This document shows, in pieces, positions 1 to 64,000 of a stretch of DNA of 64,000 nucleotides. The stretch's first letter is position 1. Every line of letters begins with the position of its first letter. A program made the translations under genes and the position numbers. Below the pieces are notes generated by a model. It saw only the letters and a list, made by a program, of their open reading frames with translations, was not told the DNA's origin and made no database searches. Location: positions 29,596,289 through 29,660,288 of the forward strand of contig CM030365.1 in assembly GCA_017893485.1 (NCBI GenBank). Direction: 5' to 3'. The stretch comes from Hemerocallis citrina (taxonomy: Eukaryota; Streptophyta; Magnoliopsida; Asparagales; Asphodelaceae).

Positions 1-1107
1 GACGAGACATTAATTAGGGAAACACGGGCCGCTCCTCCAAGTACAGTCTCTACTTTGTCTACTACTTAAATCACCCTTTAAACCACAGCTTGTTAATTAT
101 TTTATCGATACAATGATACAATATGCAATCAAGGGACATTTCGATGAACGATAGTATCAATAGGAGGACAATAGGATGGTAACATGAAATAGGAGAATTA
201 TAATGGTGACAATAACAAATTGGGATCATGCAATGCAACATACATACATTAATTCATGCAATTGAACGATATAGAAACAATTAGTTTATTAAAAACTAGA
301 AGATAAAATTCTGGATAGCAAGAGTAGTAGGTACAAAAATACAGTTTCCCGCTGTTTTAGAAATCAAAAACAGAATCCATAAAAATTCTAGAAACTAGAC
401 TTACACATGATTCCAACCCATATTTAAAGTTTAAAATCCGATAAAAATAGCTAGGATAAACACATTTTTCTTTACAGATTTCATGTTCAGGCAGAAATTC
501 AGCATCATGTTATTAGAATTTTAGAATCAGCAAAAACTCAATAATAAATTCATTAAAAATATTTTCTACGCACTTAAACATGATTACTAACAATCTGAAA
601 ATTTTCAGAGTAAAATTTTAACATTTGATCAGCCTTTTAACTGTTTAAACAAGAAATGTAGAAGAATCTGGAAATCTGAAAGTAAAGATACAGTTATAGT
701 AAAATGGACATAACTTTTGCTACACAACTCGGGATTCAGAAATTAAAGAAGTTTTGAAAACTAGAAAGATAAGACTACAATTCTCATTCAGAAAGTAATT
801 CATTTTAATATTATTTACTGGGTCGAAAATAGCAGTCGAGATACATCTAACAATCAAGATACAGGTTTTAGGGTATTTTTCATGAAATAATTTAATTAAA
901 CATGATGACTATCAATTCTACTAGTCGATAAACTTCTCAATCAGAATGAAGGGTATAAAATATGGTAAATAAGATTAAGAACACATACATACATCAATTT
1001 ATCATCAATCAACCATCAATCGATCAAACAATATACAACCCAGCAATTCTCTACAACAATTTATTTGTGTGAAAATTATATGAACAGCCCTATTATCAAT
1101 TCTATAT
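1..1107. other. AT-rich flank, no gene seen
   Basis: No long reading frame, RNA gene or recognisable transposon protein is visible here. The stretch is AT-rich and has one TATA-like string (TATAAAATA at about 954-962). It lies outside the TATAT target duplication of element C, so it is the older sequence into which C inserted. It could be host intergenic DNA or an unrecognised, decayed LTR. Confidence 0.5.
1103..1107. repeat. Left TSD of element C (TATAT)
   Basis: TATAT sits directly before the 5' LTR start (TGTAATAACCC) and is repeated at 50266-50270 directly after the 3' LTR end (GGTGCTACA). A matching 5-bp duplication supports 1108-50265 as one insertion. The bases are low-complexity, so a chance match is possible, but LTR identity and internal order agree. 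Confidence 0.75.
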
Positions 1108-1135
1108 TGTAATAACCCGGATAATATAATGCTTT

Positions 1136-1198
<63 letters not shown>
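1136..1198. repeat. (AT)n microsatellite in LTR C
   Basis: This is about 60 bp of uninterrupted AT dinucleotide some 30 bp into the LTR. The same site holds AT runs in the 3' LTR (46797-47086, where a MITE splits it) and a shorter TATATATA run in the C-type LTR at about 62270-62300. The repeat is therefore part of the family LTR, not a local accident. Confidence 0.9.
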
Positions 1199-1201
<3 letters not shown>

Positions 1202-2264
1202 CTGTATGTATATATATATTGCAGTGTTTCTTTGATTATATATGTATGAATGATGAAGTGAATTTATGTGTTTGGGGCAGTTCATGTGGATGGTTGAGTT
1301 GTGATGGTGCACGAGAATGAGAAGGACTGATACTAGTACATATACTAGCTTTCAGTGCGGTGTCTATGAAAATATGTAATTGTATGGTACTTCAATGGGT
1401 ATGTTTTGCATGCACTCAAATCTAACCTCTCATCTCTCACTTAGATCTTGATCAAGACCAAAAAAAATTCAGCCCAAGCTTCATCTCAAAAACAAGGGCC
1501 TAGAACCTTGGTTTTGGGGAAAACCACCTAGCTACCTCACACTACCCCCTCACCTATCTTGTGCCGGCCTACCCCCTCTCTCCCTCACTCCTCTCTTGAT
1601 TAAATACCCCTTTCTCAGCTCTTGAGCTCTGAAAATTTCAGAAAAGAAAAAAAAAATAAAGAAAAGGAAGGAGTGAAAGGAGCTACAAAGAGAAGTGTTC
1701 TCAAGCTTGGAGTAGGATTTTGGAGGAGGAAGCTCACAGCACACCCTATCGTCTCAAGCCAACTAAGGGTGGGGAGTTCTCTAAACCTGTTCTTTTTCAT
1801 TCTTGTTTATTTACTTGCATGCATGAGTAATAGTAGTATGAGAATGGTTGTATAAGAGTAGATTGTTAGAATCTGGAAGTAAAAACAAAAAAATGATCTG
1901 CATGTCATTTTTCTGAATTTCTGAATTTTTTCTGAATTTTTAGGAATTTGATGATGAAATTTATACAGGATGATCTCGTATATATCTAGAAGATGCATGA
2001 TTTATTTCGAAATTTTCTGATGATATTTGATATTTTAATAAAATCGATTATGATGACTGAGTCGTATGGCAGAGACTGGGTCTGTCTATTTTGATAACTG
2101 AACATGTGGAAATTTTTAGAATTAATTGACATATGATCTAGTTCTGAAATTTTTACCATATTATCTTGAATTCATCTAGACTCTACGGAAAAATTATTTC
2201 GATGATGTTTGATACATGTTCAAAATTAATTAATCAAGAGTAGTCAAGACAGTAAATGAGGAAC

Positions 2265-2269
2265 AGCAT
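2265..2269. repeat. Left TSD of solo LTR A (AGCAT)
   Basis: AGCAT lies before TGTAACACCCC and is repeated at 23749-23753 after GGGTGTTGCA. Joining the flanks restores continuity with the uninterrupted 3' LTR of C near 48140. Confidence 0.85.
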
Positions 2270-3278
2270 TGTAACACCCCGAATTCCAAAACAAACTGAA
2301 TTCGAAGTTCCACAGGATCTTTACACTTCTTTCGTACAATTTTACAAGGAAATAAAAACTTTTTGTTACATCAGAGTTTATACTTACATTACATATTTAC
2401 AGCGGAAGCAATTTTACAACAAATACATGAATTTAAATGTACAACGCTTGGATCATTCTTTAATCTGCATACATTCTTTAGTCTTGTTAATCACTTTACC
2501 CTGCATAAAAACTGTGGGTGCGTCAGTTGCTTACAACCGTCGAAATATTATATACCTGTAGCGCCCCGAATTTCTAATAAGATATCTTAGAAAATACGTG
2601 GCACATTCCCAGCAATCCACTTCAATATAATATTAAACACAACCAACACCACTAAATTTTTTAACTTTTATTACATCAATCACTTACATAGCACAGCGGA
2701 AATTAAAACATCTCAACTCATAATTTTCTTTATTTACAACACAATCTTTTTACAACTCTGCTTTTACAAATTTAGACAAAACTCTTATTAAGTCACTTTT
2801 TCTCAAAACCAACTCAAGCATCCAATCTCCAACTCTAAGCAACAACCTGCATCATGTGAGGCTAGAGATGATCCCTAACCCCCAAACTAAAGGGGTCAGC
2901 CATAAATGGTGTGAGTGACATAAAATCAACAAACAACATAAATGAACATACCTCACAAATTCTGAAACAACATATATTAAATAAGAAATGGGAAGTGAGA
3001 AATGACAGTAAACGTGAAAACATCAAGTGGAACTAAACTAAGTGTCGGGGTGTAGAAAACAGAAAACCACATGCATAAATCCAAGTCAAGAAAACACAAT
3101 TTCTATATGCTGACTCACTAATGCGTACTTGTCGGAGTCTACGCATCACATTCTACATAGGTCTGGTGCAAGCTCTTAACGTCTTCACTTCATAGGGTTC
3201 AATCCCCCGCTATGCAACTAATCCTAACACGATGACTACTATGAGATAAAAATAAACTATGGATAGTATCTCATGCCC

Positions 3279-3549
3279 GATAATTCCGGAGATAGATCCC
3301 ACACCCAAGATATTTCACTTGAATAATTCCGGAGATCATCCCACACCGAAACATTGACACGTCACCACACGAATACCACATGTGCTTCACCTCGACTCCG
3401 ATAATTCCGGAGATCAATCCCACACCACAAGTAGTTACCGTGATAATTTCGGAGATTGTCCCACACCACAAGACTGTGATAATTCCGGAGACATATCCCA
3501 CACCACTTATAATCTACTGTGATAATTCCGGAGATTAAATCCCACACCG
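3279..3549. repeat. GATAATTCCGGAGA repeat array, LTR1
   Basis: Six imperfect units share the core GATAATTCCGGAGAT, a few variable bases, then TCCCACACC, and are spaced about 35-75 bp apart. Equivalent arrays are at 10943-11214 and 18608-18879. A single related motif (AATTCTGGAG...TCCACACC) is present in LTR A at about 53167. The array keeps a minus-strand frame open, which is a by-product and not a gene. Confidence 0.8.
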
Positions 3550-3949
3550 AAAGCCATACTGAGTTTCTTGACTCATGTTCCCGTTCATCATATCACCACT
3601 AGTGCCTGTCCTTATCGTTTTTGGGTTAATTAATTACTTAACGAATCTCCTAGAGTGGTGTACCCTACCGACCTAAATTTAAAACTGAATAACTGAACTA
3701 CCTCTACGGGCGTCAACAAATAACTCAACACCGGTATACTAGGGTCACACACCTCTAGAGACACAAACTCAAAAGTCTAAACCAAAGTCCCACTAAACAA
3801 AGGTGGCTCAACTGAATATCTCAAATCAAGTACTAAACTGAATGTCTCAAAATCAAATATTGAACTGAATGTCAAGTATAGACTGAATTATCTGAAAACC
3901 AATCATTCGAAATAACACTCAAACTTACCAAGATCCTTCAGTACCAGTT

Positions 3950-4360
3950 GACTTATACTGTAGTAAGTCGACTGCCCAGAGGATAAATATCCAAAATTTC
4001 ACAAAAATAAACTAAGTCATGTAAGTCGACTTATAATTGAATCAGTCGACTTACCAGAGGTAAATTCCAATAATTTCTCAAAATATATTCTAAGTACGTA
4101 AGTCGACTGAAAGGAGTCATAGGTCGACTGTCCAGAAAGGACTAATAATTTTTACAAAATAAATTCCTCAGTGAACCAGTCGACTGCCTACGAGCTAGGT
4201 CGACTGTCCAGAAAGAACTCATAATTTTTACAAAATAAATTCCTCAGGAACCAATCGACTGCCTACGCGCTAGGTCGAGTGTCCAGAACGATTTTTCATG
4301 GATTCTAAAATACAGTAGCAGGCTCGTACCAGTCGACTGTACAGTAGGCCAGTCGACTGT
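3950..4360. repeat. Paired GTCGAC palindrome cluster, LTR1
   Basis: A series of AGTCGACT-type palindromes occurs in pairs about 20-30 bp apart, with AT-rich spacers (AATTTTTACAAAATAAATTCCTCAG) between pairs. LTR1 has a few point-mutated copies (GTTGAC, ATCGAC). The cluster recurs at 11608-12025 and 19273-19690, and in related form in LTR A. Function unknown. Confidence 0.8.
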
Positions 4361-5535
4361 CGGCCTACAGTTTTTCACAATTTTAGATCTGATTACAAAA
4401 TCAAAACTGGGGTTTTCTAAAGATTCATTGTTTATGAAAATAGTTCGTATTCAGGCAAAATGACAAATCTCAACAAATCCTCATTATGGATATATTATTC
4501 AAAACATCAATATGTCGAAACTCAAGTTCTCATGTTCTAGATCACTAATCCTTTCATTAGGGTTTCACAAGACTATATTTCTTTCACAAATCTAAATCAA
4601 AATCCGATTTACAATGTATAAGATCCAGGCGTTCACCATCCGATCATAACCATACTCAAATCTTAATCTTGTCTTTAGCAATACGATTTTATAAACAAAG
4701 ATCTACTAATCATTCGTAGATTTCACAACATGGTATAAACAACAATCATTATTCACATGAATCATACCACAATACAAGATCTATATCATTCACAACATCA
4801 ATAAACTATATTGCCACTCGCATACATGGATCAACCATAAGACAAATTTATATCATTCACAAACAAAACAAAACACACAATGTCACTCACATGAATCAAA
4901 CAATAAAATAAATTTTATATCACTCACCTTGAATTGAGAATATTCAACGAAAAGCTTTCCTTTTGCTAGATCCAAACCTCTTCTTTCTCCACCAAAATAA
5001 ATCTCCAAAAATTCTGTATTTTCTTCTCACTGACGGCTGAAAGAAATCCTTTAAATATCCGGGATTAGGAGTTTAGGGTTTTACCCCACTTTTGCAAATT
5101 AATCCTTTCCAAAATACAACTTCACATATATAGGTATAGTCTTGGAAATCCATTCAAAATTCATTTAAATTTGGATTTAAAGGTAAAATATACTCATAAA
5201 TCTCAATTGGTACTGTTCAAAACATCCATAAATCACATTTTGCACTTTAACCCTTAAAATGTCAAATTTGCAAAAAGGTCCTTCTTTTCTCAAAAATTAC
5301 AAATAGTTCCGATTAATTTCAGAAAAATCTGAAAAAATATTAAATAAATCCCAAATATTAAATAATGATTTTTCATAAAGAAAATTAAATTTTCAAACTT
5401 CTCATAAAAGTATTTGCACGTGTTTTGCACGGGTATGAAGATAAACCTTTTAGAAAATATTAATTAAATCTCCAAAAATCAATTTAAATTCATTTTCAAA
5501 TATAAAAATAATATTTGAAAATACGGGGTTCTACA

Positions 5536-5550
5536 TCACTCCCTACTTAG
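5536..5550 (-). other. B polypurine tract, left element
   Basis: On the minus strand this reads CTAAGTAGGGAGTGA immediately before the LTR start TGTAGAACCCC. That is the usual position of the plus-strand DNA primer. The same tract is at 13201-13215. Confidence 0.75.
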
Positions 5551-5735
5551 AAGAGTTCTGTCCTCAGAACTACTACAAATGAGTCCAAACCACATACCAA
5601 CAAAGGAAATAATATCTCATAAATAGAACATAGTCCAAACAATTGCATATGACAACATAATCAAAATAGGAGAATTATAACTCAATCAATGGTACAATCA
5701 TTCAAAAGAATTACAATCACACAAAAGAAATACGC

Positions 5736-6167
5736 TCATACAAAAAGTTCAGGGAAATCCTTCTGCATGCGATCCTCTGGCTCCTAATTAGCCTCCTCGA
5801 ATTGCTGATTCCTCCACAACACCTTGAACATAGGTATCACCTTGCGCATGAGAACTTTCTCTCTACGGTCAACGATCTCAACAGGCTATTCCTTATATCT
5901 CAAGTTCACCTGTAGATCTTCAGGAATCTCTACCAACTGATGATTCTGATCTGGCACATACTTCCTCAACAATGACACATGGAATACATCATGCACTTGT
6001 GCCAACTCCTCTGGAAGCTTCAATCTATATGCTGTCTTGCCAATCCGCTCCATGATCCTGTATGGCCCAATATACCTTGGCGCCAACTTGCCTCCCTTAC
6101 CAAACCTGATCACTCCTTTGGTCGGAGAAACCTTGAGGAAAACTGCATCCCCAACCTCAAACTCCAA
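5736..6167 (-). pseudogene. B1 integrase C-terminus with chromodomain-like tail
   Basis: The open part (5886-6167) begins with an EFEVGD / FLKVSP segment, then [15 protein letters not shown] (the GPY/F-type module) and [13 protein letters not shown]. Downstream, to the stop at 5736, the frame continues through VEIVDRREKVL and ends in FPELFV, a chromodomain-like tail as in Tekay/Del integrases. Three in-frame stops break it: a TGA before RDLEFEVGD (6171-6173), a TAG after YKE and a TAG in the FEEAN.EPED motif. Intact relatives have Q and W at the last two, so each fits a single C-to-T or G-to-A change. It would tether the integration complex to chromatin if intact. Confidence 0.85.
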
Positions 6168-6173
6168 GTCTCT

Positions 6174-7472
6174 TCATCGAGTATCAGCATAACTCTTCTG
6201 CCGACTCTGAGCCTCAACCAACCTCTTGCGAATCAGCTCAATCTGCTCCGACGTCTGCTGCACGATCTCAGGACCATACATCTGCCTCTCGCCAACCTCA
6301 TACCAACAAACAGGTGTCCTGCACCTCCTCCCGTACAAAGCCTCATACGGTGCCATCCCGATACTCGCATGGTAACTGTTGTTATAAGCAAACTCAACCA
6401 ATGCCAAGTATCTCTCCCAACTACCACCGAAATCCATAACACAAGCCCTCAGCATATCTTCCGGCACTCGATTCACCCTCTCAGTCTGACCATCAGTCTG
6501 TGGATGAAATGCGGTACTAAAATCAGTTCTGGTGCCTAAAGCTGCTTGTAAGCTCTTCCAAAACCTTGACGTAAACCTTGCATCTCTGTCGAAAACAATC
6601 GACACAGGAACTCCATGAAGTCTCACAATTTCCCCAATGTACAACTCAGCCAATTTCTCCATCGACCAAGTAATCTTCATGGCTAGAAAGTGAGCCGACT
6701 TAGTCAAACGGTCCACAACAACCCAAATCGAGTCATTGCCCTTCGAACTCCTCGGCAAACCCGTGATGAAATCCATACTGATATTCTCCCATTTCCACTC
6801 CGAAATGGGCAATAGTTGTAATAATCCTCCAGGTCTCTGATTTTCTGCTTTGATCTGCTGACAAGTCAGACACCTTGCCACGAAATCAGCCACATCCCTC
6901 TTCATACCAGACCACCAAAAGTGCTGTTTGATGTCCCTGTACATCTTCGTGCCTCCTGGATGAACTGACAACAAGGTACTGTGTGCTTCTTGCAAGATAC
7001 TCTCTCTCAAATCTGCATTATCTGGAACACACAACCTCTCACCCATCCAAAGAATTCCATCCTGGACACGAAACTCTGATAGCTTGCCTTCTGAAACCTG
7101 TTGCAACATCTTCTGAATCTCTGAGTCTGATCTCTGACCTTCCACAATCCTCTCTCTCAAGGACGGCTGCAGCCTCAACTGAGCCAAAGATGTCTCTAAA
7201 CCTTGCAGCACCACCTCGATACCTGCCCGATCAATCTCTACTGCCAACTCTCTGCGAGTAGTGATCAAACTCGATAAACTACTCTTCCTGCTAAGTCCAT
7301 CAGTCACCACATTCGCCTTGCCCGGGTGATACTTGATCTCAGGACGAATGTCTTCCAATACTTCCAACCACCTTCTCTGCCGAAGATTTAGATCCTTCTG
7401 TTGATAAATGTACTTCAGGCTCTTGTGGTCGGTGTACATGTTAACCTTCTCACCATAAACATAATCCTCCAC
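6174..7472 (-). pseudogene. B1 RNase H end and integrase core
   Basis: This 432-codon open segment starts in late RNase H ([11 protein letters not shown], then [14 protein letters not shown]). The integrase HHCC zinc-binding set follows: H164, H171, C201 and C204. The catalytic triad is complete: D234 in [10 protein letters not shown]295 in FDRDARFTS and E331 in QTERVN, with 35 residues between the last two. It would join element cDNA to host DNA. A frameshift near 7470 (KQWR to DYVYGEK) separates it from the RNase H segment and a TGA ends it at 6171-6173. It is the best preserved domain of the array. Confidence 0.9.
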
Positions 7473-7939
7473 TGCTTCAAGGCATAAATGATAGCTGCTA
7501 GCTCCAAATCATGTGTCGGATAATTCTTCTCATGCGGACGCAATTGCCTGGAACCATAAGCAATAATTCTGCCTTCTTGCATCAGGACACAACCCAAACC
7601 TCTGAGAGACGCATCACTGTAGATATCATAATCCTTTCCAGCTTGTGGCAAAGCTAAGATAGGTGCAGTAGTCAACCTTTCCTTTAACTCAAGGAAACTC
7701 TCCTCACACTTATCAGTTCATATAAATGTCACATTCTTCCGGGTCAAACATGTCAAAGGAACTGTAATCTGAGAATAACCCTGGATGAATCTCCTGTAGT
7801 AACCAGCTAAACCCAAGAAACTTCGGACTTCCTTCACAGACGTTGGCCTGGGCCAATCCTTAACTGCTTCAACTTTCTGAGGATCATTAGCTACTCCCTC
7901 CTTAGAAAGAATATGACCAAGGAAAGCTACCTCAGACTT
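7415..7939 (-). pseudogene. B1 RT connection and RNase H
   Basis: On the minus strand the frame reads [25 protein letters not shown], then an in-frame TGA (7718-7720) where relatives have W (FKWTEQCE in G). It continues with the RNase H signature [36 protein letters not shown] and ALKQWR. RNase H removes the RNA strand during cDNA synthesis. The frame is lost after KQWR and continues in the next segment (6174-7472), which overlaps by a frameshift. Confidence 0.85.
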
Positions 7940-8671
7940 TCAAAACTCACACTTCGACAATTTGGCATACAAGCTATGCTCCTGCAATTTCTGTAATACC
8001 GCTGTCAAGTGCATAGAATGATCCTCCTCCGACTTCGAATACACCAAGATATCGTCGATGAAAATCACCACGAAGGAGTCAATAAATGGCCTCAAAATCC
8101 GATTCATCATATCCATGAACACTACTGGCGCATTCGTCAACCCGAATGGCATTACCAAAAACTCATAGAGTCCATGACGAGTCCTGAAAGCTGTCTTACT
8201 CACATCTTCCTCCTTGAATCGAACCTGATGATACCCCGATCTCAAATCAATCTATCAAAATACAGCTGCTCCTCGAAGCCTGTCGAACAAGTCATCAATC
8301 CGCGGCAGTGGATACTTATTCTGAATAGTCACCCTATTCAACTCCCGATAGTCAATGCACATCCTCATTGACCCATCTTTCTTCTTGACCAACAATACTG
8401 GCGCTCCCCACGGAGAAGAACTCGGCCTAATAAGCCCTTTGCTCAACAGCTCCTCAATCTGCTTCATCACTTCATCTTGCTCTACAGGTGCCATCCTGTA
8501 CGGAGCCTTAGAAATCGGCACACTCCCTGGCTGAACATTGATGCAAAACTCCACATCCCTCTGCGGCGGTAATCTTGGAAAATCATCGAAGAACACCTTA
8601 GGAAAATCTCGAACAACCGGAATGCCCTTGACTTCATCTGAAATTGCCATCTTGGATACCATGGTAGCCAC
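7940..8671 (-). pseudogene. B1 reverse transcriptase
   Basis: The N-terminal half (8255-8671) has [49 protein letters not shown] and CIDYRELN, typical of gypsy RT fingers. The C-terminal half (7940-8245) has [20 protein letters not shown] and the catalytic FIDDILVYS. Two adjacent stops (TGA TAG) interrupt the AVF..IDLRSG palm motif between them, and a TGA replaces the W of CEFW at 7940-7942. Both copies of the array share these stops. Confidence 0.92.
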
Positions 8672-8692
8672 CTTCGGAATCTTCTTCTTCCC

Positions 8693-9073
8693 TTAGAAAG
8701 TCACTGCGGGTCCACCTGGTGCTTTCACCAACACTTCTTTCTGCTTGCATTCAATTGTGGCATCATATATTGCCATCCAATCAATGCCCAAGATGACATC
8801 CACTTCCAAGACTTGCAGCTCGATCAAATCGATGCCGAACAACCTCCCACCAATCTCGATATCACAGCCCTCGTAATATCGATCCGCAATCAACTCTTCA
8901 CCTGAAGGCGTTGCCACCGACAAAATCCTGCCTGGAAACAACTTAGGTTCCACACCTAAGATCTTTGCAAAACTTGGCGATAAAAAAGTATGCGATGAAC
9001 CAGTGTCAAATAAAACCTTTGCCTTTATTCCATTAATTAAAATAACTCCTGTTACAATAAGAACGATACTCAA
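8693..9073 (-). pseudogene. B1 aspartic protease
   Basis: This 126-codon open segment has the retropepsin-type site LFDTGSSHTF (DTG at residues 23-25) and the distal VILGIDWM motif near residues 93-100. It would cleave the gag-pol polyprotein. It is separated from RT by a stop near 8690 and from gag by about 55 bp with stops. The catalytic triplet is intact, so this part decayed less than its neighbours. Confidence 0.88.
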
Positions 9074-9128
9074 TCTTAAATTGTTCTCAAATAAAGGTTT
9101 TACTTATTACATTGATTCAAAATAAAAA

Positions 9129-9988
9129 TCAGAATTCTTGCATACCCTGTATTACATCTTCCGAGTTACCAGCGTCCTCCTTGGTTAATGCAAATATTCG
9201 CCCTTGCCTCTTCTGAAATTTGCATCCACCCGAACCATCCTTCCTCAATTGTGGACAATGGGGCTGAGAATGTCCTGCCTGCCCACACTGGGAACAAATT
9301 TGCTTCGCCAACTTCGGACACGCTGACCTGTAATGTCCTGCCTCCTTGCAGTAATAACAGGTCACCCCCTGAGTTGCAGGTGCCTTCTGCACCGGATCAC
9401 TGAACTTGGCCTGCTTCGCTGGGAATCCCTTCCCACTCTGGCCTGATGCTGGCCTCTTGTTCCGGTTCCATGTATCTTGCCTCTTCTGGAACTGGTCCAT
9501 ATCTTCCTCAGTCATAGCTGCTCTCCTGACCAGCTTGTCGAATCTTCTGATGCCCAACGGAATCATCCTCGACCTCAAGTTTGGCCTCAAGCCCTACTCA
9601 AACTTTTTGGCCTTCTTTGCCTCGTCAACAACTAACTCTGGTGCATATCTCAAAAGTTGAGCAAACTTGGTCTCATACTCCCGCACGGTCATGCTGCCCT
9701 GCTGAAGGTTCAAGAACTCGGTCGTCTTCTTCTCCTGAACATCTAGGGGAAAGAAGCGATCTTTGAACTCCTCCAGAAAAGCTTCCCAAGTCAACTGCTG
9801 ATCTCCCAAAGTCCTCATCAGCGACTCCCACCAGATACCAGCGTCCTTCTCTATCTGCATCGTAGCTAACTTCATCTTACTATCTGATACACCTTGGCGA
9901 ATTCAGTCTCAAGATCGATTCCCGTTCCTCGAGAACTACCAGATCCATCCTCATTGTTGCCACCATTCCTGCCCCTGGGTGCAACCAT
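9129..9988 (-). pseudogene. B1 gag with internal deletion
   Basis: The likely start is the ATG at 9986-9988 (MVAPRGRNGG...). The N-terminus reads to LETEFAKVYQIVR and then hits TGA. The next piece (9594-9875) starts in a different frame at DAGIWWESLMRTLGDQQLTWEAF. By comparison with the gag of C and G, about 75 residues are missing here, including the DDWIHQVETVFEV motif. An in-frame TAG (9594-9596) precedes the last piece (9129-9590). That piece holds two CX2CX4HX4C zinc knuckles (C78-C91 and C99-C112 of the piece) and ends in RIFALTKED. It is a nucleocapsid-type protein for RNA packaging. Confidence 0.9.
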
Positions 9989-10204
9989 TCTGAATACTAC
10001 AAAACGAGGAAAAAATTAGAGCATCACACAATTCAAACTCACATCAATATCCTTTGGCAAAACTTCACTTGTATTCCAAAGGTAAAACATCATATTTCAG
10101 TTCTATGTGATACTCACTCTTTAATGTCCACACCTAGGTACTCACACTCTAGTGTCCACACCTAGGTTATTTTTATGTCATGTTTAGTATTACTATTGAA
10201 GCGT

Positions 10205-10216
10205 GCTCTGATACCA
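10205..10216 (-). other. PBS, tRNA-iMet type, left B element
   Basis: The minus strand reads TGGTATCAGAGC five bases inside the LTR end (spacer GAGAT). This is the standard 12-nt complement of plant initiator tRNA-Met 3' end, and it fixes the element orientation as minus. Confidence 0.93.
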
Positions 10217-10542
10217 ATCTCTGTAGCGCCCCAAATTTCTAATAAGATATCTTAGAAAATACGTGGCACATTCCCAGCAATCCACTTCAATATAATATTA
10301 AACACAACCAACACCACTAAATTTTTCAACTTTTATTACATCAATCACTTACATAGCATAACGGAAATTAAAACATCTCAACTCATAATTTGCTTTATTT
10401 ACAACACAATCTTTTTACAACTCTACTTTTACAAATTTACACAAAACTCTTATTAAGTCACTTTTTCTCAAAACCAACTCTAGCATACAATCTCCAACTC
10501 TAAGCAACAACCTGCATCATGTGAGGCTAGAGATGATCCCTA

Positions 10543-10561
10543 ACCCCCAAACAAAAGGGGT
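10543..10561 (-). other. CCCC/GGGG hairpin near LTR B 3' end
   Basis: ACCCC...GGGGT forms a short stem around an A-rich loop. The surrounding string TTGGGGGTTAGGGA (minus strand) is also in LTR D at about 32221-32234 after ATGGCTAACCCCTT. It is about 320 bp from the LTR 3' end and may be an RNA structure in the R/U5 region. Inference only. Confidence 0.45.
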
Positions 10562-10803
10562 CAGCCATAAATGGTGTGAGTGACATAAAATCAACGAACA
10601 ACATAAATGAACATACCTCACAAATTCTGAAACAACATATATTAAATAAGAAGTGGAAAGTGAGAAATGACAGTAAACATGAAAACATCAAGTGGAACTA
10701 AACTAAGTGTCGGGTGTAGAAAACAGGAAACCACATGCATAAATCCAAGTCAAGAAAACACAATTTCTATATGCTGACTCACTAATGCGTACTTGTCGGA
10801 GTC

Positions 10804-10870
10804 TATGCATCCCATTCTACATAGGTCCGGTGCAAGCCCTTAACGTCTTCACTTCATAGGGTTCAATCCC
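10804..10870 (-). other. Shared LTR module (T-arm box and GATGCAT box), LTR2
   Basis: Read in the element sense (minus) there is GGGATTGAACCC (10859-10870), about 35 bp, then CCTATGTAGAATGGGATGCAT (10804-10824). Equivalents lie in LTR1 (about 3144-3210, with mutations), LTR3 (about 18469-18535) and in families A, C, D and F, in the same order and orientation. The first box matches the consensus of a tRNA T-arm / Pol III B box closely. Role unknown. Confidence 0.7.
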
Positions 10871-10942
10871 CCGCTATGCAACTAATCCTAACACGATGAC
10901 TACTACGAGATAAAGATAAACTATGGATAGTATCTCATGCCC

Positions 10943-11214
10943 GATAATTCCGGAGATAGATCCCACACCCAAGATATTTCACTTGAATAATTCCGGAGGT
11001 CATCCCACACCGAAACATTGACACGTCACCACACGAATACCACATGTGCTTCACCTCGACTCCGATAATTCTGGAGATCAATCCCACACTACAAGTAGTT
11101 ACCGTGATAATTCTGGAGATTGTCCCACACCACAAGACTGTGATAATTCCGGAGACATATCCCACACCACTAATAATCTACTGTGATAATTCCGGAGATT
11201 AAATCCCACATCGA
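10943..11214. repeat. GATAATTCCGGAGA repeat array, LTR2
   Basis: Same array as in LTR1 with changes such as AATTCTGGAG in two units. The copy in LTR3 has the same changes. Confidence 0.8.
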
Positions 11215-11607
11215 AAGCCATACTGAGGTTCTTGACTCATGTTCCCGTTCATCATATCACCACTAGTGCCTGTCCTTATCGTTTTCGGGTTAATTAATTA
11301 CTTAACGAATCTCCTAGAGTGGTGTACCCTACCGGCCTAAATTTAAAACTGAATAACTGAAATACCTCTACGGGCCTCAACAAATAACTCAACACCGGTA
11401 TACTAGGGTCACACACCTCTAGAGACTCAAACTCAAAAGTCGAAACCAAAGTCCCACTAAACAAAGGTGGCTTAACTGAATATCTCAAATCAAGTACTAA
11501 ACTGAATGTCTCAAAATCAAATATTGAACTGAATGTCAAGTATAGACTGAATTATCTGAAAACCAATCATTCGAAATAACACTCAAACTTACCAAGATCC
11601 TTCAGTA

Positions 11608-12025
11608 CCAGTCGACTTATACTGTAGTAAGTCGACTGCCCAGAGGATAAATATCCAAAATTTCACAAAAATAAACTAAGTCATGTAAGTCGACTTATAA
11701 GATAATCGGTCGACTTACCAGACGTAAATTCCAATAATTTCTCAAAATATATTCTAAGTACGTAAGTCGACTGAAAGGAGTCATAGGTCGACTGTCCAGA
11801 AAGGACTAATAATTTTTACAAAATAAATTCCTCAGTGAACCAGTCGACTGCCTACGAGCTAGGTCGACTGTCCAGAAAGAACTCATAATTTTTACAAAAT
11901 AAATTCCTCAGGAACCAGTCGACTGCCTACGAGCTAGGTCGACTGTCCAGAACGATTTTTCATGGATTCTAAAATACAGTAGCAGGCTCGTACCAGTCGA
12001 CTGTACAGTAGGCCAGTCGACTGTC
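11608..12025. repeat. Paired GTCGAC palindrome cluster, LTR2
   Basis: Twelve GTCGAC sites fall in six pairs over about 420 bp. The clearest pair reads CCAGTCGACTGCC, about 10 bp, then AGGTCGACTGTCC, and is repeated twice in succession with the same AT-rich spacer. All twelve sites are intact here and in LTR3, unlike LTR1. Confidence 0.82.
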
Positions 12026-12209
12026 GGCCTACAGTTTTTCACAATTTTAGATCTGATTACAAAATCAAAACTGGGGTTTTCTAAAGATTCATTGTTTATG
12101 AAAATAGTTCGTATTCAGGCAAAATGACAAATCTCAACAAATCCTCATTATGGATATATTATTCAAAACATCAAATATGTCGAAACTCAAGTTCTCATGT
12201 TCTAGATCT

Positions 12210-12471
12210 CTAATCCTTTCATTAGGGTTTCACAAGACTATATTTCTTTCACAAATCTAAATCAAAATCCGATTTACAATGTATAAGATCCAGGCGTTCA
12301 CCATCCGATCATAACCATACTCAAATCTTAATCTTGTCTTTAGCAATACGATTTTATAAACAAAGATCTACTAATCATTCGTAGATTTCACAACATGGTA
12401 TAAACAACAATCATTATTCACATGAATCATACCACAATACAAGATCTATATCATTCACAACATCAATAAAC
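12210..12471. other. Inferred recombination switch interval in LTR2
   Basis: The last LTR3-specific base is T12209 (ATCTCTAATCC; LTR1 has ATCACTAATCC). The first LTR1-specific base is T12472 (AAACTATATTG; LTR3 has AAACAATATTG). The 262 bp between them carry no base that tells the parents apart, so the crossover or conversion end lies here. Confidence 0.8.
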
Positions 12472-13200
12472 TATATTGCCACTCGCATACATGGATCAAC
12501 CATAAGACAAATTTATATCACTCACAAACAAAACAAAACACACAATGTCACTCACATGAATCAAACAATAAAATAAATTTTATATCACTCACCTTGAATT
12601 GAGAATATTCAACGAAAAGCTTTCCTTTTGCTAGATCCAAACCTCTTCTTTCTCCACCAAAATAAATCTCCAAAAATTCTGTATTTTCTTCTCAATGACG
12701 GCTGAAAGAAATCCTTTAAATATCCGGGATTAGGAGTTTAGGGTTTTACCCCACTTTTGCAAATTAATCCTTTCCAAAATACAACTTCACATATATAGGT
12801 ATAGTCTTGGAAATCCATTCAAAATTCATTTAAATTTGGATTTAAAGGTAAAATATACTCATAAATCTCAATTGGTACTGTTCAAAACATCCATAAATCA
12901 CATTTTGCACTTTAACCCTTAAAATGTCAAATTTGCAAAAAGGTCCTTCTTTTCTCAAAAATTACAAATAGTTCCGATTAATTTCAGAAAAATCTGAAAA
13001 AATATTAAATAAATCCCAAATATTAAATAATGATTTTTCATAAAGAAAATTAAATTTTCAAACTTCTCATAAAAGTATTTGCACGTGTTTTGCACGGGTA
13101 TGAAGATAAACCTTTTAGAAAATATTAATTAAATCTCCAAAAATCAATTTAAATTCATTTTCAAATATAAAAATAATATTTGAAAATACGGGGTTCTACA

Positions 13201-13215
13201 TCACTCCCTACTTAG
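13201..13215 (-). other. B polypurine tract, right element
   Basis: Identical to 5536-5550: minus strand CTAAGTAGGGAGTGA next to the LTR2 end. Confidence 0.75.
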
Positions 13216-13400
13216 AAGAGTTCTGTCCTCAGAACTACTACTAATGAGTCCAAACCACATACCAACAAAGAAAATAATATCTCATAAATAGAACATAGTC
13301 CAAACAATTGCATATGACAACATAATCAAAATAGGAGAATTATAACTCAATCAATGGTACAATCATTCAAAAGAATTACAATCACACAAAAGAAATACGC

Positions 13401-13832
13401 TCATACAAAAAGTTCAGGGAAATCCTTCTGCATGCGATCCTCTGGCTCCTAATTAGCCTCCTCGAACTGCTGATTCCTCCACAACACCTTGAACATAGGT
13501 ATCACCTTGCGCATGAGAACTTTCTCTCTACGGTCAACGATCTCAACAGGCTATTCCTTGTAACTCAAGTTCACCTGTAGATCTTCAGGAATCTCTACCA
13601 ACTGATGATTCTGATCTGGCACATACTTCCTCAACAATGACACATGGAATACATCATGCACTTGTGCCAACTCCTCTGGAAGCTTCAATCTATATGCTGT
13701 CTTGCCAATCCGCTCCATGATCCTGTATGGCCCAATATACCTTGGCGCCAACTTGCCTCCCTTACCAAACCTGATCACTCCTTTGGTCGGAGAAACCTTG
13801 AGGAAAACTGCATCCCCAACCTCAAACTCCAA
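13401..13832 (-). pseudogene. B2 integrase C-terminus with chromodomain-like tail
   Basis: This is the second copy of the GPY/F and chromodomain-like segment, shifted by 7665 bp. It has the same three in-frame stops as the left copy. The one residue difference in the open part is S for R in the LQVNL(R/S)YKE stretch, due to TTGTAACTC in place of TTATATCTC. It confirms that the stops predate the duplication or were shared by conversion. Confidence 0.85.
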
Positions 13833-13838
13833 GTCTCT

Positions 13839-15137
13839 TCATCGAGTATCAGCATAACTCTTCTGCCGAATCTGAGCCTCAACCAACCTCTTGCGAATCA
13901 GCTCAATCTGCTCCGACGTCTGCTGCACGATCTCAGGACCATACATCTGCCTCTCGCCAACCTCATACCAACAAACAGGTGTCCTGCACCTCCTCCCGTA
14001 CAAAGCCTCATACGGTGCCATCCCGATACTCGCATGGTAACTGTTGTTATAAGCAAACTCAACCAATGCCAAGTATCTCTCCCAACTACCACCGAAATCC
14101 ATAACACAAGCCCTCAGCATATCTTCCGGTACTCGATTCACCCTCTCAGTCTGACCATCAGTCTGTGGATGAAATGCGGTACTGAAATCAGTTCTGGTGC
14201 CTAAAGCTGCTTGTAAGCTCTTCCAAAACCTTGAAGTAAACCTTGCATCTCTGTCGAAAACAATCGACACAGGAACTCCATGAAGTCTCACAATTTCCCC
14301 AATGTACAACTCAGCCAATTTCTCCATCGACCAAGTAATCTTCATGGCTAGAAAGTGAGCCGACTTAGTCAAACGGTCCACAACAACCCAAATCGAGTCA
14401 TTGCCCTTCGAACTCCTCGGCAAACCCGTGATGAAATCCATACTGATATTCTCCCATTTCCACTCCGAAATGGGCAATAGTTGTAATAATCCTCCAGGTC
14501 TCTGATTTTCTGCTTTGATCTGCTGACAAGTCAGACACCTTGCCACGAAATCTGCCACATCCCTCTTCATACCAGACCACCAAAAGTGCTGTTTGATGTC
14601 CCTGTACATCTTCGTGCCTCCTGGATGAACTGACAACAAGGTACTGTGTGCTTCCTGCAAGATACTCTCTCTCAAATCTGCATTATCTGGAACACACAAC
14701 CTCTCACCCATCCAAAGAATTCCATCCTGGACACGAAACTCTGATAGCTTGCCTTCTGAAACCTGTTGCAACATCTTCTGAATCTCTGAGTCTGATCTCT
14801 GACCTTCCACAATCCTCTCTCTCAAGGACGGCTGCAGCCTCAACTGAGCCAAAGATGTCTCTAAACCTTGCAGCATCACCTCGATACCTGCCTGATCAAT
14901 CTCTACTGCCAACTCTCTGCGAGTAGTGATCAAACTCGATAAACTACTCTTCCTGCTAAGTCCATCAGTCACCACATTCGCCTTGCCCGGGTGATACTTG
15001 ATCTCAGGACGAATGTCTTCCAATATTTCCAACCACCTTCTCTGCCGAAGATTTAGATCCTTCTGTTGATAAATGTACTTCAGGCTCTTGTGGTCGGTGT
15101 ACATGTTAACCTTCTCACCATAAACATAATCCTCCAC
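13839..15137 (-). pseudogene. B2 RNase H end and integrase core
   Basis: This is a 432-codon open segment with the same HHCC set and D234, D295, E331 triad as the left copy. Four residues differ from it: I for V in LE(V/I)LEDIR, Q for R in EID(R/Q)AG, M for V in IEV(V/M)LQG and I for S in EAQ(S/I)RQK. These and silent changes all fall in 13201-15026. Beyond that point the two internals look identical. Confidence 0.9.
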
Positions 15138-15604
15138 TGCTTCAAGGCATAAATGATAGCTGCTAGCTCCAAATCATGTGTCGGATAATTCTTCTCATGC
15201 GGACGCAATTGCCTGGAACCATAAGCAATAATTCTGCCTTCTTGCATCAGGACACAACCCAAACCTCTGAGAGACGCATCACTGTAGATATCATAATCCT
15301 TTCCAGCTTGTGGCAAAGCTAAGATAGGTGCAGTAGTCAACCTTTCCTTTAACTCAAGGAAACTCTCCTCACACTTATCAGTTCATATAAATGTCACATT
15401 CTTCCGGGTCAAACATGTCAAAGGAACTGTAATCTGAGAATAACCCTGGATGAATCTCCTGTAGTAACCAGCTAAACCCAAGAAACTTCGGACTTCCTTC
15501 ACAGACGTTGGCCTGGGCCAATCCTTAACTGCTTCAACTTTCTGAGGATCATTAGCTACTCCCTCCTTAGAAAGAATATGACCAAGGAAAGCTACCTCAG
15601 ACTT
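15080..15604 (-). pseudogene. B2 RT connection and RNase H
   Basis: Same content as the left copy: YYRRFIQGY connection, TGA in place of W at 15383-15385, RNase H motif [15 protein letters not shown] and the frameshift after KQWR. I saw no nucleotide difference from 7415-7939, in contrast with the integrase end. Confidence 0.85.
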
Positions 15605-16336
15605 TCAAAACTCACACTTCGACAATTTGGCATACAAGCTATGCTCCTGCAATTTCTGTAATACCGCTGTCAAGTGCATAGAATGATCCTCCTCCGACTT
15701 CGAATACACCAAGATATCGTCGATGAAAATCACCACGAAGGAGTCAATAAATGGCCTCAAAATCCGATTCATCATATCCATGAACACTACTGGCGCATTC
15801 GTCAACCCGAATGGCATTACCAAAAACTCATAGAGTCCATGACGAGTCCTGAAAGCTGTCTTACTCACATCTTCCTCCTTGAATCGAACCTGATGATACC
15901 CCGATCTCAAATCAATCTATCAAAATACAGCTGCTCCTCGAAGCCTGTCGAACAAGTCATCAATCCGCGGCAGTGGATACTTATTCTGAATAGTCACCCT
16001 ATTCAACTCCCGATAGTCAATGCACATCCTCATTGACCCATCTTTCTTCTTGACCAACAATACTGGCGCTCCCCACGGAGAAGAACTCGGCCTAATAAGC
16101 CCTTTGCTCAACAGCTCCTCAATCTGCTTCATCACTTCATCTTGCTCTACAGGTGCCATCCTGTACGGAGCCTTAGAAATCGGCACACTCCCTGGCTGAA
16201 CATTGATGCAAAACTCCACATCCCTCTGCGGCGGTAATCTTGGAAAATCATCGAAGAACACCTTAGGAAAATCTCGAACAACCGGAATGCCCTTGACTTC
16301 ATCTGAAATTGCCATCTTGGATACCATGGTAGCCAC
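15605..16336 (-). pseudogene. B2 reverse transcriptase
   Basis: Fingers and palm (15920-16336) and the FIDDILVYS catalytic half (15605-15910) are separated by the same adjacent TGA TAG stops as in the left copy. The translations of both halves are identical to the left copy. Independent occurrence of paired stops is very unlikely, so they mark common descent. Confidence 0.92.
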
Positions 16337-16357
16337 CTTCGGAATCTTCTTCTTCCC

Positions 16358-16738
16358 TTAGAAAGTCACTGCGGGTCCACCTGGTGCTTTCACCAACACT
16401 TCTTTCTGCTTGCATTCAATTGTGGCATCATATATTGCCATCCAATCAATGCCCAAGATGACATCCACTTCCAAGACTTGCAGCTCGATCAAATCGATGC
16501 CGAACAACCTCCCACCAATCTCGATATCACAGCCCTCGTAATATCGATCCGCAATCAACTCTTCACCTGAAGGCGTTGCCACCGACAAAATCCTGCCTGG
16601 AAACAACTTAGGTTCCACACCTAAGATCTTTGCAAAACTTGGCGATAAAAAAGTATGCGATGAACCAGTGTCAAATAAAACCTTTGCCTTTATTCCATTA
16701 ATTAAAATAACTCCTGTTACAATAAGAACGATACTCAA
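16358..16738 (-). pseudogene. B2 aspartic protease
   Basis: Second copy of the 126-codon protease segment with DTG at residues 23-25 and VILGIDWM. The protein is identical to the left copy, with the same flanking stops. Confidence 0.88.
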
Positions 16739-16793
16739 TCTTAAATTGTTCTCAAATAAAGGTTTTACTTATTACATTGATTCAAAATAAAAA

Positions 16794-17653
16794 TCAGAAT
16801 TCTTGCATACCCTGTATTACATCTTCCGAGTTACCAGCGTCCTCCTTGGTTAATGCAAATATTCGCCCTTGCCTCTTCTGAAATTTGCATCCACCCGAAC
16901 CATCCTTCCTCAATTGTGGACAATGGGGCTGAGAATGTCCTGCCTGCCCACACTGGGAACAAATTTGCTTCGCCAACTTCGGACACGCTGACCTGTAATG
17001 TCCTGCCTCCTTGCAGTAATAACAGGTCACCCCCTGAGTTGCAGGTGCCTTCTGCACCGGATCACTGAACTTGGCCTGCTTCGCTGGGAATCCCTTCCCA
17101 CTCTGGCCTGATGCTGGCCTCTTGTTCCGGTTCCATGTATCTTGCCTCTTCTGGAACTGGTCCATATCTTCCTCAGTCATAGCTGCTCTCCTGACCAGCT
17201 TGTCGAATCTTCTGATGCCCAACGGAATCATCCTCGACCTCAAGTTTGGCCTCAAGCCCTACTCAAACTTTTTGGCCTTCTTTGCCTCGTCAACAACTAA
17301 CTCTGGTGCATATCTCAAAAGTTGAGCAAACTTGGTCTCATACTCCCGCACGGTCATGCTGCCCTGCTGAAGGTTCAAGAACTCGGTCGTCTTCTTCTCC
17401 TGAACATCTAGGGGAAAGAAGCGATCTTTGAACTCCTCCAGAAAAGCTTCCCAAGTCAACTGCTGATCTCCCAAAGTCCTCATCAGCGACTCCCACCAGA
17501 TACCAGCGTCCTTCTCTATCTGCATCGTAGCTAACTTCATCTTACTATCTGATACACCTTGGCGAATTCAGTCTCAAGATCGATTCCCGTTCCTCGAGAA
17601 CTACCAGATCCATCCTCATTGTTGCCACCATTCCTGCCCCTGGGTGCAACCAT
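16794..17653 (-). pseudogene. B2 gag with internal deletion
   Basis: The start is the ATG at 17651-17653. It has the same deletion of about 75 residues, the same in-frame TAG (17259-17261) and the same two zinc knuckles as the left copy. The proteins match exactly. The shared deletion shows that the master copy of this array lacked a complete gag. Confidence 0.9.
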
Positions 17654-17869
17654 TCTGAATACTACAAAACGAGGAAAAAATTAGAGCATCACACAATTCA
17701 AACTCACATCAATATCCTTTGGCAAAACTTCACTTGTATTCCAAAGGTAAAACATCATATTTCAGTTCTATGTGATACTCACTCTTTAATGTCCACACCT
17801 AGGTACTCACACTCTAGTGTCCACACCTAGGTTATTTTTATGTCATGTTTAGTATTACTATTGAAGCGT

Positions 17870-17881
17870 GCTCTGATACCA
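17870..17881 (-). other. PBS, tRNA-iMet type, right B element
   Basis: Minus strand TGGTATCAGAGC, five bases from LTR3. It is identical in context to 10205-10216. Confidence 0.93.
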
Positions 17882-18607
17882 ATCTCTGTAGCGCCCCAAA
17901 TTTCTAATAAGATATCTTAGAAAATACGTGGCACATTCCCAGCAATCCACTTCAATATAATATTAAACACAACCAACACCACTAAATTTTTCAACTTTTA
18001 TTACATCAATCACTTACATAGCATAACGGAAATTAAAACATCTCAACTCATAATTTGCTTTATTTACAACACAATCTTTTTACAACTCTACTTTTACAAA
18101 TTTACACAAAACTCTTATTAAGTCACTTTTTCTCAAAACCAACTCTAGCATACAATCTCCAACTCTAAGCAACAACCTGCATCATGTGAGGCTAGAGATG
18201 ATCCCTAACCCCCAAACAAAAGGGGTCAGCCATAAATGGTGTGAGTGACATAAAATCAACGAACAACATAAATGAACATACCTCACAAATTCTGAAACAA
18301 CATATATTAAATAAGAAGTGGAAAGTGAGAAATGACAGTAAACATGAAAACATCAAGTGGAACTAAACTAAGTGTCGGGTGTAGAAAACAGGAAACCACA
18401 TGCATAAATCCAAGTCAAGAAAACACAATTTCTATATGCTGACTCACTAATGCGTACTTGTCGGAGTCTATGCATCCCATTCTACATAGGTCCGGTGCAA
18501 GCCCTTAACGTCTTCACTTCATAGGGTTCAATCCCCCGCTATGCAACTAATCCTAACACGATGACTACTACGAGATAAAGATAAACTATGGATAGTATCT
18601 CATGCCC

Positions 18608-18879
18608 GATAATTCCGGAGATAGATCCCACACCCAAGATATTTCACTTGAATAATTCCGGAGGTCATCCCACACCGAAACATTGACACGTCACCACACG
18701 AATACCACATGTGCTTCACCTCGACTCCGATAATTCTGGAGATCAATCCCACACTACAAGTAGTTACCGTGATAATTCTGGAGATTGTCCCACACCACAA
18801 GACTGTGATAATTCCGGAGACATATCCCACACCACTAATAATCTACTGTGATAATTCCGGAGATTAAATCCCACATCGA
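18608..18879. repeat. GATAATTCCGGAGA repeat array, LTR3
   Basis: Six units, same sequence as the LTR2 array. Confidence 0.8.
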
Positions 18880-19272
18880 AAGCCATACTGAGGTTCTTGA
18901 CTCATGTTCCCGTTCATCATATCACCACTAGTGCCTGTCCTTATCGTTTTCGGGTTAATTAATTACTTAACGAATCTCCTAGAGTGGTGTACCCTACCGG
19001 CCTAAATTTAAAACTGAATAACTGAAATACCTCTACGGGCCTCAACAAATAACTCAACACCGGTATACTAGGGTCACACACCTCTAGAGACTCAAACTCA
19101 AAAGTCGAAACCAAAGTCCCACTAAACAAAGGTGGCTTAACTGAATATCTCAAATCAAGTACTAAACTGAATGTCTCAAAATCAAATATTGAACTGAATG
19201 TCAAGTATAGACTGAATTATCTGAAAACCAATCATTCGAAATAACACTCAAACTTACCAAGATCCTTCAGTA

Positions 19273-19690
19273 CCAGTCGACTTATACTGTAGTAAGTCGA
19301 CTGCCCAGAGGATAAATATCCAAAATTTCACAAAAATAAACTAAGTCATGTAAGTCGACTTATAAGATAATCGGTCGACTTACCAGACGTAAATTCCAAT
19401 AATTTCTCAAAATATATTCTAAGTACGTAAGTCGACTGAAAGGAGTCATAGGTCGACTGTCCAGAAAGGACTAATAATTTTTACAAAATAAATTCCTCAG
19501 TGAACCAGTCGACTGCCTACGAGCTAGGTCGACTGTCCAGAAAGAACTCATAATTTTTACAAAATAAATTCCTCAGGAACCAGTCGACTGCCTACGAGCT
19601 AGGTCGACTGTCCAGAACGATTTTTCATGGATTCTAAAATACAGTAGCAGGCTCGTACCAGTCGACTGTACAGTAGGCCAGTCGACTGTC
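19273..19690. repeat. Paired GTCGAC palindrome cluster, LTR3
   Basis: Twelve sites in six pairs, same as LTR2. In the sense of the element the cluster lies about 1.2-1.6 kb into the LTR, downstream of the TATA-like box. Confidence 0.82.
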
Positions 19691-20379
19691 GGCCTACAGT
19701 TTTTCACAATTTTAGATCTGATTACAAAATCAAAACTGGGGTTTTCTAAAGATTCATTGTTTATGAAAATAGTTCGTATTCAGGCAAAATGACAAATCTC
19801 AACAAATCCTCATTATGGATATATTATTCAAAACATCAAATATGTCGAAACTCAAGTTCTCATGTTCTAGATCTCTAATCCTTTCATTAGGGTTTCACAA
19901 GACTATATTTCTTTCACAAATCTAAATCAAAATCCGATTTACAATGTATAAGATCCAGGCGTTCACCATCCGATCATAACCATACTCAAATCTTAATCTT
20001 GTCTTTAGCAATACGATTTTATAAACAAAGATCTACTAATCATTCGTAGATTTCACAACATGGTATAAACAACAATCATTATTCACATGAATCATACCAC
20101 AATACAAGATCTATATCATTCACAACATCAATAAACAATATTGCCACTCGCATACATGGATCAACCATAAGACAAATTTATATCATTCACAAACAAAACA
20201 AAACACACAATGTCACTCACATGAATCAAACAATAAAACAAATTTTATATCACTCACCTTGAATTGAGAATATTCAACGAAAAGCTTTCCTTTTGCTAGA
20301 TCCAAACCTCTTCTTTCTCCACCAAAATAAATCTCCAAAAATTTTGTATTTTCTCCTCAATGACGGCTGAAAGAAATCC

Positions 20380-20387
20380 TATAAATA
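20380..20387 (-). promoter_or_regulatory. TATA-like box, LTR B3
   Basis: The plus strand reads CCTATAAATATCC and the minus strand GGATATTTATAGG. It is about 480 bp from the LTR 5' end in the minus sense and is followed by TTTCTTTCAGCCGTC. LTR1 and LTR2 have TTTAAATA here. Promoter use is an inference. Confidence 0.4.
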
Positions 20388-21048
20388 TCCGGGATTAGGA
20401 GTTTAGGGTTTTACCCCACTTTTGCAAAATAATCCTTTTCAAAATACAACTTCACATATATAGGTATAGTCTTGGAAATCCATTCAAAATTCATTTAAAT
20501 TTGGATTTAAAGGTAAAATATACTCATAAATCTCAATTGGTACTGTTCAAAACGTCCATAAATCACATTTTGCACTTTAACCCTTAAAAATGTCAAATTT
20601 GCAAAAAGGTCCTTCTTTTCTCAAAAATTACAAATAGTTCCAATTAATTTCAGAAAAATCTGGAAAAATATTAAATAAATCCCAAATATTAAATAATGAT
20701 TTTTCATAAAGAAAATTAAATTTTCAAACTTCTCATAAAAGTATTTGCACGTGTTTTGCACGGGTATGAAGATAAACCTTTTAGAAAATATTAATTAAAT
20801 CTCCAAAAATCAATTTAAATCCATTTTCAAATATAAAAATAGTATTTGAAAATACGGGGTTCTACAACACGGCTATTCTCACTGTGTCGGAACAAGTATA
20901 ACGATTCTCAAATGCTCAAACAAACCACAAAGTTGATCACAAACAAAACTACAAGGGACTATCCTATAGATGTCGTGTTGTGCGGTGCGCTAGTCCTTAA
21001 TGCAGTTATTTATATTAGATGACACTAATGCACACTTTTTCAGATTCT

Positions 21049-21117
21049 ATGCATCCCAAACTACATAGGTCTGAGGGCAAGCCCTTAACCGTTCTTCATC
21101 TTGCAGGGTTCAATCCC
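21049..21117 (-). other. Shared LTR module, solo LTR A
   Basis: In the minus sense GGGATTGAACCC (21106-21117), about 36 bp, then CCTATGTAGTTTGGGATGCAT (21049-21069), followed by AATCTGAAAAAGTGTGCATTAG. Same order as in families B, C and D. Confidence 0.7.
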
Positions 21118-22064
21118 TCGTTATGACTTAAATACTACTGTAACTACGATAAGTATCCTAGATGTTCTATGAGTTACGAGCTCATGTCCAGACAGCCTGG
21201 AGGGGAATCCTACATCATGTCACGACGCATCATGAAGAACCTATGGATAATTCAGCCTCTGTCATGGGACATGATACCACCCGTAGTCACCAAACACCAC
21301 ACGATCGTCGCCTGCAGTACGGACTCCTGGAGACATATCCACGTCATCGTGAATACAGCCTATGAATACTCTCACACCGTAGCTCTGACGCCCTCATACT
21401 CGTGTTTTTCTCTTATTTTCGTCACCTCTTCACTATACATCTAATCCTTAGTTATTTGAATCATGAACAAAATCAATTCTCTAGAGTTAGTCTTTCCACT
21501 ATACCGGTCTTAATTGTCTATTCAACATGACCCAATCTTGGTCTTTTCATCTCAAATTTCATTTCAACTTATCTCTTTTCATTTCCGGTATGAGGCTTAA
21601 CTACAGTAGTTCTCAATTTCAATTCACAATCACAAAATCGAGTTTTCACAGTCAATAAGTCTTTTTCATGATCAACAATAGTTTTCCTTTCATGTTCATA
21701 GCATTTGTATATTCATGCTCATAAAATCTTTCATAATTCATCATAACATTCAATTTCACTTTCATGTACAAACTCATGCATAAACCAAAGAATTCATTTT
21801 TCTAACTTGTCACATTCATAGCTCATTCTTCCCATGAAATTACCGTACTGTCATTTTATCAAAAATTTACACTTTCTTTGCCAAAACTCATTTCAAAACT
21901 CTTTTAAAGAAGGCATGTATTTTTCTTTATTCAAGGACAATTTGTACTAATAAAAATAATAAGTTCTTTCTTGCCAAAAATAGTCTCAAATCCTTATTTA
22001 TACTGGGCCACAGGTTATAGAAAATTCTTCCACAAAAATCCAGATATTAGTTGAAACTTCAGGG

Positions 22065-22285
22065 CAGTCGATTGTTAGGACATGGACGGTCGGCTGTTCT
22101 GTGAGGATTTACAACTCGAAAATCAATGATCAGGGTAGTCGATTGTCACAGTGTAGTCGGTCGACTGATCCGCAAGGGTTTGAACTCAAAAACAAATAAT
22201 CAGGATGGTCGACTGTTCTGCAAAGATTTGAACTCGAAAACAATTACTCGGAGCAGTCGACTGTTTCAATATAATTGGTCGACTG
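22065..22285. repeat. GTCGACTG motif cluster, solo LTR A
   Basis: Degenerate and intact AGTCGACTG motifs (for example GGTCGACTGATCC, GCAGTCGACTGTTTC, GGTCGACTGATGC) alternate with a spacer of the type AACTCGAAAACAATNANTCAGG. The pairing resembles the B cluster although the spacer differs. Confidence 0.7.
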
Positions 22286-23193
22286 ATGCTACTAGGTTTT
22301 TCAAATTCCAAAAATGTTTTTAGTTCTTTTTCTTCTCTTTTGAGTCAAAAATATCCATATTTCAAAATGTATGAGATTACAGCAAGCCAGTATTTTTATA
22401 ATCATTATTTACTAATAAAACATGCATTTTTTATCTTATTTTATGTTCTATGTCCAAAATTCCGACAATGGGAACAAATCATAGTTGCACACATTTTGAA
22501 ATATAAATTTTTACAAAAATATTTCATTCCCTTTTTTTTCATTCATTAATCAATCAGATTAACTTAGAACATTGAAAATTTTCTTTCTTACTACGATGAG
22601 ATCACTCACAATCAACCAAATCAATTTCACATGAAGCATTCAATTTTGCCTCATATATAGAGATTTTCTTCACACAACATGGTTCTTTAATATCTAGCAT
22701 GGCAAAACATGATATCTTCTAGCATTTTAACTCATAATTTATCAACTAGCAATCACTTCAACACACATCTTCTAAATTACCAATTCATCTCTACATAAGC
22801 AACCATAGGCCAACTTCACTTAAGTTTTTGTTAACAATTCTATTAAAACATTCCTAGCATGGTATCTAGCTTTGGAAGCATGAGAAACACCCACCTTATA
22901 TGGAGAGAAAAATCCAAAGAACTTCCATAGAATCTCCTACAACGAATGAACAAGGCCTTCTTCTCCTAGATCAACCACCAAGTTGTGCCTCTGCTTATAG
23001 TGATGCAAGCAAACTGAGACTCCCTCTTCTTGATCCTTGAAAAATTCGTCCTCCTCCTTGGATGAAGAACACAATAGTACACAATCTCACAACTCCTCAA
23101 TCTTTTGCCTCACTAAAATTACTTCTCTTTCTTTTCTTTCTATTCTTTTCTTTCAAAAATTCTAAGTGTGAGAATGAAGAGTATAGTGAGGGG

Positions 23194-23201
23194 TATTTAT
23201 A
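23194..23201 (-). promoter_or_regulatory. TATA box, solo LTR A
   Basis: The minus strand reads TATAAATACCCCTCAC, a typical plant TATA context, followed by ACTCTTCATTCTCACAC. The second A LTR has TATAAATACCCCCC at 54909-54916. It lies about 550 bp from the LTR 5' end in both, which supports a real promoter. Confidence 0.65.
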
Positions 23202-23748
23202 CAAAATTTTAGGATGAATGAAGGGCTAAGATGTGATGAAATGGTTAGAGATCAATGGTCTAGATAAACTAGGGAGTTATGAAAACTACCCATGATGAAC
23301 AACCACCTCTCCACCACTTCCATCACTCCCACTCCTCCATCAACAATCCGGCCTATGGGGGAAAAGTGTGCAATGCACACCTTGGTGCTTGCACGTGCCA
23401 CCTAGTGTCCTCATTTACAAATTTGTTCAAGTGAAAAATTTAATTGTCCATGAAATGAGTCTACACTACAAGTTAGACCATTTCATAAGAGAATTAAAGT
23501 AAATGGGCTCACTAATGGGCCAAACTAACCATGGGCTCAAAATAATTAAATAATTAAAAAATTTAGTGGGCTTAAAAAAGACAATTAGGCCTAGATTGAA
23601 ATTAGTCTTTTAAAGAGAATAATTTTAGGAAAATAAAGAGAACAATTACGATATAAAAAATATTTCACGAGAAATTATACAAATAAAATCGTACATGCAC
23701 AACACGTAAAAATCACAAAATCTCATAAATCAATTCTAGGGTGTTGCA

Positions 23749-23753
23749 AGCAT
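23749..23753. repeat. Right TSD of solo LTR A (AGCAT)
   Basis: Matches 2265-2269. Confidence 0.85.
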
Positions 23754-25348
23754 AACTTTTATGCATATTTACAACAGGTGAAACTCTTTGATTACTTGGA
23801 ATTTGGATATGAAACTTTTTGCATGTTGTACATGATGATGTCTAGTTTCTGTAGTACAAATTTGATGATTATTTGATGAGTATGTGATTTATGATGAATA
23901 TTTTAGCATGTACTATACAGAACACAGTCAGTTGTGACATTCTGATAAGATGGTACTTTGTGACTCTATAAGTGCAGAATTTGCGGGAGTGTTCTACTAG
24001 GAATTTGTATTAGACATCTAGAGCTTTCCAAGAAGCCCTATTTGAAGTAATTCATGTGATTAAATTATTATATATGATTTTTGCAAGACTAGACAGAAAC
24101 AAGATTCTGAGCTGAAGGCTCTGTTTGAGTAAAGCCTTATGTGTGGTTCTGTGTACCTGAGAGTAATGATTGTTTTATGGTAATCAAATTACATAATTTG
24201 GATTTGTGATCAACTACGAAGTTGTAGAGAACATTCACACCTTTCAACAAAATCCTGATTTGTATCATTCTGATGAGCAGGTAGAGTTTTATGCTATCAG
24301 TAGGGTGCAGCCAGTGTACAGGAAGTACACAGGATGAGGCTTGAGAGGCTATTTTGAGGATTTAGATGACTAAATTTGAGGTGATGATCAACTAAAAAGT
24401 TGTAGCCTAGCTTTTTACCTTTCCAGATTGGTCTTGAACACCCAAATCTGAGTAGTATGGTGGGAGTTATGATCTTTTTAAGTTTCAGACAGAAACACAG
24501 TAGTTGTTTAGTCATGGTTTTGACTAAGTATTGGTAGAATCTTTCCCCTCTTTGTACCTAAGAGTTGATAACTCGCTGTTTGGGGATGAATGGTGTCGAT
24601 TTGCTGGTCTTGTTGGTGTTGACTCCTGTTGAGGATGTTGTGACTCGAGTAGTCACTTGGGTAGGGTGATACCATACATCTATCAACCCTAGATGTGAAC
24701 TTTCTCCGAGGCATTGGACGTCCAAGTTGGTGCCATCGAGTGTATTCATGTCGGTTAAGGATGAACGCGGGACGTGGTGAGGAACGATTCAAAGCTAGGG
24801 GAAGTGGCGAGTAGGATTTGCGTCGCCGGGGTCAGTGGTGGATGGGCAGAGTTTTGGAAGAAATCTTTTACCTGAATGGCTAGAGTGAGCCTTGGATTAT
24901 AGTGATGTATTAGGGGTCTATAAAATTGTATTAGTACTAGCAGACCATAGTCGGGTGTTGTACTTTTTCTCTTGTAGGGATACGGACTTGGTTCTCAGGT
25001 GCTGAGTTCCCGGGTCTCGTATCTTGATCTATTAATTCCCAAAGAGCTAGGGTAAGGAACGGGAGAGTAGCTCCTGTCAGATAGGGGGATTTGACCCTCG
25101 AGGCCGTCTTGTTCCTATGCGCGTGGGTTTTGTTCTGTATGAGAATCGTTGACGTCATTGGATACATGGTTTTGTTTCGGAAGGTTTTCACGGCATTTTG
25201 AGCGAGGTCCGTGCGTCGGTGCTAAGTGAAAAACGCGAACACCACTTTTAGGGACTACAGTATGGGACTACACCGAATGACTGCAACCTCCTCAGACACG
25301 GAAAATCTATTGGGAACAGGTTGAGTACGAGAATAGGATGCATGGCAA

Positions 25349-25415
25349 GGGTTCGAATCCCTGAAATATAGAGAAAGATGGCTAGATTTAGGGACATATG
25401 TAGTATGGGATGCAT
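25349..25415 (+). other. Shared LTR module, C 5' LTR
   Basis: GGGTTCGAATCCC (25349-25361) is a perfect palindromic T-arm / B-box-like string. About 33 bp later comes TATGTAGTATGGGATGCAT (ending at 25415), then TTCCGAAGTCTTGCTTGCATTAG. The copy in the 3' LTR is at 49729-49795 with GGGTTTGAATCTC. Confidence 0.75.
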
Positions 25416-25589
25416 GCATTTCCGAAGTCTTGCTTGCATTAGAAGTAGGCATGTGATTGATGCATCTAGTTGTAGGATCATGGCATACAACAACACTATA
25501 ACCCGAATCTATTAACCCTTAGTTGTTCTCTTTTGCATAAATTATGGTTGTGATTGTTAGTTTGGAGATCGCTGTTATTATCAGCATTG

Positions 25590-25609
25590 CGTCAGTCGAA
25601 GTACTGACG
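25590..25609 (+). other. Stem-loop in C 5' LTR
   Basis: Stem CGTCAGT / ACTGACG with loop CGAAGT, about 265 bp before the LTR 3' end, followed by TTCCCCAC. Other LTRs here have the same stem with different loop or closing bases, which suggests the pairing matters. Confidence 0.55.
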
Positions 25610-25880
25610 TTCCCCACATTGTAGGTATTCAGAACCGATTCACAGGCACAACAGAGCTTGAGTTGGTCCACGCATCAAAGGGACATATTCAAGTGTTATT
25701 GTATTATTTGTAAATCTTGTAATTTTATTTGGATATTGTAATACTTGTAAATGTAACATTTATATGGAATAAAACTTTTAATTTTCTGTACTTTTTTGTG
25801 ATTGTGGCTATTTTGATGTTCGACTCCTGGAGTAGGGTCTCAGATTTCCAGTATGGGGATCTGGGGCACTACAGAAAAAT

Positions 25881-25892
25881 TGGTATCAGAGC
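25881..25892 (+). other. PBS of element C, tRNA-iMet type
   Basis: TGGTATCAGAGC seven bases after the 5' LTR end (spacer GAAAAAT). It sets the plus orientation. Confidence 0.93.
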
Positions 25893-26056
25893 AGACTTCA
25901 AATATTAGTCCAACACAGTAGGAAAATTAGACTTGGATGTGTTGCGAGAGTTTGGTTTAGAAAGATAGCTAATGATTATAACTCATAATGTTGCTTTTAC
26001 AACTTATGCTTTATAATTTTTCTGTATCTGGACTATTCCCAAATTTTCTCTTGCAG

Positions 26057-26469
26057 ATGCCGGGCATGGATAATGGGCACTCGAACGATTGGACCGAGGG
26101 AAATGGTCATGCACCCCACTCCCACCTCCACCGCCACAGCCCACGACCGTAGTGCAGGCCATCTCTATGTTATTCCAGGAGCTAGTTACCTATAAATGGA
26201 GCCACGGGCAGCTAGAGGATCTCTTTGAGAATCTTGCGCAGGCCTTGATAGCTGCCAAGAGAAGGGTGGCCAAGCTGGAAAGTGCCAAGCGAAAGTGGAA
26301 GACGAGGGTGATACTCTTGAAGCACCAGTATGAGGAGAGGTTGGGACATTTGCAGATCCGATATCTAGCATTGAGGTCATAGGTTTGCGATATGCAGGAT
26401 CTGCTGGACAGGATGAACGCCGGGGACAGCTCTGAGGCTGGCGACTCGCCAGGGAAGGGAGAGCAGTGT
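26057..26469 (+). pseudogene. Element C leader frame upstream of gag (coiled-coil-like)
   Basis: This reading frame lies between PBS and gag. It starts with MPGMDNGHSND, changes frame near 26095, and then reads through a proline run (PPPPPPQP), FQELVTYKWSHGQLEDLFENLAQAL, RRVAKLESAKRKWKTRV and HQYEERLGHLQIRYLALRS. A stop at about 26380 precedes MQDLLDRMNAG. The middle is rich in K, R, E, L and Q with helical, coiled-coil-like spacing. Element G has a clear homologue at 59988-60404 and D has an analogous frame at 33264. It is not gag, AP, RT or INT. Function unknown; an RNA- or particle-associated accessory protein is only a guess. Confidence 0.65.
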
Positions 26470-26719
26470 TCTCTCTTAGTGTTGTGGGATCTTTTTGATG
26501 TGTATAGATGACAATCTTTTTGAATAGCTAGGCTGACTTGCTATTTTTTTGATGGGTGTGGTATGAACCCATTGGATGATGACATGATTATATTGATGGT
26601 AATATCATTGTAAACCCTTTTTGAATGAATGAAACTAGTATGTTTTCTGACCAATGCTAGTGTGTGTTATGGGTATTGCCTTACTATTACTATTTGATGA
26701 TGTCAGTATTAGCTTTCAG

Positions 26720-27607
26720 ATGGCAGGAAGGACCAGAAGATACCAGAGTGACCAGACTGAAGTCGAACGTAGTGGAGCCAACGGTACTGGCCTTGATATG
26801 AGGGAAGAATTTACTCGGGTATATTATATGATTGGCGCATTTGTGGTGGCTAGCTGGCACCAAGCACCGCCACAAGGAGCACCAGGAGTTGCTGTAATGC
26901 AGATTCGGGGAAGATGGTGGAATCATTCAAGAGGTTGAAACTGCCAGTCTTCGAAGGACAGGCTAACCCCACAGCTGCTGACGACTGGATACATCAGGTG
27001 GAGACGGTATTTGAAGTGCTGGTGACTCTAGAGGACAAGGTTCATCTAGCCACAATCTTGCTGAAGGAGGATGTTGGAGTTTGGTGGCAGTCCGTGAAGT
27101 ATGGCCTTAGAGGAGGTCAGATCACTTGGGAAGATTTCCTTAAGGAATTCCAACAGCCTTATTTTCCTACGGATGTGCAAGAAGAAGGCGATGGAGTTCC
27201 ACAATTTGAAGCAGTGAAATATGTCTGTCAGGGAGTACGAGACGATGTTTTCTTAGCTGTCATGGTATGCACCAGAGATGGTCTAGGAGGAAGCGAAGAA
27301 GGCCTAGAGCTTTGAACAAGGGCTTAGGCCGAGACGGAGGTCGAAGATGGTTTCGTTGGGCATTTGCCGTTTTGACAAGCTGGTGAGGCGAGCTGCGGTG
27401 ACAGAGACAGACATGAATCAGAGTCAAGGAAGAACGGAATTTTTGGAACAAGGGAAGAGATCCACCCCAGCATCCAAATTCAAGAAGCAGGGCAAGAGTC
27501 AGAAATTTCAAAAAACTAGTGCCAAGACAGGAGAATACAAGCCCGGAAGCTGCTTCCACTGTGGCGAGCAGGGACACTTCAAGGATCAATGCCCCATGAG
27601 GAACTCC
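26720..27607 (+). pseudogene. Element C gag (first three segments)
   Basis: The likely start is the ATG at 26720 (MAGRTRRYQSD). The N-terminal part has EEFTRVYYMIGAF and APPQGAPG. After a frameshift near 26910 it continues with PTAADDWIHQVETVFEV, LATILLKEDVGVWWQ, ITWEDFLKEF and FPTDVQEE, the retrotransposon gag core. A further frame change near 27340 leads to GICRFDKLVRRAA and one zinc knuckle, CFHCGEQGHFKDQC. Element D is inserted a few residues later; the second knuckle is at 43150. It would form the particle and bind RNA. Confidence 0.87.
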
Positions 27608-27615
27608 TAGAGATG

Positions 27616-27620
27616 TTTCT
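27616..27620. repeat. Left TSD of element D (TTTCT)
   Basis: TTTCT before TGTAATATCC; repeated at 43140-43144 after GGCGTTACA. Confidence 0.88.
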
Positions 27621-27936
27621 TGTAATATCCTGCAAAATAGCACATGGCTATTTTGCATCGTAATCTGTGTGCAATTGAGAATTGCACGCAATTATGTATT
27701 TTCTGATAACAATTGTTTTTAATTGAAAAATATCAGATATATTGTCTACTTTATTTTATAATTTTGAAGGGTTATTACGAGGTATTTTTAATGTATTTTG
27801 TATTGATTAGTATTATTAAAGTAGAGATTTGGGGCTTATTTGAAATATATTTGAGACTAGGGGGCTTATATGAAATATTTCTTTACATTAATTATCTATC
27901 TATTTATTTATTAATTTATTTCCTTATTTACAAAAC

Positions 27937-28140
27937 CCTCCACCTTTTCCTTCTTCCTTCTCCTTCTTTTCCTTCTCCCGTTTCTTTCCCAGTTGAAAGA
28001 AACCCCCCCGACCCCCACCCCCCTCCTTCTCCTTCCTTCTCCTTCTTCTTTCTCCCGTTCCCTTCCCAGCCGAAAGGAAAGAAACCCCCTCTTCTCCTTC
28101 CTTCTCCTTCTTTCTTTCTTCCCGTCCTGTTTCTTTCCCC
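27937..28140 (+). promoter_or_regulatory. Polypyrimidine leader, LTR D 5'
   Basis: About 200 bp of almost pure C and T on the plus strand (CCTTCTCCTT-type repeats broken by CAGCCGAAAG boxes), preceded by TTATTTACAAAACCC. Such pyrimidine tracts often lie just downstream of LTR transcription starts in plants. The 3' copy is at 35277-35462. Long frames on both strands here come from low complexity. Confidence 0.55.
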
Positions 28141-29159
28141 ACCCAAAAATAACCCAAACCGAAACCGATTCGGCGAATCTTCCCCACCCCAAATCCACAT
28201 CTTTTCTCCGTGGATTTCAAATTAAATCGATGGTTAGACTAATTGAAGGGTTCTCAACATCGTGGTAGCCTCGGATTTTCGAAAGGATTTCGGAAAGGTA
28301 AACCCTAAATTATTTTATTGTATAAAATTAAGTGCGGTTAATTTCTTTTGAGTAGGAGTATTATGGTAGGAAGATTAGGAGATGTTGAAAATGGTAGAGG
28401 CGAGAAATTAGCAAGTTGTTAGAGAATTTGTAAGTTGTTAATAAATTAAGGTATTGGGTTTGTAAAAGAGAACTATATGTGTATGAATTATTTCTCGTAT
28501 AGTAGTGAAAAGTATAAATGCTTGTAATTATTGGGGATAAAAATTTAGGAGTGGTTCTAGTAATTATTGGGGATAAAAATTCCATAGGCATTAGATTATT
28601 ACGTGCATCGCACATGTGTATCCCAGGCGTTCAATAAATGCTTGTGTGATATTTGGAATAATGTTATTAACTTTTGAGATTGGTTTGAATGATTTGAGTT
28701 TTAATTTCTTTGAAATTTGATGATAGGATATATTAGCGATTTTGGATGCGGGGTGGCATGGTGGCGCTTCGAATCATCGCGCGAAATATGTGAGTATGAA
28801 TTTATTTACGTATTTTTGTGTTTTAAGAAAAATTTTATAATGACCTGAATGGTTGGTATAAATTATGGATGAGGCGTATTGGGATAATATGGATAATGGA
28901 TTAGTTATGTATATGGGGATGAGTTACACTTATATAATAATATCGAAATATGTGAGTATGATCTCTTTTGTTTTAAGTACGTGGTGTGTTGTTGGGTTGT
29001 TGTTTCTCTTCTATGTATGTTGTCCTAAAACAACTTGGACAAGTCCTAAGCTTACGAATGATGCCATGGATAAAATAAAGGATCACCTAAGAAAGTAAAT
29101 GGTAGAACTTTAATAAGAACATAAAGATCGAATCTTGGATTGTTGTAGCATTGAGGCTC

Positions 29160-29560
29160 GTGCTATATACCATGCTTAGGTAGTAGTAAGAACCTATTCA
29201 TTCCTATGTGACATCCTATTAACCTATCATGATTAAGTTTGATGAACCCATTTATGCTTGTGAACCCATGAAACAACATCATGCTTGAATTGTAGTCAAT
29301 GTTCCTATCCATGCTTAAGGTTGTAATAGACATCCATGCTTAGAGTGTAGTAGTTACTCATGCTTGAATGGTAGTAAATGCTCATGTTTAAGTTGTAGTA
29401 AATATCCAGGCTAAAGTGAGTAGGTATTCATGTTAAGTTGTAGTAACATACATGCTTAAGATTGTTGTGAGTACATGCTTAAGTTGTATTCATGCTTAAG
29501 AGTGTTGTAGGTTGATGTTTAAGTTATATACCATGCTTAAAGCTATTGTAGATTCGTGCT
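29160..29560 (+). repeat. CATGCTTAAG(T)TGTAGTA repeats, LTR D 5'
   Basis: Many imperfect units of about 25-32 bp contain CATGCTTAAGTTGTAGTA or close variants. The same block is at about 37770-38180 in the 3' LTR. Its reverse complement (TACAACTCAAGCATG) is the basis of the large array in F. Confidence 0.75.
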
Positions 29561-30186
29561 TAAGTAATAGAAAAGAATCATGTTGTTGTAGTTGTGGTGT
29601 TAACTATCGCGTTTTAGTCGTAGTGTTAGTAAGGAACTATCGCGTCATTGTTGTAGTATGTAGTAGAGAACTATCATGTTATGGTGGTAGCATTAGTGAA
29701 GAACCATCGTGTTATAGTTGCACTAATCGAGTTGCATGGTAGTTCTAGATTCAAAGGAACCACACTTGAATTGTATTATGATTGTAGTGGAAGATTAAAA
29801 AGAACCCATGAGCCCATGCTTTTAGTCCTAGATAATTCTAGCTCAAACTTGAAGAAAGAACCCAAGAATCTAGTACATGTAGTTCTTGTTCAACTTGGGG
29901 AGGGAAACCACGGATTCTAGTTGTATGAGACCCTAAGTAAAGTTGGACCATATCGCATGAACATTACTCATCTTCATGGGTAATATGGGTTGGGAAGGTC
30001 ACTAATAATCGTTAGCTTGATAGAAGTTTGATGTCACTTCTTAGGCTTCTCATTGGTAGAATACCTATTTTGGACTGTTAGTAGATTCTTCTGTTGCTTC
30101 TAATTATAGAAGATCAAGTTTGCTAGTAAGCACGTTTGATTGCTTCTAGGTTGATTACCTGTATGGTTATTTTTATGTGTGGTTTT

Positions 30187-30612
30187 GCTCATACGGGCTC
30201 GACTGGGCCGTATATAGATGTTGGTCTTATACGTAGCTTATTTGGCTCGTATGTATGTTGTTGTCTCATACAAGGCTCGACTGGCCCGTATGTAGCTGTT
30301 GGTCTCATACGTGGCTTATTTGGCTCGTATGTATGTTGTTGTCTCATACGCGGCTCGACTGGCCCGTATGTAGCTGTTGGTCTCATACGTGGCTTATTTG
30401 GCTCGTATGTATGTTGTCTCATATGCGGCTCGATTGGTCCGAATGTAGCTACTGGTCTCATACGGGGCTTATTTGGCTCGTATGTATGTTGTTGTCTCAT
30501 ACGTGGCTCGACAGGCCCGTATGTAGCTGTTGGTCCCATATGTAGCTGTTTAGCTGGTATGTGTTTTTGGTTACTCGTATGTAGCTTCTTAGCTAATACG
30601 CAGTTTGTTGTG
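30187..30612 (+). repeat. 39-bp alternating dimer minisatellite, LTR D 5'
   Basis: About eleven units of 39 bp alternate in type. One reads GTCTCATACG.GGCTCGACTGGCCC... and the next GTCTCATACGTGGCTTATTTGGCTC..., giving a 78-bp higher-order repeat. One unit is 3 bp short and the last two are degenerate. Because 39 is a multiple of three, frames stay open on both strands (161 and 142 codons); these are not credible genes. The 3' LTR lost this block where F lies. Confidence 0.88.
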
Positions 30613-31502
30613 CTCATCTAGGGTGATATCATTGTCCTAGGGCTATCGACCATTAAGACGTGTGTTTACCTTACTCCTAAGGGACTGTGGACGAGTTACT
30701 TCACGTGTGCCGTCAGATCTTAACCGTTAGTTGATCGCGGATCGGAGTGTGACGAAATCTAAGTTCAGGGTAGTAGCATGCTAATACGTTCGTATTGTCG
30801 GGGTCTTGGATCGATAGGCCATGAACCAGATCTTGAGGGATTCTGGTAAATCTAGGTTGAGCAGCCTAGTAGAGTCATCTTGCAAAGTCTAATTTAAGAC
30901 CTAGCATGTTGTGTTTATAATATTGTCATCCCTAGGATTGTTCAGGGTAAGTGACATCGTTAGGGTAGTAACTTATAGCTATTTACTACTTAACCATTAC
31001 TTATTGTCATTTTCGCCGAAGGGAAGGAGTTGGTGTTAAGGGTGATTCCTTATGATCGGACCTGTCCTATAGGCCGATACTAGGTGGTGTTATTGGGTTG
31101 TACCTTCCCGTCAAAGGGATACGTACGGTGTCTTCTCACGAGTTGGGAGCACGGGTTGCATATCTCGTCTGTTAATTTCTGAAATACCATGATAAGAACA
31201 GTCTGTCGGAACTAGTGGATGAACCCCAGAAATTCCATCAAGTTCTATGCCAGGGAGAGCGAACAGGCTATAGATCGCAGTCTATGAGTTATGGGTGACA
31301 CAGGGTAGGCTTCGTGCTATCCTGCGCTCAGGAGATCCTGTGTTCGTCTAGGTTTTTGAGTGAGGTCCGGTGCGCAGGGTAGTAGTGGCAAACATAGACA
31401 CCATGAGCGTACTGCATTGGTGGAACTTGACCATGTCTGCAACCTCATCAGTCATGTTGTATTGTCGGGAACAGGTTGTGTACAAAATAGAATTCATAAC
31501 GT

Positions 31503-31565
31503 GGGTTCAAATTCCTATATATGGAGAAACGGCTTGAGATGGGGCGTATGTAGTATGGGATGCAT
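31503..31565 (+). other. Shared LTR module, LTR D 5'
   Basis: GGGTTCAAATTCC (31503-31515), about 29 bp, then CGTATGTAGTATGGGATGCAT (31545-31565), then TTTTCCGGTGACTTGCTTGCATTGG. It is upstream of the LTR 3' end by about 1.45 kb, further than in other families. Confidence 0.72.
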
Positions 31566-32208
31566 ACTTTTCCGGTGACTTGCTTGCATTGGAATAAGTG
31601 CATCTTTGCATTGGTAATCTTGCATTAGAGTTTAAGTCATAACATACACTGGAACATCAATTATATATACACGTTTCTTTCCATTCAAGATGAATTGCGA
31701 GTGTGATAGTTGAAGTGTATAATGAGTGTGAAAGTGATGTATTGCGGGACATGAAGATATATGTTGTAAGCAATGAATGAATGCGATATTGTGTGATACG
31801 AGATTGAGAAAGAATATAAGTCGTGAGTCTGTAAATGCAAATGAATGGTAAATGAGGTGCAGTTTATGTGGAAGTAGAGTTATTGTGAATGTAAAGCCTT
31901 ATGGGAAAGTAAAGTTATAGGAATATTTGTATAAGGCATAAAGTGATGGGCGTTAAGCATTTGTGAGTTAAGCGACTAATTTGTCAATGAGTTTCCAAAC
32001 TAAAAATAAGTATATTATGAGCGAGTGTGGGTATACATACAGGTATGACTCAGAGAGTATTTGATGTGAAATTCCATTTAGGATGTTTACATGTTCAGAT
32101 TTCAGGTAAAAATTGATTATCTTGGTATTTGTAAGTTCGTTCTGTTTTTACTTATAAAGTTTAATTTATTTGCATAATTAGTAAATTATACTCATACCAG
32201 AAATGGCT

Positions 32209-32230
32209 AACCCCTTAGTGTTTGGGGGTT
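32209..32230 (+). other. CCCC/GGGG hairpin, LTR D 5'
   Basis: AACCCC, an 11-base TTAGTG-type loop, then GGGGTT. The context ATGGCTAACCCCTT...TTTGGGGGTTAGGGA is shared with LTR B. The 3' LTR copy (about 42337-42357) has lost part of the G run. Confidence 0.45.
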
Positions 32231-33015
32231 AGGGAGTCCCTGGACTACCCTAGGTCCCCTACTGTTACAGGTTCTCAGCAGTGCAGAGGTGAGGTGTAGA
32301 CTCATGGTTCTGTGGAGTGGAGCTTCATTTTACAATTCGTTGTTTAAGGTTTAATTATGTGAATAGTGAAATTTATGATTTAAATTGTATTTTTGATGTA
32401 TAAGTATATGGATGATGATGATGAGTATAGTGTACAGTGGCATGATATGTTTTTGACCCGTACCCATCTCGTTGTGGAGTACCGGGCCCCGTGGTATGTT
32501 TTTATAAGTTATTTTCTAAAAACTTTACTACGTTTTCAAAGAATTTATGGTTTCTAATTGATAATTGATATCCTGTTATGAGTTTGTCCCCCAGAGCATG
32601 ATATTTATATTGCCTGTGTGATTCTGCTCATTTTGGCCTGGGGAGCCCATGATATTATTGCCTGTGATGTGAGCTACGAAATTTAGAGCAGAATTCCGTA
32701 AGCTTTTTGTGTTTCATTGCAGAAATTTCATGGAAAACTCTGCCGAAATTTTCTTGGAAATATAACTATCTTAGTTTATGTTTAAAGTGATATATAAATT
32801 GAAATAATTGATTTTGGAGTCAAAAAGAAAAAAAAGGGGGCATGGATTACAGTTTGATATGACAAATTGATATTTGTAATTATTGTGTAATAACTCTGAT
32901 GGTAATAAAAGTGTTTAAAATTCTGTGCTATTTACTGTGTTGAGATGCATTTGAAGGCAAAGATTCTGGCATGTGTCACGGTTTTCCAGTTATCAGACAA
33001 CGGGGCGTTACAGAG

Positions 33016-33026
33016 TGGTATCAGAG
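33016..33026 (+). other. PBS of element D, tRNA-iMet type
   Basis: TGGTATCAGAG three bases after the LTR. The twelfth base is A, not C, so it matches 11 of 12 bases of the usual site. Confidence 0.88.
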
Positions 33027-33263
33027 ATGACTTTAATTTACAGTCCAACACAGCAGGAAAATTAAACTTGGATGCCTTTTAGGAGTCCGGTTTTAGCTAC
33101 TTGTAGATAGTTATAATTCATATTGTTGGTTCTTTCAACTTAAGTTTTATAATTCTTCTTCTGGACTAATTCCAGTATATGTATTACCATCCTTCAAACA
33201 CATGATGGTATTCGAGGATATCCTTACCGAGGATGTGCTGGTAAAGAGAGTGAACTGATATCG

Positions 33264-33540
33264 ATGGACGATCCGATAATCTTGAGCGAGGAGCCGAAGG
33301 AGACTTCACCACTGCAAGGACTAAGTGTGGATCAACGCACAGCGGCGACAGCCATCATACATCGGGAAATGAGGAAGCTGAGGAAGTACGTGATCAGGAA
33401 AGGTCGTCGAGCTAAGCAACTGAGAAAGGCTTGCAGAGCTACATTAGCAGGCCTAGCAAAGGAGCAGGAACACCTTGATTCCAGATTGGCACGACTACAA
33501 CATGAAAGGGGAGCAAATCCAGGAGACCACCAAGGTTGTA
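33264..33540 (+). pseudogene. Element D leader frame (basic, coiled-coil-like)
   Basis: The frame starts MDDPIILSEEPKETSPLQG and becomes basic and helical: REMRKLRKYVIRKGRRAKQLRKA, then LAGLAKEQEHLDSRLARLQHE. It occupies the same place between PBS and gag as the leader frames of C and G, and shares the closing pattern of charged residues followed by a leucine-rich heptad-like stretch. Sequence identity to those is low by eye, so homology is not proven. It runs directly into the zinc-knuckle region by a frame change near 33530, so most of gag is deleted. Confidence 0.55.
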
Positions 33541-34204
33541 GTATGCAATCTTTGTGAAAGAGTCGGGCACAAGAAATCAGTCTATCCACGACTACAAGGG
33601 ACAAGAACTGCACCAGCATCAGGGTTCAAGAACCAAGGTCAGAGCAGAAGACTCAGAAAACGGAGGGCAAACTTGGAGGCACCAAGACAGGAAGTTGTTC
33701 CTATGTGGTGAGCATGGTCATCTCAAGAACCAGTGTCCAAAGAAGGACACTCAGATAGATACCCATACATGTTACAAATGTGGGAGGATTGTTCATATCC
33801 GACCAGATTGTCCCCAGCTTCACAGGAGGGACGGCAGATCAACCCCGAAGATGAACAATAAAGGAAAGGAGCATGTTCACCAAGGGTAGAGTTCGAACTT
33901 ACTCCCAGCAAGCTGTAAAAGGCAGGAGTGCTAGTACCAATATGTGCATATGGGACCGCAACTAAGTTAAAAATTGTATTTTTGAAATTTATTTTGGACT
34001 AAGAGGTAATGTATGATGAAACACTCTCGTAACCAGTTGGATTTATATATATATGGAATCCATGCAACTATTTTGTTCAAACTTAGTTCGTCATATTCTT
34101 TTGTCCGAATTATTTTTCAAGAGTTGAGATATGTGCAGGAGGAAACTCTAGATTTGGTTTATTTGAATACACCATCTGGAGCATCAGCTTTGAGCAAAAT
34201 ATAG
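33536..34204 (+). pseudogene. Element D gag end and protease remnant
   Basis: Three zinc-knuckle relics occur in order: CNLCERVGHKKS (last C lost), CGEHGHLKNQC (first C lost with the frame change) and CYKCGRIVHIRPDC (G to V before H). They are followed by GKEHVHQG. Next, HATILFKLSSSYSFV aligns with the LFDTGSSHSF protease site, but the DTG triad is gone. DLVYLNTPSGASAL matches the SVATPSGEEL region. No active enzyme can come from this. Confidence 0.7.
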
Positions 34205-34950
34205 GAGAGAATTCCAGAAGTCTGAAGTAATGATCGCATGTCCTATTCTAAGGAGGGAGTGGCTACTGAACTGCAAAGGATCGAGATAAGTGAAGGATTG
34301 ACCTCAGCCAATGACCGTGAAGGAAGCAAGAAGCTAGATGATGAGATCAAGCAAGCTAGTATTGGAGTGATTACTCAAGTTTAGAGCTCAGTTTTGGCAC
34401 GATGGGAGCTGCAACCGAGTCCAAGTGAGCAAGTCAGACGGCTTAGGCAGGAAACGCAGGGATTGAAGCACTGAAGCGGCAGAGTTCTCCAAGATCAACT
34501 TATGATTAAGCAGCCACTAAGAACACGCGAAGGAGAAAATCTTGCTCAGAGAGAGGGCAATCATGTTAACAATTCAGCAAGGTCACCAAGAGGAGCTGCT
34601 CAGGAGCTGAAGTGGCAATGTGTGACTTTGTCCTTTCTAAGGTGGGAGTGGTCACCAACCAACAGGAGTCGTAATCAAGAAGTAAATCAACATCACTTGT
34701 AGACAAGCATAGAGCAAGGTAATGCAGCCACTGCCTACTCCAGAGCAGGAGCAGAGGAATGTCAGAATCAAATTCATGGTGGGTCTATCCAGAAGGCTGA
34801 AGGACAACAGTTCAACTTGGTAGAAGACTAGTTTTTCGAGAATATCACTCGAGGAATTGGAGATATAGTTCAGGAAAATGTCTCGTGAACCATTGATGTT
34901 TGTGTTTGTTTTCCTCTCCACTAGCAGTGTTCTGAGGACAGAACGATTCT
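34205..34950 (+). other. Element D degenerate pol scraps
   Basis: TCTAAGGAGGGAGTGGCTACTGA resembles the SKEGVATD stretch just after RT in C (44526 on). About 110 bp later DDEIKQASIGVITQV resembles the DEKIRQAGIEVVAQ stretch before the integrase zinc finger of C (45190-45235). RT, most of RNase H and the integrase core are missing, which points to internal deletions joining distant sites. The rest, to the purine tract, has no recognisable motif. Confidence 0.55.
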
Positions 34951-34963
34951 AAGGAGGGAGTAA
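34951..34963 (+). other. Polypurine tract of element D
   Basis: AAGGAGGGAGTAA directly before the 3' LTR start TGTAATACCCC. Element C has the same string at 46754-46766. Confidence 0.82.
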
Positions 34964-35276
34964 TGTAATACCCCGCAAAATAGCATATTGCTATTTTGCA
35001 TCGTAATCTGTGCGCAATTGAGAATTGCACGCGATTATGTATTTTCTGATAACAATTGTTTTTAATTGAGAAATATCAGATATATTGTCTACTTTATTTT
35101 ATAATTTTGAAGGGTTATTACGAGGTATTTTTAATGTATTTTGTATTGATTGGTATTATTAAAGTAGAGATTTGAGGCTTATTTGAAATATATTTGAGAC
35201 TAGGGGGCTTATATGAAATATTCCCTTACATTAATTATCTATTTATTTATTTATTTATTTATTTCCTTATTTACAA

Positions 35277-35462
35277 ACCCCCCCCACCTTTTCCTTCTTC
35301 CTTCTCCTTCTTTTCCTTCTCCCGTTTCTTTCCCAGCCGAAAGAACCCCCCCCCCCTCCTTCTCCTTCTTCTTTCTCCCGTTCCCTTCCCAGTCGAAAGG
35401 AAAGAAAGCCCCCCCTTCTCCTTCCTTCTCCTTCTTTCTTTCTTCCCGTCCTGTTTCTTTCC
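35277..35462 (+). promoter_or_regulatory. Polypyrimidine leader, LTR D 3'
   Basis: Counterpart of 27937-28140, with a longer C run (CCCCCCCCCC near 35346) and one deleted block. Frames on both strands are low-complexity artefacts. Confidence 0.5.
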
Positions 35463-35585
35463 AGACCCAAAAAGAACCCAAACCGAAACCCATTCGGCGA
35501 ATCTTCCGCACCCCAAATCCACTTTTTTTCTCCGTGGATTTCAAATTAAATTAAGGGTTAGACTAATTGAAGAGTTCTCTACGTC

Positions 35586-35590
35586 GTGGT
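35586..35590. repeat. Left TSD of E (GTGGT)
   Basis: GTGGT before TGTAACGCCCC; repeated at 36854-36858. The 5' LTR of D has a single ATCGTGGTAGCC at the same place (28258-28269), so the empty site is visible in this window. Confidence 0.93.
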
Positions 35591-36021
35591 TGTAACGCCC
35601 CGCCCCAATACTCAGACAATTTTACTATTTTTATAAGACAAATTAGATACTATGTAGTACAACAGCCCACCACAGGCTGCCACTCAAAAGGTGGTTAACC
35701 AATTAGGTGACTCTTGATCATAGGCATTTGTATTTATACTCAAATTATTTTTTGTATATTTTCAATATGGGATTATTATTCCCAAATTTTCCTTTACAAA
35801 TCCAGTGTACTCATGTACACTCATTTACAAGTCAGTATACTTCTGACTTCTTCCAAACAAACCGGGCCCCACAATCACAATCCCCTTCCACGTCATCGTG
35901 AGGGGGAAACAAATCTCAACAAATCCAACAGCATACAACCCGTGGGCCCCTTTCTCTTTTTCAATAACCGGGATTTGTATAAATTCCCCTATAGAAATTT
36001 CTATAGGACTACCCCCAATTT

Positions 36022-36059
<38 letters not shown>

Positions 36060-36079
36060 CAGAAATACGGGGTATTACA
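35591..36079 (-). repeat. E left LTR
   Basis: 489 bp from TGTAACGCCCC to GGGGTATTACA, with a TA run of about 30 bp near 36027-36057. It differs from the right LTR at scattered sites and in TA length. Confidence 0.92.
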
Positions 36080-36171
36080 TACACCCCACCTTAGAAATCA
36101 GCATCCTCGCTGAGTACGGGGCACACAACTAGTGTAGGATCTGCCTTTCTAGTCGATGTGGTGTCGTCCTC

Positions 36172-36337
36172 GATCCCAGAGATCAATCACTCTCAACACC
36201 GCAGATCGGATACCCGGCTATCAATCACTCTCAACACCGCAAATCATACCCGATCCCGGAGATCAGTGACTCTCAATACCGCAGAATATACCCGACCCCG
36301 GAGATCAATGACTCTCAACACCACGGATCATACTGAG
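36172..36337. repeat. E internal tandem repeats
   Basis: Four imperfect units of about 36-45 bp share GATCCCGGAGATCAATGACTCTCAACACCGCAG-like content (core CCGGAGATCA, then CTCTCAACACCGC). They fill over half of the internal region. The core resembles the TTCCGGAGATCAAT...CACACC unit in LTR B. Confidence 0.82.
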
Positions 36338-36367
36338 GCCCTCTTCCACACCCGGTGTCGAAAGTCG

Positions 36368-36379
36368 GCTCTGATACCA
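36368..36379 (-). other. PBS of element E, tRNA-iMet type
   Basis: Minus strand TGGTATCAGAGC, continuing CGA, two bases from the right LTR. Confidence 0.92.
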
Positions 36380-36381
36380 TT

Positions 36382-36853
36382 TGTAACGCCCCGCCCCAAT
36401 ACTCAGACAATTTTAATATTTTTAGAAGACAAATTAGATACTATGTAGTACAACTGCCCACCACAGGCTGCCTCTCAAAAGGTGGTTAACCAATTAGGTG
36501 ACTCTTGATCATAGGCATTTGTATTTATACTCAAATTATTTTTTGTATATTTCCAATATGGGATTATTATTCCCAAATTTTCCTTTACAAATCTAGTGTA
36601 CTCATGTACACTCATTTACAAGTCAATATACTTCTGACTTCTTCCAAACAAACTGGGCCCCATAATCACAATCCCCTTCCACGTCATCGTGAGGGGGAAA
36701 CAAATCTCAACAAATCCAACAGCATACAACCTGTAGGCCCCTTTCTCTTTTTCAATAACTGGGATTTGTATAAATCCCCCTATAGAAATATTCTATAGGA
36801 CTACCCCCAAATTCTTTATATATATATATATTTCAGAAATACGGGGTATTACA
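36382..36853 (-). repeat. E right LTR
   Basis: 472 bp, with the same ends as the left LTR. Its TA run is about 14 bp, which explains most of the length difference. Confidence 0.92.
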
Positions 36854-36858
36854 GTGGT
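36854..36858. repeat. Right TSD of E (GTGGT)
   Basis: Matches 35586-35590. Confidence 0.93.
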
Positions 36859-38708
36859 AGCCTCGGATTTTCGAAAGGATTTCGGGAAGGTGAACCCCAA
36901 ATTATTTTATTGTATAAAATTGAATGTGGTTAATTTCTTTTGAGTAGGAGTATTATGGTAGGAAGATTAGGAGATGTTGGAAATGGTAGAGGCGAGAAAT
37001 TAGCAAGTTGTTAGAGAATTTGTAAGTTGTTAACAAATTAGGATATTGGGTTTGTAAAAGAGAACTATATGTGTATGAATTATTTCTCGTATAGTAGTGA
37101 AAAGTATAGTTGGGCTACTAAAAAATTTAGGAGTGGTTCTACTAATTATTGGAGATAAAAATTCCATAGGCATTAGATTATTACGTGCATCGCACATGTG
37201 TATCCCAGGCGTTCAATAAACGCTTGTGTCATATTTGGAATAATGTTATTAACTTTTGAGATTGGTTTGGATGATTTAAGTTTTAATTGCTTTGAAATTT
37301 GATGATAGGATATATTAGCGATTCTGGATGCGGGATGGCATGGTGGCGGCTTCAAATCTTCGCGCAAAATATGTGAGTATGAATTTATTTACGTATTTTT
37401 GTTTTTTAAGAAAAATTTTATAATGACCTGAATGGTTGGTATGAATTATAGATGAGGCATATTGGGATAATGTGTATTGGTATAAATTATGGATAATGGA
37501 TTAGTTATGTATATGGGGATGAGTTACACTGATATAATAATATCGAAATATGTGAGTATGATCTCTTTTGTTTTATGTACGTGGTGTGTTGTTGGGTTGT
37601 TGTTTCTCTTCTATGTATGTTGTCCTAAAACAACTTGGACAAGTCCTAAGATTACGAATGATGCCATGGATAAAATAAAGGATCACCTAAGAAAGTGAAT
37701 GCTAGAACTTTAATATGAACATAAAGATCGAATCTTGGATTGTTGTAGGATTGAGGCTCGTGCTATATACCATGCTTAGGTAGTAGTAAGAACCCATTCA
37801 TGCCTATGTGACATCCTATTAACCTATCATGCTTAAGTTTTATGAACCCATTTATGCTTGTGAACCCATGAAACAACATCATGCTTGAATTGTAGTCAAT
37901 GTTCCTATCCATGCTTAAGGTTGTAATAGACATCCATGCTTAGAGTGTAGTTGTTACTCATGCTTGAATGGTAGTAAATGCTCATGTTTAAGTTGTAGTA
38001 AATATCCAGGCTAAAGTGAGTAGGTATTCATATTAAGTTGTAGTAACATACATGCTTAAGATTGTTGTGAGTACATGCTTAAGTTGTATTCATGCTTAAG
38101 AGTGTTGTAGGTTGATGTTTAAGTTATATACCATGCTTAAAGCCATTGTAGATTCGTGCTTAAGTAATAGAAAAGAATCATGTTGTTGTAGTTGTGGTGT
38201 TAACTATCGCATTTTAGTCGTAGTATTAATAAGGAACTATCGCGTTATAGTTGTAGTGTAGTAGAGAACTATCATGTTGTGGTGGTAGCGTTAGTGAAGA
38301 ACCATCGTGTTATAGTTGCAATACTCGAGTTGCATAGTAGTTCTAGATTCAAAGGAACCACACTTGAATTGTATTATGATTGTAGTGGAGGATTAAAAAG
38401 AACCCATGTGTAACGCCCCGAACTTCCTCTATGGAGAATTCGAGACACGAGGCCAGGACCTTTACATTCAATTAGTCACAATACACAGAAAAATAGGAAA
38501 ATTTTAGAACTGTTCACTAATACTATATTACAGTCGAGTGTTTTTCCTTGATTCAATAAATTACATCAGAGTATGAAAATGATAAAACATCAGGCTCTTC
38601 AATTGTAGACCATGCCTTGAATAGGGTTCTTCCGGTCTGGTGATCCTGTATCCACGACTGCAATCCAATACCTGTACTTTTACGATATAGTACCTATTGA
38701 AGTGGAGA

Positions 38709-38726
38709 CGTCAGTATTCACTGACG
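38709..38726 (-). other. Stem-loop in F
   Basis: CGTCAGT, loop ATTC, ACTGACG, about 300 bp from the LTR 3' tip. Same stem as in C, with a different loop. Confidence 0.55.
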
Positions 38727-38894
38727 CATAAAGGCGGATGACTTAGCAGCGAATCTCTAAAACAACATATAAAAGCATGGTCAAATATGTCGGTATAGTT
38801 TAAGTGTTCGTGAGTGCTATGACTTAGAATCTAATGCAATATTAACTAAGGCTAAGATGCTCCTATTCTAATGCAAGCGAGAATCTGGAATCGT

Positions 38895-38957
38895 ATGCAT
38901 CCCATAACTACATACGTCCATATCAAGCCGTTCTCCATATTTAGGGATTTGAACCCA
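38895..38957 (-). other. Shared LTR module, F
   Basis: In the minus sense GGGTTCAAATCCC (about 38945-38957), about 29 bp, then CGTATGTAGTTATGGGATGCAT ending at 38895, then ATTCCAGATTCTCGCTTGCATTAG. Confidence 0.7.
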
Positions 38958-39699
38958 CGTTATGAATTCTACTTTTGTACCCATTCTGTTCCTGTCATAA
39001 TACTACATGACTGGTGACTATTGCTCGGCGTACCGGACCACACTCAAAAGCCAACACGAACTACAAGGTACTTGTCAACCTTCTTCCGTGCCCTCAACTA
39101 GTCATGAGTAGACATAGAACCTGCCAGGATCGTAGGGTCTATTTCCCTATGGAAACCCTCTCGTTCTTATCATGGTCTATTCAGGAATTAACAATCAAGA
39201 TACGGAACCCGTGCCCCCAACTTGTCATGGAAAAGCACCGCCCGTATCCCTTTGACAGGGGAATACATCCCAATAACACCACCTAATGTCAGCCTATAGG
39301 AGAGGTTGGAGTATAAGGTATCATCCCCAACACCAACTCTCTCCCTTTTGCAATTTATAGATAAAAATGGTTAAGTAACAAGTTACTACCCTAACGATGT
39401 CACTAACCCTAACAAACCAAATGGGGCCGTACGAGCTACAAGATACTCTCAACCTAGAGTCGTACTCTCAACTCATCATGAGAAGGCACCATATGGGTCA
39501 AACAAGTGAGATACGCAACTCATGCTTCCAACTTGTCATGGAAAAGCACCGTACGTGTCCCTCTTCTAGAGAGTGTGACAATTTGTCGACACAATTAACC
39601 AAGTCTTAAACTAGACTTCACACGATCTCCTCGGATCCACTTATAGCCTACTTATTTAAGACAATACCTGCATACGAGCCCAATGAGCTTCGTATGGGA

Positions 39700-40690
39700 C
39701 CAACGGCCACATACGGGCCATGCGGGCCGCGTATGAGACAACAACATAAAAACAAATACTTATCCTAAGCATGGGTTTCTACATACAACACAATGTTCGC
39801 TAGAATATTACACAGGCATGGGTGGGTTCATTTCAACATAGAACAATAAAGCTCAAGCATGATGGGTTCTTTACTAGAACCGTTAGCAACTTAACCATGA
39901 TGTTCGACTACAACTTAAACAAGGTACATAAACTCAAGCATGGTCCCTTACTACCAACTCAAGTATGATGGGTTTGACTAGAAGTCACATAAGCATGAAT
40001 GGGTTCTTTAGTACAACACAAGCATGGTAGGTTTGCTAGAATATCACATAGGCATGAATGAGTTCTTTACACAACTCAAGCATGGTAGGTTTGCTAGAAT
40101 GTCACATAGGCATGAATGGGTTCTTTAGTTCAACTCAAGCATGATAGGTTTTGCTAGAATTTCATACAAGCATGAATGGGTTCTTTAGTACAACACAAGC
40201 ATGATAGGTTTTCTAGAAGTCACATAATACAAGCATGGTAGGTTTGCTAGAATGTCACATAGGCATGAATGGGTTCTTTAGTTCAACGCAAGCATGATAG
40301 GTTTTACTAGAATGTCATACAAGCATGAATGGGTTCTTTAGTACAACACAAGCATGATAGGTTTTCTAGAAGTCACATAATACGAATGGGTTCTCTTTTG
40401 ACATAGAACAACAACTAACTCAAGCATGATCTACTACAACTCAAGCATGGTGTTCTACTACTAACTCAAGCATGGTAGTTCTACTAGAATGTCACATAGG
40501 CATGAATGGGTTCTTACACAACACAAGCATGGTAAGTTTGCTAGAATATCATATAGGCATGAATGGGTTCTTACACAACTCAAGCATGGTAAGTTTACTA
40601 GAATATCACATAGGCACGAATGGGTTCTTTACACAACTCAAGCATGGTAAGTTTGCTAGAATATCACATAGGCATGAGTGGGTTCTTACA
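39700..40690. repeat. Degenerate AAGCATG repeat block, F
   Basis: Many units of about 55-62 bp of the type CAAGCATGGTAGGTTTGCTAG, AATGTCACATAGGCATGAATGGGTTCTTTA, with variable length and order. It is the expanded reverse complement of the D LTR repeat (AAGAACCCATTCATGCCTATGTGACAT). Confidence 0.8.
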
Positions 40691-40694
40691 CACT

Positions 40695-41160
40695 CAAGCA
40701 TGGATTCTTACTACATCACAAGCATAGGTTCCTCTTCTACAACTCAAGCATGGATTCCCACTACATCACAAGCATGGGTTCTTTTTCTACAACTCAAGCA
40801 TGGATTTCCACTACATCACAAGCATGGGTGCTTTTTCTACAACTCAAGCATGGATTCCTACTACAACATAAGCATGGGTTCTTTTTCTACAACTCAAGCA
40901 TGGATTCCTACTACATCACAAGCATGGGTTCTTTTTCTACAACTCAAGCATGGATTCCCACTACATAACAAGCATGGGTTCTTTTTCTACAACTCAAGCA
41001 TGGATTCCTACTACAACACAAGCATGGGTTGTTTTTCTACAACTCAAGCATGGATTCCTACTACATCACAAGCATGGGTTCTTTTTTCTAGAACTCAAGC
41101 ATGGATTCCTACTACATCACAAGCATGGGTTCTTTTTCTACAACTCAAGCATGGATTCTT
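40695..41160. repeat. 50-bp tandem array, F
   Basis: Ten copies of a 50-bp unit occur with TGGATTC starts at 40701, 40751, 40801, 40851, 40901, 40951, 41001, 41051, 41102 and 41152. Each unit has two half-repeats beginning CAAGCATGG, one with ATTCCTACTACATCA and one with GTTCTTTTTCTACAACT. The near-perfect units suggest recent expansion by replication slippage or unequal exchange. Confidence 0.93.
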
Positions 41161-43139
41161 AAAATAAGCTACAATCTAAGCTTACTGACATATTACAAGA
41201 ACTACTTATTTTAGGGATTACTAGTCCCATTTATTACAAGGAATTAGTTTTACCAAATTACAAGTTCCTACATAAATAATAATCAACTCTTATAGAGTTA
41301 CAAAATAAACTTACTTTCCTTCAATCCTACAATTCCTACATCAAGAAAACTTACTTTTTTATGAACAAAAGTTAGTAAGGACATGATCTTTATTAGGTTG
41401 GGAAACAACATACAACAAAAATACTATCTTTTAATTAGCATGTAAAGTACTACAACCCCCAAAATGGTTATGTAACCATTCTCACCTTACTAACTTATAT
41501 GCAAATAGTAATTAGTCCAAGTTGTTTAATTTGTGTTTAACAAGGTAACTAAAGAAACAAACATAAACATAACAAGTTCAAAGTCTCATCTTTATGGGTT
41601 CTTTGTGAGTTCCATTCTTCCAGCTTTCCTTATATGAAATCCCTTTTTATAAACAACCATTCTTATGCTTATTTCTTTAGTCCAAGTTGTCAAATTTAAC
41701 CATAATAACAACAATAATAGTAGCAAGGCTAAAGATCCAATCTTTATGTGTTTTAAATTAATTTCCTCAATTCAAACTTTCTATGGGATCCTTGTGATCC
41801 AAATCACTACTTTCAAGATGAATTGCGAGTGTGATAGTTGAAGTATATATTGAGTGTGAAAGTAATGTATTGTGGGACGTGATGATATATGTTGTAAGAA
41901 ATGAATGAATGCGATATTGTGTGATCCGAGATTGAGAAAGAATATAAGTCGTGAGTCTGTAAATGCAAATGAATGGTAAATGAGGTGCAGTTTATGTGGA
42001 AGTAGAGTTATTGTGATTGTAAAGCCTTATGGGAAAGTAAAGTTATAGGAATATTTGTATAAGGCATAAAGCGATGGGCATTAAGCATTTGTGAGTTAAG
42101 CGACTAATTTGTGAATGAGTTTCCAAACAAAAGATAAGTATGTCATGAGCGAGTGTGGATATACATACAGGTGATGAGTCGGAGAGTATTTGATGTGAAA
42201 TCCATTTAGGATGTTTACATATTCAGATTTCAGGTAAAAATTAATTATCTTGGTATTTGTAAGTTCGTTCTGTTTTTACTTATAAAGTTTAATTTATTTG
42301 CTTAATTAGTAAATTATACTCACACCAGAAATGGCTAACCCCTTAGTATTTGGGTTTAGGGAGTCCATGGACTATCCTAGGTCCCCTACTGTTACAGGTT
42401 CTCAGCAGTGCAGAGGTGAGGTATAGACTCATGGTTCTGTGGAGTGGAGCTTCATTTTACAATTCGTTGTTTAAGGTTTAATTATGTGAATAGTGAAATT
42501 TATGATTTAAATTGTATTTTTGATGTATAAGTATATGGATGATGATGATGAGTATAGTGTGGAGTGGCATGATATGTTTTTGACCCGTACCCATCTCATT
42601 GTGGACTACCGGGCCCCGTGGTATGTTTTTATAAGTTATTTTCTAAAAACTTTACTACGTTTTCAAAGGAAATTATGGTTTCTAATTGATAATTGATATC
42701 CTGTTATGAGTTTGGCCCCCAGAGCATGATATTTATATTGCCTGTGTGATTCTGCTCATTTTGGCCTGGGGAGCCCATGATATTATTGTCTGTGATGTGA
42801 GCTACGGAATTTAGAGAAGAATTCTGTAAGCTTTTTGTGTTTCGGGATAGAAATTTTAGGGGAAACTCTGCCGAAAATTTCTTGGAAATATAAGTATCTT
42901 AGTTTATGTTTAAAGCGATATAGAAATTGAAAGAATTGATTTTGTAGTCAAAAAGAAAAAAAAGGTGCATGCATTACAGTTTGATATGACAAATTGATAT
43001 TTGTAATTATTGTGTAATAACTCTAATGGCAATAAAAGTGTTTAAAATTTCGTGTTATTTACTGTGTTGAGATGCATTTGAAGGCAAAGATTCTGGCATG
43101 TGTCACGGTTTTCCAGTTACCAGAAATCGGGGCGTTACA

Positions 43140-43144
43140 TTTCT
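43140..43144. repeat. Right TSD of element D (TTTCT)
   Basis: Matches 27616-27620. Confidence 0.88.
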
Positions 43145-43316
43145 AGCGCGGTCTAGAAGGGCATATTAGGCCGAATTGTCCCCAAAATTCATGGAACATA
43201 AACAGGGCATGGTCGGGAGCAACCGACAAAGGAAAAAAGCCTATGCATCAAGGAAGGGTGTTCGCTTTGACCAAGAAGGATACTGAAGAAGATGAAGGGG
43301 TAATCACTGGTATGTA
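43145..43316 (+). pseudogene. Element C gag end (second zinc knuckle)
   Basis: It resumes gag after D. GLEGHIRPNCPQ is the end of the second zinc knuckle, with its first cysteines lost at the junction. KGKKPMHQGRVFALTKKDTEED follows and ends in ITGM-stop. In B gag the same RIFALTKED string ends the protein, so D split C between its two knuckles. Confidence 0.8.
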
Positions 43317-43389
43317 AGGAAATGATGTAATGAAGTTATAAGTTGTATTTTGGGCTTTTTGTGCGAAGTTGATGAAGGATGAAGTTTTG

Positions 43390-43680
43390 TAATAGGACAT
43401 ATATATATAAATGAAATTTTGGCTACAGTCTTGTTCGATAATGGATCGACTCATTCTTTTGTGTCAATCTTTTTCAAGAAAATTAAGATGCACACAAGAG
43501 GCAATTCTTGATTTAGCCTTTCTGGTGGCTACACCATCAGGGGCAACCCTTACTACAGATCGGTGTTATAGGGATGTAAACTCCAGATTAACGGAGAAAC
43601 CTTAAGTATCGATCTGTTAGAATTGGGTTTTGCCGGAACAGATGCCATTATTGGTATGATTTGGATGTTGAAGCACAAGG
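43390..43680 (+). pseudogene. Element C protease remnant
   Basis: ATVLFDNGSTHSFVS is the protease site with N replacing the catalytic T of DTG. A frame change after FKKI leads to TPSGATLTT, then SIDLLELGF and [19 protein letters not shown] (the distal ILG.DW motif, D lost). The segment is not functional. It overlaps the start of the RT segment. Confidence 0.75.
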
Positions 43681-44520
43681 CAAGCATCGACTGCAAGGAG
43701 ATGGATTAGTCATCACAGCTGAAGGAGTGGAACTTGTATTCCATGGGGAGAAGAGGTCGAGAGCAACGATCATTGCAGCTACTAGTGAAGTACGGGTACC
43801 TGAAGAGGTGACCAAGATACCAATGGTGAGAAATTTTCCACTCGTATTGTTGGAGGATTTACCTAGACTTCCCCCACACCGGGATGTCAAGTTTAGCATC
43901 ACAGTTCAGCCAGGTAGTGCTCCAGTATGCAAGGCACCCTATAGAATGGCGCCAGTAGAGCAGAATGAAGTCAAAAAGCAGATTGAGGAATTCTTGCAGA
44001 AGGGATTTATCAGACTAAGTGCATTAGCATGGGGAGTACCAATATTGCTTGTTAAGAAGAAGGACGGATCAGCCAGGATGTGTATAGATTATCGGGAATT
44101 GAATAAGGTCACTATTCGGAACAAGTACCCAATTTCCAAGACAGACGATTTGTTCGATAAGCTTCAGGGAGCAGTAGTATTTTTCAAGATTGATCTGCGG
44201 TCTGGATATCATCAAGCGCGAGTCAAGGAGGAGGATGTACCTACGACAGCCTTTCGGACTCGGTATGGACACTATGAATTCTTGGTAATGCCATTTGGAG
44301 TGACTAACGCTCCAGCAATGTTTATGGACTTGATGAACAGAATTCTATGTCCATTTATTGACTCTTTTGTTGTGGTCCTCATCGATGACATTTTGGTGTA
44401 CTCAAGAATGGAAGAGGATCATGCTGAACATCTGACAACAGTCCTGAGCAAGCTACAAGAGCATCTGTTATACGCCAAATTGTCCAAATGTGAGTTCTGG
44501 AAATTAGATGTTGCATTTCT
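43681..44520 (+). pseudogene. Element C reverse transcriptase
   Basis: The open frame of 287 codons (from 43661) begins in the protease-RT linker. It continues with [62 protein letters not shown] and [11 protein letters not shown] (D178), then [13 protein letters not shown] and LIDDILVYS (D242, D243). All three catalytic aspartates are present. It is the longest intact RT here. The frame breaks at VAFL, where the GH of the usual FLGH and a few bases are missing. Confidence 0.92.
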
Positions 44521-45255
44521 ATGATTTCTAAGGAGGGAGTGGCAACGGATCCTCAGAAGATTGAAGCAGTCAAGGGATGGTCACAGCTGAAGACAGTGAA
44601 AGAGGTAAAGAGTTTTCTGGGTATGACTGTGTATTACCAGAAGTTTATCCAGAATTATGCAAGGATAGTTGTACCCCTTACATCGTTGACAAAGAAGAAC
44701 CAAAGTTTCGACTGGACGGAGAAGTGTGAAGATAGTTTCCAGGAACTAAAGAACCGATTGATCTCTGCACCAATATTGGTTTTACCTGAGGAGGATAAAG
44801 ACTATGTCATCTACAGCGATGCATCGTATTTGTGGTTCGGATGTGTGCTGATGAAGGGAGGCAATGTTGTATCTTATGGATCAAGACAGCTACGACCACA
44901 TGAAAAGAACTACCCGACTCACGACTTGTAACTTGCAGCCATAATCTTCACTTTGAAATCATGGAGGTATTATGTCTATGAAGCAAAGGTGGAGATATAC
45001 ACTGAACATAAGAGGTTAAAGTGTATTTACAAACAGAAGGACCTTAATTTGAGGTAGAGGAGTTGGTTGGAAGTCCTCGAGGATATCAGACCTGAAATCA
45101 TATATCATCTAGGAAAGGCCAACGTGGTAGCCGATGCGCTCAACAGGAAGAAAAGTGTGGCTACACTGGTAGCGACCTCGAAGGAGCTAGATGAAAAGAT
45201 CAGGCAAGCAGGCATTGAAGTAGTTGCTCAGCATATAAGTGTAGTTTTGGCATAG
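44521..45255 (+). pseudogene. Element C RT connection and RNase H
   Basis: [19 protein letters not shown] and [15 protein letters not shown] form the RT connection. [32 protein letters not shown] and [17 protein letters not shown] follow. An in-frame TAA replaces E before [45 protein letters not shown] continues, with a TAG after LNLR. HisD of TDHKS is TEHKR here. Confidence 0.87.
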
Positions 45256-46692
45256 TTGGTATTACAACCAAGCTTGAATGAGCGGGTAAAGAAGGCTCAG
45301 ACTGAAGATCCGGAGATAGAAGCCATGAAGAGGCAAGTGCATGAAGGATAACTGCCCGAATTCAGTATAAGAGAAGGTTCACTATGGTTTGGCAACAGAC
45401 TATGTGTACCAAAGGACAAGGAGTTGAGAGAAGACATCATGAAGGAAGCTCACTCCACATTGCTTGCGATTCACCCCGGGAGCACCAAGATGTATCGTGA
45501 TATAAAACAGTACTATTGGTGGTCAGTTATGATGCAGGACATAGCAGAGTTCGTGGCCAAATGTCTGGCGTGCCAAAAAGTTAAGGCCGAGAATCAGAAA
45601 CCAAGAGGATTGCTACAGTCTCTACCCATTCCAGAGTGGAAATAAGAGAACATCAGTATGGATTTTATAACTGGATTACCCAGGAGCCCTAAAGGAAATG
45701 ACTCGATATGGGTGATTGTGGACCGATTAACAAAATCGGAACATTTTCTTTCAGTAAAGATGACCTGGTCAGTCGAGAAGTTGGCCGAAATCTATATCGA
45801 GAACATAGTGAAGATACATGGAGTGCCGGTGTCGATAGTATCCTACCGAGATGCAAGATTTACATCTTGATTCTGGCAGAGTCTACAGTCAGCGTTGGGA
45901 ACCAGAACAGACTACATCAAAGATTTTCATCCACAGACTGATGGACAGACAGAGGGGTCAACAGGATTTTTGAAGACATGTTGAGGGCATGCATTTTGGA
46001 CTTCGGAGGAAGTTAGAAGAAATACCTAGCCTTGGTAGAGTTTGCCTGCAATAACAGTTATTAGGAAAGCATTGGTATGGCACCATATGAAGCCTCGTAT
46101 GGCAGGAAATGCAGAACACCCGTGTGTTGGTACAAGGTAGGAGAGCGACGGATGTATGGGCTAGAGATCGTACAACAAACCTTGGAGAAGATCGAGCTTA
46201 TTCAGAAAAGACTACAAGGAGCACAAAGCAGGCAGAAGAGCTATGCCGACAACCACCGAAGATAGCTGAAATTTGAGGAAGGTGATTCTGTATTTCTCAA
46301 GGTGTCGCCGACAAAAGAAGTTATCAGGTTCGGAAAGGGCGAAAAGTTAGCTCCGAGATACATTGGACCATACAAGAATCTGAAGAGGATTGGTAGGATG
46401 GCTTATAAGTTGGAGCTACCGACCGAGTTATCTCAAGTGCGGATGAGTTCCACGTCTCTATGCTACGGAAGTATGTGCCGGATTCGAGCAATTAGTTACC
46501 AGAGGTTCCAGAAAATCTGCAGATTAATCTTTCCTACAAGGAGCAACCGGTCAGGATACTTGATCATCAGGACAAGGTACTAAGAAACAAGGTTATCCTG
46601 ATGATCAAGGTTCTCTAGAGGAATCAATTCGTGGAAGAAGCCACCTGGGAGCCGGAGAGCCGTATGAAGGATTTGTATCCAGATTTGTTTTA
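45256..46692 (+). pseudogene. Element C integrase and chromodomain-like tail
   Basis: The zinc-finger part is EAHSTLLAIHPGSTKMYRD...CLACQKVKAE. The core has [17 protein letters not shown], then SYRDARFTS, in which Y replaces the catalytic D of (F/S)DRDARF, then [11 protein letters not shown]. Several stops and frame changes follow EWK, FTS and [26 protein letters not shown] is the GPY/F segment and the end matches the ATWEPE..MKDLYPDLF tail. A missing active-site residue plus stops exclude activity. Confidence 0.85.
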
Positions 46693-46753
46693 GGTGTGGT
46701 TTGTCTTTCTTTTCTTTATCCCACTAGTGTCATTCTGGGGATAGAACGATTCT

Positions 46754-46766
46754 AAGGAGGGAGTAA
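46754..46766 (+). other. Polypurine tract of element C
   Basis: AAGGAGGGAGTAA next to the 3' LTR, identical to that of element D. Confidence 0.82.
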
Positions 46767-46796
46767 TATAATACCCCGGATAATATAATGCTTTTG

Positions 46797-46857
<61 letters not shown>

Positions 46858-47026
46858 GAGAAAAAGGGGTATGAGCAACTTGCTCATTTAGTAAATAGGC
46901 AATTAATGATGTGGCATGCATGTGATTGGAAAATCCTTAAAATGGTTAGTTGTCCAATGTATCACATGCATGCTACATAATTAATTGCTCATTTACTAAA
47001 TGAGCAAGTTGCTTATATCCCTTTTA

Positions 47027-47086
<60 letters not shown>
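46797..47086. repeat. (AT)n microsatellite split by a MITE
   Basis: AT runs at 46797-46857 and 47030-47086 flank the MITE. The 5' LTR has one run of about 60 bp, so here the two halves have each grown or the run was longer at insertion. Confidence 0.9.
46858..47029. mobile_element. Inverted-repeat MITE in LTR C
   Basis: About 172 bp. The left arm runs GAGAAAAAGGGGTATGAGCA, ACTTGCTCATTTAGTAAAT, through GGCATGCATGTGA. The right arm is its reverse complement with few mismatches, leaving a loop of about 40 bp (TTGGAAAATCC...). Arms of about 65-70 bp would fold into a long hairpin. The flanking AT run hides the target duplication; TA or a longer AT string is possible, so the superfamily is uncertain. 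Absent from the 5' LTR, so it is younger than C. Confidence 0.85.
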
Positions 47087-47088
<2 letters not shown>

Positions 47089-49728
47089 CAGTGTTTGTTT
47101 CATTATATATGTATGAATGATGGAGTGCGTTTATGTTTGCGGGGCGGTTCGTGTGGATGGTTGTGTTCCAGATGGTACACGAGAATGAGAAGGACCGATA
47201 CTAGTACATATACTAGTTTTGAGTGCGGTGTCTATGCAAATTTGCAATTGTATGGTATTACAATAGGTATACTTTGCATGCACTAAAATCAAACCTCTCA
47301 TCTCTCATTTAGATCTTGTTCAAGACCAAAAAAAATTCATTTCAAGCTTCATCTAAAAAACAAGGGGCTAGAACCGTGGTTTTGGGGAAAACCACCTAGC
47401 CACCTCACCCTACCCCCTCCCCTATTTTGGGCCCGCCTACCCCCCCCCCCCCCCCCCTTCTGTCCCTCACTCCTCCCTTGATTGAAAACCCCCTTCTCAT
47501 CTCTTGAGCTCTGGAAATTTCAGAAAATATAAAAAAGGAAGGAGTGAAAGGAGGTACAAGGGAAAGTGTTCTCAAGCTTGGAGTAGGATTTTGGAGGAGG
47601 AAGCTCAAGGAACACCCCATCTTCTCAAGCCAACTAAGGGTGGGGAGTTCTTTGAACTTTTTCTTGTTCATTCTTGTTTAATTTCTTGGAAGCATGAGTA
47701 GTACTAGTATGAGAATGGTTGTATAAGAGTAGATTGTTGGAATCTGAAAGTAAAAACAAAAAACATGATCTGCATGTCATTTTTCTGAATTTTCAGAGAA
47801 CAAAATACTTGGAATTTGATGATGAAATTTATACAAGATGATTTCGTGTATGTCCAGAAGATGCATGATTTATTTCGGAATGTTCTAATGATATTTGACA
47901 ATTTAATAAAATCAGTTTTGAGGACTGAGTCGTAAGGAAGATGCTGGGTCTATCTATTGTGATAACTGAACTTGTGGGAAATCTTAGAATTAATTGACAC
48001 ATGATATAGTTCTAAAAATTTTACCAGTTTGTCTTGAATGCATCTAGACTCTATGAAAAAATCATGAAGTTATTTGAATGAAGTTTGATGCATGTTCTAA
48101 ATTAATTAATCAAGAGTAGTCAAGACAGTAAATGAAGAACATGAGAACTTTTATGCATATTTTCAATAGGTAGAACTCTTGGATTACTTGGAATTTGGAT
48201 ATGAAACTTTTTGCATGTTGTACATGTTGATGTCTAGTTTCTGTAGTACAAATTTGATGACCATTTGATGAGTATGTGATTTATGATGAATATTTTGGCA
48301 TCTACTGTGCAGAACACAGTCAGTTGTGACACTCTGATAAGATGGTACTTTTGTGGCTCTGTAAGAGTAGAATTTGAGGAAGTTTTCTACTAGGATGTTG
48401 TATTAGACATCTAGAGCTTTCCAAGAAGCCCTATTTGAAGCAATTCCTGTGAGTAGATTATTATATATGATTTTTGCAAGACTGGACAGAAACCAGACTC
48501 TGAGCTGAACACTCTGTTTGAGTAAAGTCTTATGTGTGGTTCTGTATACCTGAGAGTAATGATTGTTTTAGGGTAATCAAGTGACATACTTTTGGATTGG
48601 TGATCAACTAGGAAGTTTTAGAGAACATTCACACCTTTCCACAGAACCGAGATTTCTATCATTCCAATGAGCAGGTAGAGTTTTATGCTATCGGTAGGGT
48701 GCAGCTAGTGTACAGGAAGTACACAAGTTGAGGCTTGAGATGATATTTTGAGGATTTAGATGACTGAATCTGAGGTGATGATCAACTAGAGAGTTGTAGC
48801 CTAGGTCTTTACCTTTGCAGACTGGGCCTGAACACCCAAATCTGTGTTGTATTGTGGGAGTTATGATCCTTTTAAGTTTCAAGCAGAAACACCTGTAGTT
48901 GTTTAGTCTTGGTTTTGACTAAGTGTTAGTAGAACCTTTCCCCTTTTTGTACCTAAGAGTTGATAACTAGCTGTTTAAGGATGAATGTTGTCGATTTGTT
49001 GGTCTTGTTGGTGTTGACTCCTGTTGAGGATGTTGTGACTCGAGTAGTCACTATGGTAGGGCAATACCCTACGTCTATCGACCATAGATGTGAACTTCCG
49101 CCGAGGTGTTGGACATCCAAGTTGGTGCCATCCAGTGTATTCATGACGGTTAAGGATGAACACGGGCCATGGTGTGGTACGATTCCAAGGTAGGGGAAGT
49201 GGCGAGCAGGATTTGCGTCGCCGGGGTCAGTGGTCGATAGGCAGAGTTTTGGAAGCAATCTTTTACGTGAATGGCTAGAGTGAGTCTTCGATTAGAGTGA
49301 TGTATTAGGGGTATGTAAAATTGCATTAGTACTAACAAACCATAGTCGGGTGTTGTACTTTTCCTATCGTAGGGATACAGATTTGGTTCTCAGGTGCTGA
49401 GTTCGCGGGTCTCGTATCTCAATCTGTTAATTCCCAAAAAGCCGGGGTAAGGAACGGGAGAGGTGCTCCTATCGGATAGGTAGATTTGACCCTCGAGGTT
49501 GTCATGTTCATATGCGCATGGGCTTTGTTCTGTATGAGAACCATTGACGTCATTGGACCGGATGGTTTTCATGGCTTTTTGACTGAGGTTCGTGTGCGGG
49601 TACTAAGTGGAAAATGCGATCACCACTTTTAGGGACTGCAGTACGGGACTAGACAGAATGACTGCAACCTCCTTAGACACGGAAATCTATTCGGAATAGG
49701 TTGAGTAGAAGAGTAGGATACATGGCGA

Positions 49729-49795
49729 GGGTTTGAATCTCTGAAATGTAGAGAAAGACGGCTAGATTTTGGGGCATATGTAGTATGGGATGCAT
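49729..49795 (+). other. Shared LTR module, C 3' LTR
   Basis: GGGTTTGAATCTC (49729-49741) and TATGTAGTATGGGATGCAT (ending 49795). The first box has two changes from the 5' LTR copy; the second box is unchanged. Confidence 0.72.
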
Positions 49796-49980
49796 GTGTT
49801 TCCAAAGTCTTGCTTGCATTAGAAAGAGGCATGTTATTTATGCATCTAGTTGTAAGATCATGGCATGCATCAACACTATAGCCCGAATCCATTAACCCCT
49901 ATTTGTCACATCACTTTTCTCTTTTGGATAAATTATGGTTGTGATTGTTAGTTTGGAGATCGCTGTTATTATCAGCATTG

Positions 49981-50000
49981 CGTCAGTCGAAGTACTGACA
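49981..50000 (+). other. Stem-loop in C 3' LTR
   Basis: CGTCAGT, loop CGAAGT, ACTGACA; the last pair of the stem is lost relative to the 5' LTR. Confidence 0.5.
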
Positions 50001-50265
50001 TTCCCCACCTTGTAGGTATCCGGAGCCGATTCACAGGTACAGTAGAGCTTGAGTTGGTCCAAGCATCCAAGGGACATATTCAAGTGTTATTGTATTATTT
50101 GTAAATATTGTAATTTTATTTGGATATTGTAACACTTGTAAATGTAACATTTATATGGAATAAAAGTTTTTATTTTCCTGTACTTTTCTGTGATTGTGGC
50201 TATTTTGAAGTTCGACTCTTAGAGTAGGGTCTCAGATTTCTAGTATGGAGATCTGAGGTGCTACA

Positions 50266-50270
50266 TATAT
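50266..50270. repeat. Right TSD of element C (TATAT)
   Basis: Matches 1103-1107. Confidence 0.75.
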
Positions 50271-51248
50271 GCACACATGAAAGATTCAATGTTTGGAGTC
50301 AAAAGTGGCATGATGTCAACTAAATTGGAGTTAGCTCGTATAAATACTCAATATACCCAACGAAAGAGATGAATAATGTATAATACGATAAACAAAGAGA
50401 TCTACTTGCAACAGTTTCAACAAAACTTGAATTTGATACAACTAAAAATTCAAGAGGAAGTGACTTGCCTTAATAACGGTGAAATTGAATATCAAGAATA
50501 AAGGGATAAGGATCCAAAAGCAACGAACCTACGAACTAACACAAAATAACACGTGCAACATACGTGTAAACATAGAGCCCAAAGCAACAGTAGCAAGAGA
50601 TCAACCACGAGAGCAAGAGGGCAAGGCCAGCGGGGGGTTGTCGGTGTCGCAGGTAGCTGCGCGACAGGGGAAGGGCGTCGACGGCAACGCTACTAGTGGT
50701 CATCGATCGGAAGGGACCCGCAGCAATGGGGTGTCCTGTTGCCGACGAGGAACGGGGAAGGGTGGTCGGGTTTTGGGGTTTGGTGTGCTGGGCATTGCCG
50801 AGGGTTGTCGACGAGGAGGGGGACGCTCAGGAGGGCGCCGGAGGTCGGGGGGATGGTCGGAGTTGGCCGGGGAAGAAGATAGCGATGGGTTTTGGAGTTT
50901 GGGCGGGAGATTTGGACGGGGAGAGAGAAAACAAGGAGGAGAGAGTAAGCGGCTCTAGGGTTTCAATTTGCACAATTTTTAGGGTTTGCGATAGAGTTGT
51001 ATTTGTAGGGTAAAATTAGGATGTGGGTTAGCCTCTTAGGATCCAATAATAGCGGTTTTGGGTTAAGAACAATTGAAATTGGGTTTTAGGGTTCAATAAG
51101 AGATGAGTTTAAAATAATAGGGTTCAAATAAAAATACACACAATTATATAGAAGAAAATACAATCAATAAGAACAGCTTCACAAGAAGAACGGGGAATTT
51201 CATGAACAAGATTTAATTAAAATAATCAAGAAACAAAAATAGATTATT
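50271..51248. other. Unassigned flank with GC-rich island
   Basis: 50600-50960 is strongly G-rich on the plus strand with many CG dinucleotides. It ends in GGCTCTAGGGTTTC, whose reverse (GAAACCCTAGAGCC) is common in plant 5' leaders. Read on the minus strand it looks like a pyrimidine-rich leader. A 159-codon plus frame covers it (50479-50958) but is G/R-rich low complexity with no domain. The rest (50271-50600 and 50960-51248) is AT-rich with nothing recognisable. Confidence 0.45.
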
Positions 51249-51678
51249 TTATTCAATTACAAATAAAATATTACAAAAAGAGGAAAAATGAAAATAGCGG
51301 AAACGGTAGTTACAGAGCTTCCCATATAGTTGATTCTCCCTCAAAGTCTGCAAGACAACCCTCAAATCCTCTGCATGGTCTTCCCTGTTTCGAGAATACA
51401 CCTGGATGTCGTCGATGAACACCAGCACAAATTTGTCAAAGAACGGTAAGAACCCCCTATTAATCAGACTCATGAATACCGGTGGTGCATTAGTTACTAA
51501 AAAGGGCATTACTGAGGACTCATAATGTTCATTTCTCGTGCAGAACGTCGTCTTCTAAATATCCTCAGTCATTACTTTCAACTGATGATAGCCAGAGTGA
51601 AGATCCAGCTTCAAGAAAATTGAAGCACCCCCAAGCTGATCGAACAGATTGTCGATCCTCGGTAGCGTGTATCGGTTC
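51249..51678 (-). pseudogene. RT fragment of another gypsy family
   Basis: Minus-strand motifs: [21 protein letters not shown] (51605-51678), [12 protein letters not shown], an in-frame stop, [20 protein letters not shown], then [19 protein letters not shown] and [17 protein letters not shown]. The catalytic FIDD is intact, but G of PFGLTN is changed. The [11 protein letters not shown] string differs from the [11 protein letters not shown] of B and C, so this is a separate family. It is cut at about 51320 on one side and by LTR H at 51679. Confidence 0.85.
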
Positions 51679-52429
51679 TGTAACCCCCATTTCCTATTAT
51701 ACGGAACTGTATTTTATTTTTTTCTTCGTATTGTTGTATCTTAAATTCTTCCGTAATTCTCTTTATTCTTTTAAATCCTATTACATACATTCAGTAAGTA
51801 TTATTTTATCAAGCCCAATTCACCTTATAGTTTGTAAGCTCAATCTATTTTGATTTGCAATTATTTTCTCATGTCTTAGCCCACTTTATTTAATTTCTTA
51901 TTTTATTATGAGCCCATAGTTCATTCTTAGCCAAATATATTTTAATTGCTATTATTTTTTCATAGCCCATTCTACAATTTTATTTGTGAAGCCCAACCCA
52001 AATTATTTAACTTTTTATTTTGATGTGAGCCAATAATTCATTTCATGGTCAACTCAACCCAACAAACCTCACATTCCAACTCCTCATAACAGCAAATCCC
52101 TTCACCTCCATAACTCCCAACCCCATTTCATTCTAATTAAAAAACTATTAATCAACTCTTATAACCTACCCAACTAGCACTAAAATTAATTACCTTTATT
52201 AAACATCCCATTATAATATTATTAATATATAGATTTTATTATATTATAAACCCCAACTGCACCCTCTCGCTCTCCCGATCTCACCTTCTCTCTCTTCTCT
52301 CTCTTCTCTCCCTCCTCTGTCTTGAAACAGATCGCCAAACCCAAACCGCAGCCAACAATTATCATCATCGCCTCCACTATCCTCGTTGTTGACAGCACCC
52401 GCCTGTCGCTCGCCTCCACCTAAACCCAA
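51679..52429 (+). repeat. LTR H, truncated
   Basis: It begins TGTAACCCCCATTTCC inside the RT fragment, with left flank GGTTC. Read plus, it has an AT-rich U3-like part, a TATA box at 52244-52250 and a CT-rich leader (TCTCTCTTCTCTCTC). It is cut by G at 52430. The other end was not found, so it could also be a piece of a host promoter, but the TGTAAC start argues for an LTR. Confidence 0.6.
52244..52250 (+). promoter_or_regulatory. TATA box of LTR H
   Basis: TTATAAACCCCAACTGCACC followed within about 20 bp by a CT-rich tract of about 60 bp. The spacing fits a plant core promoter with a pyrimidine-rich leader. Confidence 0.45.
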
Positions 52430-52679
52430 TGTAACACCTCGAATTCAAAAACATACTGAATTTGAAGTTCCATAGGATCTTTACACTTCACTTCGTACAA
52501 ATTTATAAGGAAATTTAAACTTTATTTTACATTAGAGTTACATTTATATTTACACTTAAACAGCGGAAGCAACTTACAAAATTTACATAAATAAATTTAA
52601 AACACTTGAAACATTCTTTAAGCTGCTCGCATACTTTAATCTTTGTCAATTCCTGTATCCCACATAAAGACTTTGGGCA

Positions 52680-52700
52680 CGTCAGTTCATTCAACTGACG
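52680..52700 (-). other. Stem-loop in A-type LTR
   Basis: Stem CGTCAGTT / AACTGACG, loop CATTC, about 250 bp from the LTR 3' tip. The solo A LTR has a decayed form (about 2521-2542). It is the same stem as in C and F with an extra pair. Confidence 0.55.
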
Positions 52701-52893
52701 AGATATTATACACGGCCATCCTCTCTATGCAGAAACAGTATAACGATTCTCAATGCTTAACAAACCACAAATTTGTTCACAAACAAAGCTAAGGGGACTA
52801 TCCTATTGATGTCGTGTTGTGATTGTGAGCCTAGTCCTTAATGTAATTTATTTTTATTATTAGATTACACTAATGCTCACTTGTTCGGATTCT

Positions 52894-52962
52894 ATGCATC
52901 CCATACTACATAGGTCCGAGGGCAAGCCCTTAATCGTTCTTCAACTTGTAGGGTTCGATCTC
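52894..52962 (-). other. Shared LTR module, A-type LTR of G
   Basis: Minus sense: GAGATCGAACCC (about 52951-52962), then CCTATGTAGTATGGGATGCAT (52894-52914), then AATCCGAACAAGTGAGCATTAG. Confidence 0.7.
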
Positions 52963-53927
52963 TTGCCATGATTTAATCTACTACTGTAACTACACTAAGT
53001 ATCCTAGATGTCCTATGAGTTACTAGCCCATGTCCAGACAACCTGGAGGGAAATTCCACGTCGTGACATGACGCATCATGCAGAGCCTATGGTCAATTCA
53101 GCCTCCGTCATGGACTATGGCATCACCCGTAGTCAATCAAACATCCCACAAGCGTCGCCATGATCTCGATAATTCTGGAGTAATGTCCACACCAAGACAT
53201 GACTCATCAAGTAGGCAACCTATGAATCACTCTCACACCGTAGACTCGATGCCCTCATACTTGTGTTTTTCTCTTACTTTCATCACGTCTTCTCTATTGT
53301 TTGGTCCTTAATTGTATGAATCATGAATAAAAATCAATTTCTATGGTTGACTCTTTTCCCTATACCGGTCTTAGCCACCAATCAACGCATTTGACCGAAA
53401 CCTGGTCTTTTATCTCAAATATCATATCAACATTTCTTTTATCACCGGTATGAGGCTTAGCTACTCCCTAGTTCTTAATTTTAACTCATAATTAGAACAT
53501 CGAGTTTTTCATACTCATAAGATCTTTTTCCATGATTAACAATAATTTCATTTCATGTTCATAGCACTTGTATATTCATGTTCTATCATAATTCATCAAG
53601 TCATTCAAATTTAATTTTATACACAATCTCATGCATAAACAATATAATTTCATTTTTCTAACTTGTCACAATCCTAATTTATTCTTTTCACAAAATTTCT
53701 CTTATCCTTGTTTTAACAATACTAAATCTAACATTCATACTTTCGTTATCAAAACTCTTTTCAAATCATCTTTTAATCAATGTATTTTTTTTAATCCAAG
53801 GACAATTTAAACTTACAATTTATAGTAAATTCTTTCTTGTAAAAATAGTCACAAATTCTCATTTATACTAGGCCAAGGATTATAGAAAATTATCTCATGA
53901 AATTTGGATATCATTTGAACTTCAGGG

Positions 53928-54180
53928 TAGTCGACTGTTAAGCATACCCAGTCGGCTGTTCTGCGAGGTTCGAAAGCTCGAAAGTAAATAATCAGAGCAG
54001 TCGACTATTAAAATATGGTCGGTTGACTGTTTCGTAATAATTTAAACTCGAAAACAATTAGTCAGGGCAGTCGATTATTAAAATACGATCGGTCGACTGT
54101 TCAGTAGCTAAAATTTGAAATTTCCATCACTTGACAGTCGACTGTTGACTCTAATTTGGTCGACTGTCGATTGCACCAGG
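53928..54180. repeat. GTCGACTG motif cluster, A-type LTR of G
   Basis: Repeated AGTCGACTG / GGTCGACTG motifs, several with one change (AGTCGATTA, GGTTGACTG), separated by AACTCGAAAACAATTAGTCAGGGC-type spacers. Same layout as 22065-22285. Confidence 0.7.
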
Positions 54181-54908
54181 TCGCTATTTAGAGTAAATCA
54201 TGAATATATTTTCGACATTGAAAACAAGAATCACAATTGTACCGATCTACAATCTAGATTTCTACGAGAACACTTCTTTATTTTCTCACTTATTAGCGAT
54301 CTACAATATTTTTAGAACACCAATTTCCATCTTTTCTACAATAGTGTGTCTAATTTAAGAGATCAACATTTTCATGATGCATTTGATCACAATTTGTCTC
54401 GTAAACATAAATTTCTCCATAAAGCATAATTCACAAACACAAAGCATGACAACATGAAAGATTCTAGCACTTTAATTCACAATTCATCCATTAGCAATCA
54501 TTTTATCAAACATTCTCTAATTTATCATTTCATCTCAAAACAACCATAAGTCAAATTACTTAGTTTCCTCTTAGTAGCAATTAATTCCTAGCATGGTAAC
54601 TAAATTAGAAACATGAAAAACGCCCACCTTATTTGGAGAGAAAATTCACAAAAGTCCTAGGAAAAACTCCAGGAATGCACAAAAGGGCCTTCTCCTCTTA
54701 GTGAATGATGAGTCCAAGCTTTGCTCCTGGGTGTTTGCCGCAAGCTCCTTGCTCCTTGGATGGATTGGCCGGCCTCCTCTTGATGGAACACACGCAAGCA
54801 CACTCATTTTTTTTTAGAACTCACTCAACTCTCACTATTTTGCTCACTAATGTATTTCTTGCTCTTATGATAAAGAATAGGTGCAAGAATAGCTAATGAA
54901 AAGGGGGG

Positions 54909-54916
54909 TATTTATA
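54909..54916 (-). promoter_or_regulatory. TATA box, A-type LTR of G
   Basis: Minus strand TATAAATACCCCCC, the same context and distance from the LTR 5' end as in the solo A LTR. Confidence 0.65.
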
Positions 54917-55463
54917 GAAAATTTTAGTGAAAATAAAGGGCTAGGATTAAATCAAGTGGTTTAGGATCAAGGGCTTGGATGAAATAGGGAGTCGCTATAA
55001 CTTCCCCAATGCAAATAACCACCTCTCCACCTCATCCGCTCTCCCTTTCTCTTGATTCTATCCGGCAACACCCAAAGGGTGTGTTGCACACCCTAGTGCA
55101 AACACGTGTTATCTAGTGCCCCCCTTTATTACAAGTTGTTCATGTATAATTAATTTTTTTGTTCATAGAATGAGTCAACACTACAAGTTAGATTATTAAA
55201 AGAGATTAAAAATAAATGGGCTCACTAATGGGCTAACTAACCATGGGCTTCATTAATTTAATTAGTTAATTAATTAAGGTGGGCTACAAAAGACAATTAG
55301 CCAAAAATTAAATTAGGATATCTTAAATAAAAGAGAAGAAAAATAAGATTTCTAATTCATAAAATATTTTTAGAAAGATACATGCATAAAAATTACACGT
55401 GCACAATACGTGAAAATAAAAATACATTCAAATTAATACGATTAAAAAATCCAGAATGTTACA

Positions 55464-55478
55464 GCACTCTCTCCTTAG
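55464..55478 (-). other. Polypurine tract of G
   Basis: Minus strand CTAAGGAGAGAGTGC immediately before TGTAACATTCTGG. Confidence 0.7.
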
Positions 55479-55569
55479 AATAGTTCCGTCTCCGGAACTA
55501 CAATTAAAGAGTGAGGAAAACAAGACAATAAGAAAATAAGAAAAAAAAAAAGAAGATACAAGACACAAA

Positions 55570-56235
55570 TCAGACAAAGAGCTCAGGATGATCCTTCAAC
55601 ATCCTCTCCTCAGGTTCCCAGGTAGCCTCTTCGACCAACTGGTTCCTGCAGACTACTTTGACCATCGGTATCGTCTTATTCCTCAAGACCTTCTCCCGAC
55701 GATCCACAATCTCAACTAGGAGCTCAATGTAAATCAAATCCACTTGCAAACCTTCCGACACTTCGGGCAAATGATGACTCGGATCGGGAATATAACCTCT
55801 CAGCATAGACACATGAAAGACATTGTGTACCTGAGACAATTCTTCCGGTAACTCCAGCCGGTAAGCAGTTTTCCCGATCCTTTTCAATATCTTATACGGG
55901 CCTATCAACTTTGGGGCTAACTTCCCACTATTTCCAAATCGTATCACACTCTTGCTAGGTGAAACCTTCAGAAAGACAAAGTCACCAACCTCAAACTCGA
56001 GGTCCCTCCTCCGATTGTTTGCATAGCTCTTCTTCCTACTCTGAGCATCCACTAACCTCTTTTTTATCAGATTAATCTTTTCAGAGGTTTGCTGTACAAT
56101 CTCAGGCCCAAACATCTGCCGCTCCCCTACTTCGAACCAACAGACAGGTGTTTTGGACTTCCTGCCATACAGAGCTTCGTATGGAGCAATTCCAATACTA
56201 GTCTGAAAACTGTTGTTGTAGGCAAACTCCACCAA
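55570..56235 (-). pseudogene. G integrase end, GPY/F and chromodomain-like tail
   Basis: This 221-codon open segment is the best copy of this region in the window. Order: VEFAYNNSFQTSIGIAPYEALYGR, CWFEVGERQMFGPEIVQQTSEK, LEFEVGDFVFLKVSP, FGNSGKLAPKLIGPYKILKR, LSQVHNVFHVSMLRGYIPD, then VEIVDRREKVLRNKTIP, VEEATWEPEERMLKDHPELFV and stop. The last block has the aromatic and acidic pattern of a chromodomain (TWEPE). It shows what the stops in B replaced. It probably acts in target-site choice on chromatin. Confidence 0.9.
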
Positions 56236-56985
56236 AGCTAGATGCCTTTCTCAACTGCCTCCAAAGTCTAGTACACAACACCGAAGCATATCCTCAAGGA
56301 TATGGTTGACTCTCTCGGTCTGCCCATCGGTCTGTGGATGAAAAGCAGTGCTGAAATCCGTCTTGGTACCTAAGGCTGTCTGAAGACTTCTCCAGAAATG
56401 CGAAGTAAACTGCGCATCTCAATCAGACACAATGGTTAACGGAACACCATGAAGCCTGACAATCTAACCAACATACAACTCAGCTAACTTATCCATCGAA
56501 GCAGTGAGTTTCATCACCAAGAAATGAGCGGACTTGGTTAGTTGATCGACTATAACTCAAATTGCATCATTACCCTTTGAACTCTTGGGCAAGCCTGTAA
56601 TTAAATCCATACTGATGTTATCCCACTTCCATTCCGAAATATATAACGGTTGCAATAGACCTCCGGGTTTCTGATTCTCAGCTTTGACTTGTTGACAAAT
56701 CTCAAACCTCGACACAAATTCAGCCATATCTCACTTCAAACCTGACCATCAGAAATGCTGTTTAATGTCCTTATACATCTTGGTACTCCCATGATGTACA
56801 GACAAAATAGTAGCATGTGCCTCCTGAAGAATGCTCTCCCGCAGTCCAGCTTGATCCAGAACGCACAGCCTCTCTCCGAACCACAACACCTCATCCTTGA
56901 TCTGGAATTCTGACAACTTGCCTGCACCAACTTGTTCCTTCATCTTCTGGATCTCTGCATCTTCCTTCTGACTTGCGATAATCCT
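56236..56985 (-). pseudogene. G integrase zinc finger and core, broken
   Basis: The HHCC start (56749-56943) has EAHATILSVHHGSTKMYKDIKQHF. The core carries many in-frame stops: TGA for W in HF.WSG, TGA for R in LK.DMAEF, TGA for W in AI.VIVD, TGA for R in VSD.DAQFTS, and TGA for W in FGGS.ERHLALVEFA. The catalytic MDLITGLP and QTERVN blocks can be read. Most stops fit G-to-A or C-to-T changes. Confidence 0.82.
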
Positions 56986-57645
56986 TTAATTCAGCATTGG
57001 TTGAAGCCTCAACTGAGCTAAAGATGATCCCAAGTCTTGCAGAACAACTTCAATACCAGCCCGATCCAACTCCTCTTCTAGTTGCTTCTGAGTCGTAATT
57101 AAACTAGCCAGACTGCTCTTTCGGCTAAGTGCATCAGCAACAACATTAGCCTTCCCAGGATGGTACTTAATCTCCGGACGAATTTCCTCAAGCACCTCCA
57201 GCCATCTCCTTTGCCTCAGATTCAGATCCTTCTTTTGATAGATGTACTTCAAGCTTTTGTGGTCTGTGTACATGTTCAATTTCTCACTATACACATAATA
57301 TCTCCATTGCTTCAAGGCAAAGATAATCGCAGCCAACTCCAGATCATGAGTCGGATTATTCTTCTCATGCGGTCTTAGTTGCCTAAACCCATAAGCGATC
57401 ACTTTCCCTTCTTGCATTAAGACACAACCAAGCCCACGATGTGAAACATCGCTGTAGACATCATACTCCACACCCACTCTAGGCAAAGCTAAAATGGGTG
57501 TAGTAGTCAGCTTTTCTTTCAACTCCTGAAAGCTCTTCTCGCACTGCTCAGTCCATTTGAAGTCCACATTCTTCTTGGTCAGACTTGTGAGTGGCACGAC
57601 TATCTGAGCATAGCCCTGAATGAACCTCCTGTAGTATCTTGTCAA
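56986..57645 (-). pseudogene. G RT connection and RNase H
   Basis: A 219-codon open segment: [112 protein letters not shown] and [17 protein letters not shown]. No stops across the whole RNase H, unlike B and C. It ends in a stop after RLQPMLN, just before the integrase zinc finger. Confidence 0.9.
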
Positions 57646-57687
57646 TCCAAGAAAACTCCTGATTTCCTTTACTGTAGTAGGCCTTGC

Positions 57688-58540
57688 TCAATCTCTCACC
57701 GCCTCTAACTTCAGCAGATCAGTTGCCACTCCCTCCTTAAAAAGGATGTGACCTAGGAATGCCACTTCAGATTTCCAGAAATTGCACTTGGACAACTTGG
57801 CATACAACTCCTGCAACTGAAGCTTCCTCAAAACTGCTACCAGATGCTCCGTGTGCTCCTCCTCCAACTTGGAGTACACAAGAATATCGTCGATAAACAC
57901 CACGACGAAGGAATCAATAAACGGCCTTAGAACTCTGTTCATCATATTCATGAAAATTGCAGGTGCAATCGTCACTCTAAACATTATAACTAAGAATTCA
58001 TAATGCCTGTGTCGAGTTCTGAATGCAGTCTTACGCACATCTTCAGCTTTTCCTCGAACTTGATGATATCCTGATCGAAGATCTATTTTGGAGAAAACAG
58101 CTGCTCCTTGTAGACGATCGAACAAGTCATCAATTCTTGGAATCAGATATTTGTTCCGAACAGTGACCTTATTCAGCTGTCAGTAATCGATGCACATCCT
58201 CATCAATCCATCCTTCTTCTTTACCAACAGCACCGGTGCTCTCCAAGGAGACGCACTCAGTTGAATAAAGCCTTTCTCCAATAGTTCCTCAATCTACCGT
58301 TTGATCTCATCCTGCTCCATAGGCGCCATCCTATATGGTCCCTTGGAAATAAGTGCACTCCCCGGCTGAATAGTGATGCTGAACTCTTCATCATGCTGTG
58401 GAGGTAACCCAGGCAAATCATCCAAGAACACAGTCGGATAGTCCCGAACCGCAGGAATTCCTTGCACTTCAACAGGAAATTCGTCCCTGCAGATGGCTGC
58501 AACCAACCCGAAACACTTCTTCTTCCCTAGGTGACGCACT
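57688..58540 (-). pseudogene. G reverse transcriptase
   Basis: The C-terminal part (57688-58125) has [34 protein letters not shown], then [12 protein letters not shown] (a decayed MPFGLTNAP) and [16 protein letters not shown]. The N-terminal part (to about 58540) has VQGIPAVRDYPTVFLDDLPGLPPQHDEEFSITIQPGSALISKGPYRM with stops near 58295 and 58180. The catalytic aspartates remain. Its first 120 bp are duplicated upstream. Confidence 0.88.
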
Positions 58541-58679
58541 CGGTTAGTCCCGAACCGAGTGCACTCCCCGACTGAATAGTGATGCTGAACTCTACATCAT
58601 GCTGTGGAGGTAACCCAGGCAAATCATCCAACAACACAGTCGCATAGTCCCGAACCACAGGAATTCCTTGCACTTCAAC
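58353..58679. repeat. 206-bp offset direct duplication in G RT
   Basis: 58353-58473 and 58559-58679 are about 95 percent alike by eye (GTGCACTCCCCG.CTGAATAG ... CCTTGCACTTCAAC). They are separated by an 85-bp stretch carrying the CCCGAAACACTTCTTCTTCCC linker. A short repeat (GTCCCGAACCG) sits at the second junction, which may have primed the event. It duplicates the RT N-terminal code. Confidence 0.85.
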
Positions 58680-59180
58680 GGGACCTTGACTTGCACCTTA
58701 AGTTCTGCCAACTCAACGGGTACCATCCGGTACGGACTCTTAGAGATTGGTGTCGTTCCGGGCTAAACTTCTATACCAAACTCTACATCTCGGTCTAGCG
58801 GTAACCTAGGAAATTCTCCCTAAAATATCCAGAAAATCCCGAACAACCATGGGTGCATACCATCAGTGCGCATTGACTCTAGCACAGTAGCCTTCTGGTG
58901 TGACGGTCTGTCACCTGCATGAAATCAAACTCCTGGTGACCTAGGAGCCTGAATATTACCTTCTTCTCTCAAAAAACATTCACAATCCATCCCACGGATA
59001 ACATCAAAGCCAGAGTTGGGGATCACAATAAGATCGATATTGAATTCCACACCCTTGATCAGCAAAGGGCTCTGCTTGCACACTTTATAACATAATGATG
59101 CCTCCTCGTGTGGTGATATTCCAAGTTGCTAGCATGATGTCGCTTGCGAAACGGTGCCGATCCACGAAATATCGTGACCA
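58680..59180 (-). pseudogene. Foreign protease/RT segment inside G
   Basis: Minus-strand reading gives ATWNITTRGGIIML, then (other frame) PLLIKGVEFNIDLIVIPNSGFDVIRGMDC, the distal part of an aspartic protease, and later FPRLPLDRDVEFGIEV.PGTTPISKSPYRMVPVELAELK, the RT start. ELAELK in place of EQDEVK and the PGTTPISKSPYRM wording differ from the B, C and G forms. This block seems to come from another gypsy family, perhaps that of 51249-51678. It abuts G RT at about 58680. Confidence 0.68.
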
Positions 59181-59723
59181 CTGGGAAAACTTCTTCTCAT
59201 ATTCCCTGACAAACATACTCCCCTGCTTCAAGTTGTGGAACTCCATTGCCTTTTCTTCCTGCACATCCACGGGAAAATAGTGTTGTCATAATTCTTCAAG
59301 AAAATCTTCTCAAGTTATTCGATATTCTCCAAGACCACGCTTCACTAACTGCCACCATACTCTGGCGTCCTTCTCCAGCAAGATTGTGGCCAGATGAACC
59401 TTTTTATCTTCTGGAGTCATGATTACTTCGAATACCGTTTCTACCTGATGTATCCAGTCGTCAGCAGCTCTTGGGTCGGCCTGTCCTTTAAGGAATGGCG
59501 GTTTCATTCTATTGAACGATTCCACCATTTTTACCAGGTCTGCAGTTGTGGCAACTTCTGGTGTTCCTTGTGGTGGTGCTTGGTTCCTGCTAGCTTCCAC
59601 AATTGCTCCTATCATATGGTACACTCGAGAAAATTCTTCTCCCACATTGAGGCCAGTGACATTGACCCCACTGCCTTCAGCTTTAGTTTGATCGCTCCTG
59701 CTGCTTCTTGTTCTTCCTGCCAT
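59085..59723 (-). pseudogene. G gag (C-type), truncated
   Basis: Start ATG at 59721-59723 (MAGRTRSSRSDQTKAEGSG), as in element C. EEFSRVYHMIGAIVEASRNQAPPQGTPE, AADDWIHQVETVFEV, LATILLEKDARVWWQ follow, then TGA in place of W before EDFLEEL (59307-59309). The last piece (59085-59280) has MDVQEEKAMEFHNLKQGSMFVREYEKKFSQWSRYF and then joins foreign protease sequence (VDRHRFASDIMLATW). The zinc knuckles and the protease DTG part are missing, so a deletion or template jump lies near 59175. Confidence 0.85.
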
Positions 59724-59987
59724 CTGGATACTAATACTTATATTATTAAATTGCAATAGTAACGTAAACCCATATCACACTAGTATTGGTCAAAAAACAT
59801 ACTAGTTCCATTCATACAAAAATGGTTACAAATGATATTGCCATGGCATAATTAAGTCATCATTCTAATAATCCTAAATAGGTTCATAATATACCCATTC
59901 AAAATATCACATCAGTCTAGCTATTCAAAAAGTTTGTCATTTATATACAACAAAAATCCCATAATACTAAAAGATAGTGAGAGATCA

Positions 59988-60404
59988 CTACTCTCCTGTC
60001 CCCGACTGGTATCCAGTCTCAGAACTCTCCCTGGCGTTAATCTTGTCCAACAAGTCCTACATATCAGTGACCTGAGACCTCAGCTCCAGATATCGAGTCT
60101 GCAGTTGCACCAATCTTTCCTCGTATCAGTGCCTTAAAAGTATCAGTCTCGCCTTCCATTTTTGCTTTGCTCTCTCAACCTTGGCCACCCTCCTATTGTT
60201 GGCTATCAAGGCTTAAGCGCAATTCTCGAAGTGATCCTCCAGCTGCCCGTGGCTCTATTTATATGTAGCCAGCTCTTGGAATAATCGAGTGATAGCATGC
60301 TCTACAGCCATGGGCTGTGGGGGTGGAGGTGGAGTAGAGGTGCATGCCCATTTCCATTTCCATTTGCCCTTACCATTCGAATGTCCATCATTCATGCTCG
60401 GCAT
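59988..60404 (-). pseudogene. G leader frame upstream of gag (coiled-coil-like)
   Basis: ATG at 60402-60404, stop at 59988-59990; 138 codons with four in-frame stops. MPSMNDGHSNGKGKW, a PPPPPQP run, FQELATYK.SHGQLEDHFENC, NNRRVAKVERAKQKWKARLILLRH, YEERLVQLQTRYLELRSQV and DLLDKINARESSETGY. It matches the C leader frame almost throughout. Similar ends in both and conserved charged/leucine pattern argue for a real protein in the ancestor. Stops are TAG, TAA, TGA and TAG at Q/W/R-like positions. Confidence 0.7.
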
Positions 60405-60569
60405 CTTCAGGAAAAAAAATGGGAATTAGTTCAGATATAGAAAAATTATAAATCATAAGTTGTAAAAGCAACAACATAAATTATAATCACCAACTATGTG
60501 ACTAAACCTAACTCTCGCAACGCATCCAAGTCTAATTTCCTGACTGTGTTAAACTAATATTTGAAGTCG

Positions 60570-60581
60570 GCTCTGATACCA
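60570..60581 (-). other. PBS of G, tRNA-iMet type
   Basis: Minus strand TGGTATCAGAGC followed by CGA, four bases (GAGT) from the C-type LTR. Confidence 0.92.
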
Positions 60582-60585
60582 ACTC

Positions 60586-62323
60586 TGTAGTGCCCCAAAT
60601 CCCTATACCGGAAATTTGAGACACAATCCACAATTCGAACTTCAAATAGTCACAATCACATAAAAATACAAGAAAATTAAAACTTTTAATCCATGTAATA
60701 GTTACAATTACAAGTGTTACAATGTCCAATAGAATTTTACAAGATTTACAAATTTACAAATAACACTTGAATATTATCACTTGGATGCTTGGACTAACTC
60801 GAGCTCGGCTGTACCTGTGGATCAGCATCCGATACTTAAAGTAGACAACGTCAGTATATATACTGACGCAAGGCTGATAATAGCAGTGATCTCCAAACTG
60901 GCAACCACAGTCATAATTTATGCAAAAGTGAAAAAGTGATGTGAAACAAGGGATTAATGGATTCTGGTTATAGTATTGTTGTATGTCATGATCTAACAAT
61001 TTAAATGCACCAGTCTACTTAAAATCATTTCAGACAACATACAGAACATTGTCTGAAACTACATATAATCATGACCAAATATCAGTTCAGACAACATACA
61101 GAACACAGACTACTTAAAATCCAATATTAAATCAGATACATGTCCAATGGTTATAAGGGTTTCATATTCTGAAACTAAATATAATCATGCTCATCTTTCA
61201 TTCAGGGTTTTAACACCAATATTAAATACTCTGAGAACTATGCATATTCAAACCCTGAACAAAAATGTTCTTTGTTTTCCAGTTCCTATTATAGTACTCA
61301 GTACAAATAATTTATGAAGACGCATCAAATGTTAGCCAAACATTTTCAAACTTTTTTTCACATGTTTTAGACTCACACAGGATGCTACGATAAAAATTTC
61401 CCTATAAGATCATGCTTCGAAAAGTTCACAAAATTCATTTAATCTCAGGTTCGGTAAATGGCATAACCAGTCTCTACCGTATGACCCAGTCAACAAAACT
61501 AATTTTTTAAAATACCAATTCAAATTAGAAAAAAATATAAATAAATCATGTAGTCTTCAGATTCTAACTACATTGCTCTCAGGATATTTGAGAATACAAG
61601 CATGCAATTGTGTTTTCTGTTTTCAAGCCCAGATTTTGAACAATTTATATCTATCAATCAACCCCATTACTATTACTACTAAAAGAATCAAACAAAAAAC
61701 AAGATTATAGAGTTTAGAGAACTCTCCACCCTTCAATGAAGCTTGCAATGGTTAACCTTGGCCTTCTTCCTCTTGCCCTCCTCCAAGAATTCCTCCCTTG
61801 ATCACCTTCTCTTCCTCTTTCTCTCACTCTTTTTCTTCTCTCTTTCGCTTTGGGATTTTCAGAAATTTTTTGAAATGAGAGACAGTGAGAGTGCTTAAAT
61901 GAAGAGGTGAAGAGAGGGGGTGTGCTAGGGGGGTGGCCGACAAGATGGGATGGGGGGGGGAGTTCAAGCCAAGTGTCAAGGTGTTTTTTGTAAACCATGC
62001 TCTTGTCTCATTGTTTCTTTTGGAGATATTTTTCCTATGGCTCAATCTTAGCCATTGATCAAGATGGAGGTGTGATGAGTGGTTGGATTAGAGTGCATGG
62101 CAAATAAAATATTTGATGTAGTATTTATAAATAAATACTTGCAAAAGTATCATACATATATACTAGTATATGTTTTAGTAACAATTCTCTCATTCATGCA
62201 CAATTATGACCATAACCATTCCTATATATATATATATTTATATAAATCAAGCAAAATAATTAATAATACAATATATATAGATGTTTATATATATAAAAGT
62301 ATTATTTTTTCCGGGGTATTACA
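60586..62323 (-). repeat. C-type LTR (5' LTR of G), shortened
   Basis: 1738 bp from TGTAGTGCCCC to GGGGTATTACA. The first 400 bp match the reverse complement of the C LTR end, and the last part matches its start (AT-rich run, CT-rich leader at 61800-61860). A middle block of more than 1 kb, including the shared module, is absent. It could be a deletion derivative or a shorter subfamily. Confidence 0.8.
60849..60868 (-). other. Stem-loop in C-type LTR of G
   Basis: CGTCAGTA, loop TATA, TACTGACG: a perfect 8-bp stem. The C LTR has CGTCAGT-ACTGACG with loop CGAAGT, so loop bases changed and the stem stayed. Confidence 0.6.
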
Positions 62324-62335
62324 GGGCCAAACCTG

Positions 62336-62347
62336 GCTCTGATACCA
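62336..62347 (-). other. PBS of element J, tRNA-iMet type
   Basis: Minus strand TGGTATCAGAGC, nine bases from the J1 LTR. Only 12 bp of J internal sequence (62324-62335) remain before G, so the rest of J is lost or displaced. Confidence 0.8.
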
Positions 62348-62356
62348 CTAAAAAAC

Positions 62357-63168
62357 TATCACGCACCGGTACCAAAGATACAGAAGCATGGACACATGAC
62401 TTAGGTCCAGCGAATGATTTGCATCATTCATAAGCTGTAATATTCAACTCAACAATATGAAATACAATTACAACCACGCATGCTATAATAAAATCACATA
62501 ACATAAATAATCCATGAAATATCTCAAAAATAACCATCGTCGGGAAAGAAATAAACTTCTGTTCATGAAAGCCCAGAATACAAAGTACGATAATAATAAC
62601 AATGTTGGAATTTACATTAGCATGAACGAAACAATTATTTTAGGCAAATAATTCGGCTCCAATCCCTAGAAGATTTGCTCACCAAATCTTTCGGGCAACT
62701 CTCCTTGTGTGCCTGCAAACTCGTGGTCTATAGTTGGGGGGAAATGTCCGTTAGAGCAAATCACGGACAGCAAGTAGTAATAAGCAAGGAACAATAAAAC
62801 AGGACGCATAAATATCAACGAACAACGATCTAGAACTATCTCAATTGTCAAAGAAAATATCGATAACAAGGTCAAGGTCCATAATCAACCATTCAATGAT
62901 CAACAATAACAATAAAACAGAAATCAAGTTGATAACAATAATCATGATCATTGCATATGTCAATCCTAGGTCTATCATATTTTATTACCCTATCTAATGC
63001 ACGTAATTATGTGTCTCATACCACAGGTTCGGTGCAAACAAGAAAGTGAATGTCTAGACTATAGTGGTGAACTCTACAGAACATGCACTCGGCAACGATA
63101 ATCAATAACGAGAATCCACAATCAACAGTCAATAACAAGAATTTTTCCATGATACGATACACGATAAA
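62357..63168 (-). repeat. LTR J1 (partial)
   Basis: It starts TATCACGCACC, a G-to-A form of the usual TGTCACG, just after the PBS. It aligns loosely with J2: GGTCCAGCGAATGATTTGCATCATTCATAAGCTGTA versus GGCCCAGTGAATGATGCAAACACATCATCCATAAGCTGTA. It is cut by J2 at 63169. No gene seen; the weak frames are LTR sequence. Confidence 0.65.
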
Positions 63169-64000
63169 TGTCACGCCCCACTTCCCATTATACGAGAATA
63201 CGATACATAACCGAGGCCCAGTGAATGATGCAAACACATCATCCATAAGCTGTATACATAACTCAACAACAATACAATAATAGCCATGCAAGCATGTATA
63301 GTCACAGACAGGATAATAATAAACTAAGAAACAGTTCATTAACAACAACTGGAAAGAAACATAGTTACGGGTCAAACATGCTCGGATACAATAAAGAGTA
63401 GCATGAATAAAATATTAACTAAGGAAACATGATAATTAAATAAAACTAATACACTTGATCAGGAACACCTTCAGGTAACTCTCCCTCCAGGCCTACAAGT
63501 ACATTAACACAAAAGGGAGAAACAAGAAGATGCCCGTTAATGCAAGTCACGGACCGCAAGTAGTACAAACTAGGAAGACAAGTACAAAACAAAACAAGAA
63601 GCAGGAAAAATAGCAAGGAATCAAGTATCATGTAATAGGAGAAATACAATATGTAAACAAGATCATGAACAAGATATCACGAAATAAGTGACATGTAAAC
63701 AAGTAAACAAATCAACAGGACATGTAACATGTAATTGGATAATGCAAGTGCACGTGTTAGTCTCAAGTCTTTTATTAACCTAACTAGTGCAGCAATCATG
63801 CATCCCATACCACATGTTTGACACACACAATCAAGTGAGCATTTAGACTTAGTGGTGGATTCTATGTCACGTACTCGAAAAAACATGTAAATTGTATCTT
63901 GTATCGAGATACGTGCAAATGTGGAACATGTAGAGCGTTAACTTGTAATGTGAACATGTAAACCGGTAATTTGCAAACATGCAACTTTTAAGCATGGAAC
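63169..64000 (-). repeat. LTR J2 (runs off the window)
   Basis: It starts TGTCACGCCCC inside J1 after ATAAA. It holds a partial shared module (minus sense CATGTGGTATGGGATGCAT, 63798-63816). The far end is outside the window, so solo or full element cannot be decided. No gene seen to 64000. Confidence 0.65.

Follow-up and report, generated by a model that had tools for sequence, protein, structure and literature searches.

A tandem LTR retrotransposon with a mosaic middle LTR in Hemerocallis citrina, probably formed by unequal exchange between the LTRs of a single element

Self-alignment of the window (the whole 64,000-nucleotide stretch of Hemerocallis citrina DNA analysed here) revealed three LTRs (2979, 2979, and 2980 bp) alternating with two internal regions of 4686 bp each, and the LTR starts were spaced exactly 7665 bp apart. 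These lengths and the spacing confirmed the LTR-int-LTR-int-LTR array with an exact 7665-bp period that had been described in the original prediction. The array both opens and closes with an LTR, which fits a tandem LTR retrotransposon with three LTRs and two internal regions; the locus is a clear further case of this already known class of plant elements. The coding strand of the element is the minus strand, which had not been mentioned previously. The features are as follows.

2270..23748 (2270-2556 plus 20867-23748), unstranded: host of the insertion, a solo LTR of another family
2552..2556 (ATACC, left) and 20867-20871 (ACACG, right), unstranded: array flanks, an imperfect 5-bp target repeat
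2557..5535, minus strand: LTR1, left outer LTR (the 3' LTR by coding strand), with TGT...ACA ends, from self-alignment
5536..10221, minus strand: internal region 1 (unit A), a broken gag-pol with Pfam matches and a tRNA-primer-type site at its right end
10222..13200, minus strand: LTR2, the shared middle LTR, from the three-way LTR alignment with counts for its two parts
13201..17886, minus strand: internal region 2 (unit B), with 14 differences from internal region 1
17887..20866, minus strand: LTR3, right outer LTR (the 5' LTR by coding strand), from self-alignment
4545..7361, unstranded: diverged block of unit A (2817 bp), differing from 12210-15026 at 16 sites
7362..12471, unstranded: identical block of 5110 bp, equal letter for letter to 15027-20136
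12210..12471, unstranded: switch interval, over whose 262 bp all three LTRs agree in the three-way alignment

Pfam matches were obtained in seven of the eight frame pieces of internal region 1; the piece at 8255-8692 had no match. On separate frame pieces the domains followed the order Retrotrans_gag, zf-CCHC, RVP_2, RVT_1, RT_RNaseH_2, Integrase_H2C2, and SH3_Tf2-1; for 6174-7508, the Pfam search did not list the integrase core model PF00665. The element is of the Ty3/gypsy type on the minus strand, with gag, protease, RT, RNase H, and integrase present in that order. In a protein search, the 444-aa RNase H/integrase piece showed a top identity of 64% (P0017) and at most 61% in the other rows, where identities were taken from rows covering at least 90% of the query among the best 120 of 7979 scored candidates. 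Where rows among these best 120 named an organism, it was a flowering plant, with the single exception of an entry from an archaeal metagenome (P0026). With regard to a chromodomain, as in the Tekay/Del lineage, a 33-aa piece had no Pfam match; it shared 64% identity with the C-terminal end of P0086 and 45% with that of P0005, two proteins that carry PF00385.

The two internal regions share their lesions. The TGA TAG pair predicted to be common to both was found in the RT frame, on the minus strand, at 8252-8257 and 15917-15922. The proposed gag deletion, which amounts to about 200 bp, was supported when the element was compared with two relatives in the window. Five stop codons lie at matching places in both internal regions, two of them inside the diverged block, in agreement with the earlier view that a dead element was amplified.

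The solo LTR in which the array lies is bounded on both sides by AGCAT (2265-2269 and 23749-23753), a perfect 5-bp repeat. In the target repeat of the array itself only 3 of the 5 positions agree, an imperfection that was absent from the original prediction; at the level of LTR divergence, two or more mismatches would occur with a chance of about 0.004. Both array flanks matched one uninterrupted stretch of a related LTR, where they overlap by 4 bp at 52710-52713. Since the flanks are contiguous in this uninterrupted relative, the whole array probably lies at a single insertion point.

The outer LTRs, LTR1 and LTR3, are the most diverged LTR pair of the array, with 62 differing columns (3 of them gaps) in 2979 bp. 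At these sites LTR2 was found to be a mosaic. All 48 of the sites up to 12209 carry the LTR3 state, and 13 of the 14 from 12472 on carry the LTR1 state, so that the predicted switch from LTR3-like to LTR1-like was borne out. When all columns are counted, the left part of LTR2 (10222-12209) differs from LTR1 at 48 columns and from LTR3 at 0 of 1988, and the right part (12210-13200) differs from LTR1 at 2 columns and from LTR3 at 14. Along LTR2 the 62 sites run as 48 LTR3-like, 4 LTR1-like, 1 LTR3-like, and 9 LTR1-like; four or fewer runs would have a chance of about 1.5e-10 if the order were random. The alignment of the three LTRs and the internal regions, which had been suggested as a check, thus gave ordered and not scattered diagnostic sites. 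Two exceptions had escaped the original prediction, namely 12695, where LTR2 equals LTR3 and the mosaic is broken, and 12521, which is private to LTR2. The switch interval is also the longest LTR1/LTR3 identity run; that the switch falls there speaks for an exchange between the two LTRs, but weakly by itself, the run being about 9% of the LTR length.

Internal regions 1 and 2 differ at 14 of 4686 positions. All 14 differences lie within 5577-7361 and none in 7362-10221, a distribution that had not been described before. The whole-unit divergence is 16/7665, below that of the outer LTRs, and the LTR1/LTR3 divergence exceeds the divergence of the internal regions with an odds ratio of 7.1 (Fisher P 2.4e-14). 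The LTRs are older than the duplication of the units.

Furthermore, the unit differences are clustered, with 16 in 2817 bp and 0 in the remaining 4848 bp. An even spread of later differences was not seen, although such a spread is expected only for a single event between identical chromatids and does not define LTR exchange itself. The chance of the observed clustering was about 1e-7 to 1e-6 overall, with 1.1e-7 from a Fisher test in which the boundary was placed at the last difference and 8e-7 from a ring-gap bound independent of the boundary choice. Zero differences between LTR2 and LTR3 over 1988 bp would have a chance of 1.2e-5 at the rate of the other block. A low mutation rate of the identical block was ruled out, as its LTR part has 48 LTR2/LTR1 differences over the same length. 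Polarisation assigned 7 of the 14 internal differences to unit A and 4 to unit B, leaving 3 ambiguous, a weak result with distant outgroups: these were two relatives in the window, about 70% identical, and 4 of the 7 unit-A changes rest on one of them. The LTR differences were not polarisable because the array LTRs matched no other LTR of the window in a self-comparison (E up to 1e-10, matches over 150 bp).

The best explanation of these findings is that one element, inserted and already broken, underwent unequal exchange between its two LTRs, a reading to which we assign a probability of about 0.78. Exchange within one element is favoured because the mosaic runs in the predicted direction, LTR3-like on the left and LTR1-like on the right, the opposite of what fusion of neighbours would give. 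One Ty3/gypsy element with its coding strand on the minus strand would have inserted into the solo LTR of another family and lost its coding capacity, and its two LTRs would have drifted about 2% apart. The right LTR of one copy may then have paired with the left LTR on the sister chromatid or the homologue and exchanged with it. The expected product is LTR1-int-LTR(3/1)-int-LTR3, the reciprocal of solo-LTR formation. Subsequently, conversion or a second exchange would have made 5.1 kb of both units identical; alternatively, the exchange may have taken place between homologues that differed only in the diverged block.

The originally predicted unequal LTR crossover is therefore retained as the best reading of the mosaic direction, but a single event is insufficient for the contrast between the two blocks. 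Because one event leaves this uneven spread unexplained, 12209-12472 marks the last exchange in LTR2 and not necessarily the founding crossover. The clustered differences point to a second homogenising exchange, to an exchange between homologues, or to two haplotypes merged by the assembler. The clustering counts against a one-step exchange between identical sister chromatids; the 3/5 target repeat, site 12695, and the use of a single assembly also count against the proposed exchange. We tentatively suggest, with the odds somewhat against it, that the locus records two successive, datable exchanges: a founding unequal LTR exchange, followed by a conversion or another unequal exchange through which more than 4.8 kb were reset. 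If so, concerted evolution towards a 7.7-kb satellite would here be caught at its very beginning, in an array of retrotransposon units.

If haplotypes had been merged, the plant would carry one element, heterozygous for the 2.8-kb block, and the assembler would have walked the LTR-internal-LTR loop twice, once per haplotype, with the join in the 262-bp stretch identical between LTR1 and LTR3. Such an artefact would account at once for unit differences confined to one block, and for a join in the longest LTR1/LTR3 identity run. It is nevertheless unlikely: the window contains zero N, the 5110-bp exact repeat was kept apart, which suggests long reads, and a double walk would presumably have been contradicted by reads of more than about 5.5 kb. 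Indeed, verification of the rice tandem TLI1 with spanning reads (PMC11899658) indicates that the structure exists in plants.

A tandem could also have been inserted ready-made, from a read-through transcript of a one-LTR circle or by template switching in reverse transcription, as proposed for plant tandems (PMC11899658, discussion; PMC1950507), and the probably single insertion site agrees with this. However, the LTRs and internal regions would then have started (nearly) identical and diverged alike, whereas the LTR pair differs about 7 times more often, and LTR2 is an ordered mosaic; a rescue would need conversion of the full 7.67-kb period, starting and ending at the same LTR position. With LTRs far more diverged than the internal regions, we rejected this explanation as very improbable. 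Fusion of two same-family insertions lying next to each other, via facing LTRs, with loss of the intervening DNA, is cited as the route for all Arabidopsis complexes and the vast majority then known and yields a chimaeric middle LTR without a flanking target repeat (PMC1950507), the repeat here being imperfect, but it was rejected as hardly credible, since it predicts LTR2-left near LTR1 and LTR2-right near LTR3, the reverse of what was observed, and the contiguous flanks and the same lesions in both internal regions also speak against it.

Exchange between the LTRs of one element bears on a question that the 2025 plant survey (PMC11899658) left undecided, namely whether tandems arrive ready-made or arise by recombination. 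The present locus indicates that the origin can be read from one assembly once enough differences have built up between the outer LTRs. Intra-element exchange is told apart from neighbour fusion by the direction of the middle-LTR mosaic, and LTR versus internal divergence separates exchange and fusion from tandem insertion. Both criteria, applied to many tandems, would give the share of each route, with the caution from this locus that the switch point need not equal the founding crossover. We found no mapping of parental LTR states along such a middle LTR in the mostly open-access literature covered.

The supposed rarity of such products was too strong a claim. Tandem LTR elements are reported to be widespread in plants, with 266 in a rice pangenome (PMC11899658) and at least 4600 three-LTR structures of barley BARE1 (as cited in PMC7215508). 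The rice and other plant tandems (Morales-Diaz et al. 2025, PMC11899658) resemble the present array in their two internal regions, three LTRs with a shared middle LTR, and gypsy type, and probably in their single insertion site; the Tekay lineage is enriched among the rice tandems, and one of the tandems in that study is also nested in another transposon. At the polymorphic chromosome-2 locus of rice, flanking SNPs could not separate a complex insertion from recombination, whereas LTR divergence and the LTR2 mosaic discriminate between them here. TLI1 is backed by four spanning reads and TLI2 by many accessions (PMC11899658), and the present locus by one assembly. The Triticeae complexes attributed to template switching (Sabot and Schulman 2007, PMC1950507) likewise have three LTRs, two internal regions, and, as is probable here, one insertion, but their outer LTRs are highly similar and flanked by 5-bp repeats, whereas the array in this study has an imperfect repeat and its outer LTRs form the most diverged pair. 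The HERV-K(HML-2) tandem provirus at 7p22.1 (PMC11807958) also has three LTRs around two internal regions, although it is a human provirus; single-copy alleles of it occur in the population (PMC11807958, citing Reus et al. 2001). Finally, unequal crossing-over and unit conversion are discussed for changes in the long tandem arrays of Cassandra (PMC7215508), which consist of small elements without gag or pol, whereas the array described here comprises two copies of a gag-pol element.

In a self-comparison of the window, a single direct repeat dominated: 2556-13204 matched 10221-20870, and 2556-5539 matched 17886-20870. Together with edge reading, this confirmed the original prediction of a tandem array of two internal regions and three long terminal repeats (LTRs), with a period of exactly 7665 bp.

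Components of the tandem array (all edges are repeat edges read in the sequence)
2557-5535, LTR1
5536-10221, coding strand minus, internal 1
10222-13200, LTR2, shared by both internals
13201-17886, coding strand minus, internal 2
17887-20866, LTR3, 5' LTR of the element

The LTRs start with TGT and end with ACA. On the minus strand, the right end of each internal reads TTGGTATCAGAGC, taken here as the site at which initiator tRNA-Met usually primes plant elements; a purine-rich stretch lies at the left end. The coding strand is therefore minus, and LTR3 is the 5' LTR.

When the frame pieces of internal 1 were run separately against Pfam, they matched Retrotrans_gag, zf-CCHC, RVP_2, RVT_1, RT_RNaseH_2, Integrase_H2C2, and SH3_Tf2-1, in the order of Ty3/gypsy elements. 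Of the eight pieces, 8255-8692 alone matched no Pfam model, and the reported matches did not include the integrase core model. A 33-residue downstream piece had no Pfam call and resembled the C-terminal ends of two proteins carrying a chromodomain call. Judged from its sequence, the element is likely, though not proved, to be a Tekay-like chromovirus. Among the best 120 protein matches listed, those covering at least 90% of the query were at most 64% identical, and those with a named organism were from flowering plants except for one archaeal metagenome entry.

Both internals carry the same lesions at corresponding positions: the TGA TAG pair in RT (8252-8257 in internal 1), a gag stop (9594-9596), and stops at 5886-5888 and, in the chromodomain-like tail, at 5784-5786. 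Since the last two fall within the block where the internals differ, their sharing is not explained by later homogenisation. Furthermore, comparison with two related elements of the window showed gag to be about 200 bp short, and its two matched parts are in different frames in the array element and in one frame in one of these relatives. The RT stop pair and the common gag deletion were thus present as predicted.

LTR2 was compared with the outer LTRs, which differ from each other at 62 columns (59 substitutions and 3 gap columns). It agreed with LTR3 at each of the 48 columns that lie up to 12209; the other 14 begin at 12472, and at 13 of these it agreed with LTR1, bearing out the predicted switch. 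The sole exception was column 12695, and position 12521 had a state private to LTR2. Were the order random, four or fewer runs of parental states would arise with a probability of about 1.5e-10. LTR1 and LTR3 share their longest identical stretch (262 bp) at the switch interval, 12210-12471.

When unit A (4545-12209) was aligned with unit B (12210-19874), all 16 differences fell within the first 2817 bp, and 7362-12471 was identical to 15027-20136 over 5110 bp. Under even mutation, the chance of this clustering is about 1.1e-7 when the last difference is taken as the boundary, and that of a gap this large anywhere on the ring is at most about 8e-7. Slow mutation was rejected as the cause, as LTR1 and LTR2 differ at 48 columns over 1988 bp of LTR sequence in the identical block. 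An assembly artefact, in which both haplotypes of one heterozygous element were strung in a row, is unlikely: the window has no N, and the 5.1-kb exact repeat was kept apart, which would point to long reads.

A tandem could also have been inserted ready-made, through template switching or from one-LTR circles that were transcribed, routes that the available text of PMC11899658 and PMC1950507 proposes for LTR elements. This expects about equal LTR and internal divergence and was rejected on the 62 columns over 2979 bp between LTR1 and LTR3 against 14 over 4686 bp between the internals (Fisher P 2.4e-14). Fusion of two neighbouring insertions, for which chimaeric middle LTRs are described (PMC1950507, in part), would make the left of LTR2 the partner of LTR1 and the right that of LTR3, and was rejected because the mosaic runs the opposite way (left, 48 differences from LTR1 and 0 from LTR3; right, 2 and 14). 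The array probably arose, as originally proposed, when the LTRs of a single inserted element underwent unequal exchange with each other; this predicts the mosaic direction and the small unit divergence, both of which were seen. A circle popped from the element and recombined back in would be formally the same. The part of the proposal that stands less firmly is the switch, which may not mark the first crossover.

Besides the assembly artefact, two readings of the uneven divergence remain. The units may have been homogenised over the identical block after the duplication, by conversion or by a further unequal exchange; the switch would then mark the latest exchange, and the first crossover may lie elsewhere in the LTR. 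Alternatively, the exchange may have been between homologues differing in the 2.8-kb block and identical elsewhere, and if so, the duplication itself would be very young. Divergence was about 2.1% for the LTR pair (62 columns over 2979 bp), 0.57% for the diverged block (16/2817), and below about 0.06% for the identical block (3/4848). By these values, the last common ancestor of the diverged block would date to about one quarter of the insertion age and that of the identical block to less than about 3% of it. The ratios are rough because conversion is reportedly common in plant LTRs (25% of LTR pairs have potential converted regions, according to the accessible part of PMC7251063).

In a related LTR (52427-54074), the matches to the left flank (2270-2556) and to the right flank (from 20867) adjoin, with a 4-bp overlap, so no target sequence is missing at the insertion point. 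This LTR, uninterrupted at the insertion point, is an empty-site control; it is the left LTR of a related Ty3/gypsy element at 52427-60000, 72% identical over 55570-58481 in the self-comparison. The 5-bp target repeat of the array (ATACC left, ACACG right) is equal at 3/5 positions; given the LTR divergence, at least two mismatches would occur with a probability of about 0.004, and this imperfect repeat is a loose end. The host (2270-2556 and 20867-23748, about 3.17 kb net) looks like a solo LTR of another family from its ends and its perfect AGCAT repeat (2265-2269 and 23749-23753). LTR-LTR recombination would thus have left a deletion product of one family carrying, nested, a duplication product of another. 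The surrounding sequence (1155-2265 and 23754-25873) has a second copy at 47029-50265, 85-89% identical, without the solo LTR and all its contents.

Elsewhere, 27621-43139 looks like a non-autonomous element with LTRs of about 5.4 kb (TGTAAT...TTACA; 27621-33012 and 34964-43139) around an internal of about 1.95 kb (33013-34963) with a primer-type site. Parts of these LTRs are 91-95% identical, and their middles differ (29811-31683 against 38409-41811). Nested in the second is a small LTR element (35590-36853), in which about 0.3 kb is enclosed by two LTRs that measure about 0.47-0.49 kb and are 93% identical. Many short-offset self-matches at 39955-41161 indicate an array of tandem repeats that are short and imperfect; a 245-codon open frame there (40430-41164) had no Pfam match at 0.001.

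The original prediction held such products to be rarely caught with parental LTRs still distinguishable, and "rarely caught" is too strong. As far as the available text of the sources goes, plants are reported to have many tandem LTR elements that share LTRs, and these are polymorphic (PMC11899658): Nipponbare rice has 66 candidates, 28 of them clear, and a pangenome of 76 accessions has 266. Tekay is enriched among them, and the authors left their origin open. At least 4600 three-LTR structures are cited for barley BARE1 (PMC7215508), and a human HERV-K locus is known in both tandem and single forms (PMC11807958). In the literature searched, available in part and mostly outside subscription journals, we found no report in which the middle LTR of such a plant tandem was mapped for its parental states. 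Since plant tandems are already widespread, the array adds a case to an established class, and its value lies in the divergence of the outer LTRs, which makes the route of origin legible.
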